A stretch of 39,702 nt of DNA from Spirochaetaceae bacterium (GTDB lineage: Bacteria > Spirochaetota > Spirochaetia > DSM-27196 > SLAA01): assembly GCA_003556605.1 (NCBI GenBank), contig PWQX01000228.1, forward strand, positions 1 through 39,702, written 5' to 3'. The notes below the pieces were generated by a model, which worked only from the letters and a program-made list of their open reading frames with translations, searched no databases and was not told where the DNA came from. Numbering within the stretch: the first letter of the stretch is position 1; the number at the start of each line of letters is the position of its first letter. Of the stretch, positions 1-39,702 are shown piece by piece. The position numbers and the translations under genes were made by a program.

Positions 1-241
1 GAAGGATGTCGACCGGGCTGACGACCTTGCCCACGTTCCGTGCGAGGTGGGCAAGGATCTTAAACTCGGTAGGTGTGAGCGGAATGCGCTCATCGCCACG
101 GGAAGCCTGACACCGGTCGAAGTCGAGAGTAAGGTCCCGGATGGTGACCATCGTCGGCTCCTCTTCCGCGGTCCCGCCGGCCCATACCCCAACCGCGACC
201 ACAGCCGCCAGAATCAGCGCCACAATCACTAGCTTCTTCAT
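1..241 (-). CDS. Partial secreted protein: lipoprotein-like signal peptide joined to an OmpR-type winged helix
   Basis: The reading frame starts with ATG at 241-239, preceded by a strong ribosome site (AAGGAGG, 250-256, 8 nt spacing), and runs off the window edge after 80 codons. Residues 1-28 form a signal peptide: MKK, a hydrophobic core of Val/Leu/Ala, then VWAGG-TAEEE, the look of spirochaete ABC substrate-binding proteins. From about residue 31 the sequence changes to an OmpR/PhoB C-terminal domain: TIRDLTLDFDR, then LTPTEFKILAHL, then GKVVSPVDIL. A DNA-binding domain behind an export signal is not a known functional arrangement. It follows a YesM/YesN pair, a context that normally predicts a sugar-binding protein. 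Explanations: an assembly join at the contig end, a genuine gene fusion through the shared TMVTIR stretch, or use of the internal ATG at codon 31. The frame is certain; the function is not. Confidence 0.6.
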   Translation of the reverse strand, partial: MKKLVIVALILAAVVAVGVWAGGTAEEEPTMVTIRDLTLDFDRCQASRGDERIPLTPTEFKILAHLARNVGKVVSPVDIL

Positions 242-388
242 AGGACAGTCCTCCTTACAAGACTTGTACGATCATCGTAGCGTGGTTTCGCGCACGCCGT
301 CTCTGCAAGATCTTGCGATATCGCTAACGATCTTGGACTATACTGCTCGGTCTAACAGTCGCCCTAATTCACCGGCCGTACGATCTTG
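242..388 (-). promoter_or_regulatory. Intergenic segment with repeated CAAGATC/GATCTTG elements
   Basis: Between the YesN-like regulator and the secreted-protein start lie a perfect 12-bp palindrome GCAAGATCTTGC (305-316), two copies of CGATCTTG (328-335 and 381-388) and CAAGACTTG (258-266). A further AGTCTTGC lies at 401-408 inside the upstream gene. Clustered copies directly upstream of the gene controlled by an AraC-type regulator suggest its operator. No convincing -35/-10 pair was identified, so the promoter is not assigned. Confidence 0.4.
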
Positions 389-2026
389 CTAATGCAGTAC
401 AGTCTTGCTGCGGTACTGCGTTGGCGTGGCGTCCGTGTGGTGTTTGAATACTCGACTGAAGTAGTTGGCGTCCGAAAAGCCCACTTCCCACGCGATCTCC
501 TTGACACTCTTCCCTGACTGCCGCAACAAGCCCTTCGCGTGCGCGACCCGCACCGAGTTTAAGTAATCGATGAAGGTATAGCCGGTGTGAATCTTGAAGA
601 CCCGCGTGAAGTAGTACGCCGAAAGCTGAGCTTGGGCTGCGACCGTCTCGAGCGTTAGACTCTCCCGATAGTGCTCCCCTATGAACTTGCGCGCGCGTTC
701 AATCTGCCCATGCGAACACTCCCGTGTGTAGCCACGACCGTGACTGCACAGAATCGCAACCGCATTACGCAGCACGTGCTGCAGCTCCGCGACCTCGGCG
801 GCGCTCTCCACCTGCTCCAACAGCGGCGCACCCTGATACGAAAGCGCACCCGGGTCCAGATCCAGCTCGCGTGCTATCACAATAACGAGCTCAAGGACCC
901 GGCGGCGTAGAGCGGTGAACCTCCCGGCGCCTGTATGTAGCGTTTCTATCGCTCGGGCAGCCAACTCGGGTGCCTGCCGACCGTCACCGGCTCTCACCAC
1001 GGCGAGAATCTGCCGTTCAAGCTCGTCTGCATAGTCCCCCGCCGGTACTACCGGGAAATCGGCCAACTCCGGATCCGGCCCGACCTCGGCAAACGCCACC
1101 GCAGGCCCTTGCCCGGCGGCACGGCTGCGCGCCGCGGCCGCGCGCCGAAATCCTTGCCAGGCCTCGTCAATGGGCCGAGGCAGTGTATCGACACCCAGGC
1201 TGCACCGAATGGCAAGTCTGCGCCGAATCGCCCCGACCGCCTCAGCGTACGCATCCGGGTCCGGACCGCAACCCGCGTCGGGCGACGGTTCGGCTACGGC
1301 ACCCTCCGGCAAGACCAACAGCAGATGGACGGCGTTGTCCCGATGAGCCACGAGTAGCAGGCATCCCGGATGTTGCAGGCAGAGCTTCAACTCCTTGACG
1401 CATCGCCGCCTCAGGATCGAGCGCTGGCTCTCAGTCTCTACCCGCATCGGGTACGACGCGAAATCGATGAGCACCGAGACCGAAATCGCAAACCGCCCCT
1501 GCAGATCTAACGCTTCAAGCTGGCCGTCGATCTGATCCCGTTGCGGGTCACCGCGAACAAGCCCGGAAACCAGCGCCTCTTCGAGCACACATCGCGCTTG
1601 CTTGAGGCGTTGCTCGTTGTGGTGGACTGTCCTCTTGGAGCGTTCGGCATCGTCCAGCTGAGCTACAATAGCGTTGATCACCTCGACGACACGCTCGTCG
1701 TCAACAGGCTTGACGATGAAATCGGCTACACCCAGCCGAATCGCCTGCTGCGCGTAATCAAAGTAGTCGTATGCCGTGAGAAATACGACCTTGGTGCCCG
1801 GCGCGGTCCCTAAGATCCGAGTCGCCGCCTCGACTCCGTTGATACCCGGCATTTTGATATCAAGCAGTACGATCTCAGGCTGATAATCCCGAGCCGTTTC
1901 GACCGCTTCGCGTCCGTTCGCAGCGTCGTACACCGCACCGACACGCGGGCACCCGCGTGTCACCACGTAGCGTAGCGCGTCCCGCTCCATCCGCTCGTCG
2001 TCGGCAATCAGCAGCTTGTAGGTCAT
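389..2026 (-). CDS. YesN-type response regulator (REC domain plus AraC helix-turn-helix)
   Basis: A cytoplasmic transcription factor of 545 residues. REC domain, about 1-120: acidic pocket D9-D10, phosphoacceptor D56 in LLDIKMPG, T83 and K105 (VKP). A long middle linker of about 300 residues is typical of YesN proteins. The C-terminal AraC/XylS domain (about 445-540) shows both helix-turn-helix units, with TLETVAAQAQLSAYYFTRVF and the signature VKEIAWEVGFSDANYFSRVFK. Its kinase partner lies 5 bp upstream, which indicates an operon and a cognate pair. Family members usually activate carbohydrate transporter genes in response to an extracytoplasmic ligand. The signal-peptide gene directly downstream is the natural target, and the repeated GATCTTG elements in that gap are the candidate binding sites. 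The sugar is unknown. Confidence 0.93.
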   Translation of the reverse strand: MTYKLLIADDERMERDALRYVVTRGCPRVGAVYDAANGREAVETARDYQPEIVLLDIKMPGINGVEAATRILGTAPGTKVVFLTAYDYFDYAQQAIRLGVADFIVKPVDDERVVEVINAIVAQLDDAERSKRTVHHNEQRLKQARCVLEEALVSGLVRGDPQRDQIDGQLEALDLQGRFAISVSVLIDFASYPMRVETESQRSILRRRCVKELKLCLQHPGCLLLVAHRDNAVHLLLVLPEGAVAEPSPDAGCGPDPDAYAEAVGAIRRRLAIRCSLGVDTLPRPIDEAWQGFRRAAAARSRAAGQGPAVAFAEVGPDPELADFPVVPAGDYADELERQILAVVRAGDGRQAPELAARAIETLHTGAGRFTALRRRVLELVIVIARELDLDPGALSYQGAPLLEQVESAAEVAELQHVLRNAVAILCSHGRGYTRECSHGQIERARKFIGEHYRESLTLETVAAQAQLSAYYFTRVFKIHTGYTFIDYLNSVRVAHAKGLLRQSGKSVKEIAWEVGFSDANYFSRVFKHHTDATPTQYRSKTVLH

Positions 2027-2031
2027 CGCCT

Positions 2032-3528
2032 CTACTCGATCGGCACGGAAAGCTCCGGTATTTCGATTATCACCGTCGTTCCCACCTGCACTTCGCTGCG
2101 GATCTCAAACCGCGCCTGGTCGTGATACATGAGACATAGCCGTTCGCGAACATTCGCCAGTCCGATCCCGGTAGCCTGTGCATCGTCGGCACCCTGCGCC
2201 GGTTCGAAAACGGTATTCAGTTGTTCGGTGGTCATCCCCGTCCCGCTGTCTTCCACCGAGATTCCCACGCGGCCGTTGCGGCGCCGAACGCGTACGCGCA
2301 CCTCACCCCCCGATTCAAGTGGTTCGATACCGTGCTGCACCGCATTCTCAACCAGCGGCTGAATGCTGAAACACGGCACCTGCACCTCCTGCAGATCCGG
2401 GTCACATAGGAGCTCGAACTTCAAGCGCTCCCTAAACCGGTATTCCTGAATGCGAACATATTCGCGCACAATCTGAAGCTCACGGTCCAACGGTGACATT
2501 GAAGACCGCGTGCCCAGGCTATGTCGCAGAAGCTGCGCCAGAGATTGTATCAAGCGCGCCGACTCCGCTGCGTGCTCAAACAGCGCCGCACGCGATATTG
2601 CATTCAGGCTGTTGAACAAGAAGTGGGGATTGATCTGCGCCTGTAACTGCTGGAACCGCGCATGCTCGAGCGACCGTTCCATACGTACATTCTTCAGTTC
2701 CTCACGATGCAGTTTACGTTCTAACGCAGACTTGTCTTTCAAGTCGTTGACCAATGAGTTGATGTTGCGGTTCATACGATTGAAGGCCTCGGCCAGAACG
2801 TCGATCTCTTCAACCGACGATACTACCACTTCACCGATATCCAGCTCACCGTGCGCCATGCGGTACGCCGCCGCCGCCAATTTGCGTACCGGCCGGGTAA
2901 TACGGCGGGTGAACACGATAAGAAACAGCATGAGCAGTACTCCCATAGCGAGAATACCAAACAACGCCCCCGCCCCCATGGCACGTGCATGTCCGCGCAG
3001 CACCGCGTGTGTCTCAAGTCCTTCGGACAGCCGAATATGCATCAGTCGCTGGATGTATATGAACACGAAATCGCTGATGCGCTCGGCGCGCATGAGAACT
3101 TGGTAGTGACCCGGATCATTGGCCGAAGCGCCATGCACAGCACGATCGCCGACCTCGAAATAGGCTTTCAGTCCGTTGTCTATAGCACGAAGCTCGAAAG
3201 ACGCCGCGATCCCGGTAAGATTGTACCGCAAGACTTCGGAGAACAACCTGTCGAGCTTTACGCGCGAGTTAGTGAAGGCCTCCCTGTGGGATTCCTCACG
3301 CCGGTGCACGTACAGCCGCAGATTGGTTACGCTGGTTTCCAACTCACTATGCAAGCGCTGAATGCTGTGATACCCGACAAGGCTGCGGTCGAAGATACCC
3401 ATGTAACGATGAGTGTGATATAGCGTAACGATGTTCACCATACCGGCGCCCACGATGACCGCGATGAACAGAAACAGCTGTGTAGTTTTGAACGGAAGCC
3501 GGACGAACCTATCTGTGACCATCACCAT
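2032..3528 (-). CDS. YesM-type sensor histidine kinase
   Basis: A membrane kinase of 498 residues. TM1 at about 16-38 and TM2 at about 183-206 flank a 145-residue extracytoplasmic sensor. HAMP follows at about 206-260, then a coiled linker. The His_kinase block has the YesM signature QAQINPHFLFNSLN with phosphoacceptor H302. The ATPase has an N-box (LVENAVQHGIE), G1 (VEDSGTGM) and G2 (GIGLANVRERL). Autophosphorylation on H302 and transfer to D56 of the next gene product is expected. The start codon overlaps the TAA of the upstream histidine-less paralogue by one base (TAATG), so translation is coupled. A second ATG two codons later could also serve. The ligand is probably a sugar or sugar-binding protein complex, inferred only from the family. 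Confidence 0.93.
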   Translation of the reverse strand: MVMVTDRFVRLPFKTTQLFLFIAVIVGAGMVNIVTLYHTHRYMGIFDRSLVGYHSIQRLHSELETSVTNLRLYVHRREESHREAFTNSRVKLDRLFSEVLRYNLTGIAASFELRAIDNGLKAYFEVGDRAVHGASANDPGHYQVLMRAERISDFVFIYIQRLMHIRLSEGLETHAVLRGHARAMGAGALFGILAMGVLLMLFLIVFTRRITRPVRKLAAAAYRMAHGELDIGEVVVSSVEEIDVLAEAFNRMNRNINSLVNDLKDKSALERKLHREELKNVRMERSLEHARFQQLQAQINPHFLFNSLNAISRAALFEHAAESARLIQSLAQLLRHSLGTRSSMSPLDRELQIVREYVRIQEYRFRERLKFELLCDPDLQEVQVPCFSIQPLVENAVQHGIEPLESGGEVRVRVRRRNGRVGISVEDSGTGMTTEQLNTVFEPAQGADDAQATGIGLANVRERLCLMYHDQARFEIRSEVQVGTTVIIEIPELSVPIE

Positions 3529-4169
3529 TACCCAATAGGCAGGGTAAGCTCAACGCGTGTACCCGCTCCCGGCGAGCTCGCAATACGAATCTCGTACTGC
3601 GAGCCGTAGTACGCGTCCAACCGGCTTAGTGTGGAGGATATGCTGCCGTAACCCGCGTCGCCTGCCCCGGCCGATACGCCGCTGCGGCCACCGAGATAAT
3701 CCTGAGCTTCAAACCCGATACCGTCGTCCTCAACAACGATAGCGATTGCCGTATCACCGGGCACTACATGCAGTCCCACATGCCATGGCGGCTCCGTACG
3801 CTCAAAAGCATGATAGATGCTATTCTCAGCAAACGTCAAGATCGTGTAGTGCGGCACATAACACGCATTCCAGTCTGTGTGCCCGTCCGCGGCCGGCGCG
3901 ATCACGGTGACGAGTTGATCACGATAGCGGGCACACGATAGCGCGAACAGTACCTCCACCGTCTGGATCTCGTCGGCCAAGGGCAGAACCTGCCCGCGGC
4001 GCTTGTACTTGTACCGGAGCAGTTGAGCGACACTCTTGAGCAAACGCCGGCTGCGGTCAGCGTTCTCAATCGCGCAAAGGGCGGCGATGCTGCTCAATGA
4101 GCCGAGCAACAACTCGAGCTCGTGACTCTTCACAGCCGTAATACTACCTGCACGGCGACGAATACGCAA
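3528..4169 (-). CDS. Soluble YesM-like kinase paralogue lacking the phosphoacceptor histidine
   Basis: A protein of 213 residues that aligns to the catalytic half of the next kinase but has no sensor, membrane segment or HAMP. The YesM motif INPHFLFNSLNAI corresponds to HELELLLGSLSSI, so the histidine position is a glutamate (E19). The following helix (SVAQLLRYKYK against SLAQLLRHSLG), N-box (FAENSIYHAFE) and G1 box (VEDDGIGF) are kept, so nucleotide binding is plausible. Autophosphorylation on the usual residue is not. The start is uncertain: TTG at 4169 gives this length, GTG at 4133 is an alternative, and neither has a good ribosome site. It is 34 bp from the preceding YeeE gene and couples by TAATG to the intact kinase. 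It may be a regulatory partner of that kinase or the remnant of a kinase that lost its front half. Confidence 0.75.
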   Translation of the reverse strand: MRIRRRAGSITAVKSHELELLLGSLSSIAALCAIENADRSRRLLKSVAQLLRYKYKRRGQVLPLADEIQTVEVLFALSCARYRDQLVTVIAPAADGHTDWNACYVPHYTILTFAENSIYHAFERTEPPWHVGLHVVPGDTAIAIVVEDDGIGFEAQDYLGGRSGVSAGAGDAGYGSISSTLSRLDAYYGSQYEIRIASSPGAGTRVELTLPIG

Positions 4170-4203
4170 TCGCCGCGCGTTTTCGGGGCTCTCTGCGCCG
4201 GCC

Positions 4204-4617
4204 TCAGTGCGGGAGCCGCGGTTTCAAGTAGCCGTAACTGATGACACCCAACAGCGCTCCGGCGATCGCCAACAGAATGGTCCAGTAACCCACCCCCAAG
4301 AGCGCGTACAGCGGCCCCGGACAGGCGCCGGCCAAAGCCCACCCCAGGCCGAAGATAATCCCGCCGGCCAAGTTTCCCGCCCGATTGAACGGCTTACCTG
4401 CGAGCTTGACGGCTTCCCCGTCGATCGACGTCATTTGAAAGCGCTTGATGAGCGCCACCGAGAGTGCGCCGACCAGCACCGCGCTGCCGATCACGCCGTA
4501 CATATAAAACGACTGAAAGTGAAACATCTCCTGTATGCGAAACCACGAGATCACCTCACCTTTAACCAGAACAATGCCGAAGTATACTCCGATCAGAAAG
4601 AACCTGAGCAATTTCAT
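4204..4617 (-). CDS. YeeE/YedE (DUF395) family sulfur transporter, short half (PmpB-like)
   Basis: An integral membrane protein of 137 residues with about four hydrophobic helices. It carries the family motif GGIIFGLGWALAGACPGPLY at about 85-105, with the conserved cysteine in GACPGP that is thought to pass sulfur species in TsuA/YeeE transporters. The start ATG has a clear GGGAGG 8 nt upstream. It lies 18 bp behind the longer half, and together the two make one full YeeE-like transporter, an arrangement found next to rhodanese and TauE genes in many bacteria. Likely role: movement of thiosulfate or persulfide sulfur across the inner membrane. Substrate and direction are inferred from the family and context. 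Confidence 0.88.
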   Translation of the reverse strand: MKLLRFFLIGVYFGIVLVKGEVISWFRIQEMFHFQSFYMYGVIGSAVLVGALSVALIKRFQMTSIDGEAVKLAGKPFNRAGNLAGGIIFGLGWALAGACPGPLYALLGVGYWTILLAIAGALLGVISYGYLKPRLPH

Positions 4618-4635
4618 CGATGCTACCTCCCGATG

Positions 4636-5199
4636 CTACAGCGCCAAGACCCATGGTACTACGAGATGTGATACCAACAGACCGCCGATGAAAAAACCGA
4701 TAACCGCTACCAGGGATCCGAAGTTCAGAAGCGACAATCCCATGATAGCGTGACCCGAGGTACATCCGTTGGCGTAACGGGCACCGAAACCAACAAGGAA
4801 CCCACCGACCAAGAGCGAGACAATCGCTGTTGGGGTCGCGATGTTCTGCAGGGCGAAGATCTCGCGCGGCTGCAGCTCAGTAATCGACTCGATGCCCCAG
4901 GCGCTGAACAGCTCGCGCGCGCCATCGGAGATCGCCGGCGCGCTTCCGCCGTCCAGGCCGACCGCCGCGATAGCGGCGCCCACGATCAGCCCGGCAACCA
5001 GGACTAGGTTCCAGAGCGCGTCCTTCCAGTTGTAACGGAAGTAATCCGCCTTGAGCGGGAGCGCTGCGGCACACATATGCCGGAGCGAGGACGAGATGCC
5101 GAACTCCTTATTGCCAAGAATGAGAAGCAGCGGTACCATCAAGCCTAACAATGGGCCGCTAACGTACCATGGCCACGATTGCGACAAAAACTCGATCAT
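4636..5199 (-). CDS. YeeE/YedE (DUF395) family sulfur transporter, long half (PmpA-like)
   Basis: An inner-membrane protein of 187 residues from ATG 5199. A TTG at 5205 gives two more residues but sits only 4 nt from the AAGGAGG box, whereas the ATG is 10 nt away and is preferred. Several hydrophobic helices are visible, and the family motif GFGARYANGCTSGHAIMGLS is near residues 146-166, with its conserved Cys. It is the first gene of the leftward sulfur unit. It diverges from the CstB-like gene and is driven by a promoter of near-consensus -10 (TATATT) that interlocks with the rightward one. It pairs with the 137-residue half to build the transporter. Confidence 0.88.
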   Translation of the reverse strand: MIEFLSQSWPWYVSGPLLGLMVPLLLILGNKEFGISSSLRHMCAAALPLKADYFRYNWKDALWNLVLVAGLIVGAAIAAVGLDGGSAPAISDGARELFSAWGIESITELQPREIFALQNIATPTAIVSLLVGGFLVGFGARYANGCTSGHAIMGLSLLNFGSLVAVIGFFIGGLLVSHLVVPWVLAL

Positions 5200-5277
5200 G
5201 ATCAACTATCCTCCTTGCTGCGGTTTGCAGCCGCCGGCTTCCTCCGCCGACGCCAAACTTTTCGGAAACCCATTCTA

Positions 5278-5305
5278 TTGACCCTCTTGTCACGGAATAT
5301 ACAAT
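5278..5305 (+). promoter_or_regulatory. Sigma70-type promoter of the CstB-like/TauE unit
   Basis: TTGACC (5278-5283), a 16-bp spacer and TACAAT (5300-5305). The -10 lies inside the AT-rich palindrome, so a bound repressor would block it. The same hexamer pair with the same spacing recurs at 31837-31864. Confidence 0.6.
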
Positions 5306-5324
5306 ATATTACTATATGCGTAAA
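5296..5324 (-). promoter_or_regulatory. Sigma70-type promoter of the YeeE/YedE unit
   Basis: Read leftward: TTTACG (5324-5319), a 17-bp spacer and TATATT (5301-5296). It overlaps the opposite-strand promoter by about 10 bp, so the two -10 elements occupy the same DNA. Confidence 0.6.
5297..5317. promoter_or_regulatory. Candidate operator: AT-rich imperfect palindrome between divergent sulfur genes
   Basis: Arms ATATA (5297-5301) and TATAT (5313-5317) flank an AT-only core containing AATATATT. It covers both -10 elements in an otherwise GC-rich region. BigR/SqrR-type ArsR repressors of persulfide-dioxygenase operons bind AT-rich palindromes, so such a sensor is the leading candidate. No regulator gene is encoded nearby. 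Confidence 0.45.
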
Positions 5325-5387
5325 GTAAGATGTTGCAGTTAGCCGACCCGGCTCGGCGATTGCGAAAACCAAGCGGGAGGAAGCCTT

Positions 5388-6809
5388 ATGTTCTTACGAC
5401 AGGTTTACGACGACGAACTGGCGCAAGCCGCCTACGTAGTTGGATGTCAGCAGACCGGCGAGGCGCTGGTGATCGACCCCGAGCGCGATATCGACCGGTA
5501 CTACAAACTTGCGGCCGATAACGGCCTCACGATCGTCGCGGTGGCCGAAACCCACATCCACGCCGATTTCGTCAGCGGCTCACGCGAGTTCTCGCGCGAC
5601 CCGAACGTAACGCTGTATTTATCGGCACTCGGCGGTGACGATTGGTCCTACAGCTGGCCGGACAACACCACTTCAGTGCGGTATCTGCGAGACGGTGACA
5701 AGATCATGATCGGCTACGTGGAGATCGAAGCCGTCCATTCACCCGGGCACACGCCCGAGCACCTCAGCTACAGGATTATAGACCGCGGCGGCGGTGCCGA
5801 CGAAGCGGTTGCCATCGCTACCGGCGATTTCTTGTTCGTAGGCGATGTCGGGCGCCCTGACCTCCTTGAGTCGGCGGCCGGTGTGGCCGGTGCGATGGAA
5901 CCCTCCGCGCGCACGCTGCAATCCTCGCTCGCGGGCCGGATCTCGGCCCTGCCGGATTTCGTGCAAGTGCTCCCCGGGCACGGCGCGGGCAGCGCATGCG
6001 GTAAATCCTTAGGAGCGATTCCGAGCTCCACGGTAGGATATGAGCGCCGCTTCAACGGCACGCTCAAGCTCGCTGAGACGAGTACCGAAGGCTTTGTCCG
6101 GGAGATTCTCTCCGGACAGCCGGAGCCGCCGCTGTACTTCAAGCGCATGAAGCACGTGAACCGCGACGGTATCCAGGTCACCGGCGGACCCCCGCAGGCA
6201 CCGAAGCTCAACGCCGATGAGTTCGTGCGGCAGTCGAAAAGCGTCACCGCCGCGGTGCTCGACGCGCGCCCCGATCGGCGGGCCTTCGCTGCCGAGCACT
6301 TGGAGGGTGCAATCTGCGCCCCGATGGACGGTTCGTCCTTCACGAACGCGGCCGGATCGTTCCTCGGCGTGGAGGACACCATCCTCCTTATCCTGGAATC
6401 CGAGCGCAGCCTCGACGAGGCCCTCCGCAAGCTGTACCGGATTGGGCTGGATAATGTCGCCGGGTGGGTGACCTTCGAAGAGCTCAAAGCCGCGGGAGTA
6501 CCAATGACTGCACTTGCGACCGTGCCGTTCCAGCGCTTTGACCCCAACAGACTCCCCGCAGATAGCGCGGTACTGGACGTGCGCGGGAGCTCTGAGTTCG
6601 GTGACGGGCATGTACCGAACGCCGTGAACGCGCCCTACACCCGTATCGCCGAGCAACTCGACCGGTTACCCGCCGACAAGCAGTACTACGTGTACTGCGC
6701 CTCGGGACGCCGCGCGGCGCTAACGAGCTCCTTCCTGGAGGCCAAGGGATACAAGACCGTACTGATCGACGGCAGCGGCGACGAGAAGTTCATCCCGCAC
6801 GTGGCGTAA
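5388..6809 (+). CDS. CstB-like persulfide dioxygenase-rhodanese fusion
   Basis: A cytoplasmic protein of 473 residues in three parts. Residues 1-240 form an ETHE1-type metallo-beta-lactamase fold: metal ligands H56, H58, D60 in THIHADFVSG, H121 in SPGHTPEH, an aspartate in VGDVGRPDL, and a histidine in VLPGHGAGSACG. Residues 265-360 form a rhodanese-like domain without an active-site cysteine. Residues 375-473 form a true rhodanese with C437 in VYCASGRRA. This PDO/pseudo-rhodanese/rhodanese order matches Staphylococcus aureus CstB, which oxidises persulfide and yields thiosulfate. The ribosome site GGGAGGAAG precedes the ATG. It heads a unit with the TauE-like exporter 13 bp downstream, so detoxification of sulfide-derived persulfides followed by export of sulfite or thiosulfate is the likely job. 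The function call is family-based. Confidence 0.92.
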   Translation: MFLRQVYDDELAQAAYVVGCQQTGEALVIDPERDIDRYYKLAADNGLTIVAVAETHIHADFVSGSREFSRDPNVTLYLSALGGDDWSYSWPDNTTSVRYLRDGDKIMIGYVEIEAVHSPGHTPEHLSYRIIDRGGGADEAVAIATGDFLFVGDVGRPDLLESAAGVAGAMEPSARTLQSSLAGRISALPDFVQVLPGHGAGSACGKSLGAIPSSTVGYERRFNGTLKLAETSTEGFVREILSGQPEPPLYFKRMKHVNRDGIQVTGGPPQAPKLNADEFVRQSKSVTAAVLDARPDRRAFAAEHLEGAICAPMDGSSFTNAAGSFLGVEDTILLILESERSLDEALRKLYRIGLDNVAGWVTFEELKAAGVPMTALATVPFQRFDPNRLPADSAVLDVRGSSEFGDGHVPNAVNAPYTRIAEQLDRLPADKQYYVYCASGRRAALTSSFLEAKGYKTVLIDGSGDEKFIPHVA

Positions 6810-6822
6810 CCGGGAGCCCGTT

Positions 6823-7614
6823 ATGGAGACCGCGCTCGCGCTTGTGTTCGGTTCGGCCGTTGGACTATCGCTTGGGCTCACCGGCGGCGGCGGCTCTATC
6901 CTGGCGGTGCCGCTGCTGGTGTTCGGCCTGGGCCTCGAGCTGCGGGCGGCGGTGGCGATCTCGCTGGCGGTCGTAGGCCTGACTTCGCTGTTCGGCGCCG
7001 TATTGCAGGCGAAATCCGGTAACGTGTTGTGGCGCGCCGGCGCGATTCTAGGCGCGGGAGGCATCATCGCCGCGCCGCTGGGGGCGGCTATCGGCGCGCT
7101 GCTGCCGGACGACCTCGTCATGGTGCTGTTCGCCATCCTCATGGTGGTGGTGGGCGTACGAATGGCCGCCGGCAAGCAAGAGCGTGAGCTCCCGGTAGGA
7201 CGATTCGCGTGCCCGCGCGACGACGATGGCCGCCCGCGCCCGAGCCCCAGCTGCATCGCAAAACTCGGCAGTGCCGGAGCGCTCACCGGGATACTTTCGG
7301 GCATCTTTGGCGTCGGCGGCGGCTTTCTCCTGGTGCCGGCTCTGGTTTGGGTGGGTTCGGCGCGAATTGAGCACGCGCTCGCCACCTCGCTGGTCGCAAT
7401 CGCGCTTATCTCGGTCTCCGGCTTCATCGCTAACTCCGGCGCAGCCGGCGGCGCCGCGGTGCTGATGGTAGTTGTCTTCGCTTCCGGTGCCGCCATCGGG
7501 ATGCTGTCTGGGGCCGCCTGGAAGTGCCGGCTCTCTCCGGTAGTACTCGGGCGGGTGTTTGCGGTTGTCGCGATCGGCGCCGGCATTTATGTCGTGGCGC
7601 AAGTTGTGCTGTAG
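6823..7614 (+). CDS. TauE/SafE family sulfite/organosulfur anion exporter
   Basis: A polytopic inner-membrane protein of 263 residues. It has the two-repeat layout of the TauE/SafE family, each repeat opening with a glycine-rich motif: GLSLGLTGGGGSILAVPLL near residue 15 and GILSGIFGVGGGFLLVPALV near 150. About eight membrane helices are separated by a polar central loop (about 118-140). It sits 13 bp after the CstB-like gene and therefore probably in the same transcript. The expected role is export of sulfite, thiosulfate or a related anion made by the dioxygenase-rhodanese. The substrate cannot be read from the sequence. Confidence 0.88.
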   Translation: METALALVFGSAVGLSLGLTGGGGSILAVPLLVFGLGLELRAAVAISLAVVGLTSLFGAVLQAKSGNVLWRAGAILGAGGIIAAPLGAAIGALLPDDLVMVLFAILMVVVGVRMAAGKQERELPVGRFACPRDDDGRPRPSPSCIAKLGSAGALTGILSGIFGVGGGFLLVPALVWVGSARIEHALATSLVAIALISVSGFIANSGAAGGAAVLMVVVFASGAAIGMLSGAAWKCRLSPVVLGRVFAVVAIGAGIYVVAQVVL

Positions 7615-7672
7615 CCGCACGCAACTCGGCCCACACGCAAACCCGAGACAAAGCCGAGTGCGCACAAGCGGT

Positions 7673-7701
7673 TTGACAGAAAACCATGGCTCTGGTATAA
7701 C
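7673..7701 (+). promoter_or_regulatory. Near-consensus promoter of trkA, predicting a near-leaderless mRNA
   Basis: TTGACA (7673-7678), a 17-bp spacer and TATAAC (7696-7701). Transcription should begin at about 7708-7709, only 2-3 nt before the ATG at 7711. No ribosome-binding sequence precedes the ATG. Confidence 0.7.
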
Positions 7702-7710
7702 CGGGCGGTT

Positions 7711-9120
7711 ATGAGGGTCGTGATCGGCGGTGCCGGCGTGGTGGGAATGCAGATCGCCCGTCAATTAGTTGCCGAGCGGAAAGATGTTGTACTAATAGAG
7801 AGCGATACCGTCCAAGCCCGCTACGCGAGCGAACGCTTAGACTGCATGGTAGTGACCGGTTCGCTCAACAGCATCGCGACACTGCGACAAGCCGGCACAG
7901 ATGCGGCCGAGTACTTCATTGCCGTAACCGGGTCCGACGAAATCAATATAATCGCGTGCGCTCTGGTCGCGCGCCATTTCGCCGCCCCGTATAAGGTAGC
8001 CCGCATTCGCAGTATCGAGTATGCCGAGTCGATTGCGGACGACGGCGGATTCATTTGGGTCGATTGGGTTGTCACCCCCGAGATTGAGACTGCCCAGGCG
8101 GTGCTTCGCAGTATCGAGTACGGCGCAACCAGCGACGTAATGGTGTTCCGGCACTCCGACGTGCAGATCCGCAGCTTTGCGGTCGATGCCGGCTCGGAAT
8201 TCCTCAAGCGTACGCTGCGCGAAACAAGCACTCTGATACCAATTGCATTTCTGGTGGTCGTTATCCTGCGCGACAACGCCTACATCATCCCGTCGGGGGA
8301 CACCGAGATTCGAGAAGGCGACGTTCTGTACGTGGTCGCCACGCGCCGTGATTTTGATCTTCTGTTCGATTACCTCGGAAAACACCGGCGCAAGCTGCGC
8401 CGTATCGTACTGGTGGGCGGCGGTAAAATTGCCATTGAGCTCCTTAGACACCTCTATCCCGGCAATCACACCGGAGACTCCACCATCCCTCGGCGCCCTT
8501 CGGCAAGGAAGAGGCGGCGGCATCCCAACGTGAAGGTAATTGAGCGAGACAAAGAGAAGTGCAAGCGAATCGCCGATCTGTTCCCGGACGCCGTCGTGAT
8601 CAACGCTGACATTACGGATGCGGACCTGTTCGAAGAAGAGCGCTTGAAGCTGACCGACGTGGTAGTGGCAACAACTGAGAATCAAGAGCTGAACATGGTA
8701 ACCGCCGTATACGCGAAATCGCGCGGCATCCCACGTTCCATTGTCCTAGTTGGTAAGGCGAATTATATCAAGATGGCCGCCAACTTGGGTATCGATGCTT
8801 CGGTGAATCTCAAGAACGCAACGGTGGACTCGGTTCTGGGTTTCATACGCGGACAAAGCAGCGTGACTACGGTCTATAGCATCTTCGACGGTTCGGTTGA
8901 GGTGATTGAGCTCCCGGTAGCTGAGTGCAGTAAGGCCGCAGGTGCGCGCATTCAGGAGCTGGCTTTGCCGCAAAACTCCCTGATCGTCGCGGTGATTCGA
9001 GCCGGAGAACACCTGGTTCCACGCGGGAACCTTGAGATTCACGGCGATGATCAGATCATCGCCATCACCAGAAGCACCGATATCGATCGCGTGCAACGTT
9101 TGTTTACCCAGTCGCCATGA
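7711..9120 (+). CDS. trkA: Trk potassium uptake regulatory subunit TrkA
   Basis: A cytoplasmic NAD(H)/ATP-binding gating protein of 469 residues with the duplicated TrkA layout: RCK_N (1-120), RCK_C (about 135-215), RCK_N (228-370), RCK_C (about 385-469). The first Rossmann motif is intact (G7-A-G-V-V-G12, acidic E30 closing strand 2). The second is GGGKIA, with Ala in place of the last Gly. A basic insertion at residues 251-272 (RRPSARKRRR) splits the second Rossmann unit between its first helix and second strand, where family members have a short turn. The stop overlaps the trkH start (ATGA), so the channel and its gating ring are co-translated. The start is fixed by the Rossmann strand beginning at residue 2 and by the promoter immediately upstream. 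Confidence 0.93.
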   Translation: MRVVIGGAGVVGMQIARQLVAERKDVVLIESDTVQARYASERLDCMVVTGSLNSIATLRQAGTDAAEYFIAVTGSDEINIIACALVARHFAAPYKVARIRSIEYAESIADDGGFIWVDWVVTPEIETAQAVLRSIEYGATSDVMVFRHSDVQIRSFAVDAGSEFLKRTLRETSTLIPIAFLVVVILRDNAYIIPSGDTEIREGDVLYVVATRRDFDLLFDYLGKHRRKLRRIVLVGGGKIAIELLRHLYPGNHTGDSTIPRRPSARKRRRHPNVKVIERDKEKCKRIADLFPDAVVINADITDADLFEEERLKLTDVVVATTENQELNMVTAVYAKSRGIPRSIVLVGKANYIKMAANLGIDASVNLKNATVDSVLGFIRGQSSVTTVYSIFDGSVEVIELPVAECSKAAGARIQELALPQNSLIVAVIRAGEHLVPRGNLEIHGDDQIIAITRSTDIDRVQRLFTQSP

Positions 9121-10568
9121 ACCCGAAACTCGTTGTCCGCATCGTCGCGGTCCTACTGCTGGTTGTGTCCAGCTTCATGATTCTGCCGATTGTCGTGGCG
9201 CTGTACTACCGGGAGCACGGGCAAATTCCAAGCTTCGTGGTGACAATGCTCGCGACAATGGTACTTGCGCTCGTTGCGTTTGTTCTGACTTCGAAGACCA
9301 GTCAGCACCTCGGAACCCGTGACGGCTTCCTGATGGTCACCCTCAGCTGGATGGCGGCAGCAGCTGTCGGCGCCATGCCGTTCTATCTATCGGGCAGCAT
9401 ACCGCGGTACGTCGACGCGTTCTTCGAGACGATGTCCGGTTTTTCAACTACCGGAGCAACAATCTTAACCGACATCGAGGCTCTACCGCACGCCATGTTG
9501 TTCTGGCGGTCCTTTACCCATTGGCTGGGAGGGATGGGGATCATTGTACTCACGGTCGCAATATTCCCAATCTTAGGAGTCGGCGGGCTCCAACTGATCA
9601 AGGCCGAGGTTCCGGGACCGGCGGTCGACAAGATCACCCCAAAGATCACCGAAACCGCCAAGACCTTGTGGCTGATTTACCTTGCCTTGACCGCCGCGCA
9701 AACGATTCTGCTCATGCTCGGCGGCCTGAACCTGTTCGAAGGCCTTACCCACACCTTCGGCACCCTCGCGACCGGCGGCTTTCACCCCAAGAGCGACAGC
9801 GTCGGACACTATGGTTCAAGCTACATCAACATCGTCACTACGGTGTTCATGCTTATGGCCGGTGTCAACTTCATTCTCTACTTCAAGACCGTGACCGGAA
9901 GGTTTTGGTCCGTTACCCGTGATACCGAACTGAAGACATACCTCGGCGTATTCGGCATTACCGCGCTTGGGGTGTCTATCGCCCTGTGGGTCCACGGCAC
10001 ATACGCCACACTGGCCGAGAGTATAGAACACGGAGCGTTTCAGGTCGCGAGCATTCTCACCACCACCGGTTACGTAACTGCTGATTTCAACGCCTGGCCT
10101 CCGCCGGCGCAGACACTCCTGCTGGTAATGATGTTCGTGGGCGGCTGTTCGGGCAGCACCGGCGGCGGGGTAAAGATCGTGCGCGTGGTTACTCTGGTGA
10201 AGCTCGCAATCTCCGAGATGAAGTACTTACTGCATCCACGCGGCGTGTTCGGGGTTCGCCTGAGCGGCGTGCCGGTGAGAAAGGACGTAGTCTACTCGGT
10301 AGCCGGGTTCATCGTCTTATACCTGATGAGTGTGCTTATGGTAACTATCGTGGTGGGGTCTTCAGGAGCGGATCTCGTCAGTGCCTTTTCCACCGCATTG
10401 GCTACACTTGGCAACATTGGACCCGGGTTCGGCATCATCGGCGCCGTTGAAAACTACGCCCATTACCCCGACTACATTAAGTGGTTCCTCGGCGTCGTGA
10501 TGGTGATGGGCAGATTAGAGATCTTCACTGTTATTGTTCTATTCACGCCTCGATTCTGGAAGCCGTAA
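9117..10568 (+). CDS. trkH: Trk potassium transporter subunit TrkH/KtrB
   Basis: An inner-membrane K+ translocating subunit of 483 residues. It contains the four M1-P-M2 repeats, with filter segments recognisable as SGFSTTGATIL, LATGGFHPKS, LTTTGYVTAD and LATLGNIGPGFG, each with the critical glycine. Extra N-terminal helices and total length fit the TrkH branch. The ATG overlaps the trkA stop by 4 bp. Together they form a Trk system used for osmotic adjustment, with TrkA nucleotide binding gating the pore. It ends 25 bp before yaaA. Confidence 0.95.
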   Translation: MNPKLVVRIVAVLLLVVSSFMILPIVVALYYREHGQIPSFVVTMLATMVLALVAFVLTSKTSQHLGTRDGFLMVTLSWMAAAAVGAMPFYLSGSIPRYVDAFFETMSGFSTTGATILTDIEALPHAMLFWRSFTHWLGGMGIIVLTVAIFPILGVGGLQLIKAEVPGPAVDKITPKITETAKTLWLIYLALTAAQTILLMLGGLNLFEGLTHTFGTLATGGFHPKSDSVGHYGSSYINIVTTVFMLMAGVNFILYFKTVTGRFWSVTRDTELKTYLGVFGITALGVSIALWVHGTYATLAESIEHGAFQVASILTTTGYVTADFNAWPPPAQTLLLVMMFVGGCSGSTGGGVKIVRVVTLVKLAISEMKYLLHPRGVFGVRLSGVPVRKDVVYSVAGFIVLYLMSVLMVTIVVGSSGADLVSAFSTALATLGNIGPGFGIIGAVENYAHYPDYIKWFLGVVMVMGRLEIFTVIVLFTPRFWKP

Positions 10569-10593
10569 CCGAAAACCATGAGGAGACCATGCC

Positions 10594-11367
10594 ATGCTGA
10601 CCGTGCTGTCACCGGCCAAGACACTGGATTTTGAGACGCCGCCCCGGTTCGGGACGTACACCGAGCCGTTATTCGTCGCCGAGGCGAACCAGTTAGTGCA
10701 AATCGCCCGCCGGCTCTCACCGCAGCAATTGAGTAATCTGATGGGCATCAACCCCCAGCTCGCGGAGCTGAACCATGCGCGCTTCAAGAGTTGGCGGCCC
10801 GAGTTCGACTTAGACAATGCCAAGCAATCGATCTTCGCGTTCCGGGGCGATGTTTATCGCGGTCTTGCTGCCGGCGAGCTCGGCGAACCTGAGCTGCAGT
10901 TTGCGCAAGACCATCTCGCGATCTTGTCCGGGTTATACGGGCTCTTGCGTCCGTTGGATTTGATGCATCCCTACCGTTTGGAGATGGGTACGAAGCTCGC
11001 CAACCCATACGGGGAGAGTTTATATCAGTTCTGGGCTGATCGTGTTACGGACAAAATCGCCGAGCTGCTGCAAAGCCACCAGCACCCGGTCCTAATCAAC
11101 CTGGCGTCCAACGAGTACTTCAGCGTCATCAACCCGAAACGGCTGGCGGCCACGGTTGTAACACCTACTTTCAAACACTGGAAAAACGGCCGACTCAAGA
11201 CCATCACAATCTACGCCAAACTGGCCCGCGGAAGCATGGCGCGCTGGATCGTGGATCAACGCGCAGATACTCCGGACCGCCTCACCGGCTTCAACCGTGA
11301 CGGATACTACTACGCGCCCGAGTACTCAGAGGAGCACCGGCCGGTGTTCGTGCGCGAAGAACTGTAG
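10594..11367 (+). CDS. yaaA: YaaA/UPF0246 family peroxide-stress protein
   Basis: A cytoplasmic protein of 257 residues, the usual family length. It starts with the diagnostic LTVLSPAKTLDF and contains GLYGLLRPLDLMHPYRLEMG, NLASNEYFSVI and the C-terminal KLARGSMARWIV and FNRDGYYY segments. In Escherichia coli YaaA lowers free intracellular iron during peroxide stress and binds DNA. The start ATG has GAGGAG about 8 nt upstream. It follows trkH by 25 bp and may be read from the trk promoter, although no functional link is known. Confidence 0.95.
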   Translation: MLTVLSPAKTLDFETPPRFGTYTEPLFVAEANQLVQIARRLSPQQLSNLMGINPQLAELNHARFKSWRPEFDLDNAKQSIFAFRGDVYRGLAAGELGEPELQFAQDHLAILSGLYGLLRPLDLMHPYRLEMGTKLANPYGESLYQFWADRVTDKIAELLQSHQHPVLINLASNEYFSVINPKRLAATVVTPTFKHWKNGRLKTITIYAKLARGSMARWIVDQRADTPDRLTGFNRDGYYYAPEYSEEHRPVFVREEL

Positions 11368-11382
11368 CCGACGCCCCACGGC

Positions 11383-11421
11383 CGAAAAGAGCTTTTCGAT
11401 TACGCCAAAAAGGGCTATGCT
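11383..11421 (+). promoter_or_regulatory. Possible promoter of the S2P/beta-lactamase operon with an overlapping inverted repeat
   Basis: An inverted repeat CGAAAAG-AG-CTTTTCG (11383-11398) overlaps a weak -35 (TTTTCG, 11393-11398). A 17-bp spacer leads to TATGCT (11416-11421). Transcription would start at about 11428-11430, on or next to the ATG at 11430. The neighbouring TATAAG (11421-11426) is too close to the ATG to be the -10. Confidence 0.4.
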
Positions 11422-11429
11422 ATAAGTGT

Positions 11430-12551
11430 ATGCGCTGGTCGTTTTCGCTGTTTACGTTTCGTAGGATCTCGGTGCGGGTACACGCTACCTTCTTCCTGCT
11501 GCTGCTGTGGATAGGTTTCAGTGAAGCCGCAGCCGGCGCCCCGCCGCTGCAGGTGCTGCAGTCGCTGGGGTTCATTCTTGCGTTGTTTGCCTGCGTGGTA
11601 CTGCACGAGTTTGGACACGCGCTCACCGCCGCGCACTACGGCATCGCCACCCGCGACATTACGCTGTTGCCGATAGGCGGCGTCGCCCGCTTGGAGCGAA
11701 TGCCGGAAGAGCCTAAGCGTGAGCTCGCGGTTGCGGTAGCAGGGCCGGCTGTGAACCTGCTGATCGCCGCGGTTCTGTATGGTATTCTGTTTCTCACCAC
11801 CGGCCCCGAGTTGCCGAGCGCGCCCGCGATTATGCGGGGTGAGTTCCCGGTGCGCCTGCTTACCGTGAACGTCGCCCTGGTGGTTTTCAACATGCTCCCG
11901 GCCTTTCCCATGGACGGGGGACGAATTCTACGCGCCCTTTTGGCTCTGCGCATCAGCTATGCCCAGGCCACATCCACCGCCGCCACAATCGGTCAAGGAT
12001 TGGCGCTGGCGTTGGGATTCTTGGGCTTCTTCGGCAATCCGTTTCTGATTCTCATCGCGGTCTTTGTCTGGATCGGCGCCGGTCAAGAGGCCAACATGGC
12101 GCAGATGCGGGCGTTCTTCTCCGGTACTGTCGTGCGGGAAGTCACGGTAACCGAATTTCATACCGTCAACTCCGGCGATACCCTCGGCAACGTCACCAGG
12201 TTGCTGCTGTCATCGAGCCAGAAGGACTTCCCGGTTATCGAGAACGGCGAGCTGGTCGGAATGCTCAGTCGCGAGGCGCTGGCGAAGGCGTTACCCGAAC
12301 ACGGCGAGCGCGGCAGCGTGCAGACCGCGATGCACCGTGAAGTGCACACCGCCGATGCCGGCGAGACCTTGATAAACGCGTTTACCCGCATGCAGGAATC
12401 GGGGTTGCGGACGATGGCGGTAACACAACGCGGCGAGCTCTACGGGCTGCTAACCACCGAGAACCTCGGTGAGTATATCGCGATTCGCTCGGCGATGAGC
12501 TCAAGAACTCCTCGTATCGTTTGGGAGACCCCGCAGCTTCCTCAGAGTTAA
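11430..12551 (+). CDS. Site-2 protease family (M50) membrane metalloprotease with C-terminal CBS pair
   Basis: An intramembrane zinc protease of 373 residues in the SpoIVFB/YwhC-like branch. The opening RISVRVHATFFLLLLW is the usual first strand and helix of the family. Zinc motif H59-E-F-G-H63 lies in a membrane helix, and the distal aspartate D162 is in NMLPAFPMDGGR. Six hydrophobic segments are visible up to about residue 220. Two CBS motifs (about 235-365) form a cytoplasmic nucleotide-binding regulatory domain. No Shine-Dalgarno sequence precedes the ATG. The next gene begins 6 bp after the stop, so this heads a four-gene unit with two beta-lactamase-fold hydrolases. The substrate is unknown; sigma-factor or membrane-regulator processing is typical for the family. 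Confidence 0.9.
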   Translation: MRWSFSLFTFRRISVRVHATFFLLLLWIGFSEAAAGAPPLQVLQSLGFILALFACVVLHEFGHALTAAHYGIATRDITLLPIGGVARLERMPEEPKRELAVAVAGPAVNLLIAAVLYGILFLTTGPELPSAPAIMRGEFPVRLLTVNVALVVFNMLPAFPMDGGRILRALLALRISYAQATSTAATIGQGLALALGFLGFFGNPFLILIAVFVWIGAGQEANMAQMRAFFSGTVVREVTVTEFHTVNSGDTLGNVTRLLLSSSQKDFPVIENGELVGMLSREALAKALPEHGERGSVQTAMHREVHTADAGETLINAFTRMQESGLRTMAVTQRGELYGLLTTENLGEYIAIRSAMSSRTPRIVWETPQLPQS

Positions 12552-12557
12552 GCCGGT

Positions 12558-13988
12558 ATGCCCACTGACGCGCGCCTTATAGCAATTCTCACGCTTGCGA
12601 CGGCGTTCCTTACCGCTGCTGTAGTCGCGCCCCTGCCGCCGCTGGGCGCGGCCGCCCCGCTTGACCGTGAGCTCAATCTGGATGTCGACCGGCTGGAGGA
12701 CGAGTTCGCACGCTACGACCGCAGCGATGCCCCCGGGTTCGCGGTTGGGGTAATTGTTGATGGCGAGCTGGCTTTCAGCAGATACTACGGCGCCGCACAT
12801 CTGGACTACGGGATACCTCTGGGACCTGAATCTCGGCTGATGGTCGGTTCGGTCTCGAAGCAGTTCACCGCTGCCGCGGTTCTGCTGCTTGCCCAACGGG
12901 GCGAGCTCGAGCTCGACGAAGACATTCGAACCTACCTCCCCGAGCTGCCGGACCTCGCCGCCCGCGCCGGCTACGACACTCCGGTCACGGTCCGTAGCCT
13001 GTTACACCATACCTCGGGCATTCGCGACCTGATCCATCTCCTGCATATCGAGGGTCGGGGCCTCGACCCGCAGACCGACGATGAACGCATCATGCGCATG
13101 CTTCGCAATCAGCGCGGACTCAACTTTGAACCGGGTGCACGCTATGCCTACAGCAACACCGGCTATATCCTGCTCGCGGAGCTCGTTGAACGGGTGAGTG
13201 GCAAGAGCCTCCGCGAGTTCACGTGCGAGCACTTGTTTGCGCCTTCCGGCATGAATTCCACTCATTTCCATGACGACCCCGCGATGGTGGTGCCGAAGCG
13301 CAGTATGAGTTATCTCCCCCTCGCCGGCGATACCGGTGCCGGCGGCGAGTTCGGCGAATTCTATCGTAATCACGTTGCCTGGGTCGGCGCGCGCGGGCTG
13401 TTCACCACTCTCGAAGACCTCGCGCGCTGGGAGCAAAACTATTACGACAATCGCACGTGTCTCGAAAATTTCGAAGCTGAGATGACCCGGCTTGCGCGCA
13501 GTAATACCGGGTCGCGGATCAACTACGCATCCGGCTTGTTCGTCGGCTGGTACAAGGGCCTGCAGACTGTTGGGCACGACGGAAACTACATGGGCTTCCG
13601 CAGCAACTATCAGCGCTTCCCGGAGTTTGACACCGCGATTATCGTGTTGGGCAATTCCGCAGGTATAGATCCCACACGCCTTCTGCGCCGTACCGCCGAC
13701 ATCGTATTCGAGCACCATTACGAGCAACAGCTCACGGCGTTCACCGGCGTCTATGAAGAGCCGTGGTACGGCACGCGTTACGAGATCGCACTAGAAGCCG
13801 GAGCGCTGTACGTTTACCGCCCGCGCTCGCCGCGCGCGCCGCTTGAGTGGCACGGCGGCAACCGGTTCTCATTCCAGAACTGGCTCGTAACCTTCGAGCG
13901 CGGCGGCGATGGGACCTATGACCGATTGATGGTGCATACCGCCGCCGCGGGAACTCGACCGTTTGAGCGGGTGAGCCCGAGTGAGTGA
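12558..13988 (+). CDS. Beta-lactamase-fold serine hydrolase (PF00144 type), exported
   Basis: A protein of 476 residues with an N-terminal hydrophobic export segment (about 6-33). The catalytic set of the class C/penicillin-binding-like family is complete: nucleophile S98 and K101 in GSVSKQFTA, the YxN motif Y198-S-N200 in YAYSNTGY, and H340-D-G342 in VGHDGNYMGF in the position of KTG/HxG. The HTSGIRDLI motif near 151 is also typical. A C-terminal beta domain (about 395-476) resembles the extra domain of DD-peptidase/esterase relatives. It starts 6 bp after the S2P gene and overlaps the next paralogue by 8 bp. The activity could be D-amino-peptide hydrolysis, esterase or beta-lactam hydrolysis; the sequence does not decide. 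Confidence 0.88.
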   Translation: MPTDARLIAILTLATAFLTAAVVAPLPPLGAAAPLDRELNLDVDRLEDEFARYDRSDAPGFAVGVIVDGELAFSRYYGAAHLDYGIPLGPESRLMVGSVSKQFTAAAVLLLAQRGELELDEDIRTYLPELPDLAARAGYDTPVTVRSLLHHTSGIRDLIHLLHIEGRGLDPQTDDERIMRMLRNQRGLNFEPGARYAYSNTGYILLAELVERVSGKSLREFTCEHLFAPSGMNSTHFHDDPAMVVPKRSMSYLPLAGDTGAGGEFGEFYRNHVAWVGARGLFTTLEDLARWEQNYYDNRTCLENFEAEMTRLARSNTGSRINYASGLFVGWYKGLQTVGHDGNYMGFRSNYQRFPEFDTAIIVLGNSAGIDPTRLLRRTADIVFEHHYEQQLTAFTGVYEEPWYGTRYEIALEAGALYVYRPRSPRAPLEWHGGNRFSFQNWLVTFERGGDGTYDRLMVHTAAAGTRPFERVSPSE

Positions 13989-15456
13989 GTTATCGCGAAT
14001 GAGTCCGTTCACGACACCTGATACGCCTTCACGACTGAGCCGGAGCGTGTGGGTTGCACTGGGCGCCGCGGCCGCACTGCTTGTTGCCCAACCGGAGGCG
14101 CTGCGCGGCGGCTCCACGCACGAAAAGGAACCTCCTACGCTCCACCGTGAGTTTCGCCTGCCGGATGGCGCAGCTTCCCAGCTCAACGAGCTCCTCGCCG
14201 AGCTCGGAGAGCAAGACGAACCCGGCCTCGCCGCGGCAGTGTTTCACGACGGTCGCATGCTGTACGCCGGCACCCGAGGTTCGGCAAACTTGGACCACGA
14301 TATAAGACTCAGCGAGTCGAGCCGGTTCTACGCCGCATCGCTTTCCAAGCAAGTGACCGCCGCGGCGGCTGCGGTGTTGCTCGCCCGCGGCGACCTCGCG
14401 CTGAGCGATCGCGTCGGTGATATTCTCGAGAGCTGGCCGGACTGGGCTGAGGATGTGCGGGTGGAACACCTGATCTACCACACCGCTGGGCTGCCTGATT
14501 TCATCGAGCTGCTGGAGCTCGCCGACCTCAGTATCGCGGATCCGCTCAACCTGAACGACTATCTGGAGGTCATCACGAGGGCCGGGGCGTTGAATCATGA
14601 TCCGGGCGAACGCTTCCAGTTCAGTAACAGTAACTACTTAGTACTCGCCGCCGTAGTGGAAGGCCTCAGCAACCGATCGTTGAACGCGTTCGCGACCGAA
14701 CACCTATTTGAACCGCTGGGCATGAAAGACACGCATTTCCACGACGACCGCCGGCGCGTAATCCCTCAACGCGTAATCGGCTACCGCACACGAAATGCAG
14801 ATTCCACCGGCGGTTTCGCGCAAGCGTACATCAATACCTACCAGGAGTACGGCGCCGGCGGCTTGTACACCACCGTTGAAGACTGGAGCCGCTGGGACAC
14901 GCTGCGAAGCGGCGACCCGCTTGGGCTCGGTTCCGAGATCTGCAGACTGTTGGTGCGCCCGGGAAAATCCGCTGGAGATTCGCGGGTTGATTATGCCTTC
15001 GGATTGCAGCTCGACAGGTGGAACGAGCTGGCACGCATTGGGCACGACGGGCGCTTCATGGGATTTCATCACGACTATCGTTACTTCCCGCAACTGCAGG
15101 TCTCGGTAGTGGTTTTCTCAAATCGCTCCGACCTCGACGCCGGCGTCGTGCTCAAGCGCATCAGCGAGATCATCTTCGCGGAGCACCTCGAGGCTTGGAT
15201 GCAGCCGTACATCGGTCGCTTCACGAACCGCGAGCTCGACGTTGCCTACGAGCTCACTGCCGAAAGCGGCAGGCTGTACCTACATCGTCCTAACCGGGAT
15301 CCAGCACCGCTTACCTATTCCGGCAGTCATCGCTGGCGCATGGGTACCTGGCTGCTTGAGTTCACAGAGCCTGTTGGCAAAGAACGGGCACCACAGTTCA
15401 AGCGCTTCTACCTTTCTACCATACGCGCGTTCGGCGTTGAGTTTGAACGCCGCTGA
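13981..15456 (+). CDS. Second beta-lactamase-fold protein, with Tyr-to-Phe in the YxN motif
   Basis: A paralogue of the preceding gene, 491 residues from GTG 13981; an ATG at 13999 would remove six residues. It has an N-terminal export segment (about 20-37). Nucleophile S120 and K123 (ASLSKQVTA), HTAGLPDFIEL and H355-D-G (IGHDGRFMGF) are kept. The motif that should read Y-S-N is F214-S-N216 in RFQFSNSNY, so the catalytic hydroxyl of the general-base tyrosine is absent. The two genes look like an old tandem duplication: same domain order, matching C-terminal beta domain, moderate identity. Translation is coupled to the first copy through an 8-bp overlap. It may be a slowed enzyme, a binding protein or a regulator of its neighbour. 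Confidence 0.85.
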   Translation: MSELSRMSPFTTPDTPSRLSRSVWVALGAAAALLVAQPEALRGGSTHEKEPPTLHREFRLPDGAASQLNELLAELGEQDEPGLAAAVFHDGRMLYAGTRGSANLDHDIRLSESSRFYAASLSKQVTAAAAAVLLARGDLALSDRVGDILESWPDWAEDVRVEHLIYHTAGLPDFIELLELADLSIADPLNLNDYLEVITRAGALNHDPGERFQFSNSNYLVLAAVVEGLSNRSLNAFATEHLFEPLGMKDTHFHDDRRRVIPQRVIGYRTRNADSTGGFAQAYINTYQEYGAGGLYTTVEDWSRWDTLRSGDPLGLGSEICRLLVRPGKSAGDSRVDYAFGLQLDRWNELARIGHDGRFMGFHHDYRYFPQLQVSVVVFSNRSDLDAGVVLKRISEIIFAEHLEAWMQPYIGRFTNRELDVAYELTAESGRLYLHRPNRDPAPLTYSGSHRWRMGTWLLEFTEPVGKERAPQFKRFYLSTIRAFGVEFERR

Positions 15457-15472
15457 CGATTGAGAAGGCGCA

Positions 15473-16999
15473 GTGGAACTACCGGGACCATGGGAACCAC
15501 CGTATATTTTGGCGACACGCAGGCAGGCACGGCAAGTTGCCGGAATGCTGAGCCAAAGGCCCGACCTCACCGCCGAGACTACCGAGTTCCTGCAGCGCTT
15601 CCGGCAGTTTGTGGACACGCACGCTGTTCCGAAGCCGGTTTCGCTGGGCCGCCTGCCGAAGCGGATTGACCTCACGCTGTTCGCGCTGCCGGTGCGCGCC
15701 GATAACGCCGGGCGAGCGTTGCCGCGTGCGCTCGACGGCGAAGACCCGTTGCAGCCGCTTCGGCGCCTGCGTATGATGTATCATCGTCACGCCCTGCTCG
15801 ATCCAAATCTGTGCTACAGCGACGTAATCGCGCGGCTCCTGGCACGCGATCCGCACACGCGGGACGAGAGCGCCGATGCAGCGCCATCGCTGGTGGAGGC
15901 TGTTCAAACCCAGCGCCGGTTTTTCGAGCAGCTGACCGCGGCATTCGGTCGCTACATTGAAACCAAGGATAAGACCGAAGAGCACGTGCTGCTCAACACC
16001 TGCTACACGCTCTTGGCCTATGACTCCCACAGCGGCCGCATCGACGAGCGCTTGATCGAGACGTTGTATAAGGAGCCGGAAACGTACCTCCGAGGAGACC
16101 TGCAGACCATTCGTGAGCGCCACTGCGGGAAGCTCGCTCGGCTGAAACGGAGCATCGCCGGCCCGATTGTTGCTCGGCAATTGGAGAAGGCAAAACGCGC
16201 CACCGCGCGAACTAGTCTCAAATCGGGGGTGCGCTCCAACCTCATTCGCCATCTCAACGACGCCGCGTCGCCTGATAAGCTGCCGGGCATTGAGGCGCTC
16301 GTGGAGCGGGCCTTGAAGCTGTATCGCGAACACGCACCGAGCAAGGACGTGGTGCGTGTGCAGGGGATCGTACGGAATGCGCTGCAGAAGCACCGGTTCA
16401 TTCATTCGTTTTTCGAGCACCATTTTCTGCAGCCGGAGATTGACGGCTTGTACGCACTCTTGCACGCACCCCGGCAAACCCGCAGTCCCCGCAAGCGCGG
16501 CTCAACCGAAAGTGCGGATCTTGCCGAGAAACTCGTGATCTCGCTGCACCCAACCAAGGATTACTTCGACTTTCTCAAGGCGATTACCTCGGCCGACTGC
16601 ACCTGGTGGCCGAATCTCGCCGGCACCCATCTGCTATCGCCGCACTTTATCAACGTGCGCATGTTTCGCAAGCGCTACTGGATGGGCAACGTGTATCTTC
16701 TCGACTACTCTGAAGAAGCGAATACAATCGTTATAGACCGCATTCAGCTGCAAGACCCCGAAGCCTTTCTCCCGCTTCGCTTCTTCGCAGACTTCATTAC
16801 GCGTTTGGTTGAAGAGCTTGCTCGCGCAGCGCCCGCTTGCCGGATCATCGCCGCCGAGAGCATCAGTAACTCGCCGTTGGCGCAGCAGAGCTTTTTCGCG
16901 AGAACACGCGGCTTAGCGCGCGTTTCGTTTGCATTCGCTGAAGCCGACCAGCACTTTGAGTGCGCGCAGGGACGGCCGCTGGTGGTACTGCACGCGTAG
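15473..16999 (+). CDS. Unrecognised 508-residue soluble protein
   Basis: I do not recognise this family. The start used is GTG 15473, with GAGAAGG a few bases upstream, 16 bp after the beta-lactamase-fold paralogue. No signal peptide or membrane segment is visible. Residues 1-360 are mostly helical, rich in Arg/Leu/Glu, with charged stretches such as RLKRSIAGPIVARQLEKAKR. From about residue 365 the character changes to alternating strands and helices: TWWPNLAGTHLLSPHFINVR, then YWMGNVYLLDYSE, then IVIDRIQLQDP, then a C-terminal SISNSPLAQQSFFARTRGL. That end loosely resembles an acyltransferase (GNAT-like) fold, but no clear acetyl-CoA motif was found. It is last in the S2P operon and converges on the VWA-FHA gene only 12 bp away, with no evident terminator between them. 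Confidence 0.8.
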   Translation: MELPGPWEPPYILATRRQARQVAGMLSQRPDLTAETTEFLQRFRQFVDTHAVPKPVSLGRLPKRIDLTLFALPVRADNAGRALPRALDGEDPLQPLRRLRMMYHRHALLDPNLCYSDVIARLLARDPHTRDESADAAPSLVEAVQTQRRFFEQLTAAFGRYIETKDKTEEHVLLNTCYTLLAYDSHSGRIDERLIETLYKEPETYLRGDLQTIRERHCGKLARLKRSIAGPIVARQLEKAKRATARTSLKSGVRSNLIRHLNDAASPDKLPGIEALVERALKLYREHAPSKDVVRVQGIVRNALQKHRFIHSFFEHHFLQPEIDGLYALLHAPRQTRSPRKRGSTESADLAEKLVISLHPTKDYFDFLKAITSADCTWWPNLAGTHLLSPHFINVRMFRKRYWMGNVYLLDYSEEANTIVIDRIQLQDPEAFLPLRFFADFITRLVEELARAAPACRIIAAESISNSPLAQQSFFARTRGLARVSFAFAEADQHFECAQGRPLVVLHA

Positions 17000-17011
17000 C
17001 TGCTGCGGTAG

Positions 17012-18469
17012 TTAGAGCTGCTTCTTGTTCTTGCCCTTGGCCTCGCCTTTGCCTCCGTCTTTGTCCGGGGTCTTGTGCGGGTCCGCGGCGCCTTCGTCGA
17101 ACACCACAATGGTACCGCCGATATTCAGCACGTCACCGGCTTCAAGGTCCTGCTTGGTGGTCGGCTGATTGTTGACCGCGATTTCGCTGTCGCTCTCCAC
17201 CCGGTACCTGCCGGTCTTCGCGTTGTACAGCACCGTCGCGTGATGCGCCCGCATCTCAGGCGCACCGTGAATCGTGAGGTCGGCGTTGTCGCTGCCGCCA
17301 ATCATGGTTCGGCCTTCCGGCAGCGAGAACATACGCGTTGCCGCGCGCCCGCCGGCCAGCACCTCCAGGTTCGCATCGGAGCGCCTGTTCTGCAATCGCA
17401 GTTGCCGGATCAAGGCCCACAGCGCGAGCGCAAGCACCACCGGCAACAGCGCCCAGAATCCCAGATCTGCCGGAGCAGTGCCCAAGATGGTGCCGGCGAA
17501 GTAGCTCCGCGGGTCGCTCTTCCGTTCTTCGTACTCAACCTGAACGTACTTGCGCTCGGAAGGATCCATTGTCGGGGCATACGAGAGCACGTACTCGCGC
17601 AGCACGCGCTCGCGGATGTCCACATAGACATCAGCCAGCTCGGCGTCATCGCGGGCGTCGTACACCCGTCCCCCGCTCGACCGTGCAATCGTATTGAGGT
17701 TGTCTTCCTGCTCGGTGCCGAAATGAATGCCAAACACCGACACGCCGTCTTCCTCGAGCTGCTCGATGCTCTCGGTATACTCGTAGACATGGGTGCCGTA
17801 CTCGGGGTGCGGTTGCCCGCGGTGCATCGTGAACGGGTAGTTCTCACCGTCGGAAAGCACGATCAACACCTTCCGCCCGCGCGCATCGGCCAACTCTCGT
17901 GAGGCCTCTATTATGCCTTTGTACAGCTCAGTAAATCCTTCGCCGGGTCCCGGACGCCGGATCTCATCGAGCAGCCGCTCAATCTGCAGGCGGCTTTCAA
18001 TCGGCCCGGAGTGCGTACGGTAGAAGGTATTGAACGAGGCGAGCCCAATGCGGTCGCGCGGGTGGTCGACACTGTCAAGGAACACTCGTGTTGCGCGCTT
18101 GGCGTGCGTGATCCGCATCTCTTCCGGGTCATCAGTGCGTTCATCGTCGATGGTGTCGTACATGCTGCCGGAGTTGTCCAGGAGCAGATAAAAAGTGATC
18201 CCGGCGTCGAGATCGGCAACCGTGCTGAATCCAAACGAGCGAATCTCAGTAAATTGTTCTCCGTCGGGGGACTCGTACAGCCGGAAGTCCCGCGCCGAAA
18301 GCCCCTCGGCGGGCACCCCGGCCGGGTCGGTGACCGCAACGTAAACATCAACTTGCTGTCTGGTTAAGAGCCGACCGGGATCAATCTGCGTGATATTCAC
18401 CTCAGCCCAAAGAACCTGCGCCGAGAACACCAGCACCGTCAACAGGCCGAGTTTGCGCACCGTATTCAT
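17012..18469 (-). CDS. Secreted VWA domain protein with membrane anchor and FHA-like domain
   Basis: A protein of 485 residues. It has a signal peptide (1-22, ending VLWA), a von Willebrand factor A domain at about 90-300 with a complete MIDAS start D98-N-S100-G-S102 and later DGENYPF, then a membrane helix near 335-355 (FWALLPVVLALALWALI). A cytoplasmic FHA-like domain follows at about 380-465, with a Lys/Gly-rich tail. The FHA fold is recognisable (RTMIGGSDNADLTI, HHATVLYN, VNNQPTT), but the phosphothreonine-contacting Arg after the first Gly is Gly and the conserved Ser of SxxH is missing. It is last in the kinase operon, 27 bp behind the polytopic FHA protein. The layout suggests a protein that binds a partner outside through a metal site and connects to kinase signalling inside. 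Confidence 0.88.
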   Translation of the reverse strand: MNTVRKLGLLTVLVFSAQVLWAEVNITQIDPGRLLTRQQVDVYVAVTDPAGVPAEGLSARDFRLYESPDGEQFTEIRSFGFSTVADLDAGITFYLLLDNSGSMYDTIDDERTDDPEEMRITHAKRATRVFLDSVDHPRDRIGLASFNTFYRTHSGPIESRLQIERLLDEIRRPGPGEGFTELYKGIIEASRELADARGRKVLIVLSDGENYPFTMHRGQPHPEYGTHVYEYTESIEQLEEDGVSVFGIHFGTEQEDNLNTIARSSGGRVYDARDDAELADVYVDIRERVLREYVLSYAPTMDPSERKYVQVEYEERKSDPRSYFAGTILGTAPADLGFWALLPVVLALALWALIRQLRLQNRRSDANLEVLAGGRAATRMFSLPEGRTMIGGSDNADLTIHGAPEMRAHHATVLYNAKTGRYRVESDSEIAVNNQPTTKQDLEAGDVLNIGGTIVVFDEGAADPHKTPDKDGGKGEAKGKNKKQL

Positions 18470-18496
18470 CTCACCTGCTCCTTATCCGCGCCAAGC

Positions 18497-19393
18497 TCAT
18501 TCGTGCCGGAAAAACAGTTTGGCGCTCCCGATCTTGATAACGTCTTCGTACTTGAGTCGATGCTCGGCAACCGGCCGGTTGTTGACCAACACCGCCGCAG
18601 CCTGTGTGCCGGCGGCCGGCTCTATGTACAACTCGCGATCCTTATATCGCAGCCGAGCGTGGCGCTCGAGCACCTCGCGGTACCCGTTCAAGATGAAGTC
18701 CGCGTCCTGCCCGCTGCCGACAACGGTGCGGCGCTGATTCACCACAAACTCCTTTCCCTTGTAGCGACCGTTCAGGAGTCGCAGAACACCGAACGAGAGC
18801 TGCCGCTCGATCAAGGCATGGAACAACGCAATCGAAGCGCCCAACAGCATCAGACCAACGAACCGTACCAGCGGCGCTTGCTCCATGTGCACGCTACCGT
18901 ACTCTATCACTGCCCCGCCCACAAACCCCCCGAGGAAGCCGCCGGCGACGCCCATCGCCGCCTTCCGCAGCGACCATGCGCGAATGCCCTCGGTGGCGCC
19001 CACGAACAAGCCGAGCACCGCCCAGCCGAGGGCACGCGCCAACGGAAACCCAACTGCACGCAGGTCCTCTTCGCGTACCAGCAGCGACTCGCCGACCACG
19101 AAAAGAACCGCCTGGCCGACAACGAATCCGAGCACGCCGCCCAGTAGACCCAGCCCCGCTCCGGTTGCCGCTCCAATCATGATTCGGCGATCGCTTGCAG
19201 CGATGATACCCTCCGCGGTACCAAGGAACAGCCCGAGCAGCAATCCGAACACCGACCCGGATGCGACACTGAACACCAGGTAGTTCGGAAACCGGGTCTG
19301 CGACGCAACAAAGAGCTCCATAACCGGCCAGACCACCAAGCCGGCCAGCACCCCGAGTCCGCAAATGATCAATCGCTTCCAGAACAGTGTCAT
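18497..19393 (-). CDS. Polytopic membrane protein with C-terminal FHA-like domain
   Basis: A protein of 298 residues. Six or more glycine-rich membrane helices (about 8-195) include repeated units such as GLLLGLFLGTAEGII and AVLGLFVGATEGIR, which look like an internal duplication. The C-terminal 95 residues form an FHA-like domain: RRTVVGSGQDADFIL, VLERHARLRYKD, VLVNNRPV and DVIKIGSAKLFF. As in its operon neighbour, the FHA Arg (here Ser) and the Ser of SxxH (here Leu) are replaced, while the following His and the Asn pair remain. The ATG has GGAGGAG 8 nt upstream. It lies between the Ser/Thr kinase (23 bp) and the VWA-FHA protein (27 bp), so it probably recruits or scaffolds kinase signalling at the membrane. 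The transport function, if any, is unknown. Confidence 0.85.
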   Translation of the reverse strand: MTLFWKRLIICGLGVLAGLVVWPVMELFVASQTRFPNYLVFSVASGSVFGLLLGLFLGTAEGIIAASDRRIMIGAATGAGLGLLGGVLGFVVGQAVLFVVGESLLVREEDLRAVGFPLARALGWAVLGLFVGATEGIRAWSLRKAAMGVAGGFLGGFVGGAVIEYGSVHMEQAPLVRFVGLMLLGASIALFHALIERQLSFGVLRLLNGRYKGKEFVVNQRRTVVGSGQDADFILNGYREVLERHARLRYKDRELYIEPAAGTQAAAVLVNNRPVAEHRLKYEDVIKIGSAKLFFRHE

Positions 19394-19416
19394 CGTGCTT
19401 GCTCCTCCCGGCGGGG

Positions 19417-21030
19417 CTACAGCTCGGAGGCCGGCTCCAGCTCCGCGTGTAACACCAGTTGGGACTGATGAGGCTCAAACCGCAGATTGTACTCCTGCGC
19501 TTGGTAGCCGTCGGCCGAGACCCGGAATCTATAGGCCGATCCGCTCGTCAGCTGATCCTCCCCGAGCTCGTCGATGTTGCGCCATCTGCCGCGCAAGCGC
19601 ACCTCCACGCGGTAGCCGTCGAGCATACGCCTGCCGGTCTGTGCGTCGATCACCCGCACCTGCGCCCGCAACGGCGCCGGAGCAGGCGTGGCAAGCAGCA
19701 CACCTACTACCCGGCCGCCCGCCCACCGCGCCGATTCGCGCTGCTCGCGCCGGGGCGCTACATTGAACGAACGCCAGAACACCGTATCACCTGCCTCGAT
19801 CTTGGCGCGGTACCGCCCGGCGGGAAGATACACGCGTTCGCTTGCCACCACACGATAATCGGCGCTCTCCTGATCCGGACGCTCTCTGAACCCCTCCACC
19901 CGTCTGGGTTCGGTGTTGGCCTCACCGCCGGCGACGGTGAACAGGTAAGCCCGGATCACCAGATCATCAGGCACGCGCCCGTCTTTCTCAATTCGCACCG
20001 CAAGCGTCGCCGCGCCGTATTCATCGGGATTCAGTATCTCGTGGTAGTAGCCGGTGCGGTAGGCGTAACCCGCCAGACCGCCGGCCGCGGCCACCAATAC
20101 CAGCGTCGCCACCGCAAGCACGCGCTTGAACTGCGACGGGCGCACCGGTGGCTGCCAGGAACCGGCGACAAAGCGTTGTAAGCGCACTGCCGGATCCTCG
20201 GCGTGTTTGTAGGCGAGGCGCTTGTCCAGCAGCTTCAGCACCGGCTCCAGCGTCTGGTAGCGCCGTTCGCGCTTAACACGCATGCATCTGCGTATCAGCC
20301 GCGCCGAGAAGCGGCTGATTTTTGGGTTCACCTTACGAGGGCTCGTATACTTCCCGTACTGAACGAGCCGAATCGCCTCCGCGGTCATGCTGCCCGGAAA
20401 GGGCTTCTTGCCGGTCAGCATCTCGTATAGCATCACGCCTATCGAGTACACGTCGGCACGTTTGTCGACACTGTGCGTGCTGTGAAACTGCTCCGGCGGC
20501 ATATATGCCGGCGTACCGAGCGTAGTACCCTCCTTGGTGAGACTGTCGTGCACATCTTCGTGGATGCTGGCGACACCGAAATCCACCAGCTTCACCTGAC
20601 CGGTATTGGCCAAGAGGATGTTGCCCGGTTTTATGTCGCGGTGAACGACCCCGCGCTTGTGTGCGTAGGCCAAGGCGCGACAGGTGTCACGCAGAATAAG
20701 CAACGCGATTTCTTCCGGCAGATAGCGCTCGCGGCGCAGCAACTCGTCGAGCGACACACCGTCAACATACTCCAGGACAATGTGGTAGTACGCACCCTCG
20801 CGGAAGTGATCGTAAACGTCTACGATGTAGTCGCTCTTGAAATCCATCATCAGCTGCGCCTCGCGTTGAAAGCGCTTGCGAATCGCGGCGTCGCCGCGCA
20901 GTGTCAGTTTCTTGATGATGACATAACGGTCAAGAGTGGGATGCTCGGCCTTATACACCGCACCCATCCCGCCCGTTGCCACCTGCGAGACAACTTTGTA
21001 CTTGCCGATCTTACCGGGAAGACGCGCCAT
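19417..21030 (-). CDS. Transmembrane Ser/Thr protein kinase (PknB-like) with extracytoplasmic beta domain
   Basis: A protein of 537 residues. The Hanks-type kinase domain (about 10-275) is intact: P-loop ATGGMGAVY, K40 (VIIKK), catalytic loop V-H-R-D132-I-K-P-G-N137, DFG D150, and an activation segment with TKEGTTLGTPAYMPPEQF, whose threonines are likely autophosphorylation sites. A membrane helix at about 302-325 leads to roughly 210 extracytoplasmic residues of beta-rich character, resembling carboxypeptidase-regulatory or PEGA folds rather than PASTA repeats (RAQVRVIDAQTGRRML, YRFRVSADGYQAQEYNLRF). The ribosome site GGAGG lies 10 nt before the ATG. It is the second gene of the operon, with FHA proteins downstream, which makes those its obvious candidate substrates or partners. 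Confidence 0.94.
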   Translation of the reverse strand: MARLPGKIGKYKVVSQVATGGMGAVYKAEHPTLDRYVIIKKLTLRGDAAIRKRFQREAQLMMDFKSDYIVDVYDHFREGAYYHIVLEYVDGVSLDELLRRERYLPEEIALLILRDTCRALAYAHKRGVVHRDIKPGNILLANTGQVKLVDFGVASIHEDVHDSLTKEGTTLGTPAYMPPEQFHSTHSVDKRADVYSIGVMLYEMLTGKKPFPGSMTAEAIRLVQYGKYTSPRKVNPKISRFSARLIRRCMRVKRERRYQTLEPVLKLLDKRLAYKHAEDPAVRLQRFVAGSWQPPVRPSQFKRVLAVATLVLVAAAGGLAGYAYRTGYYHEILNPDEYGAATLAVRIEKDGRVPDDLVIRAYLFTVAGGEANTEPRRVEGFRERPDQESADYRVVASERVYLPAGRYRAKIEAGDTVFWRSFNVAPRREQRESARWAGGRVVGVLLATPAPAPLRAQVRVIDAQTGRRMLDGYRVEVRLRGRWRNIDELGEDQLTSGSAYRFRVSADGYQAQEYNLRFEPHQSQLVLHAELEPASEL

Positions 21031-21061
21031 GTCGTCGATACCTCCGCGTGCCCTGCGAGTA

Positions 21062-21637
21062 CTACTCCTCGTTCGACCCGCTCTCGTTCTCCGGTCCTGT
21101 CACCGCGCCTTCGCGGGAGACGGTCTTGTTGATCTCAACGAACTCCTCGGTGATAGCGAGCGTTGCGTCGCTGAGTGCTTGTTCCTCGGCCTCGGGTTCC
21201 ATCGTTTCCCTCATCACCGCGAGCTTGAGAATCGGCGAGCTCTTTTGAATCGGGCCAACTTGAAACCGTACCGGCTCGTCGAGCGCAACGTCCGCCGCGA
21301 GCTCAGAGTGCTCGTGCGTCGCAGTGTCGGGCACATCCCGGCGCAAACCGATACTGGCGTACTCAACACTGCGTTTACCGCCGACCAATGGTCCAATGTT
21401 CAAGACCGAACCGGAATACGTCATTGCGAGCGCGCCGCGCTCATCGTCGCTTCCCAATTCATCGACCTCCTCCATCTTCAGGATGTCGATCTTCTCTTCG
21501 AACACGCGCTTCTTCTCAACCCATGCCTGCGCAATCAACTCCACAGACTCCTCGGTATTCGGCAGGCCCGAAGTGCCGGTGATCTGCCTGATGTGGTCTT
21601 GTACCTCTTCGGGTACCTGATCCAGATACGTTCCCAT
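21062..21637 (-). CDS. Unrecognised 191-residue protein heading the Ser/Thr kinase operon
   Basis: The ATG at 21637 is supported by a strong GAGGAGG six nt upstream. A longer frame reaches 21820 but its extra residues look like non-coding DNA. The protein is acidic and soluble, with no signal peptide. The helical N-terminus (YLDQVPEEVQDHIRQITGT and VELIAQAWVEKKRVFEEK) is followed by a more strand-like middle (LAMTYSGSVLNIGPLVGGKR) and a Glu-rich tail ending SGSNEE. I know no function. The position 31 bp before the kinase, in a unit otherwise made of kinase and FHA proteins, suggests a substrate or regulator. Several Thr/Ser-rich stretches (DTATHEH, SKTVSRE-like tail) could be phosphorylated, which is inference only. 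Confidence 0.78.
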   Translation of the reverse strand: MGTYLDQVPEEVQDHIRQITGTSGLPNTEESVELIAQAWVEKKRVFEEKIDILKMEEVDELGSDDERGALAMTYSGSVLNIGPLVGGKRSVEYASIGLRRDVPDTATHEHSELAADVALDEPVRFQVGPIQKSSPILKLAVMRETMEPEAEEQALSDATLAITEEFVEINKTVSREGAVTGPENESGSNEE

Positions 21638-21822
21638 CGTGTTCCTCCTCACAGAACGCGCCCGAGATCGAGCCCAAAGCATCGATCTACGGCCGTTCCA
21701 ATCCAATTGTACCTTCAGCACCGGTTGGATTTCCGGGGCGTCCAGGCGATTGTGCACTCGCGTAAGAGCTCGGACACCGCGCGAAGGTCGAGCACGACGG
21801 CGGCTCTCGCAGCTGTGCACCC

Positions 21823-22776
21823 TTAATTCACTACGTTGATCGGCGCCCCATTCTGAAACGCGCGGATGTTCTCAAACGTCGCACGCATGAGCCGCTTGCG
21901 CGCATCAAGCGCCGCCCAAGCAATATGCGGAGTAATGACGACGTTGCGCGCGTGCAACAGCGGATTGCCTTCCGCGATCGGCTCTTCCGATACCACGTCA
22001 ACCGCGGCGGCGCCGATCACGCCCTCATTTAGCGCATCCGCAAGATCCTGCTCCTGCACGAGCTCGCCGCGTGCGGTGTTTATCAGCAGGGCCGTTGGTT
22101 TCATGTAAGCCAGCAGCGCCTTGTTGACGATGCCGGTATTCTGCGGCGTCTGGTTGCAGTGAAACGTCACTACATCACTCTCGGAGACAAGCTCCTCAAG
22201 CTCGGACCACCCCACTTCATAGCTCGAGGGAGCCATGTGACCGATCTCGTGCGCCAGCACTCTCATCTTGAAAGCGCGTGCAAGCTCGCCCACCCTTCGA
22301 CCGATGCGCCCAAACCCAACAATACCGATCGTCTTGCCGGCGAGCTCAGTGAGTGGAGTCCTCCAGAACGAGAAGTCCCCGCTCTTCTGCCATTGCCCGG
22401 CCTTGACCAGCTCAGAGTGCAGCGCGGGCTGCCGGAAGTAGTTGGTAATCACGGCGAATACGTACTCGGCTACTGAATCGGTGGCGTACACCGGGACATT
22501 CGAGACCGGTATGCCCCTCGCACGCGCGGCCGTTACATCAACGACATCGCAGCCGGTTGCGAGGACGCCGATAAGCCGCAGTTTCGGCAGCGCGTCAATG
22601 GTCTCACGCGTAAGCGGTGTTCTGTTCGTGAGTACGATCTCCGCATCCCTCGCGCGAGTCACGACCTGATCCGCCGGCGTACGATCGTGGACCGTGAGCG
22701 TGCCGAGGCGTTCTATCGGGGTCCAGGGATTGTCGCCGGGATTCAGGGTATATCCGTCGAGCACAACAATGTTCAC
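21823..22776 (-). CDS. D-2-hydroxyacid dehydrogenase (hydroxypyruvate/glycerate dehydrogenase type)
   Basis: A cytoplasmic NAD(P)-dependent enzyme of 317 residues, normal length. Start is GTG 22776, with TAGGAG nine nt upstream. The substrate-binding halves flank the nucleotide domain: dinucleotide motif GFGRIGRRVGEL (about 149-160), catalytic Arg in NTARGELV, Glu in VVSEEPI and His in ITPHIAWAA. The set R/E/H is complete. The residues LATGCDVVDV and VPVYATDSVAEYV match glycerate dehydrogenase-like members. The likely reaction is reduction of hydroxypyruvate or a related 2-keto acid; the exact substrate is not decided by sequence. It diverges from the ketopantoate-reductase-family gene, so a linked 2-keto-acid role is possible. 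Confidence 0.93.
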   Translation of the reverse strand: MNIVVLDGYTLNPGDNPWTPIERLGTLTVHDRTPADQVVTRARDAEIVLTNRTPLTRETIDALPKLRLIGVLATGCDVVDVTAARARGIPVSNVPVYATDSVAEYVFAVITNYFRQPALHSELVKAGQWQKSGDFSFWRTPLTELAGKTIGIVGFGRIGRRVGELARAFKMRVLAHEIGHMAPSSYEVGWSELEELVSESDVVTFHCNQTPQNTGIVNKALLAYMKPTALLINTARGELVQEQDLADALNEGVIGAAAVDVVSEEPIAEGNPLLHARNVVITPHIAWAALDARKRLMRATFENIRAFQNGAPINVVN

Positions 22777-22972
22777 GTGCGTCTACTCCTATTGCGCTGT
22801 ATCGAGGTCTGATCGCATGTGGTTTCGTGCGACGCCCCAAGCCTATACCTGTTGCGCACATGCGCGCAACCCTGAGCGGCCGCGGGGCGCGAGAACGGCA
22901 CCGGCATCGTGCGGGCGAACACATCGGGAACCAGATCGGGATATAAGACGGCAGCGCGTAGATCGACGCATC

Positions 22973-23001
22973 TTTCAGAAACGCTCACAACAGCATATAG
23001 T
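22973..23001 (+). promoter_or_regulatory. Possible promoter of the PanE-family gene, giving a leaderless mRNA
   Basis: A weak -35 (TTTCAG, 22973-22978), a 17-bp spacer and a good -10 (TATAGT, 22996-23001). Initiation is expected at about 23008, the first base of the ATG. No ribosome-binding sequence precedes that ATG. Confidence 0.4.
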
Positions 23002-23007
23002 ACCGGT

Positions 23008-23976
23008 ATGAGCAACCAGCGTATGCGTGCACACGAAATCAGGCGCGTAGGTGTTGTCGGGGCCGGCGGCCTCGGCGTGGTTTACGCGGCACAGTTGAAC
23101 ACTGTTACCGACCTGGAGGTGGCGTTTCTTGCGGCCGGCCGGCGAGCCGAGCGCCTGCAGCGCGACGGCGTGATCTTGAACGCCCAACCGGTACCCGTGC
23201 GTGTAGATCACCTGGAACGCAACATCGACCCGTTTGACCTGGTGATCGTAGCGGTCAAACACCCCCAGCTCACTCAGGCCATCGACGAGATGGCGCCGGC
23301 TGTAGGGCCTGACACTCTCATCCTGTCGGTGCTCAACGGCATTGACAGCGAAGAGCGCCTTGCCGAGCGTTACGGGCGGCACCGCATACTGTACGGTGTA
23401 GCGCTCGGGATCGATGCGTTGCGCACCGGCAACCGCATCACCTATAGCTCGCAGGGCACGCTCTTCATCGGCCGCGCGGAGAACGACCCCGCCGACTCCG
23501 CAGTGCGCGCTGTAGCAGAGTTGTTCGAGCGTTGCGGACTCAAGCTCGAAGTTCCCAAAGACATGCTGCGCGTCCTGTGGTGGAAGTTCATGATCAATGT
23601 CGGAATCAACCAGGTTGCCGCTGTCCTAGGCTTACCCTTCGGTAGGTTTCGTGAAAACACGTACGCGATGCGCTTGATGGACAGCGCGATGCTCGAGGTG
23701 GTAACGCTCGCCCGTAAACAGAACATCGATGTGGGGCCCGCGGACGTCGAGAAATGGCACGAAATCATGCAGAGTCTTGCAAGCGACGGAAAACCGTCGA
23801 TGCTGCAGGATATTGAAGCTGAGCGGAAGACCGAGGTGGAAATGCTCGCCGGGACGGTGTTACGGCTCGCCGAAGAGTTCGGCATTCCCGCGCCGCTGAA
23901 CGCGGTGCTGTTCGACATGCTGCGTGCCCGCGAATGTGCCTACGGTGCGGTCCCCACCATCGAGCCCCGCCCCTGA
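23008..23976 (+). CDS. panE: Ketopantoate reductase family (PanE/ApbA) 2-dehydropantoate 2-reductase
   Basis: A cytoplasmic NADPH-dependent enzyme of 322 residues from ATG 23008. A longer open frame to 22909 has no ribosome site and no family similarity before the Rossmann strand. The nucleotide motif is VGVVGAGGLGVVYAAQL. The family lysine region IVAVKHPQLTQA and the core VLWWKFMINVGINQVAAVLG are present, with the conserved Asn/Lys. The C-terminal helical domain includes KPSMLQDIEAERKTEVEML, which is highly characteristic. Reaction: ketopantoate to pantoate in coenzyme A synthesis, although relatives reduce other 2-keto acids. No panB/panC lies near. Transcribed divergently from the D-2-hydroxyacid dehydrogenase. 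Confidence 0.9.
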   Translation: MSNQRMRAHEIRRVGVVGAGGLGVVYAAQLNTVTDLEVAFLAAGRRAERLQRDGVILNAQPVPVRVDHLERNIDPFDLVIVAVKHPQLTQAIDEMAPAVGPDTLILSVLNGIDSEERLAERYGRHRILYGVALGIDALRTGNRITYSSQGTLFIGRAENDPADSAVRAVAELFERCGLKLEVPKDMLRVLWWKFMINVGINQVAAVLGLPFGRFRENTYAMRLMDSAMLEVVTLARKQNIDVGPADVEKWHEIMQSLASDGKPSMLQDIEAERKTEVEMLAGTVLRLAEEFGIPAPLNAVLFDMLRARECAYGAVPTIEPRP

Positions 23977-24058
23977 TTCCGATCAACCGCAGCCAAGACC
24001 TCACAACTGGAACCGGTTCGGCAGTTCTGCGCGGCGGGGTGTACAGCCGGGAGGCTGT

Positions 24059-26590
24059 CTAAACGGCGCGTGCGTTGGCGGCATCGCGGGCCTCTGCGAG
24101 CTGGTCGTGGTCTATCATATCGCGTTTGGCCAGCCCGTCGATCAATGCCTCCACTACGTCGGGGTCGAACTGAGTACATTTGTTTGTGAGCAGCTCCAGC
24201 AGAGCCTCCCGCTGGCTGAGCGCCGGCCGATACAGGCGGTCTTCAGTCATAGCATGCCAGGCATCGGCAACGCTGATAATCCGCGCAACGAGCGGGATCT
24301 CTTCTCCGGCCAGCCCACGAGGATATCCGGTACCGTCGTATCGCTCTTGATGCGCCAGAATGACCTCAGCTACGGGCCGAAAATGATCGAACTTCTGCAG
24401 TAGATCGGCGCCGAGCTGAGAGTGTGTCTTCATAGTCTCCCATTCGTCTTGGGTCAGTTTGCCCCGCTTGAACAGCACCCGATCCGGAATTCCGATCTTG
24501 CCGATATCGTGCAGCAGCAACGCCTCGCGAACACTGGTATCGACTTCGATACCCAGCTCCTCGGCGATAATTGTACCGTAGGTCAACACATCGATAGCGT
24601 GCCCGGCTGTATAGCGGTCCTTGAGCTCCAGAGACTGAGAAAAGCTCAGCGATAATTCGTTCATGCGCGCCTCCAGTTCTTCGGCCCGGACCGACGCTTC
24701 GTGCAGTCGCCGAGTGGCCACGAGGTTTCTGATCCGCGCATCCAGTTCGCGGATGATTATGGGTTTTGCCAAGTAGTCGTCCGCGCCGGTTTCAAGCCCT
24801 TCGATACGCGCATCGACCTCGAACTTGGCGGTCGTCAGGATCACCGGAATAGCGGCGGTGCGCTCGGCCGATTTAATCGCCGCGAGTAAGTCATAACCAT
24901 CCATACGGGGCATCATGATATCCGAAACCACCACGTCGGGAAGCTCGTGCTCCTGCTGTTCCAACCAATCCCACCCGGCTTGCCCGTCCGCCGCCACGTG
25001 TACGTAATGGCCCAGCCGCGCGAGCATGGTAGCTACATACTCGCGGAGATCGTCGTTATCCTCCACGTACAGCACCCGCACACCATCTCCGGCGTCTCCG
25101 GCTCCACTCATCTGTGCCGAAAAGCATTTTGGTGAGGACGCCGCATCTGAGAATACCATGTTGTATACCGTCATACCGGTAGCGTCATCAAACCGCCGCG
25201 GTCCGCGCCGGCGATCCTCCCCCTCGAACGGGCGGTCGGACTGACGCCGGTCACCGCTGCGACGCTCAATATCCGCGTCCGGCTCGCGTTTCTCCAGGTC
25301 TATCGGCAATCGCAAGCTGAAAGTGCTGCCGCGCCCCACGTGGCTCGCGACCGATATGGTGCCGTGCTGCATGTCCACCGCTTCCTTGACGATCGCGAGC
25401 CCAAGACCGGTGCCTTCGTAACGTCTCGTAAGCGACCCGTCCACCTGCCGGAACCGTTCGAAGATCTTCTCTAAGTGCTCCCCTGAGATTCCTTCACCGG
25501 TGTCGGCAATCGCGATCTCTATGAACTCCTCGTCGGCCGAGAGCTGCACGGTAACGCAGCCGGCCGGTGTGAACTTGATCGCGTTCCGCACGAGGTTGGT
25601 GAGGATCCGTTCAAGCTTCTCGCGGTCCAAATATACGTTCGGGACCTCATTCGCCACATGGTAGCTGAGCTTTAGACCTTTGCGGTCCGCCACATCGCTG
25701 AATGCCGAAACCACCCCTTTCACCGCTTCGAGAACACTGGTGCGAGACAGGCGCAGGCGCATTCTACCGGCTTCGAATTTGGCGAAGTCCAACATCTGGT
25801 TGATCATATCGAGCAACCGCAGCGCATTCCGGTAGACCTGAGCAACCAGCGCAAGTTGATCCGGCTCCAACTCGCCGACATCACCCTCGTACAGGCTATA
25901 GACCGGCCCGATAATCGAAGTTAACGGGGTTCTCACCTCGTGACTGATATTCGCGAAGAACTGGGACTTCAGCGTGTCGAGCTCGGTCAAGTCCTCATTT
26001 GCACGCGCCAGGCGATAGCGCGCGACAAACTCCCGCCGTCTCATTTCCGTTGAGAGGTAAGAGCTGATGATCACCAGGATGATGGTGGATACCAAGAAGA
26101 AGTTGTTGTTCACAAACGCTCGGTAGTTGGTTACGCCACCGGTCATGAACACCGGTACGAGAAAAGAAATGTATACGATAAGGCACACGATCGCCGTGCG
26201 CTTGACGTCGAGCGGCAGCATGAAGAGAAACACGATCAAGACAAGATTGATCCCGGCGTAATACGGGCTGCTATAGCCTCCGGCGAGATGCACCATCGCG
26301 ACGATCGAGGTCGCCCAAATAACGTAGGCCGCGATACCGAGCTCGCGCGCATAACGCCGTCCGAACGATGTCTCAACGGCAAAAAAAATCGCTATGGTGG
26401 TAACTACTGCAGCCGAACGGAGGGCCAAAAAGGTTGTGAACAGGCTCGGATAGGCGACATAGTCGAGCACCGAGAAGAGCGCGATCAGCACCGCAGCCGG
26501 GATGGCCGCGAAACGCACGTCGCGCGCAGCTTTTTCTATAGATTCGTTGCGAAAGCCGTCTTCAATCGCGCGTTTATCATCCCGCTGCAT
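24059..26590 (-). CDS. Multi-spanning hybrid histidine kinase-REC-HD-GYP protein
   Basis: A membrane receptor of 843 residues. Six or so helices (about 28-180) have short loops and include a GGYSSPYYAGINLVL segment. HisKA follows with H217 (FANISHEVRTPL), then an ATPase with N-box LTNLVRNAIKF, G1 ADTGEGI and G2 GTGLGLAI. An Arg-rich linker (443-467, RRSGDRRQSDRPFEGEDRRR) joins it to a REC domain (505-625; acidic E510-D511, phosphoacceptor D557, K609). The HD-GYP domain (655-830) has H664, H694-D695 (LLHDIGKIGIPD) and H747-Q-E-R-Y-D-G-T-G-Y-P757. The expected output is phospho-controlled hydrolysis of c-di-GMP. It is last in the acyl-ligase operon, 13 bp after the ACP gene. The same operon encodes three PilZ motifs, so it probably sets the c-di-GMP level they read. 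The ligand is unknown; a lipid signal made by the operon is my inference. Confidence 0.93.
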   Translation of the reverse strand: MQRDDKRAIEDGFRNESIEKAARDVRFAAIPAAVLIALFSVLDYVAYPSLFTTFLALRSAAVVTTIAIFFAVETSFGRRYARELGIAAYVIWATSIVAMVHLAGGYSSPYYAGINLVLIVFLFMLPLDVKRTAIVCLIVYISFLVPVFMTGGVTNYRAFVNNNFFLVSTIILVIISSYLSTEMRRREFVARYRLARANEDLTELDTLKSQFFANISHEVRTPLTSIIGPVYSLYEGDVGELEPDQLALVAQVYRNALRLLDMINQMLDFAKFEAGRMRLRLSRTSVLEAVKGVVSAFSDVADRKGLKLSYHVANEVPNVYLDREKLERILTNLVRNAIKFTPAGCVTVQLSADEEFIEIAIADTGEGISGEHLEKIFERFRQVDGSLTRRYEGTGLGLAIVKEAVDMQHGTISVASHVGRGSTFSLRLPIDLEKREPDADIERRSGDRRQSDRPFEGEDRRRGPRRFDDATGMTVYNMVFSDAASSPKCFSAQMSGAGDAGDGVRVLYVEDNDDLREYVATMLARLGHYVHVAADGQAGWDWLEQQEHELPDVVVSDIMMPRMDGYDLLAAIKSAERTAAIPVILTTAKFEVDARIEGLETGADDYLAKPIIIRELDARIRNLVATRRLHEASVRAEELEARMNELSLSFSQSLELKDRYTAGHAIDVLTYGTIIAEELGIEVDTSVREALLLHDIGKIGIPDRVLFKRGKLTQDEWETMKTHSQLGADLLQKFDHFRPVAEVILAHQERYDGTGYPRGLAGEEIPLVARIISVADAWHAMTEDRLYRPALSQREALLELLTNKCTQFDPDVVEALIDGLAKRDMIDHDQLAEARDAANARAV

Positions 26591-26603
26591 GCATCAGTCC
26601 ACT

Positions 26604-26846
26604 TCAACGCTTAGTAGGCGCTTCAAAGTACTCGATAAACTCGCCGATGGTCTCCAGCTCGGCGCAGGCTTCTTCATCTACCTCAACACCAAGTTTCTGC
26701 TCGCAAGCGGCAAGCAGCTGAAGACCGAGCAAGCTGTCGATCCCCAGCTCTTCCCGAACCCGCACATCGTCATGCAGTTGCTCTACCCGCACTTTGCAGA
26801 CCTCGGAGAATACCTTACGAATCGTCTCGCGTACGTTCTCTTGCAC
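26604..26846 (-). CDS. Acyl carrier protein
   Basis: A four-helix carrier of 80 residues from GTG 26846. The phosphopantetheine site is S38 in ELGIDSLLGLQLL, with the usual acidic helix 2 surroundings. The helix 1 region ETIRKVFSEVCKVRVEQL and the C-terminal ETIGEFIEYF fit the family. It is 21 bp downstream of the AMP-ligase-fold gene and 13 bp upstream of the receptor kinase. This is a dedicated pathway carrier rather than housekeeping AcpP, which usually lies in the fab cluster. It probably receives or presents the acyl chain handled by the ligase and the LuxD-like domain. Confidence 0.93.
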   Translation of the reverse strand: MQENVRETIRKVFSEVCKVRVEQLHDDVRVREELGIDSLLGLQLLAACEQKLGVEVDEEACAELETIGEFIEYFEAPTKR

Positions 26847-26867
26847 TTGTCTTATACCCTACATCAC

Positions 26868-28310
26868 TTATCGTCCTGTAAGCTCAATACCTTGGGGAAT
26901 TTTGTACCCCGCTAACCGTTCGCCGAGATACTCCCGCAGCTGGCCGGCAGTGGGTATTGCGGCTTTCGCACTGCCGCTGTCCGTTGTTACCACAGCCCGC
27001 AGTCTGTTGCCGTCGAGCGCCACCTTGACCTCATATACTCTCGGGTGACGGAGAATTGCCGTGCGCACTTCCGCGAGGTCAACCATAAGCCCATTAACCT
27101 TACGCGTAGCTTTTCGCTCGCGCGCGAAGCACAGGTGGCCGTCAGCCAGGCGAAAGACATCTCCGGTGTGAAACCAGCCTTCCGGGCTCAGCGCAGCGTC
27201 GGTCTCCGCCGGTCTACGGTAGTACCCGCGACTAACCCCGGCGCCTCGTATCAGCAGCTCGCCGTCCTCTTCTGCAAGCTTGACCTCCAGACCCGAAACC
27301 GGCGGCCCGTCCGTTCCTGAACGCGCCCGGCCGCGCAGATTCAAACTCGCCGGCGTGCACTCGGTTAGTCCGTAGCCGTTCAAGACCTCATGAGCAAGGG
27401 TGGCACGGAACCTCTGATACTGCTCGACGGTTAAACGACTGCCGCCGGTGACCAGAAGCTCGACACCTATCCCTGATGTATCGGACGGAGGAAACCGAGC
27501 CAACAGTTCAGCGATCTCGGGAACAACAGGCAAGAAATCAACCGCCTCGGCCGTAATGATACGGTGCAGACGCCGTGGATGCATGCTGTGACACAACACT
27601 GCAGTGATGTCGTACAGCAGAGGCAGAAACACACACGCAACCAGGCCGTAGATGTGTGCCATCGGCAGTACCACCAGCATCGTGCGACACCGCGCCGCAT
27701 CAATGCAGCCGGCCAAGACTTCCGCGCCGTGGCGATACTGCGCCTGTGAAACCACCGCGCCGAGCGGATAGCCGTGTCCCCGGTAGGTGAAGTTTATCGA
27801 GGCCGTGCCGTCGGCTACCGCCGTTGTACCCGCAGGCGGCGGTCCCAAGGGTGAGGCGGGCGAGGCAGGATTCGGTCGATACGAGGACCATGAATCCTCC
27901 GACCGTCCAAGTTTGTTACCGTCGCGAATGAGTACGATTCGGTCTCCGCAGTAGGGTGCAAGGTGTTCGCGATGAGCGGACTCGGTAATCAGCGCGTGCG
28001 GCTGCAAATCCCGGAAAATCGCGGATAGCTCCAGTGCGCGGTAGTCGAGCTTCAGCGGAGCAAAGACTGTGTCACGCGAGAGCAGCGCGATAATCGTAGC
28101 GGCGTAAAACGCGGAATTATGCAAAAACACGGCGACGCGCATCCCCGGCTCAACGCCGCTCTCATCGAGGCTGCACCCCACGCGATGTACGAGCCGCACG
28201 AACTCGGCGCCGGTCCAGACGCTGCGGTGCTCTTTCGCACCGTACTCCACGAAAACAGGTGCGGCCTCGCGAGCAGCCGCGCGTGCAACCAACTCACCCG
28301 CCAAGCTCAC
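26868..28310 (-). CDS. AMP-ligase-fold (acyl-CoA/ACP synthetase-like) protein with altered catalytic motifs
   Basis: An ANL-superfamily protein of 480 residues. Recognisable: the HIYG region (LPMAHIYGLVACVF), A5 (NGYGLTECTPASLN), A7 (GWFHTGDVF), the A8 hinge (ERKATRKVNGLMVDLAEV) and the start of the C-terminal subdomain (LAGYKIPQGIEL). Two things are odd. The phosphate-binding A3 loop, normally like TSGTTGxPKG, reads FTYRGHGYPLG (174-184), without the Lys. The protein ends at ELTGR, before the A10 loop that carries the adenylation lysine (GKxxR). The GTG start overlaps the fusion gene's stop (GTGA), so the two are translationally coupled, and the carrier protein follows. It may activate a fatty or hydroxy acid onto the ACP, or act as an acyl-binding or transfer partner. 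Fold certain, activity uncertain. Confidence 0.85.
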   Translation of the reverse strand: MSLAGELVARAAAREAAPVFVEYGAKEHRSVWTGAEFVRLVHRVGCSLDESGVEPGMRVAVFLHNSAFYAATIIALLSRDTVFAPLKLDYRALELSAIFRDLQPHALITESAHREHLAPYCGDRIVLIRDGNKLGRSEDSWSSYRPNPASPASPLGPPPAGTTAVADGTASINFTYRGHGYPLGAVVSQAQYRHGAEVLAGCIDAARCRTMLVVLPMAHIYGLVACVFLPLLYDITAVLCHSMHPRRLHRIITAEAVDFLPVVPEIAELLARFPPSDTSGIGVELLVTGGSRLTVEQYQRFRATLAHEVLNGYGLTECTPASLNLRGRARSGTDGPPVSGLEVKLAEEDGELLIRGAGVSRGYYRRPAETDAALSPEGWFHTGDVFRLADGHLCFARERKATRKVNGLMVDLAEVRTAILRHPRVYEVKVALDGNRLRAVVTTDSGSAKAAIPTAGQLREYLGERLAGYKIPQGIELTGR

Positions 28311-31300
28311 GGCTTCACCCCGACAACCACCACTGCCTGAGGCGGTTCACCCATCGCAGCTTCACTGTGCTCGATCACGAAGCCGGCATTCTGCAACAGC
28401 GCAGCCAGTTCCTCAGCGGTATAGAAACGAAAATATCCCTCCTCTTCGAGCTCGAATAGACCGGCGGCCTCGTTCAGCATCTCGCGAGCATGAGCGAGAT
28501 CATCCTCGGTCCCGCCGTTGCGTTCGCTGTACCGCGCGGTCAGCTCGGCAATGTATTCGGTGAAAATGGTCGAAATATCGCTGTCAGGCCGCATACTGGA
28601 AATCACGATTCGCCCGCCCGGTGCGAGCAGACGCCAAAGCTCTTCAACCGCATACTGGGGATTGAAGAGGTAGGAGATGAAAAGGCTCGCAACCACCACG
28701 TCGAACACGCCGTGCGGAAACAGCGGTTCCGCGAACACCGGGCCGCGGCCGAATCGCAGCGAGTGAAACCGCAAGTTCTCGGCCCGTAAGCTGCTGAGCT
28801 CCGGTTCTCTGAAATGCTGCGCGGGTGTGCCGGCGTTACTCTCGCTCTGCTGCGCGCCGAGAAAGTCCTCGGGATTCACGCGCCCGCGTACCACCCGCGC
28901 CGCGAGGTTGAGATCGGCGATTACTGCGCCCGCGTCGGCGCCGCAGCGATCAAGCACCTTGGAGCGCAGCATCTCATCAAGCGGCTCACCGCGCACCGCA
29001 GCCTCGAGCTCAGGCCGCGCGCAGGCAAGCAGGCAGTCAAGGTGCACGTTCGTCAAGCCCTCAACCTTTCCTCGAAGGTACTCGGGATCAACCGTCGCGT
29101 TATCGCGCATGCGGATAAACGGAACGAAACGGCTCGGTTCGAAGTCGCCAACCTCAAAGTGTAGACTACACGGTAAGCACGAGCAGTCCTCGAGCACCGC
29201 ATCCGCCTTTTCCCGCGCACTTTCAAGCGCTGCGGGAACAAGATCAAGCGCCGTAACTGCCACCGGCGGGTTTGGGCTGCGTTGCACGAGGTCGGTCAGC
29301 AATCGTTCGAGGAACAGTCCTGTTCCACAGCCGATGTCGGCAACGCGCGCCCCTGCCGTCACCGCCGCGAGCTCTACCTCGCGATCAAGAAAGCGCCGAA
29401 ACGGTCCAATATTACGATATACGTCGTAGCCCCCACCGCTATCGCCGGCCCCGATGAGATAGCGCTCCCAATAAGTGCCGGGATCAAGCACGTGCTTTTG
29501 CTCAAGCCGCTCGCGCTCACGGGTTACCAGCTCCAGCAGTTCCTCCCGATTCGGGTGCACCGCTTCAACCGTTTCCCGGTGAAGACCGGCAAAAATGCGT
29601 GTCGCAATCAGGGAGAAGGTGGCAATCGCGTCATCACTTGTGCGTAGGTTATGACCGGCGGGAATGCAGATTACCTCGCGCTGCGCCGGGGCTGCAATGC
29701 TCATAATATCGACCACGTCATCGGCGGTTACCCATTTGTCGTGCTCCCCGTAGATCCACAACACCGGCACGCGAACATCCGCCATATCGGCGCGCGCGTC
29801 CGAAACAGTGGCGTACCCATGCTCCACCAAGTCCTCGGCAATCACGTCAAGGTTCACCAAATGACCCAAGAGACCACAGATACCCATGGGGACACCGAGC
29901 TTGAAGTTACCAACCGGGTCTACACCGCCGAGGGTGTTTACAAGCGCCGGTTGCCCGGCGGCAACCCCCATCACACTCACCCAACCCACGATGCGCTCGG
30001 CGTTCCGCGGATCCAAGGCAACCTTGCGACCCTCTAGCGCCGACATGCTGAAGGTGACCGGCACTACCCCGAGTGCTTGGAACAGATCAGTGCTACCGGC
30101 AAACTCTATGGTGGTCTGAAGATCACGTAAGCCCTGCGAAATGCTGAAGCGAAGCATATCGCAGCCGCGTTCCTCCTCGTTCACGCTCGAGTAGCTTTCA
30201 CCGGGCCGGTCGATGCCGTCGTATCGAATGGTGACCAGGTCTCGACCGTAGCGGGCAAACGTCGCGGTGAGTACCGCCGCGAGCGGCGCCAGCGCCTCCT
30301 TCTTCTTACCAAACGCCGGCGGAAGAATCACTACCGGCGCCGAGCGTCCGAATCCGGTAGCGTTGATAAGCGCTTTGATCGGCCGACCTTGGCGGTCGTA
30401 GTACGTCACCAGACGGGCAACCGCGGCGTCGCCCAACGGAGCGCTCGCCCCCGCCTGCTTCAAGAGCTGCCATTCTCTTTCACTTACGCTGCGAATCATT
30501 GGATTGCCGCGTTCAACACCGGACTCTATTCCGATGATGGCTTGCTTGCCCTCCGGGCCGGCCTGTATTGTTGCGTGCCGGAGCTCGCCCCTCCGTCTTC
30601 CGGCACCGGTGTCGAAGCGCAGCCCCGCACCGATCTCCAGAAACTCGTGCACGCCTTCGGCTACGTGAAACACGCACCGCAAGCCTCTTGTGCTGCTGTC
30701 CAGCAACCGGCCGATGAACTGCCGCCCGGGAAGCCGGTCAAGCTCAACGCTTACCCGCGTTCCGCTACCGGCCGGACGATCGCGATGAGCGCCGCGTTTC
30801 TCAGAGCGGTAGAGCTGTTCCGGCATAACCAACTCAACGGTATCCTCCCTCACCGCCGAGACCACCGTCTTGAAAAAGAAGCTTCCGCCGTCGACACTCA
30901 AGCCGCCGTACAGGCGAACCCCCTGATCAAGCGGGTCACGCTCGGAAAAGGCGTCACGCGGAATCATCAACGCAGGCCGCGCCGAAAGCAACTCGGTATG
31001 CACCACCCGCTGGTCGCCCTCCAACATGAGTTGTAGGCAACGGCCGAGTACGCAGGCGCTGCGCAGCAAGGCAGCGGCGTCCTCCGTTGCTACCGAGTAG
31101 TCGGCCTCATACTCGGCACGATATACTATGCGCTCGAATATCGCGCGTAGAGCGGCTCCGGAGCTCTGCGCTACCACGAAGTTGCGCAGTCGCGCCGCGT
31201 CTATTTCATTGACGCGGGATATGTTGAGGCCGGCGGTCGAATACTCCGCGAATCGTTCGCTGTGCACGTGCACCACCTGCGCGCCCACCACAATTGAGCG

Positions 31301-31813
31301 CTGGTCGCCCGGGAGCCGGAACCGTAGGTCCAGCGTCTCGTCAACTCGCAGCGTTCCCGCGAACCGGAGCTGCAGACCCTCGGTGGAGATGTTATCGATA
31401 CTCCGGACCCGTAGATCGCCCCGCCGGCATTCTACCGGGGTAATACTACAGTCCACCCGAGGCAGTTTGCGTGCATCGAAGGCGCCCGCATGCTCGCCGT
31501 GCCGCACGAACGCCGCTCGGATAAACTCAGTGACGAACTCGCGCTCCCGGTCGGTTCGGAAATTGAACTCCAGCGCGGTCTGATTACCCTCTCCTTGCCC
31601 GGCATCGCCGGTACGGCGAACCGCGCGCACCGGTATCTGAAGCTGCTGTTCACTTCCGGGAAGGTTGAAGCTAACCGACTGCGGCTTGGCCTTCTTCGGA
31701 AGCTCAATCCGCATTCCCGACCTGCTGATATCAATGCTGCGCGCTCGCAGTTGCCCATTTTCTGTCGCGCATTCTACCCAACCTCGGTGTCGAACTCGTG
31801 AATGCCGGCGCAT
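28307..31813 (-). CDS. Triple-PilZ / LuxD-like acyltransferase / SAM methyltransferase fusion
   Basis: A cytoplasmic protein of 1168 residues from ATG 31813 (GGGGGA nine nt upstream). An in-frame TTG at 31864 coincides with the -35 box and is rejected as start. There are three PilZ motif pairs: RRHSR (2-6) with DISRSG (28-33), RKLPR (115-119) with NISTEG (141-146), RGAHR (340-344) with DSSTRG (372-377). About 490-745 is an alpha/beta hydrolase resembling LuxD, the acyl transferase of bacterial luminescence: TFSMS with S589, EHDKWV with D692 and GHNL with H721 form the triad. About 780-1168 is a class I methyltransferase (DIGCGTG, 826-832; ALDLVP; FDVVVASLF; LLAPGGRIVISS) interrupted by a Cys-containing insert. 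It heads the four-gene operon. Inferred role: c-di-GMP-controlled release or transfer of an acyl group coupled to methylation. Confidence 0.87.
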   Translation of the reverse strand: MRRHSRVRHRGWVECATENGQLRARSIDISRSGMRIELPKKAKPQSVSFNLPGSEQQLQIPVRAVRRTGDAGQGEGNQTALEFNFRTDREREFVTEFIRAAFVRHGEHAGAFDARKLPRVDCSITPVECRRGDLRVRSIDNISTEGLQLRFAGTLRVDETLDLRFRLPGDQRSIVVGAQVVHVHSERFAEYSTAGLNISRVNEIDAARLRNFVVAQSSGAALRAIFERIVYRAEYEADYSVATEDAAALLRSACVLGRCLQLMLEGDQRVVHTELLSARPALMIPRDAFSERDPLDQGVRLYGGLSVDGGSFFFKTVVSAVREDTVELVMPEQLYRSEKRGAHRDRPAGSGTRVSVELDRLPGRQFIGRLLDSSTRGLRCVFHVAEGVHEFLEIGAGLRFDTGAGRRRGELRHATIQAGPEGKQAIIGIESGVERGNPMIRSVSEREWQLLKQAGASAPLGDAAVARLVTYYDRQGRPIKALINATGFGRSAPVVILPPAFGKKKEALAPLAAVLTATFARYGRDLVTIRYDGIDRPGESYSSVNEEERGCDMLRFSISQGLRDLQTTIEFAGSTDLFQALGVVPVTFSMSALEGRKVALDPRNAERIVGWVSVMGVAAGQPALVNTLGGVDPVGNFKLGVPMGICGLLGHLVNLDVIAEDLVEHGYATVSDARADMADVRVPVLWIYGEHDKWVTADDVVDIMSIAAPAQREVICIPAGHNLRTSDDAIATFSLIATRIFAGLHRETVEAVHPNREELLELVTRERERLEQKHVLDPGTYWERYLIGAGDSGGGYDVYRNIGPFRRFLDREVELAAVTAGARVADIGCGTGLFLERLLTDLVQRSPNPPVAVTALDLVPAALESAREKADAVLEDCSCLPCSLHFEVGDFEPSRFVPFIRMRDNATVDPEYLRGKVEGLTNVHLDCLLACARPELEAAVRGEPLDEMLRSKVLDRCGADAGAVIADLNLAARVVRGRVNPEDFLGAQQSESNAGTPAQHFREPELSSLRAENLRFHSLRFGRGPVFAEPLFPHGVFDVVVASLFISYLFNPQYAVEELWRLLAPGGRIVISSMRPDSDISTIFTEYIAELTARYSERNGGTEDDLAHAREMLNEAAGLFELEEEGYFRFYTAEELAALLQNAGFVIEHSEAAMGEPPQAVVVVGVKP

Positions 31814-31836
31814 AAAGGCTGTTCCCCCATACTCTG

Positions 31837-31864
31837 ATTGTATGCTTTCGACCGCTTGGGTCAA
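31837..31864 (-). promoter_or_regulatory. Promoter of the PilZ/LuxD-like/AMP-ligase/ACP/HD-GYP operon
   Basis: Read leftward: TTGACC (31864-31859), a 16-bp spacer and TACAAT (31842-31837). Initiation at about 31830 gives a short leader containing GGGGGA before the ATG at 31813. Both hexamers and the spacing equal those at 5278-5305. Confidence 0.65.
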
Positions 31865-31897
31865 ATTTCCAGGCGAAACGCCGGGGAGAAACGCAGC

Positions 31898-31923
31898 AGA
31901 GGCCGCTCCTGTGAGCGGCCTCT
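31898..31923 (-). terminator. Perfect 11-bp GC-rich hairpin between the periplasmic-protein gene and the PilZ operon
   Basis: AGAGGCCGCTC (31898-31908), loop CTGT, GAGCGGCCTCT (31913-31923). It lies about 40 bp past the stop of the 191-residue periplasmic protein and upstream of the PilZ operon promoter. No U-tract follows on either strand, so it may be a U-less terminator or an mRNA 3'-end stabiliser. Confidence 0.55.
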
Positions 31924-31965
31924 ATACTGAGTGACATGCGAATTGGACTATTCCGATGGGCGTGT

Positions 31966-32541
31966 CTATCTGCGGCTGCCTCGCGACGGAGCACGATCAC
32001 GCCGGGCGCGTTCAAAGGTCTCTTCCTCGTCACGCTCAATCTCCGCTCGCGATCGCACATGCTCACGGGCCTGGGTGCGTGGTGCATCGTCGCGCCCGTC
32101 GAGCGGCTTACGGTCCAAGGCCAGCCCACGAGCGTCATCGACGCGCTCAGCTCGCGGCTCGCTTACCGCGTTGCGCCGCTCACCGGAGCCCGCCCACAAC
32201 GGGTAGCGCGCCTCGTGCCAGAACCCCTCGAGTTCACCGCCGGTTGCAAGGGTCATCGGCGCGATGTAGTCCGGGATCGAGAAGCCTCGCACCTCAGCGG
32301 CAGCGCCGTCGGCAAGCGGGAGATCCTTCTCATGGCCGTAGCGTCCCATCATCAATTGGTAGCTCCCCTCATCGGTGTCGACAAACCACTCGTCGTCCCG
32401 ATAGTCGAGACTTCCGCTCACGTCGACGGCCTGCCCGTCGCGAGCGACATCGCGCCCAATCGTCCGCGCATTGTGGCCGAACACCCCAAAAGTCACTGCC
32501 GCGGCCATTATCGTCGCGATCAGTATTGTCTGTGTACGCAT
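31966..32541 (-). CDS. Small periplasmic protein linked to the efflux two-component system
   Basis: A protein of 191 residues. A signal peptide (1-22, MRTQTILIATIMAAAVTFGV) is followed by a compact beta-rich domain (about 35-110) with VSGSLDYRDDEWFVDTDEG and YQLMMGRYGHEKDLPLADG, the look of a small OB-like or YgiW-type fold. The C-terminal 75 residues are very rich in Arg, Asp and Glu and look disordered (RSRAEIERDEEETFERAR). The ATG follows a strong GAGGAGG. It lies 188 bp downstream of the kinase gene in the same direction and has its own candidate regulator site at 32609-32626. A stress-induced envelope protein or signal modulator of the kinase is plausible. No function is known to me. Confidence 0.8.
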   Translation of the reverse strand: MRTQTILIATIMAAAVTFGVFGHNARTIGRDVARDGQAVDVSGSLDYRDDEWFVDTDEGSYQLMMGRYGHEKDLPLADGAAAEVRGFSIPDYIAPMTLATGGELEGFWHEARYPLWAGSGERRNAVSEPRAERVDDARGLALDRKPLDGRDDAPRTQAREHVRSRAEIERDEEETFERARRDRAPSRGSRR

Positions 32542-32608
32542 TTTCGTACCTCCTCAACTAATTCTGCACATACTGTAGGCTTCTCGGGTGTGACGGCCGT
32601 GGAGCAAA

Positions 32609-32626
32609 TGTGAAGAGTACGTGAGT
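32609..32626. promoter_or_regulatory. Candidate OmpR-type regulator site upstream of the periplasmic protein gene
   Basis: TGTGAAG (32609-32615) and CGTGAGT (32620-32626) form a direct repeat with 11-bp phasing, the arrangement bound by OmpR/PhoB-family dimers. The same TGTGAAG half-site occurs around the regulator and efflux promoters at 34737-34936. Confidence 0.4.
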
Positions 32627-32658
32627 TTGCATGATTCGGCGTAGCTCGCGCCGGCCGG

Positions 32659-32688
32659 CGCCGAACCCTGCAATCACAGGGCTCGGCG
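32659..32688 (-). terminator. 12-bp hairpin after the sensor kinase gene
   Basis: Arms 32659-32670 and 32677-32688 pair over 12 positions around a six-base loop. The single mismatch becomes a G-U pair in the leftward transcript, which supports function on that strand. It is followed by a 14-bp palindrome GCGCCGGCCGGCGC (32648-32661) that competes with the arm. No U-tract is present. Confidence 0.45.
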
Positions 32689-32729
32689 GTGGACCGCTGC
32701 CCCCCTCCCCCCGAAGTGCTACCTCGCTA

Positions 32730-34001
32730 CTACTGCGGTAGCACAATCGAGACCGTTGTTCCTTCGGCCGCAGTGCTCGCAACCTCGATTCTGCCGTTGT
32801 GCAGCAGGACGATACGCCGGGCAATCGTGAGACCTAATCCCGAGCCTTCAGTGTTGCGCGCGTACTCACCGCGATACAGCCGCTCGAATAGATGATCGAG
32901 CTCTGCAGGCGGAATCGGCGGGCCTTCGTTCGTCACCGCTAGCTGCAGCCCCCTTTCCGGCAGATTCGTGACCAGCAGGCGTACCCGCCCGCCGGTCGGC
33001 GCATGCCGGACGGCATTGCTCACGACGTTCGAGACCGCGCGATACAAGAGCGCTTCATCGGCACTAATCGCTTCCGTTCGCAGCTCAGGCTCCCAGCGGA
33101 TCCCTTTCTTTGCGATCTCGTGGCCGAAACGCTGCCTGAGCGTCTGCACAAAACCCTCGGCCGAGAACGTGGTTACGTCTATCCGCGCGTCCGGCTGCTC
33201 GAGCTGCATAAGCTCCTCGAGATCGCCAATCAGGCGCTCCACCCGGCCGAGCTCGGAGAGCGTCGTCTTAACCGTGCCGGCGTCGGCGCGATATACGCCG
33301 TCGACGATGGCCTCCAGTTGAGCGCGAATCGACGCAATTGGTGTGCGCAGGTCGTGGGTAACGTCCTGCGCCCATTGGGCGCGCAGGCGGCGTTCGTCGG
33401 ACAGACGCACCGCGAGCGTATTCGCCGCACGTGCGATTCGCACCACTTCCTCGGCACCCTCTTCCGGGATCGGCGCCGCCGGCGCACCGTACGCGATGGA
33501 GTCTATGCCTGCAGCGACCCGCGCCGCAGGGCTCGTGAGCGAGCGCGCGAAGCCCCAGGCCATCACCACCGCGGCACCGAACGCAGCCAGCGCGCCCGCG
33601 GCGGCAGCACGGACCAACGAGTGAGCCAGGGCGCGATTGGCCGCGTCGTTGCGAAAGGCGGTTGTACCAACCGAGAAGTATCCCAGCAGGGTGCCGTTTT
33701 CGTGCACCGGAATACGATCCTCATCACCTTCCCGCCGGCGGCCGACACCACGATTGGAGGCAACCAAAGTACCGCGGCGGTCATAAACAAACACCGGAAC
33801 ATCCTGCGGCACCGTTTGTTCAGCCTCGTCGGCGCCTCTGAGAATCCGGCGTGCCGATTCTTCGATCATGAGCACACGACGGGCGCTCCAAGTTGAAAGT
33901 GAATGGTTATAACCGGCGATCAGGGCACCGGCGAGCACCACCAGCAGCACGGCGAAACTGGCGAGGAACGCAATGAAGGTACGGCGAAACAGGCTACGCA
34001 T
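32730..34001 (-). CDS. OmpR/EnvZ-class sensor histidine kinase
   Basis: A membrane kinase of 423 residues from ATG 34001, which overlaps the regulator's TAG by 8 bp with GGGAA upstream; a TTG 42 bases earlier is less likely. TM1 is at about 8-30 and TM2 at about 133-152. Between them lies a periplasmic loop of about 100 residues (VYDRRGTLVASNRGVG, then VHENGTLLGYFSVG), short and typical of envelope-stress sensors. HAMP follows, then HisKA with H216 (QDVTHDLRTPIAS) and an ATPase with N-box VVSNAVRHAP and G2 GSGLGLTIARRI. It is coupled to the regulator and faces an efflux operon, so it likely senses a toxic peptide, antibiotic or envelope damage. The Arg-rich, acidic loop GRRREGDEDR could bind metal or a cationic peptide; that is a guess. 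Confidence 0.93.
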   Translation of the reverse strand: MRSLFRRTFIAFLASFAVLLVVLAGALIAGYNHSLSTWSARRVLMIEESARRILRGADEAEQTVPQDVPVFVYDRRGTLVASNRGVGRRREGDEDRIPVHENGTLLGYFSVGTTAFRNDAANRALAHSLVRAAAAGALAAFGAAVVMAWGFARSLTSPAARVAAGIDSIAYGAPAAPIPEEGAEEVVRIARAANTLAVRLSDERRLRAQWAQDVTHDLRTPIASIRAQLEAIVDGVYRADAGTVKTTLSELGRVERLIGDLEELMQLEQPDARIDVTTFSAEGFVQTLRQRFGHEIAKKGIRWEPELRTEAISADEALLYRAVSNVVSNAVRHAPTGGRVRLLVTNLPERGLQLAVTNEGPPIPPAELDHLFERLYRGEYARNTEGSGLGLTIARRIVLLHNGRIEVASTAAEGTTVSIVLPQ

Positions 34002-34713
34002 TGGTCTTTTCCCGCTCTTCGCGACCAACGAACCGGTAGCCAAAGCCCCGCACAGTATCTATCCAGGGGACCTTGCCGAGCTTGGTACGGATGTTCTTAA
34101 TGTGCGTATCGATCGTGCGCTCGGACCCCTCTGCGAGATAATCGAGACAGACCCCGAGCAAGCGCTCACGCGAAACGACGATTGCGGCGTTCTCGGAAAG
34201 ATGATTGAGTATCTTCCACTCTGCAGCGGTCAGCGTGACCTCGGCACCGTTGTGCCGGCAGATGTGACCGGCTTCGTACAACTCAAGCTCATGCTCGGCA
34301 CCGTTGTGCTCAAGCCTCCATCGCCGCAGAGCGGCACTGTCGGTGTGTGTTGCCTGCGACCGGCGCAACACCGCCTGCACACGCAGCATCAGCTCTTTGT
34401 TTGAGAAAGGCTTCACCACGTAGTCGTCTCCGCCCACCTCGAACCCCGTGATTCGGTCGGACTCGGAAATACGCGCGGTCAAGAAGATGATCGGGGCGGA
34501 AGAAAACACGCGCAGCGTTCTAGCGAACAGGAACCCATCCCCGTCGGGCAGCATTACGTCGAGGATAATTACATCGGGGGGCTGCATTCGCACCGCTTCC
34601 TTGAGCCCGGAAAGCCGCGCAAACGCCACAACGTCATGCTGCTCGAGCCGCAAATACGATACAATCGTCTCGCGGAGACCTTCGTTGTCCTCTACCACAA
34701 ACACGCGCGCCAT
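33994..34713 (-). CDS. OmpR/PhoB-family response regulator
   Basis: A cytoplasmic transcription factor of 239 residues from ATG 34713, preceded by GGAGGAG; a GTG ten codons earlier overlaps that box and is rejected. REC domain: acidic E8-D9, phosphoacceptor D52 in IILDVMLPDGDG, a T/S in FLTARIS and K in VVKPFSNKEL. The winged helix is at about 130-235: VTLTAAEWKILNHLSENA, then the recognition helix near ERTIDTHIKNIRTKLG, then TVRGFGYRFV. It forms an overlapping pair with the kinase. Likely targets are its own operon, the divergent TolC/MFP/ABC genes and the periplasmic protein. All of these have TGTGAAG-type direct repeats with 11-bp phasing nearby. Confidence 0.94.
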   Translation of the reverse strand: MARVFVVEDNEGLRETIVSYLRLEQHDVVAFARLSGLKEAVRMQPPDVIILDVMLPDGDGFLFARTLRVFSSAPIIFLTARISESDRITGFEVGGDDYVVKPFSNKELMLRVQAVLRRSQATHTDSAALRRWRLEHNGAEHELELYEAGHICRHNGAEVTLTAAEWKILNHLSENAAIVVSRERLLGVCLDYLAEGSERTIDTHIKNIRTKLGKVPWIDTVRGFGYRFVGREEREKTNA

Positions 34714-34736
34714 TACTCCTCCAACTATACTACGAC

Positions 34737-34798
34737 TCTTCACATAGTGTCGTGCCGGTGTGGAAACGGTAGGGAGCGCGTGTGAAGATCATGTGAAG
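34737..34798. promoter_or_regulatory. Candidate response-regulator sites upstream of the regulator-kinase operon
   Basis: Plus-strand TGTGAAG occurs at 34781-34787 and 34792-34798 (11-bp phasing), and the same heptamer lies on the minus strand at 34743-34737, close to the regulator start. This spacing fits OmpR-family dimers and suggests autoregulation. Confidence 0.5.
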
Positions 34799-34875
34799 GC
34801 GTTCGCACCGGCAGCCATTCGCGCGATCCCCCGCGCCACAAGCTTCGGACCAGTCTTGTCAGCTTAAGCCTAGAG

Positions 34876-34907
34876 GTTTCACTCTGCAGCTGTTTCACTC
34901 TGCAGCT
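34876..34907. repeat. Perfect tandem duplication of a 16-bp unit
   Basis: GTTTCACTCTGCAGCT is repeated head to tail at 34876-34891 and 34892-34907 in the divergent control region between the regulator operon and the efflux operon. Each unit contains a TTTCAC element that resembles part of the TGTGAAG site on the other strand. Confidence 0.9.
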
Positions 34908-34919
34908 GGTGAGGGCGAA

Positions 34920-34936
34920 CTTCATCCAATCTTCAC
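34920..34936. promoter_or_regulatory. Candidate response-regulator site upstream of the efflux operon
   Basis: CTTCAT (34920-34925) and CTTCAC (34931-34936), the reverse complements of the TGAAG half-site, repeat with 11-bp phasing about 45-60 bp before the TolC-like start. That position suits activation. No consensus -10 or ribosome site was found for that gene, consistent with an activator-dependent promoter. Confidence 0.45.
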
Positions 34937-34981
34937 TGTGTCTCCGTTGTTCCTCCTTGACAATACGGTAACCGTAACCCC

Positions 34982-36439
34982 ATGAAGACGCCGACGTTCT
35001 ACAGAAGCCGCGCAAGACGCGCGCTCCAACTGGCCTCAGCGCTAATCCTCGTCGGCTTGGGACCCAGCGTTCCGGCCGAGGCGCCGGGCAACTTAAGCGC
35101 CGTACTGAAGACCGCCGCAACCGGCGCCGATGTTGTCGCCGCGCGGGCTGCATACGAGACAGCCCGGGCCGAGGCGGTGGCGCTGGGATACCGTGGTGAT
35201 CTTTCGTTGTCGCTGATCCCCTCTTGGGAGACGTCGTGGGTGCCCGATGACGACCGTGATCCGTATCACGAGCTCAGCACCACCTTTGAAGCTACAATAC
35301 CCACCGGCCTCAACGCTGCCGAGCGATTGCGAATGGAGCAAGCCCTGAGCCGAACCGCCGGCGCCGAAGCCGAGCTTCGAGAGGCGCTGCTTGACACCGT
35401 AGTATCGCTGCATTCCGCCTACGTCGCCGCCTATCTCAGACACGCCGAGCTCGCGGTGCTCGAGCACGAGCGAAAAGCCGTCCGCATCCGCATAAACGCC
35501 AAAGAAGCGCGCTACACCAGCGGAGAAGTCTCGCTGATCGATCTGCTCGCGATCCGCGAGGAGCTGCGCGAGGCAGAACAGGCCGTGGAAGACGGAGTAA
35601 TGGAGGCCGAGCTCGCCCTGCTCGAGCTAATGCTGCAAAGCGGTACCGAGATTCCGCGGCGTTGGGAACCGGGTGCGCTGTTGGAAGCGCTTCCGCCGCC
35701 TGCCTCGCCGACCGAGGACCTCGCCGGCCTGACCGTTCCGGAGCTCGAAAGTGCAATCGCCAGGATAGGCGTCACACACCCCCGTATTGTCAAGCAGGCG
35801 GCGGTTCTCGACGCAGCCGAAGCCGGAACTCGTGTGCCGCGCGACCCGCTCTTGTCATCCATCCGGGTGGCGTACTCGGGTGAGGACGGGCATTCGGGGG
35901 CCGTCTCATACTCGTTTCGAGCGCCTTCGGTTTCACTGGCATACACGCCGCCGGCTTTCGACATCGGAAGCGAACCGGAATCCGGATCTAACCGAAACCG
36001 TTCGGATGAGAACGCCATCAGCTTCTCCGCGGTGTTTTCGCTGAGCCTAGGGCGCGAACGCACGCACGCGGAAGATGTCGCGCGTACCCGCGCCGAATAC
36101 GAAGCCGCTCGCCTCGATGCACTGCAGCGTGCGGTCGAGGCGGAGGTCCATTCACGGCACCGCCGAATATCGGCTGCCGAGGCCAAGCTTGAGCTGGCTC
36201 GCCAAGCCGAGGAACGTGCCGAGGCGTCACACGCGGCGGCCCTAGCACGAGAGAACATAGGCGCTGCCGAGCCCGGCGACCTCGAAGCCGCTGCGGCTGC
36301 CCTCGCGCGGGCGCGCTTTGCGCGTACCGAGGCCGAGATATCCTTGGCCGGCGAAAGACTGAGATACGTTGCCGCAGCGCATACGCCGGAAGCGCTCCCT
36401 GAAACGCTGCGCGACACACTATTCGGAGGTTCCCTATGA
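34982..36439 (+). CDS. TolC-like outer membrane efflux protein
   Basis: A protein of 485 residues with an N-terminal export signal (about 8-33). It shows the two outer-membrane-efflux repeats: long amphipathic Ala/Glu/Arg-rich helices (AAYLRHAELAVLEHERKAVR, INAKEARYTSGEVSLIDLLA in the first; AAEAKLELARQAEERAEASH in the second), with strand segments between (TTFEATIPTGL, ISFSAVFSLSLG). The GEVSLIDLLAIREEL stretch is a common TolC signature. It likely forms a trimeric tunnel through the outer membrane for the downstream adaptor and ABC genes, to which it is joined by a 4-bp overlap (ATGA). The ATG lacks a Shine-Dalgarno sequence; a TTGACA at 34957-34962 is too close to act as its -35. Confidence 0.92.
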   Translation: MKTPTFYRSRARRALQLASALILVGLGPSVPAEAPGNLSAVLKTAATGADVVAARAAYETARAEAVALGYRGDLSLSLIPSWETSWVPDDDRDPYHELSTTFEATIPTGLNAAERLRMEQALSRTAGAEAELREALLDTVVSLHSAYVAAYLRHAELAVLEHERKAVRIRINAKEARYTSGEVSLIDLLAIREELREAEQAVEDGVMEAELALLELMLQSGTEIPRRWEPGALLEALPPPASPTEDLAGLTVPELESAIARIGVTHPRIVKQAAVLDAAEAGTRVPRDPLLSSIRVAYSGEDGHSGAVSYSFRAPSVSLAYTPPAFDIGSEPESGSNRNRSDENAISFSAVFSLSLGRERTHAEDVARTRAEYEAARLDALQRAVEAEVHSRHRRISAAEAKLELARQAEERAEASHAAALARENIGAAEPGDLEAAAAALARARFARTEAEISLAGERLRYVAAAHTPEALPETLRDTLFGGSL

Positions 36440-37698
36440 ACACAAATACACGAACCGGAAAGCCGACCCGACGGAGAAACCGCAAACGCTTCGGCATGTT
36501 GCTGGCCGCAGCGCTTCTCTCAGCGGGCGGGTGGTTCGCATACCACCAGCCGTTCGCGGTCGAGGGCCCGGAGTCGGATGAGAAGAAGATTGAGACTGCC
36601 GAAGCCGTTGAAGGCGCCGTGGCAGTGACCGTAGAGAGTCCGGCTGTTGCCGAGCCCTACCGCGTGCGCACGTTGCGGGCCGCCGTGGGCGGTACAGTTG
36701 CCTGGGCCGCACAAGAAGGCGATGAAGTCGCTGCCGGCCAACCGCTTGTGCGGTTCGCCGCAGCGGAGTTCGAACGCAGCGTAGCGCTCGCGCGAATTAG
36801 CCTCACCGACGCCGAGATCAAACGTGACCGCGCGAGCGCCGACCTCGCCAAAGCCGAGCGAGTGCTGCGCGAGCGTGAGGCGCTACTGGTGACCGGCGCG
36901 GTGTCTCGCGAGCAGGTGCTGAGCGCGCGCGAGCAGGCGACAGAAGCCCAATATGCGCTCCGTTCGGCCGAGCTGGCCGTAGAGCGCGCTCGCATTGAGC
37001 TTGAGACCGCCGAAGACGAGCTCGACGGCCAGATACAGCGCGCACCTTTTGACGGCACCGTGTTGAGGTTAGAGATGAACGAGGGCGACCGGGTCGGACA
37101 GAACTCAACACTGCTCAGTTTTGGGGACCTCTCGCGCCTGCGGTTTCGCGCTGAGATCGACGAGTACGACATCGGGCGGGTAGCGGTGGGTCTGCCGGTG
37201 AGCATTCGTAGCGACCTGCTCGGTGACGACAATCTGCGCGCTCGGGTTGAGAGCATCAGTCCGGAGGCTGAGATTGTAAACAACATCCCGGTTTTTCGCG
37301 TCACTGCCACCGCAGATAACCCTGAGGGGCGACTGAAACCCGGAATGAGTACCGATCTCGTGGTGCAGCTTGCGCGCGACAGCGGCATTGTGATCCCGGC
37401 CGGCGCGGTATCCACGGTGCGCACCCGCAGCTACGTTGAAGTCGTTAAAGCCGACGAAACCGAGACGCGCCGTGTAGAGACCGGCGCTAACGACGGCGCC
37501 AATATCGTAGTCCTTGACGGGCTCCAGGCCGGCGAGCTCGTGAAACTGCCGGACGGCGCCGGCGTTCTGCCCGGCGCGGCGCCGGCAGAGGCATCCCAGC
37601 AGCCGGAGGCTATTCCTATGTCGGTTCCCGGTAGCCCGGCCGGCGGAGGCACCGGCGGAGGCGCAGGCTCCGGCGGCGGAGGCGGAGGCACGCGATGA
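36436..37698 (+). CDS. Membrane fusion (periplasmic adaptor) protein, MacA/HlyD type
   Basis: A protein of 420 residues. A positively charged N-terminus and one membrane anchor (about 20-37) precede a lipoyl half (TVAWAAQEGDEVAAGQPLVRF), an alpha-hairpin (about 110-190, highly charged coiled coil) and the second lipoyl half (IQRAPFDGTVLRLEMNEGD). Beta-barrel (IGRVAVGLPVSIRSDL) and membrane-proximal domains follow. The last 40 residues are Pro/Ala and then almost pure Gly (GGGTGGGAGSGGGGGG), an unusual flexible tail that MacA proteins usually lack. It starts inside the TolC-like stop and ends inside the ATPase start, each by 4 bp, so the whole pump is translationally coupled. Confidence 0.93.
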   Translation: MNTNTRTGKPTRRRNRKRFGMLLAAALLSAGGWFAYHQPFAVEGPESDEKKIETAEAVEGAVAVTVESPAVAEPYRVRTLRAAVGGTVAWAAQEGDEVAAGQPLVRFAAAEFERSVALARISLTDAEIKRDRASADLAKAERVLREREALLVTGAVSREQVLSAREQATEAQYALRSAELAVERARIELETAEDELDGQIQRAPFDGTVLRLEMNEGDRVGQNSTLLSFGDLSRLRFRAEIDEYDIGRVAVGLPVSIRSDLLGDDNLRARVESISPEAEIVNNIPVFRVTATADNPEGRLKPGMSTDLVVQLARDSGIVIPAGAVSTVRTRSYVEVVKADETETRRVETGANDGANIVVLDGLQAGELVKLPDGAGVLPGAAPAEASQQPEAIPMSVPGSPAGGGTGGGAGSGGGGGGTR

Positions 37699-38462
37699 TC
37701 GCGCTCAACGAGATTTACAAGCAGTACGACATGGGTCCGACGATCGTTACCGCGCTCGGCGGCGTCTCATTACACATAGAGGCCGGCGAGTATATCGCGA
37801 TCATGGGTCCGAGTGGGTCGGGCAAGTCGACCTTGATGAACATCATAGGCTGCCTTGATACGCCCGACAGCGGGAGCTATTTCCTCGCGGGCGAAGAAGT
37901 GAGCGACCTGACTCGCGACGAGCTCTCCGAGGTACGCAATCGCCATGTGGGGTTCGTATTCCAAACGTTCAACGTGCTCGCACGCGCTACGGCACTGGAA
38001 AACGTAGAGCTGCCGCTGGTTTATCGTGGAACCGGCGCCCGCAGACGACGGAGCATGGCCGCCGAGATGCTCAGCCGCGTAGGTCTTGATGACCGCATGG
38101 ATCATCTGCCGACCGAGCTATCCGGCGGGCAGCGACAGCGGGTGGCGATAGCGCGCGCACTGGTTGGAAACCCGTCGGTCATCCTGGCAGACGAACCCAC
38201 CGGCGCGCTCGACACCACAACCGGAGAAGAGATCATGGCGCTGTTCGAGGAGCTGAACGCCGAGGGGGTTACCGTGGTGCTGGTTACGCACGACTTTGAT
38301 CTTGCCATGCGCGCCCGGCGCATGGTGCGCCTGCTTGACGGGTTGGTAGATGGGGGCCGGTCCGACGCTGAGCGCTGTGCACAAGCCCAAGACTTGGGAC
38401 ACGCCGCGAAACAGCTCCGCGCCGAGCATACGGCATACGCCGACCTGGAGGCACCGCGATGA
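37695..38462 (+). CDS. ABC transporter ATPase, MacB/LolD class
   Basis: A cytoplasmic ATPase of 255 residues. Walker A GPSGSGKST (about 37-45), Q-loop VFQTFNVL, signature LSGGQRQRVAIARAL, Walker B VILADEPTGALD and H-loop VLVTHD are all intact. The family-specific NIIGCLDTPDSG after Walker A fits the MacB/LolD/FtsE group. A C-terminal extension of about 35 residues (GGRSDAERCAQAQDLGHAAK onward) is beyond the usual end. It overlaps the adaptor and the permease by 4 bp each. It provides energy for mechanotransmission-type export of a periplasmic substrate rather than classical transmembrane pumping. Confidence 0.95.
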   Translation: MIALNEIYKQYDMGPTIVTALGGVSLHIEAGEYIAIMGPSGSGKSTLMNIIGCLDTPDSGSYFLAGEEVSDLTRDELSEVRNRHVGFVFQTFNVLARATALENVELPLVYRGTGARRRRSMAAEMLSRVGLDDRMDHLPTELSGGQRQRVAIARALVGNPSVILADEPTGALDTTTGEEIMALFEELNAEGVTVVLVTHDFDLAMRARRMVRLLDGLVDGGRSDAERCAQAQDLGHAAKQLRAEHTAYADLEAPR

Positions 38463-39697
38463 AAGCCGTAAGGCAACTTATTATGATGTGGGAAAACGGC
38501 GCTATGTCGGTCCGCAGTATTCTCTCCAACCGCGGGCGTTCGTTTCTCACAGCGTTAGGCGTCATCATCGGCGTGGCCTCGGTCATTACACTCACCGCGC
38601 TCGGACAAGGCGCGCGGCTCTCGGTAGAAGACCGTCTCAGCACGCTTGGGGCGAACCTGTTGATCGTGTACTCCGGTGAGCCGCGCGGGACATCGCTAGT
38701 CCGCCCGCGCACCACCAACATTAGACCGACCCTCACCGCCGATGACCTCGCGCTGATAGACTCGCTACCCGAGGACCTCGTCGTGATGACCGCGCGCGAG
38801 TCGTCGCTCAACGGTTGGCTCAAGTTCGAGAACCGCAACGCCGCCGCCACGGTAATCGGCACCGATCCGGTTTACCCCGAGATAAGGAACTTCCGCCCGG
38901 TGTATGGTGCCTTCTTTAGCGAGCACGATATGGACAACCGGCGCAACGTCGTCGCGATCGGCGCGCAGACCTACCGCGAGCTGTTCCCCGACGGGCGTGA
39001 TCCGCTCGGGGCGATGATCCGAATCAACGGCTTCCCGTTCCGCGTCATCGGGGTCATGGAGGAAAAGGGCTCACCCTCGCAGGATGCGTCGGTCTTAATT
39101 CCTCTCAGCACGTATCGCCGTTCGCTCTCGGGCGAGGACCGCTACGCGATGATCAACATACAGGCTGCCGCTCCCGAGATAATGTACGAGCTACAAGCTA
39201 AGATTGAAGAGGAGCTGCTGCGCCTGCGGCGGCTGCCGTCGATGGACTTAGCCGACTTCTACATCGCCAACCAGATGGATCTCATCGGCACCGTCACCGA
39301 CGTCGCCGACACCTTCACGTTGCTACTCGGCGGCATCGCCGCGATCAGCTTGCTCGTAGGGGGCATCGGCATCATGAACATCATGCTGGTCTCGGTGACC
39401 GAGCGAACGCGCGAAATCGGTATCCGCATGGCGCTCGGCGCCAAAGCAACACATTTGATGACGCAGTTCTTGACCGAGGCGGTGATTCTCTCGGCCGGAG
39501 GTGGACTCATCGGAGTTGGCCTCGGGTACGCGCTTTCTTGGGGCATACAACGCTTCGGGGGGCTCGTGACGATGGTCACGCCGGAGTCGGTGCTGATCGC
39601 ATTCTCGTTTGCACTGCTGACCGGGCTGTTCTTCGGCGGCTACCCAGCCTACCGCGCCTCACGCCTAGACCCGATTGAAGCGCTGCGCCATGAATAA
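38459..39697 (+). CDS. ABC permease, MacB/FtsX family
   Basis: An inner-membrane permease of 412 residues, complete, ending 5 bases before the window edge. TM1 (about 25-47, FLTALGVIIGVASVITLTAL) is followed by a large periplasmic MacB_PCD domain (about 50-285) and three C-terminal helices. The family signature SLLVGGIGIMNIMLVSVTERTREIGIRMALGA is visible around 295-330 (quoted here only in part by its GGIGIMNIM and TREIGIR elements), and the end reads YRASRLDPIEALRHE. Split from its ATPase, unlike Escherichia coli MacB. It works with the TolC-like channel and adaptor as a MacAB-TolC-type exporter of peptides, lipids or antibiotics. Regulation is likely by the divergent two-component system. 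Confidence 0.94.
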   Translation: MKAVRQLIMMWENGAMSVRSILSNRGRSFLTALGVIIGVASVITLTALGQGARLSVEDRLSTLGANLLIVYSGEPRGTSLVRPRTTNIRPTLTADDLALIDSLPEDLVVMTARESSLNGWLKFENRNAAATVIGTDPVYPEIRNFRPVYGAFFSEHDMDNRRNVVAIGAQTYRELFPDGRDPLGAMIRINGFPFRVIGVMEEKGSPSQDASVLIPLSTYRRSLSGEDRYAMINIQAAAPEIMYELQAKIEEELLRLRRLPSMDLADFYIANQMDLIGTVTDVADTFTLLLGGIAAISLLVGGIGIMNIMLVSVTERTREIGIRMALGAKATHLMTQFLTEAVILSAGGGLIGVGLGYALSWGIQRFGGLVTMVTPESVLIAFSFALLTGLFFGGYPAYRASRLDPIEALRHE

Positions 39698-39702
39698 GGT
39701 CA

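Follow-up and report, generated by a model that had tools for sequence, protein, structure and literature searches.

The window, a 39,702-nucleotide stretch of DNA from an uncultured Spirochaetaceae bacterium (contig PWQX01000228.1), contains four genes, here called A to D, whose reading frames are all open and all lie on the minus strand (Table 1). A and B overlap by 4 bp, and gaps of 21 bp and 13 bp separate B from C and C from D. These frames and spacings match the single four-gene operon claimed in a preliminary description of this DNA. The domains assigned to A in that description also stand, and its start has been corrected from the TTG at 31864 to the ATG at 31813, because this TTG constitutes the -35 element of a promoter-like site. 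The ATG is preceded by GGGGGA, and A orthologs begin at the same MRRH/MRRN. Around the operon start, three promoter-like sites were found for 0.2 expected. Further upstream, an inverted repeat may correspond to the upstream gene's terminator or to a leader hairpin; it carries no T-run, and a scan for terminator-like sites scored none. No further regulator gene was found directly downstream of the operon.

Table 1. Genes, protein domains and upstream elements of the operon (window positions).
Feature	Position	Strand	Remarks
Gene A	28307-31813	-	1168 aa; PilZ-PilZ-(YcgR-like)PilZ-LuxD-like-methyltransferase; open frame 28307-31864
PilZ domain 1, A residues 1-100	31514..31813	-	RxxxR and DxSxxG
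PilZ domain 2, A residues 115-235	31109..31471	-	RxxxR and NxSxxG
Beta-rich region ending in third PilZ, A residues 236-460	30434..31108	-	R340...R344, D372...G377 invariant
LuxD-like acyl-ACP thioesterase/transferase domain, A residues 463-782	29468..30427	-	triad S589, D692, H721
Class I SAM methyltransferase, A residues 772-1168	28310..29500	-	insert of roughly 100 residues
Gene B	26868-28310	-	480 aa; AMP-ligase (ANL) fold
Gene C	26604-26846	-	80 aa; acyl carrier protein
Gene D	24059-26590	-	843 aa; six-helix sensor-HisKA-HATPase-REC-HD-GYP
Six-helix sensor, D residues 1-200	25991..26590	-	GGYxSPYYAG motif; sensor family paired with methyltransferases elsewhere
Histidine kinase core, D residues 208-430	25301..25969	-	H217 invariant
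Receiver domain, D residues 506-621	24728..25075	-	D557, K609 invariant
HD-GYP c-di-GMP phosphodiesterase domain, D residues 654-812	24155..24631	-	HDxGK and GYP residues invariant
Promoter-like site TTGACC-N16-TACAAT	31837..31864	-	10/12 matches, best; sole strong site upstream of A
Perfect 11-bp inverted repeat AGAGGCCGCTC-ACAG-GAGCGGCCTCT	31898..31923	-	between upstream gene and operon

Pfam recognizes PilZ in two stretches of A (5.6e-19) together with several methyltransferase models; in the window protein, neither the third PilZ nor the LuxD-like segment reaches the Pfam cut-offs. The motifs RxxxR and [D/N]xSxxG are nevertheless found in all three PilZ domains of the window and in nearly all Spirochaetota relatives, and the region that ends in the third PilZ probably includes a YcgR-like N-domain. 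Based on their motifs, the PilZ domains are predicted to bind c-di-GMP and to gate synthesis. For the LuxD part, PF02273 gives 18.2 bits in the window copy versus a cut-off of 20.3, which is exceeded in three A orthologs (24.2, 26.9 and 25.4). A fold search against the PDB returned as best match 1tht, the Vibrio myristoyl-ACP thioesterase (TM-score 0.79-0.80 on target, E 8.4e-12), which was also the sole PDB match of the LuxD-domain profile (1.7e-5), in an alignment spanning the nucleophile and Asp regions. The Ser-Asp-His triad is invariant in every aligned row and, on these matches, the middle domain of A is a true LuxD relative. The methyltransferase fold matches many small-molecule methyltransferases with similar scores, and assigning its substrate from the fold was abandoned as these matches do not single one out. 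A profile of PhcB-like methyltransferases (the second methyltransferase family discussed below) reached only weak SAM-fold stretches of A (hmmsearch, E 0.015 with Z=1000), and by this comparison the methyltransferase of A is outside that family. TGA codons were reported within some A matches in relatives; when translated from its own start codon, each ortholog frame used in this analysis is open. Among the papers searched, none names LuxD together with PilZ, and a search for PilZ with PhcB returned nothing relevant in title or abstract.

The product of C is recognized as a PP-binding protein (2.2e-13), with an attachment motif GIDSL in which G35, I36, D37 and S38 are invariant, Ser38 being the attachment residue. 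The AMP-ligase assignment proposed earlier for B holds for the fold (AMP-binding, PF00501, 6.8e-49) and fails for the catalytic motifs: among 14 aligned family members, the phosphate-binding loop is replaced by TYRGxGxxxGA and the chain stops before the A10 lysine. With its adenylation motifs gone, B may have a non-canonical role. In Spirochaetota relatives, a fifth, ancestral gene between C and D encodes a B12 radical SAM enzyme, which is absent in the window's genus. Relocation of this gene elsewhere in the genome was considered and rejected, as only a distant paralog was found (4.6e-70, whereas true orthologs from other genomes of that order score 1e-228 to 1e-231); the radical SAM enzyme is thus treated as lost.

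In D, hydropathy alone delineates six hydrophobic segments ahead of the kinase, and Pfam places HisKA, HATPase, REC and HD-GYP (HD_5) in one chain. The HD-GYP catalytic residues H694, D695, G697 and K698, as well as G755, Y756 and P757, are invariant, and the genome itself contains 13 GGDEF matches. Two other assignments were discarded: MASE8 for the sensor, which is sub-threshold in Pfam (E 0.0078), and LvrA, the best NCBIfam match of D, which mainly reflects the kinase core.

The preliminary description had called for a search of this gene neighborhood across relatives, and the genes proved to be kept together, including in another Spirochaetota class and, for A and D, in Aminicenantia. The order A-B-C-(radical SAM)-D was found at every contiguous Spirochaetota locus read, that other class included, and the identity of A in relatives keeping the whole cluster is 33-60%. 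In the window's own order, the LuxD-domain and D-sensor profiles are each strong in 18 of 46 genomes, 16 of which are common to both. A genome from the Aminicenantes phylum has the gene set split over two contigs, and in Aminicenantia, at loci where both genes were read, A overlaps or abuts D alone. The A-D pair hence lasts without B, C and the radical SAM enzyme, which are not needed for the core. That unrelated regulatory and metabolic genes merely lie side by side is very improbable: the flanking genes in the window are indeed unrelated to the operon, and gene order past it is kept in close relatives only, but the order within it, overlapping genes included, is conserved across several families from two phyla, which already contradicts such an explanation, and B was present only in genomes with A within the sample searched. 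Judged by this conservation, the four-gene set is not a product of chance. The preliminary description had overlooked the radical SAM gene, the lost motifs of B, the core pair of A and D found in Acidobacteriota, and the RpfC-RpfG layout considered below.

The most decisive evidence comes from the sensor of D, which leads to a second family of methyltransferases. A D-type sensor profile was run through about 790 genomes, ignoring neighbors, and 58 loci were inspected. At 21 of them, spread over seven Spirochaetota families and four Acidobacteriota genomes, a second-family methyltransferase lies near the sensor kinase (-39 to 300 bp), compared with none in 536 kb of background; at 16 of these 21 the methyltransferase is upstream on the same strand. 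Several partner loci associate a single methyltransferase with two sensor kinases, and A itself adjoins the sensor at three further loci of the 58. The remaining 34 have no such enzyme nearby, which implies that sensors of this family are also employed in other settings or recognize further ligands. The PhcB-like label of this second family rests on operon layout and on homology to genes of a Paraburkholderia plasmid, in which a methyltransferase of the family (30% identity, E 1e-36) belongs to an MT-kinase-RR-RR operon, the order of which is the phcBSRQ layout (PMC8578825). The D-type sensor matches the kinase of this operon with 84.6 bits (hhalign probability 99, E 7e-18), and the phospho-histidine is residue 233 in the Paraburkholderia kinase versus residue 230 in PhcS (PMC11960443).

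A sister genus, g5, provides an exchange of partners. There, A is absent and the D ortholog is divergent to a PilZ-like/second-family methyltransferase gene, yet this ortholog nests inside the clade of A-linked D proteins (node 87/93, moderate support). The g5 methyltransferase has no NCBIfam or PDB match, and only generic Pfam methyltransferases are found, sub-threshold; in the absence of a curated family match, its kinship was traced through the plasmid records. Together, the sensor-methyltransferase pairing and the g5 swap make D best read as the receptor of a methylated acyl product and A as a replacement synthase. The adjacency and the swap thus strengthen the previously suggested combination of an acyl or methyl-ester synthase with its receptor, for which we infer the substrate, product, ligand, feedback sign and cell-to-cell signaling.

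We consider it reasonably probable that the four genes form a Phc-like (methyl-ester) lipid-signal circuit assembled from other components. The LuxD-like domain of A would take an acyl chain from the acyl carrier protein C, and the methyltransferase domain would methylate it, the simplest product being a fatty-acid methyl ester or a related compound. D would be the membrane receptor of this product, its six-helix sensor controlling the kinase; phosphate would then be handed on to REC, and the HD-GYP domain fused to it would change c-di-GMP. Through c-di-GMP sensing by its three PilZ domains, A would couple synthesis to the receptor's output and so close a feedback loop. The B12 radical SAM enzyme, lost in the window's genus, would further decorate the chain in most relatives. 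Against a lipid signal, in addition to the sensor loci lacking a methyltransferase, the place of A's methyltransferase outside the PhcB-like family and the moderate support for the g5 node, the acyl supply is clouded by the lost motifs of B, and no transcriptional output is tied to the A-B-C-D system. A methyltransferase beside a kinase might, moreover, be an enzyme under regulation rather than a signal synthase.

In an account that we hold to be unlikely, although of some weight, the product of the cluster is a modified membrane lipid or a secondary metabolite that the cell itself uses. D would sense the environment or membrane state and set local c-di-GMP through HD-GYP, switching A through PilZ, and the product would be an output instead of the ligand of D. 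An enzyme carrying PilZ domains beside a kinase carrying HD-GYP would suit such one-way control, as would A of Aminicenantia, which has a receiver-like domain at its N-terminus and an adjacent kinase gene; likewise, the families nearest to the radical SAM enzyme, with scores far under their cut-offs, include the lipid-modifying HpnJ and HpnR and ladderane-type enzymes. However, no HD-GYP gene was found in the partner loci of the second methyltransferase, and enzyme control through c-di-GMP breakdown is therefore not the shared reason for pairing. Moreover, in many taxa this sensor type has an unrelated methyltransferase as its partner, and D swaps its enzyme, for which a common ligand class is an easier explanation than a common cue.

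Alternatively, and with a low probability, A and D would signal as proposed, but the real ligand (e.g., a branched or hydroxylated acyl chain) would come from a distinct acyl-loading line formed by B, C and the radical SAM enzyme, the methyltransferase acting on a headgroup or a protein. The restriction of B to genomes with A, within the sample searched, and the presence of the radical SAM enzyme in most families agree with this, and the closest methyltransferase folds include phospholipid, quinone and natural-product N-, O- and C-methyltransferases. Against it, the A-D pair does without these three genes in Aminicenantia, and LuxD and methyltransferase remain joined in a single polypeptide throughout.

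Returning to the Phc-like circuit, a broader and more tentative proposal, to which we give somewhat less than even chances, is that the PilZ-LuxD-methyltransferase fusion represents a class of c-di-GMP-gated autoinducer synthases converting acyl-ACP directly to a methyl ester, paired with a c-di-GMP-destroying receptor, so that two proteins would suffice for the loop. The sensor would then belong to a large family of receptors for methylated lipids, so far undescribed, in Spirochaetota, Acidobacteriota, Cyanobacteriota and Pseudomonadota, served by at least two unrelated, interchangeable synthase types. If true, methyl-ester-type signaling would be a language widely used among bacteria, its synthases being exchangeable, and would extend beyond Ralstonia and its kin into little-studied phyla, and environmental spirochaetes would have a candidate lipid autoinducer system in which signal synthesis and c-di-GMP are physically joined inside one enzyme. 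It would also supply a large set of candidate receptors, the ligands of which are directly testable because each adjoins its presumed synthase.

Among known systems, the two analogues put forward in the preliminary description are of unequal value, PhcB/PhcS being closer and CqsA/CqsS weaker. In CqsA/CqsS and LqsA/LqsS, a synthase gene is likewise linked to a membrane sensor kinase, but a pyridoxal-phosphate synthase gene of the LqsA kind is absent here. LqsA is a pyridoxal-phosphate enzyme and the Cqs/Lqs systems use alpha-hydroxyketones (PMC10653808, PMC3376566). LuxD of luminous Vibrio (1tht) has its fold and the position of its Ser-Asp-His triad in common with A, whose copy is, in contrast, fused to PilZ and methyltransferase domains and is accompanied by no LuxC/LuxE or luciferase genes. 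The fifth gene of the relatives has the domain layout of HpnJ, HpnR and BchE, with scores far below the cut-off of each family.

In the Rpf/DSF system, a fatty-acid-derived signal is made from acyl-ACP and sensed by a membrane hybrid kinase, with a REC-HD-GYP output lowering c-di-GMP. D resembles RpfC and RpfG in one chain, and for the receptor part this arrangement is the nearest parallel; RpfC and RpfG are, however, separate proteins, and the synthase here has PilZ domains and a methyltransferase. The crotonase-type domain of RpfF was found in none of the four proteins (Pfam, NCBIfam). In the Phc system of Ralstonia solanacearum (PhcB methyltransferase, PhcS sensor kinase, PhcR and PhcQ), a methyltransferase gene likewise adjoins a membrane sensor kinase, the six-helix sensor of D is homologous to that of the kinase in the phcBSRQ-like Paraburkholderia operon, and a methylated acyl product would be the simplest reading here too. 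The operon differs in having no separate PhcR/PhcQ-type regulators, the receiver and HD-GYP domains being fused to the kinase, and in its synthase, an unrelated PilZ-LuxD-methyltransferase fusion accompanied by an ACP and an AMP-ligase-like protein. It would thus represent a different wiring of a form of bacterial communication known so far mainly from a plant pathogen.

The four genes A to D form one unit on the minus strand, and the spacings of the preliminary description, a 4-bp overlap between A and B and gaps of 21 bp (B/C) and 13 bp (C/D), were all as measured. The start of A, placed there at TTG 31864, has been moved to ATG 31813, since TTG 31864 belongs to a promoter-like site (TTGACC-16-TACAAT, 10/12 matches) as its -35 hexamer, and orthologs of A start with MRRH or MRRN, as found after ATG 31813. 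This ATG is preceded by GGGGGA and gives a protein of 1168 aa.

Features of the operon and of other parts of the window
Feature	Position	Strand	Description
Operon	24059-31813	-	A-B-C-D
A	28307-31813	-	PilZ x3, LuxD-like domain, methyltransferase
B	26868-28310	-	AMP-ligase fold; in the family (with orthologs), phosphate loop and A10 lysine lost, other motifs kept
C		-	ACP carrying GIDSL
D	24059-26590	-	Six hydrophobic segments, HisKA, HATPase, REC, HD-GYP; catalytic residues invariant
Inverted repeat	31898-31923		Perfect, 11 bp, just upstream of the A promoter, without T-run
Two-component pair and outer-membrane efflux (OEP) gene	32730-34743, 34982-39697		Divergent; more plus-strand genes come after the OEP gene; synteny of this region with the operon preserved in genome G001
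Ser/Thr protein kinase gene	17012-21030		Close to a VWA protein that weakly matches an FHA-like domain (Yop-YscD_cpl)
TrkA-TrkH type potassium uptake pair	7711-10568		4-bp overlap

The operon is real and conserved. Among 46 genomes of the order, the LuxD domain was found in 18 and a strong D-sensor match in 18, with both in 16. The two A-only genomes are fragmentary assemblies with contig ends inside the cluster, and the two D-only genomes (G011 and G044, sister genus g5) carry D beside another methyltransferase protein. Every contiguous locus has the order A-B-C-D or A-B-C-radical SAM-D, the fifth gene encoding a B12-binding radical SAM protein that most families have and that recurs in a distant class of the phylum. 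This gene is missing in the window's genus, G012 and G042, and is represented in the window's own genome by a distant paralog only; in G534 the genes are split between two contigs, one with A-B-C-radical SAM and the other with radical SAM-D. B is confined to A-bearing genomes (20 checked), and those relatives that have names are MAGs from sediment, assigned to Spirochaetales/Spirochaetaceae. In nearly all loci read from Acidobacteriota (Aminicenantia-type), A bears an N-terminal receiver-like domain and either abuts D or overlaps it, B and C being absent. A PilZ-LuxD protein is also encoded where a contig begins in an Aminicenantes-phylum genome of 7.5 Mb (L073, G629), with no adjacent D in the stretch read.

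In A, PilZ is matched over two stretches (5.6e-19), the third PilZ has invariant R340/R344 and D372/G377, and several methyltransferase models match the methyltransferase part. An AlphaFold model of the middle domain, built from 17 sequences (mean pLDDT 79), has as best PDB match 1tht (TM 0.79-0.80 on target, E 8.4e-12), which is V. harveyi LuxD, a myristoyl-ACP thioesterase; 1tht is also the sole PDB match of the domain profile. No variation is seen in the nucleophile elbow SMSA (S589), at D692 or at H721, and three orthologs pass the PF02273 cut-off. This LuxD-like domain is the most conserved region of A (mean column identity 62%; the methyltransferase reaches 48% and the third-PilZ region 33%). 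LuxD is an acyl-ACP thioesterase/transferase; given this chemistry, an ACP encoded in the same operon and a methyltransferase in the same chain, A would most simply release an acyl chain and methylate it. The phosphate loop of B reads TYRGxGxxxGA and its chain stops before the A10 lysine (14 family members aligned); these motifs rule out a standard adenylating role for B, which may serve the ACP as a binding or transfer partner.

The D-sensor profile alone was searched against 393 Spirochaetota and 396 Aminicenantes-phylum genomes, and 58 regions were read, some of the weakest matches and most already known A loci being left out. In 21 of the 58 regions the sensor kinase has a methyltransferase of a second, PhcB-like family at a distance of -39 to 300 bp (upstream on the same strand in 16); these 21 come from seven Spirochaetota families and from four Acidobacteriota genomes. 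A adjoins the sensor kinase in three further regions. The profile of this second family, to which the methyltransferase of A does not belong, had no match in a 536-kb background of other DNA from the same groups. By sequence, one receptor type is thus common to two unrelated enzymes. As 34 of the 58 sensor loci are without such a methyltransferase neighbor, the sensor also occurs alone. Several loci combine one methyltransferase with two sensor kinases; in L182, L186, L187, L188 and L190, from several Spirochaetota families, a PhcB-like gene is followed by two kinases with D-type sensors, possibly as one-signal, two-receptor arrays.

This sensor-methyltransferase pairing suggests that the ligand of D is most likely the product of A or a relative of it. 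The alternative, in which D does no more than regulate an enzyme of lipid modification, is less probable but keeps appreciable weight. If D does sense the product of A, its HD-GYP domain, from a family whose activity changes c-di-GMP, would then alter this messenger, which A could read through its PilZ domains; the sign of the feedback, the chain used as substrate and the export are points that we infer. For making c-di-GMP, the window's own genome has 13 GGDEF hits.

In g5, where A is missing from both genomes, the D ortholog (51-54% identity) is divergent to a protein in which PilZ-like domains, recognized by eye, precede a methyltransferase of a different kind. The g5 D nests within the A-linked D clade (support 87/93), so the enzyme partnering D has probably been exchanged. 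The g5 methyltransferase is related to one on a Paraburkholderia graminis plasmid (30% identity, 304 residues, E 1e-36), and the D-sensor profile matches the kinase of that plasmid along the full length of its membrane part (84.6 bits; hhalign probability 99, E 7e-18). The pairing of methyltransferase and D-type sensor recurs on a Pseudanabaena plasmid (NC_019690.1), where a PhcB-like methyltransferase has its own sensor kinase; the same plasmid encodes a kinase-less protein, mainly a D-type sensor (159929-160825; L112 25930-26826), adjoining an alpha/beta hydrolase gene.

The Paraburkholderia operon (methyltransferase-kinase-response regulator-response regulator) has the same gene layout as phcBSRQ, in which the PhcB product, methyl 3-hydroxymyristate or palmitate, is sensed by PhcS (PMC8578825, PMC10653808). 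In the collection of papers searched, none names LuxD together with PilZ. By layout and by homology to the Paraburkholderia operon, a family link to Ralstonia PhcB/PhcS is suggested, and the operon would represent a new form of methyltransferase-plus-sensor-kinase signalling, one in which the synthase is unrelated and of LuxD type and the output acts on c-di-GMP.

Follow-up and report, generated by a model that had tools for sequence, protein, structure and literature searches.

The window, a stretch of DNA of 39,702 nucleotides, corresponds to contig 14 in a draft genome of 3.88 Mb, and its nearest named relatives are spirochaete metagenome assemblies. On its minus strand lies a gene (28307..31813) for a fusion protein of 1168 aa, which is characterized by the following order of domains from the N- to the C-terminus: PilZ, PilZ, YcgR-N, PilZ, a LuxD-like hydrolase and a methyltransferase. 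The gene's start codon is the ATG at 31813, preceded at a distance of about 9 nt by a GGGGGA stretch, and its homologues share this start residue. An in-frame TTG is also present further upstream, at 31864. The fusion gene is the first of an operon with four to five products: it is followed by genes for a protein resembling the ANL ligases, an acyl carrier protein (ACP), usually a B12-binding radical-SAM protein, and a histidine kinase.

Domains of the fusion protein

Pfam detects two PilZ stretches on the fusion (E 5.6e-19). It also matches several methyltransferase models, whose hits fall into two segments near residues 824-875 and 1010-1150, and gives an acyl-transferase hit that is only weak. 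Conservation was read from a 28-row alignment (A2) of the window protein and 27 of the 32 loci from a scan of named genomes, with 33-63% identity to the window; left out were L041, whose frame is split or shifted, L055, L057 and L059, which are truncated at contig ends, and L060, where only 57 residues of a Streptomyces sequence matched. Alignments A3 to A8 are subsets of 14, 13, 23, 26, 21 and 14 rows. The full-length AF2 model, based on 28 rows, has a mean pLDDT of 78.6 and a pTM of 0.64. Because the hydrolase fills the Z-ranked list of structures for this model, the PilZ part was predicted separately (mean pLDDT 80.2, pTM 0.46); families absent from the list for the full-length model are not excluded.

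In the separate model, solved PilZ structures match at residues 1-108, 110-219 and 345-435. The first copy, PilZ1 (residues 1-109; 31487..31813, minus strand), has the motifs R2xxxR6 and D28xSxxG33, is recovered by Pfam and matches 9fnn_A (Z 11.0) and 5y6g (Z 11.3). PilZ2 (residues 110-222; 31148..31486, minus), with R115xxxR119 and N141xSxxG146, corresponds to the second Pfam PilZ stretch, is supported by a genome match and superimposes on 4xrn_C with Z 13.1 and an rmsd of 2.2 over 103 aligned residues. PilZ3 (residues 340-435; 30509..30796, minus), with R340xxxR344 and D372xSxxG377, matches 4hg6_A with Z 11.4 over 345-435. Immediately before it lies a YcgR-N-like domain (residues 229-339; 30797..31129, minus), which matches 5y6h (Z 11.8, 102 aligned) and, by profile, PP4397 (profile positions 245-425). 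The two together form a YcgR-like unit: YcgR, MrkH and PP4397 structures match across about 230-435, and YcgR and PP4397 over 227-435.

Divergence within the protein is greatest in the PilZ part (22-48% identity vs 44-80% for the hydrolase); 27 of its 472 positions are fully conserved, among them 11 of the 12 R/R/S/G motif positions (hypergeometric 2.6e-14). Both arginines are kept in PilZ1 in all 24 rows with letters there and in PilZ2 in 27/27 rows, and in PilZ3 the R, R, S and G are each present in 28/28. The S and G of the second motif are retained in every copy, apart from a single T at S143; this motif opens in PilZ2 with N in 21 rows, with D in four and with Q in two. When the protein was shuffled 20,000 times, three motif pairs arose in nine shuffles and more than three in none. 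From the folds and the conserved motifs we infer that the PilZ, PilZ and YcgR-N/PilZ modules bind c-di-GMP; there are no binding data.

The α/β-hydrolase (residues 464-773; 29495..30424, minus) finds its best structural match, with both Foldseek and VIA-align 2, in the Vibrio harveyi LuxD thioesterase 1tht: Foldseek gives E 7.9e-12 and a target TM of 0.80 for the full-length model, and VIA-align 2 gives Z 29.1 and an rmsd of 2.9 over 277 residues aligned with 1tht_B, the next entry having Z 25.5. The same structure is the only PDB profile match of the domain (E 2.6e-4). Counting along the printed profile alignment pairs S589 with residue 114 of 1tht and D692 with residue 211, both of which we take to be catalytic in LuxD. 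H721 lies outside that alignment; like S589 and D692, it is invariant in the 28 rows. The domain thus shares its top structural match and the S and D positions with LuxD, a myristoyl-ACP thioesterase; unlike LuxD, it is fused to PilZ and methyltransferase domains, and it does not reach the cut-off of the NCBIfam LuxD equivalog (18.1 bits vs 420). No LuxC-type reductase was found among the identified operon genes, and hence the partnership seen in the lux operon (LuxC, LuxE) is not reproduced here. The class I SAM-dependent methyltransferase (residues 776-1168; 28310..29488, minus) has a GCGTG loop at 828-832 and an insert of about 130 residues at about 876-1010. It is supported by Methyltransf_23 (Pfam, E 5.2e-13) and by a match to NodS (3ofk_B, Z 21.5, 188 aligned); its glycines are present in 28/28 rows, and D857 is D in 27 of them and E in one.

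An earlier note, made from the DNA letters alone, had read the locus as a single polypeptide joining three PilZ motif pairs, each copy with both RxxxR and (D/N)xSxxG, to a LuxD-like hydrolase and a methyltransferase. Sequence, family conservation and structure prediction agree with it: the first 480 residues do contain PilZ folds, all three copies matching solved PilZ structures and the motifs being nearly completely conserved, and the SAM loop is invariant and backed by Pfam and the NodS structure. The S589, D692 and H721 that it assigned to the hydrolase are kept throughout on a LuxD fold, though closure of the triad in space has not been shown. The five domains it expected are all seen; its count has to be raised to six, as it had overlooked YcgR-N.

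Conservation and phyletic spread of the fusion

The fusion is a conserved family and not a chimera. It is present in 18 of 61 related genomes; 20 had given matches, and two of these (G047 and G058) were excluded as they matched only in the methyltransferase (E about 7e-4). In the scan of named genomes, 31 of the 32 loci proved to be genuine relatives; they come from Spirochaetes, Desulfobacteraceae and one record labelled 'Bacterium'. A product of chance or of misassembly is ruled out because the same domain order recurs in open frames across the relatives and the named-genome scan; in addition, two Desulfobacterota genomes carry the gene on very long contigs. A phage origin was rejected, PHROGs giving only generic methyltransferase and esterase matches, as was a defence system, for which PADLOC found nothing beyond partial matches of a methyltransferase- or ATPase-like kind.

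In wider samples strong matches are found in 6/392 genomes of the phylum, all in frames of 1173-1204 aa, and in 6/291 genomes sampled from the class to which the Desulfobacula genome belongs, where the frames measure 1035-1090 aa. Neither sample yielded a hydrolase or methyltransferase of the family on a gene of its own; the thresholds used (1e-15 and 1e-6) are strict, and so remote unfused relatives are not excluded. Nine genomes that were searched each gave one strong methyltransferase match, one of them with a second, weak match (E 4.8e-7), and plasmid records gave no match to the hydrolase. Two remote relatives, L083 and L084 (25% and 23% identity), retain S589, D692 and H721, the methyltransferase glycines and R340, R344, S374 and G377 of PilZ3. 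The first PilZ is absent from the fusion frame in L043, L085 and L086, and in L041 it is encoded by a separate overlapping frame. In the tree the Desulfobacteraceae proteins cluster with the spirochaete rows L035, L037, L044 and L088 (support 90/95, not starred), a grouping that hints at transfer.

Operon partners and the membrane kinase

The second gene (26868..28310, minus), which overlaps the stop of the fusion gene by 4 nt, encodes a 480 aa ligase-like protein of the ANL family (AMP-binding, E 6.8e-49 in Pfam). Its P-loop is altered and the C-terminal lysine segment is absent in all 13 homologues examined; canonical acyl activation by this protein is hence doubtful. The ACP (80 aa; 26604..26846, minus) has the motif GIDSLL and a PP-binding match with E 2.2e-13. 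In the window there is no radical-SAM gene between the ligase and the kinase, and no crotonase gene of the RpfF type among the operon genes. We examined 37 loci, eight of which are too short past the fusion, and counted only those with enough downstream sequence: the ligase-like gene is present in 27/29, the ACP in 23/25, the radical-SAM gene in 17/24 and the histidine kinase in 23/23, with the proviso that loci within one clade are not independent. In L083 and L084 the three middle genes are absent, and the kinase adjoining the fusion is kept.

The kinase (843 aa; 24059..26590, minus) has a hydrophobic N-terminus followed by a kinase core, a receiver and an HD-GYP domain (HisKA, HATPase_c, Response_reg and HD_5 in Pfam). 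In a 14-row alignment (A3) H217, D557, H694, D695 and the GYP are present in every row. The HD-GYP motif reads HQE in place of HHE in 11/14 rows, the window included, and its phosphodiesterase activity is therefore uncertain. The closest solved structures of the output domain by sequence are 5z7c, a 3'3'-cGAMP-specific phosphodiesterase, and 4mcw, a metal-dependent phosphohydrolase and presumably an HD-GYP protein. No Hpt domain is detected by Pfam in the window protein, and its sensor region has no convincing match to any known ligand sensor. The output varies between loci: the L083 kinase has an HD-GYP, L084 has a hybrid kinase and a REC-kinase without HD, and in the Desulfobacterota loci the kinase gene is followed by a distinct REC-HD-GYP gene (L085, and L086 on the basis of a model match). 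In five loci (L047, L048, L050, L058 and L059) genes for cNMP-GGDEF cyclases lie divergently upstream; these are an addition of one clade.

A single copy of the sensor domain per genome is found in 18 of the 61 relatives (E below 1e-60), 16 of which also have the fusion (hypergeometric 1e-10, uncorrected for kinship). Two genomes, G034 and G038, have the fusion without the sensor and are drafts that are 75-76% complete; the reverse, a sensor and no fusion, is found in G011 and G044. In the latter two the kinase gene is divergent from the gene for a protein of 573-594 aa that has a methyltransferase domain and in which a PilZ-like motif (RQYLR, ISAHG) can be seen by eye and is not scored as PilZ by Pfam. 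Taken as a whole, the operon points to acyl-ACP chemistry together with c-di-GMP turnover.

A possible c-di-GMP-gated acyl circuit

The presence in one operon of a LuxD-like thioesterase fold and a methyltransferase together with an ACP suggests release and methylation of an acyl chain bound to the ACP. The reading we favour, while giving it no better than an even chance, is that the fusion is a c-di-GMP-gated enzyme that would release an acyl group from its own ACP and methylate it, within a circuit similar to Rpf/DSF or Phc. Binding of c-di-GMP, in this inferred scheme, would shift the packing of the PilZ modules against both catalytic domains or against partners; whether it would activate or inhibit is undetermined. 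The hydrolase, to judge from its fold and the adjacent ACP gene, may accept the acyl group from the operon's own ACP, after modification by the radical-SAM protein where there is one, and the methyltransferase, for which no substrate has been identified, could plausibly methylate the released acid. The product, or a membrane state made by it, would then be sensed by the membrane kinase, whose receiver would control the HD-GYP c-di-GMP phosphodiesterase: the domains are there, and the links between them are inferred. Receptor-bearing enzyme and c-di-GMP-degrading sensor would in this way close a single putative feedback loop. Such a circuit would resemble Rpf/DSF, with its RpfB ligase and RpfC/RpfG, or Phc, in which PhcB makes a methyl ester and PhcS reads it, with the second messenger acting directly on the synthase; the diffusible product and the diffusible-signal step are likewise inferences. 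Counted against this reading are the lack of any demonstrated substrate, product or binding, the two genomes with the sensor and without the fusion, the missing radical-SAM gene of the window, the doubtful activation by the ligase, the HQE motif, the absence of a crotonase from the window operon and the unmatched sensor region.

Three other readings have to be weighed. The operon might tailor a membrane or storage lipid and not a signal, c-di-GMP tuning lipid methylation and acyl release in a lifestyle switch while the kinase senses the membrane. The hydrophobic N-terminus of the kinase would suit this, and the radical-SAM proteins have hopanoid and ladderane lipid families among their top NCBIfam matches (HpnJ, E 6.8e-35; TIGR04072, E 1.4e-19), all however far below cut-off; against it, 7 of the 24 loci, the window among them, have no radical-SAM gene, and acyl release by a LuxD-like thioesterase is a poor path to a membrane lipid. 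We prefer a dedicated signal because the kinase gene follows the fusion in all 23 loci that are long enough, and regard the lipid reading as unlikely, though possible. Production of a specialised metabolite (an antibiotic, a pigment or similar), gated by c-di-GMP and with the kinase as an ordinary cluster regulator, appears improbable: the ACP, ANL protein, radical-SAM, methyltransferase and thioesterase all belong to the usual tailoring repertoire, but the cluster is small, a kinase gene follows it in every sufficiently long locus, and neither the scanned window operon genes nor the annotated conserved neighbours include a ketosynthase or condensation domain. That the PilZ modules direct acylation or methylation of a partner protein, e.g. 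of motility or secretion, is harder still to credit, since, even though PilZ domains often work via protein contact (YcgR and MapZ, in the excerpted parts of PMC12564702 and PMC6370697), the ACP and ligase-like protein suggest small acyl chemistry and no conserved motility or secretion gene is found among the annotated neighbours.

The c-di-GMP-gated acyl enzyme that we favour has partial parallels in several known systems. The Rpf cluster of the Rpf/DSF system of Xanthomonas (RpfB, RpfF, RpfC, RpfG), in the excerpted account (PMC3749722), sets an acyl ligase-family gene by a membrane hybrid kinase and a REC-HD-GYP protein, as our operon does. A sensor hybrid kinase with REC-HD-GYP output is common to Rpf/DSF and our operon, fused in the window and as separate genes in L085, the Desulfobacterota arrangement being that of rpfG in the same extracts. 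Unlike in Rpf/DSF, no RpfF crotonase is seen, the acyl chemistry falling to the ACP, the LuxD-like hydrolase and the methyltransferase; the spirochaete kinase and HD-GYP are fused, with no Hpt in the window protein, and the enzyme has built-in c-di-GMP receptors. The Phc system of Ralstonia (PhcB, PhcS, PhcR) likewise has a SAM methyltransferase adjoining a sensor kinase, PhcB making a 3-hydroxy fatty acid methyl ester; the source extracts on Phc, in contrast to our operon, mention no PilZ or HD-GYP. Its LysR regulator PhcA has no counterpart in the window operon, and no PhcB-named family is among the NCBIfam matches, with no direct comparison made to the PhcB sequence.

To our knowledge, few c-di-GMP receptors act directly on small-molecule enzymes, the classic case being cellulose synthase. 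This enzyme is activated by c-di-GMP via its own PilZ domain, according to a partial text of PMC12564702. In Pseudomonas aeruginosa c-di-GMP-bound MapZ inhibits the methyltransferase CheR1 and thus, as the excerpted source has it, a PilZ protein controls a SAM methyltransferase upon c-di-GMP (PMC6370697); MapZ and CheR1 are, however, separate proteins with a protein substrate, whereas in the fusion the components are covalently joined and lie in an acyl-ACP operon. YcgR-like proteins have been surveyed with a focus on Spirochaetota, and that survey describes, in the portion available, up to three tandem PilZ-like domains and the same YcgR-N and PilZ module (PMC11800159), so that a triple PilZ by itself is not new. 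Unlike these proteins, the fusion continues into a hydrolase and a methyltransferase, words that are absent from the main text of that paper. The architecture had been unfamiliar at first reading, and we too found no description of a PilZ-hydrolase-methyltransferase fusion in the open-access full-text literature; since the search covered open-access papers only, this absence is provisional.

More tentatively, the operon may represent a new class of self-contained lipid-signal circuit, found in spirochaetes and Desulfobacteraceae, with a synthase bearing up to three c-di-GMP receptors and a membrane receptor that is a kinase-phosphodiesterase. With c-di-GMP receptors on the synthase and the signal receptor fused to a phosphodiesterase, cell-to-cell signal and second messenger would therefore cross-control each other within one operon. 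If the gated-enzyme reading is true, a second messenger would directly control acyl chemistry and perhaps a quorum signal, which would be testable with one purified protein. The fusion and its operon also suggest a fatty-acid-type signalling system in spirochaetes.

The ANL ligase-like and kinase-HD-GYP proteins

ANL ligases are canonically characterized by a P-loop of the form SGTTGxPKG and by a C-terminal segment bearing the catalytic lysine. The P-loop site of the ANL ligase-like protein of the fusion operon (26868-28310, minus strand) reads TYRGxG, followed by xxxG. The protein stops straight after a YKIP motif and hence lacks the C-terminal catalytic-lysine segment, which is absent from all 13 of the ANL ligase-like homologues examined. 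The metal-site motif of the HD-GYP domain in the membrane histidine kinase-REC-HD-GYP protein (24059-26590, minus strand) is HQE instead of HHE, as seen in 11 of 14 homologues, this one included.

Alternative arrangements of the PilZ and methyltransferase regions

At the fusion locus of the Desulfobacula record (L041, 9986-13527), the first PilZ domain lies in a separate frame of 147 codons that overlaps the remainder of the fusion; either the gene is split here or its reading frame has shifted. Two genomes that lack the fusion possess a homologous kinase-HD-GYP gene divergent from that of a protein with a C-terminal methyltransferase (3090-4808 in L091; 1-1782 in L092). The latter protein displays a PilZ-like motif, and no hydrolase match was found in it.

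Genes upstream of the fusion

In five loci from other genomes (L047, L048, L050, L058 and L059) one or two genes for cNMP-binding GGDEF diguanylate cyclases occur upstream of the fusion on the opposite strand, with a gene for an HU-like DNA-binding protein separating these from the fusion in L048 and its relatives. In the window, the fusion is preceded upstream by a second histidine kinase and an OmpR-type regulator (32730-34743, minus strand), beyond which lies an export operon coding for outer-membrane efflux, HlyD, ABC and MacB components (34982-39697, plus strand). A similar arrangement is observed in a further locus, L029.
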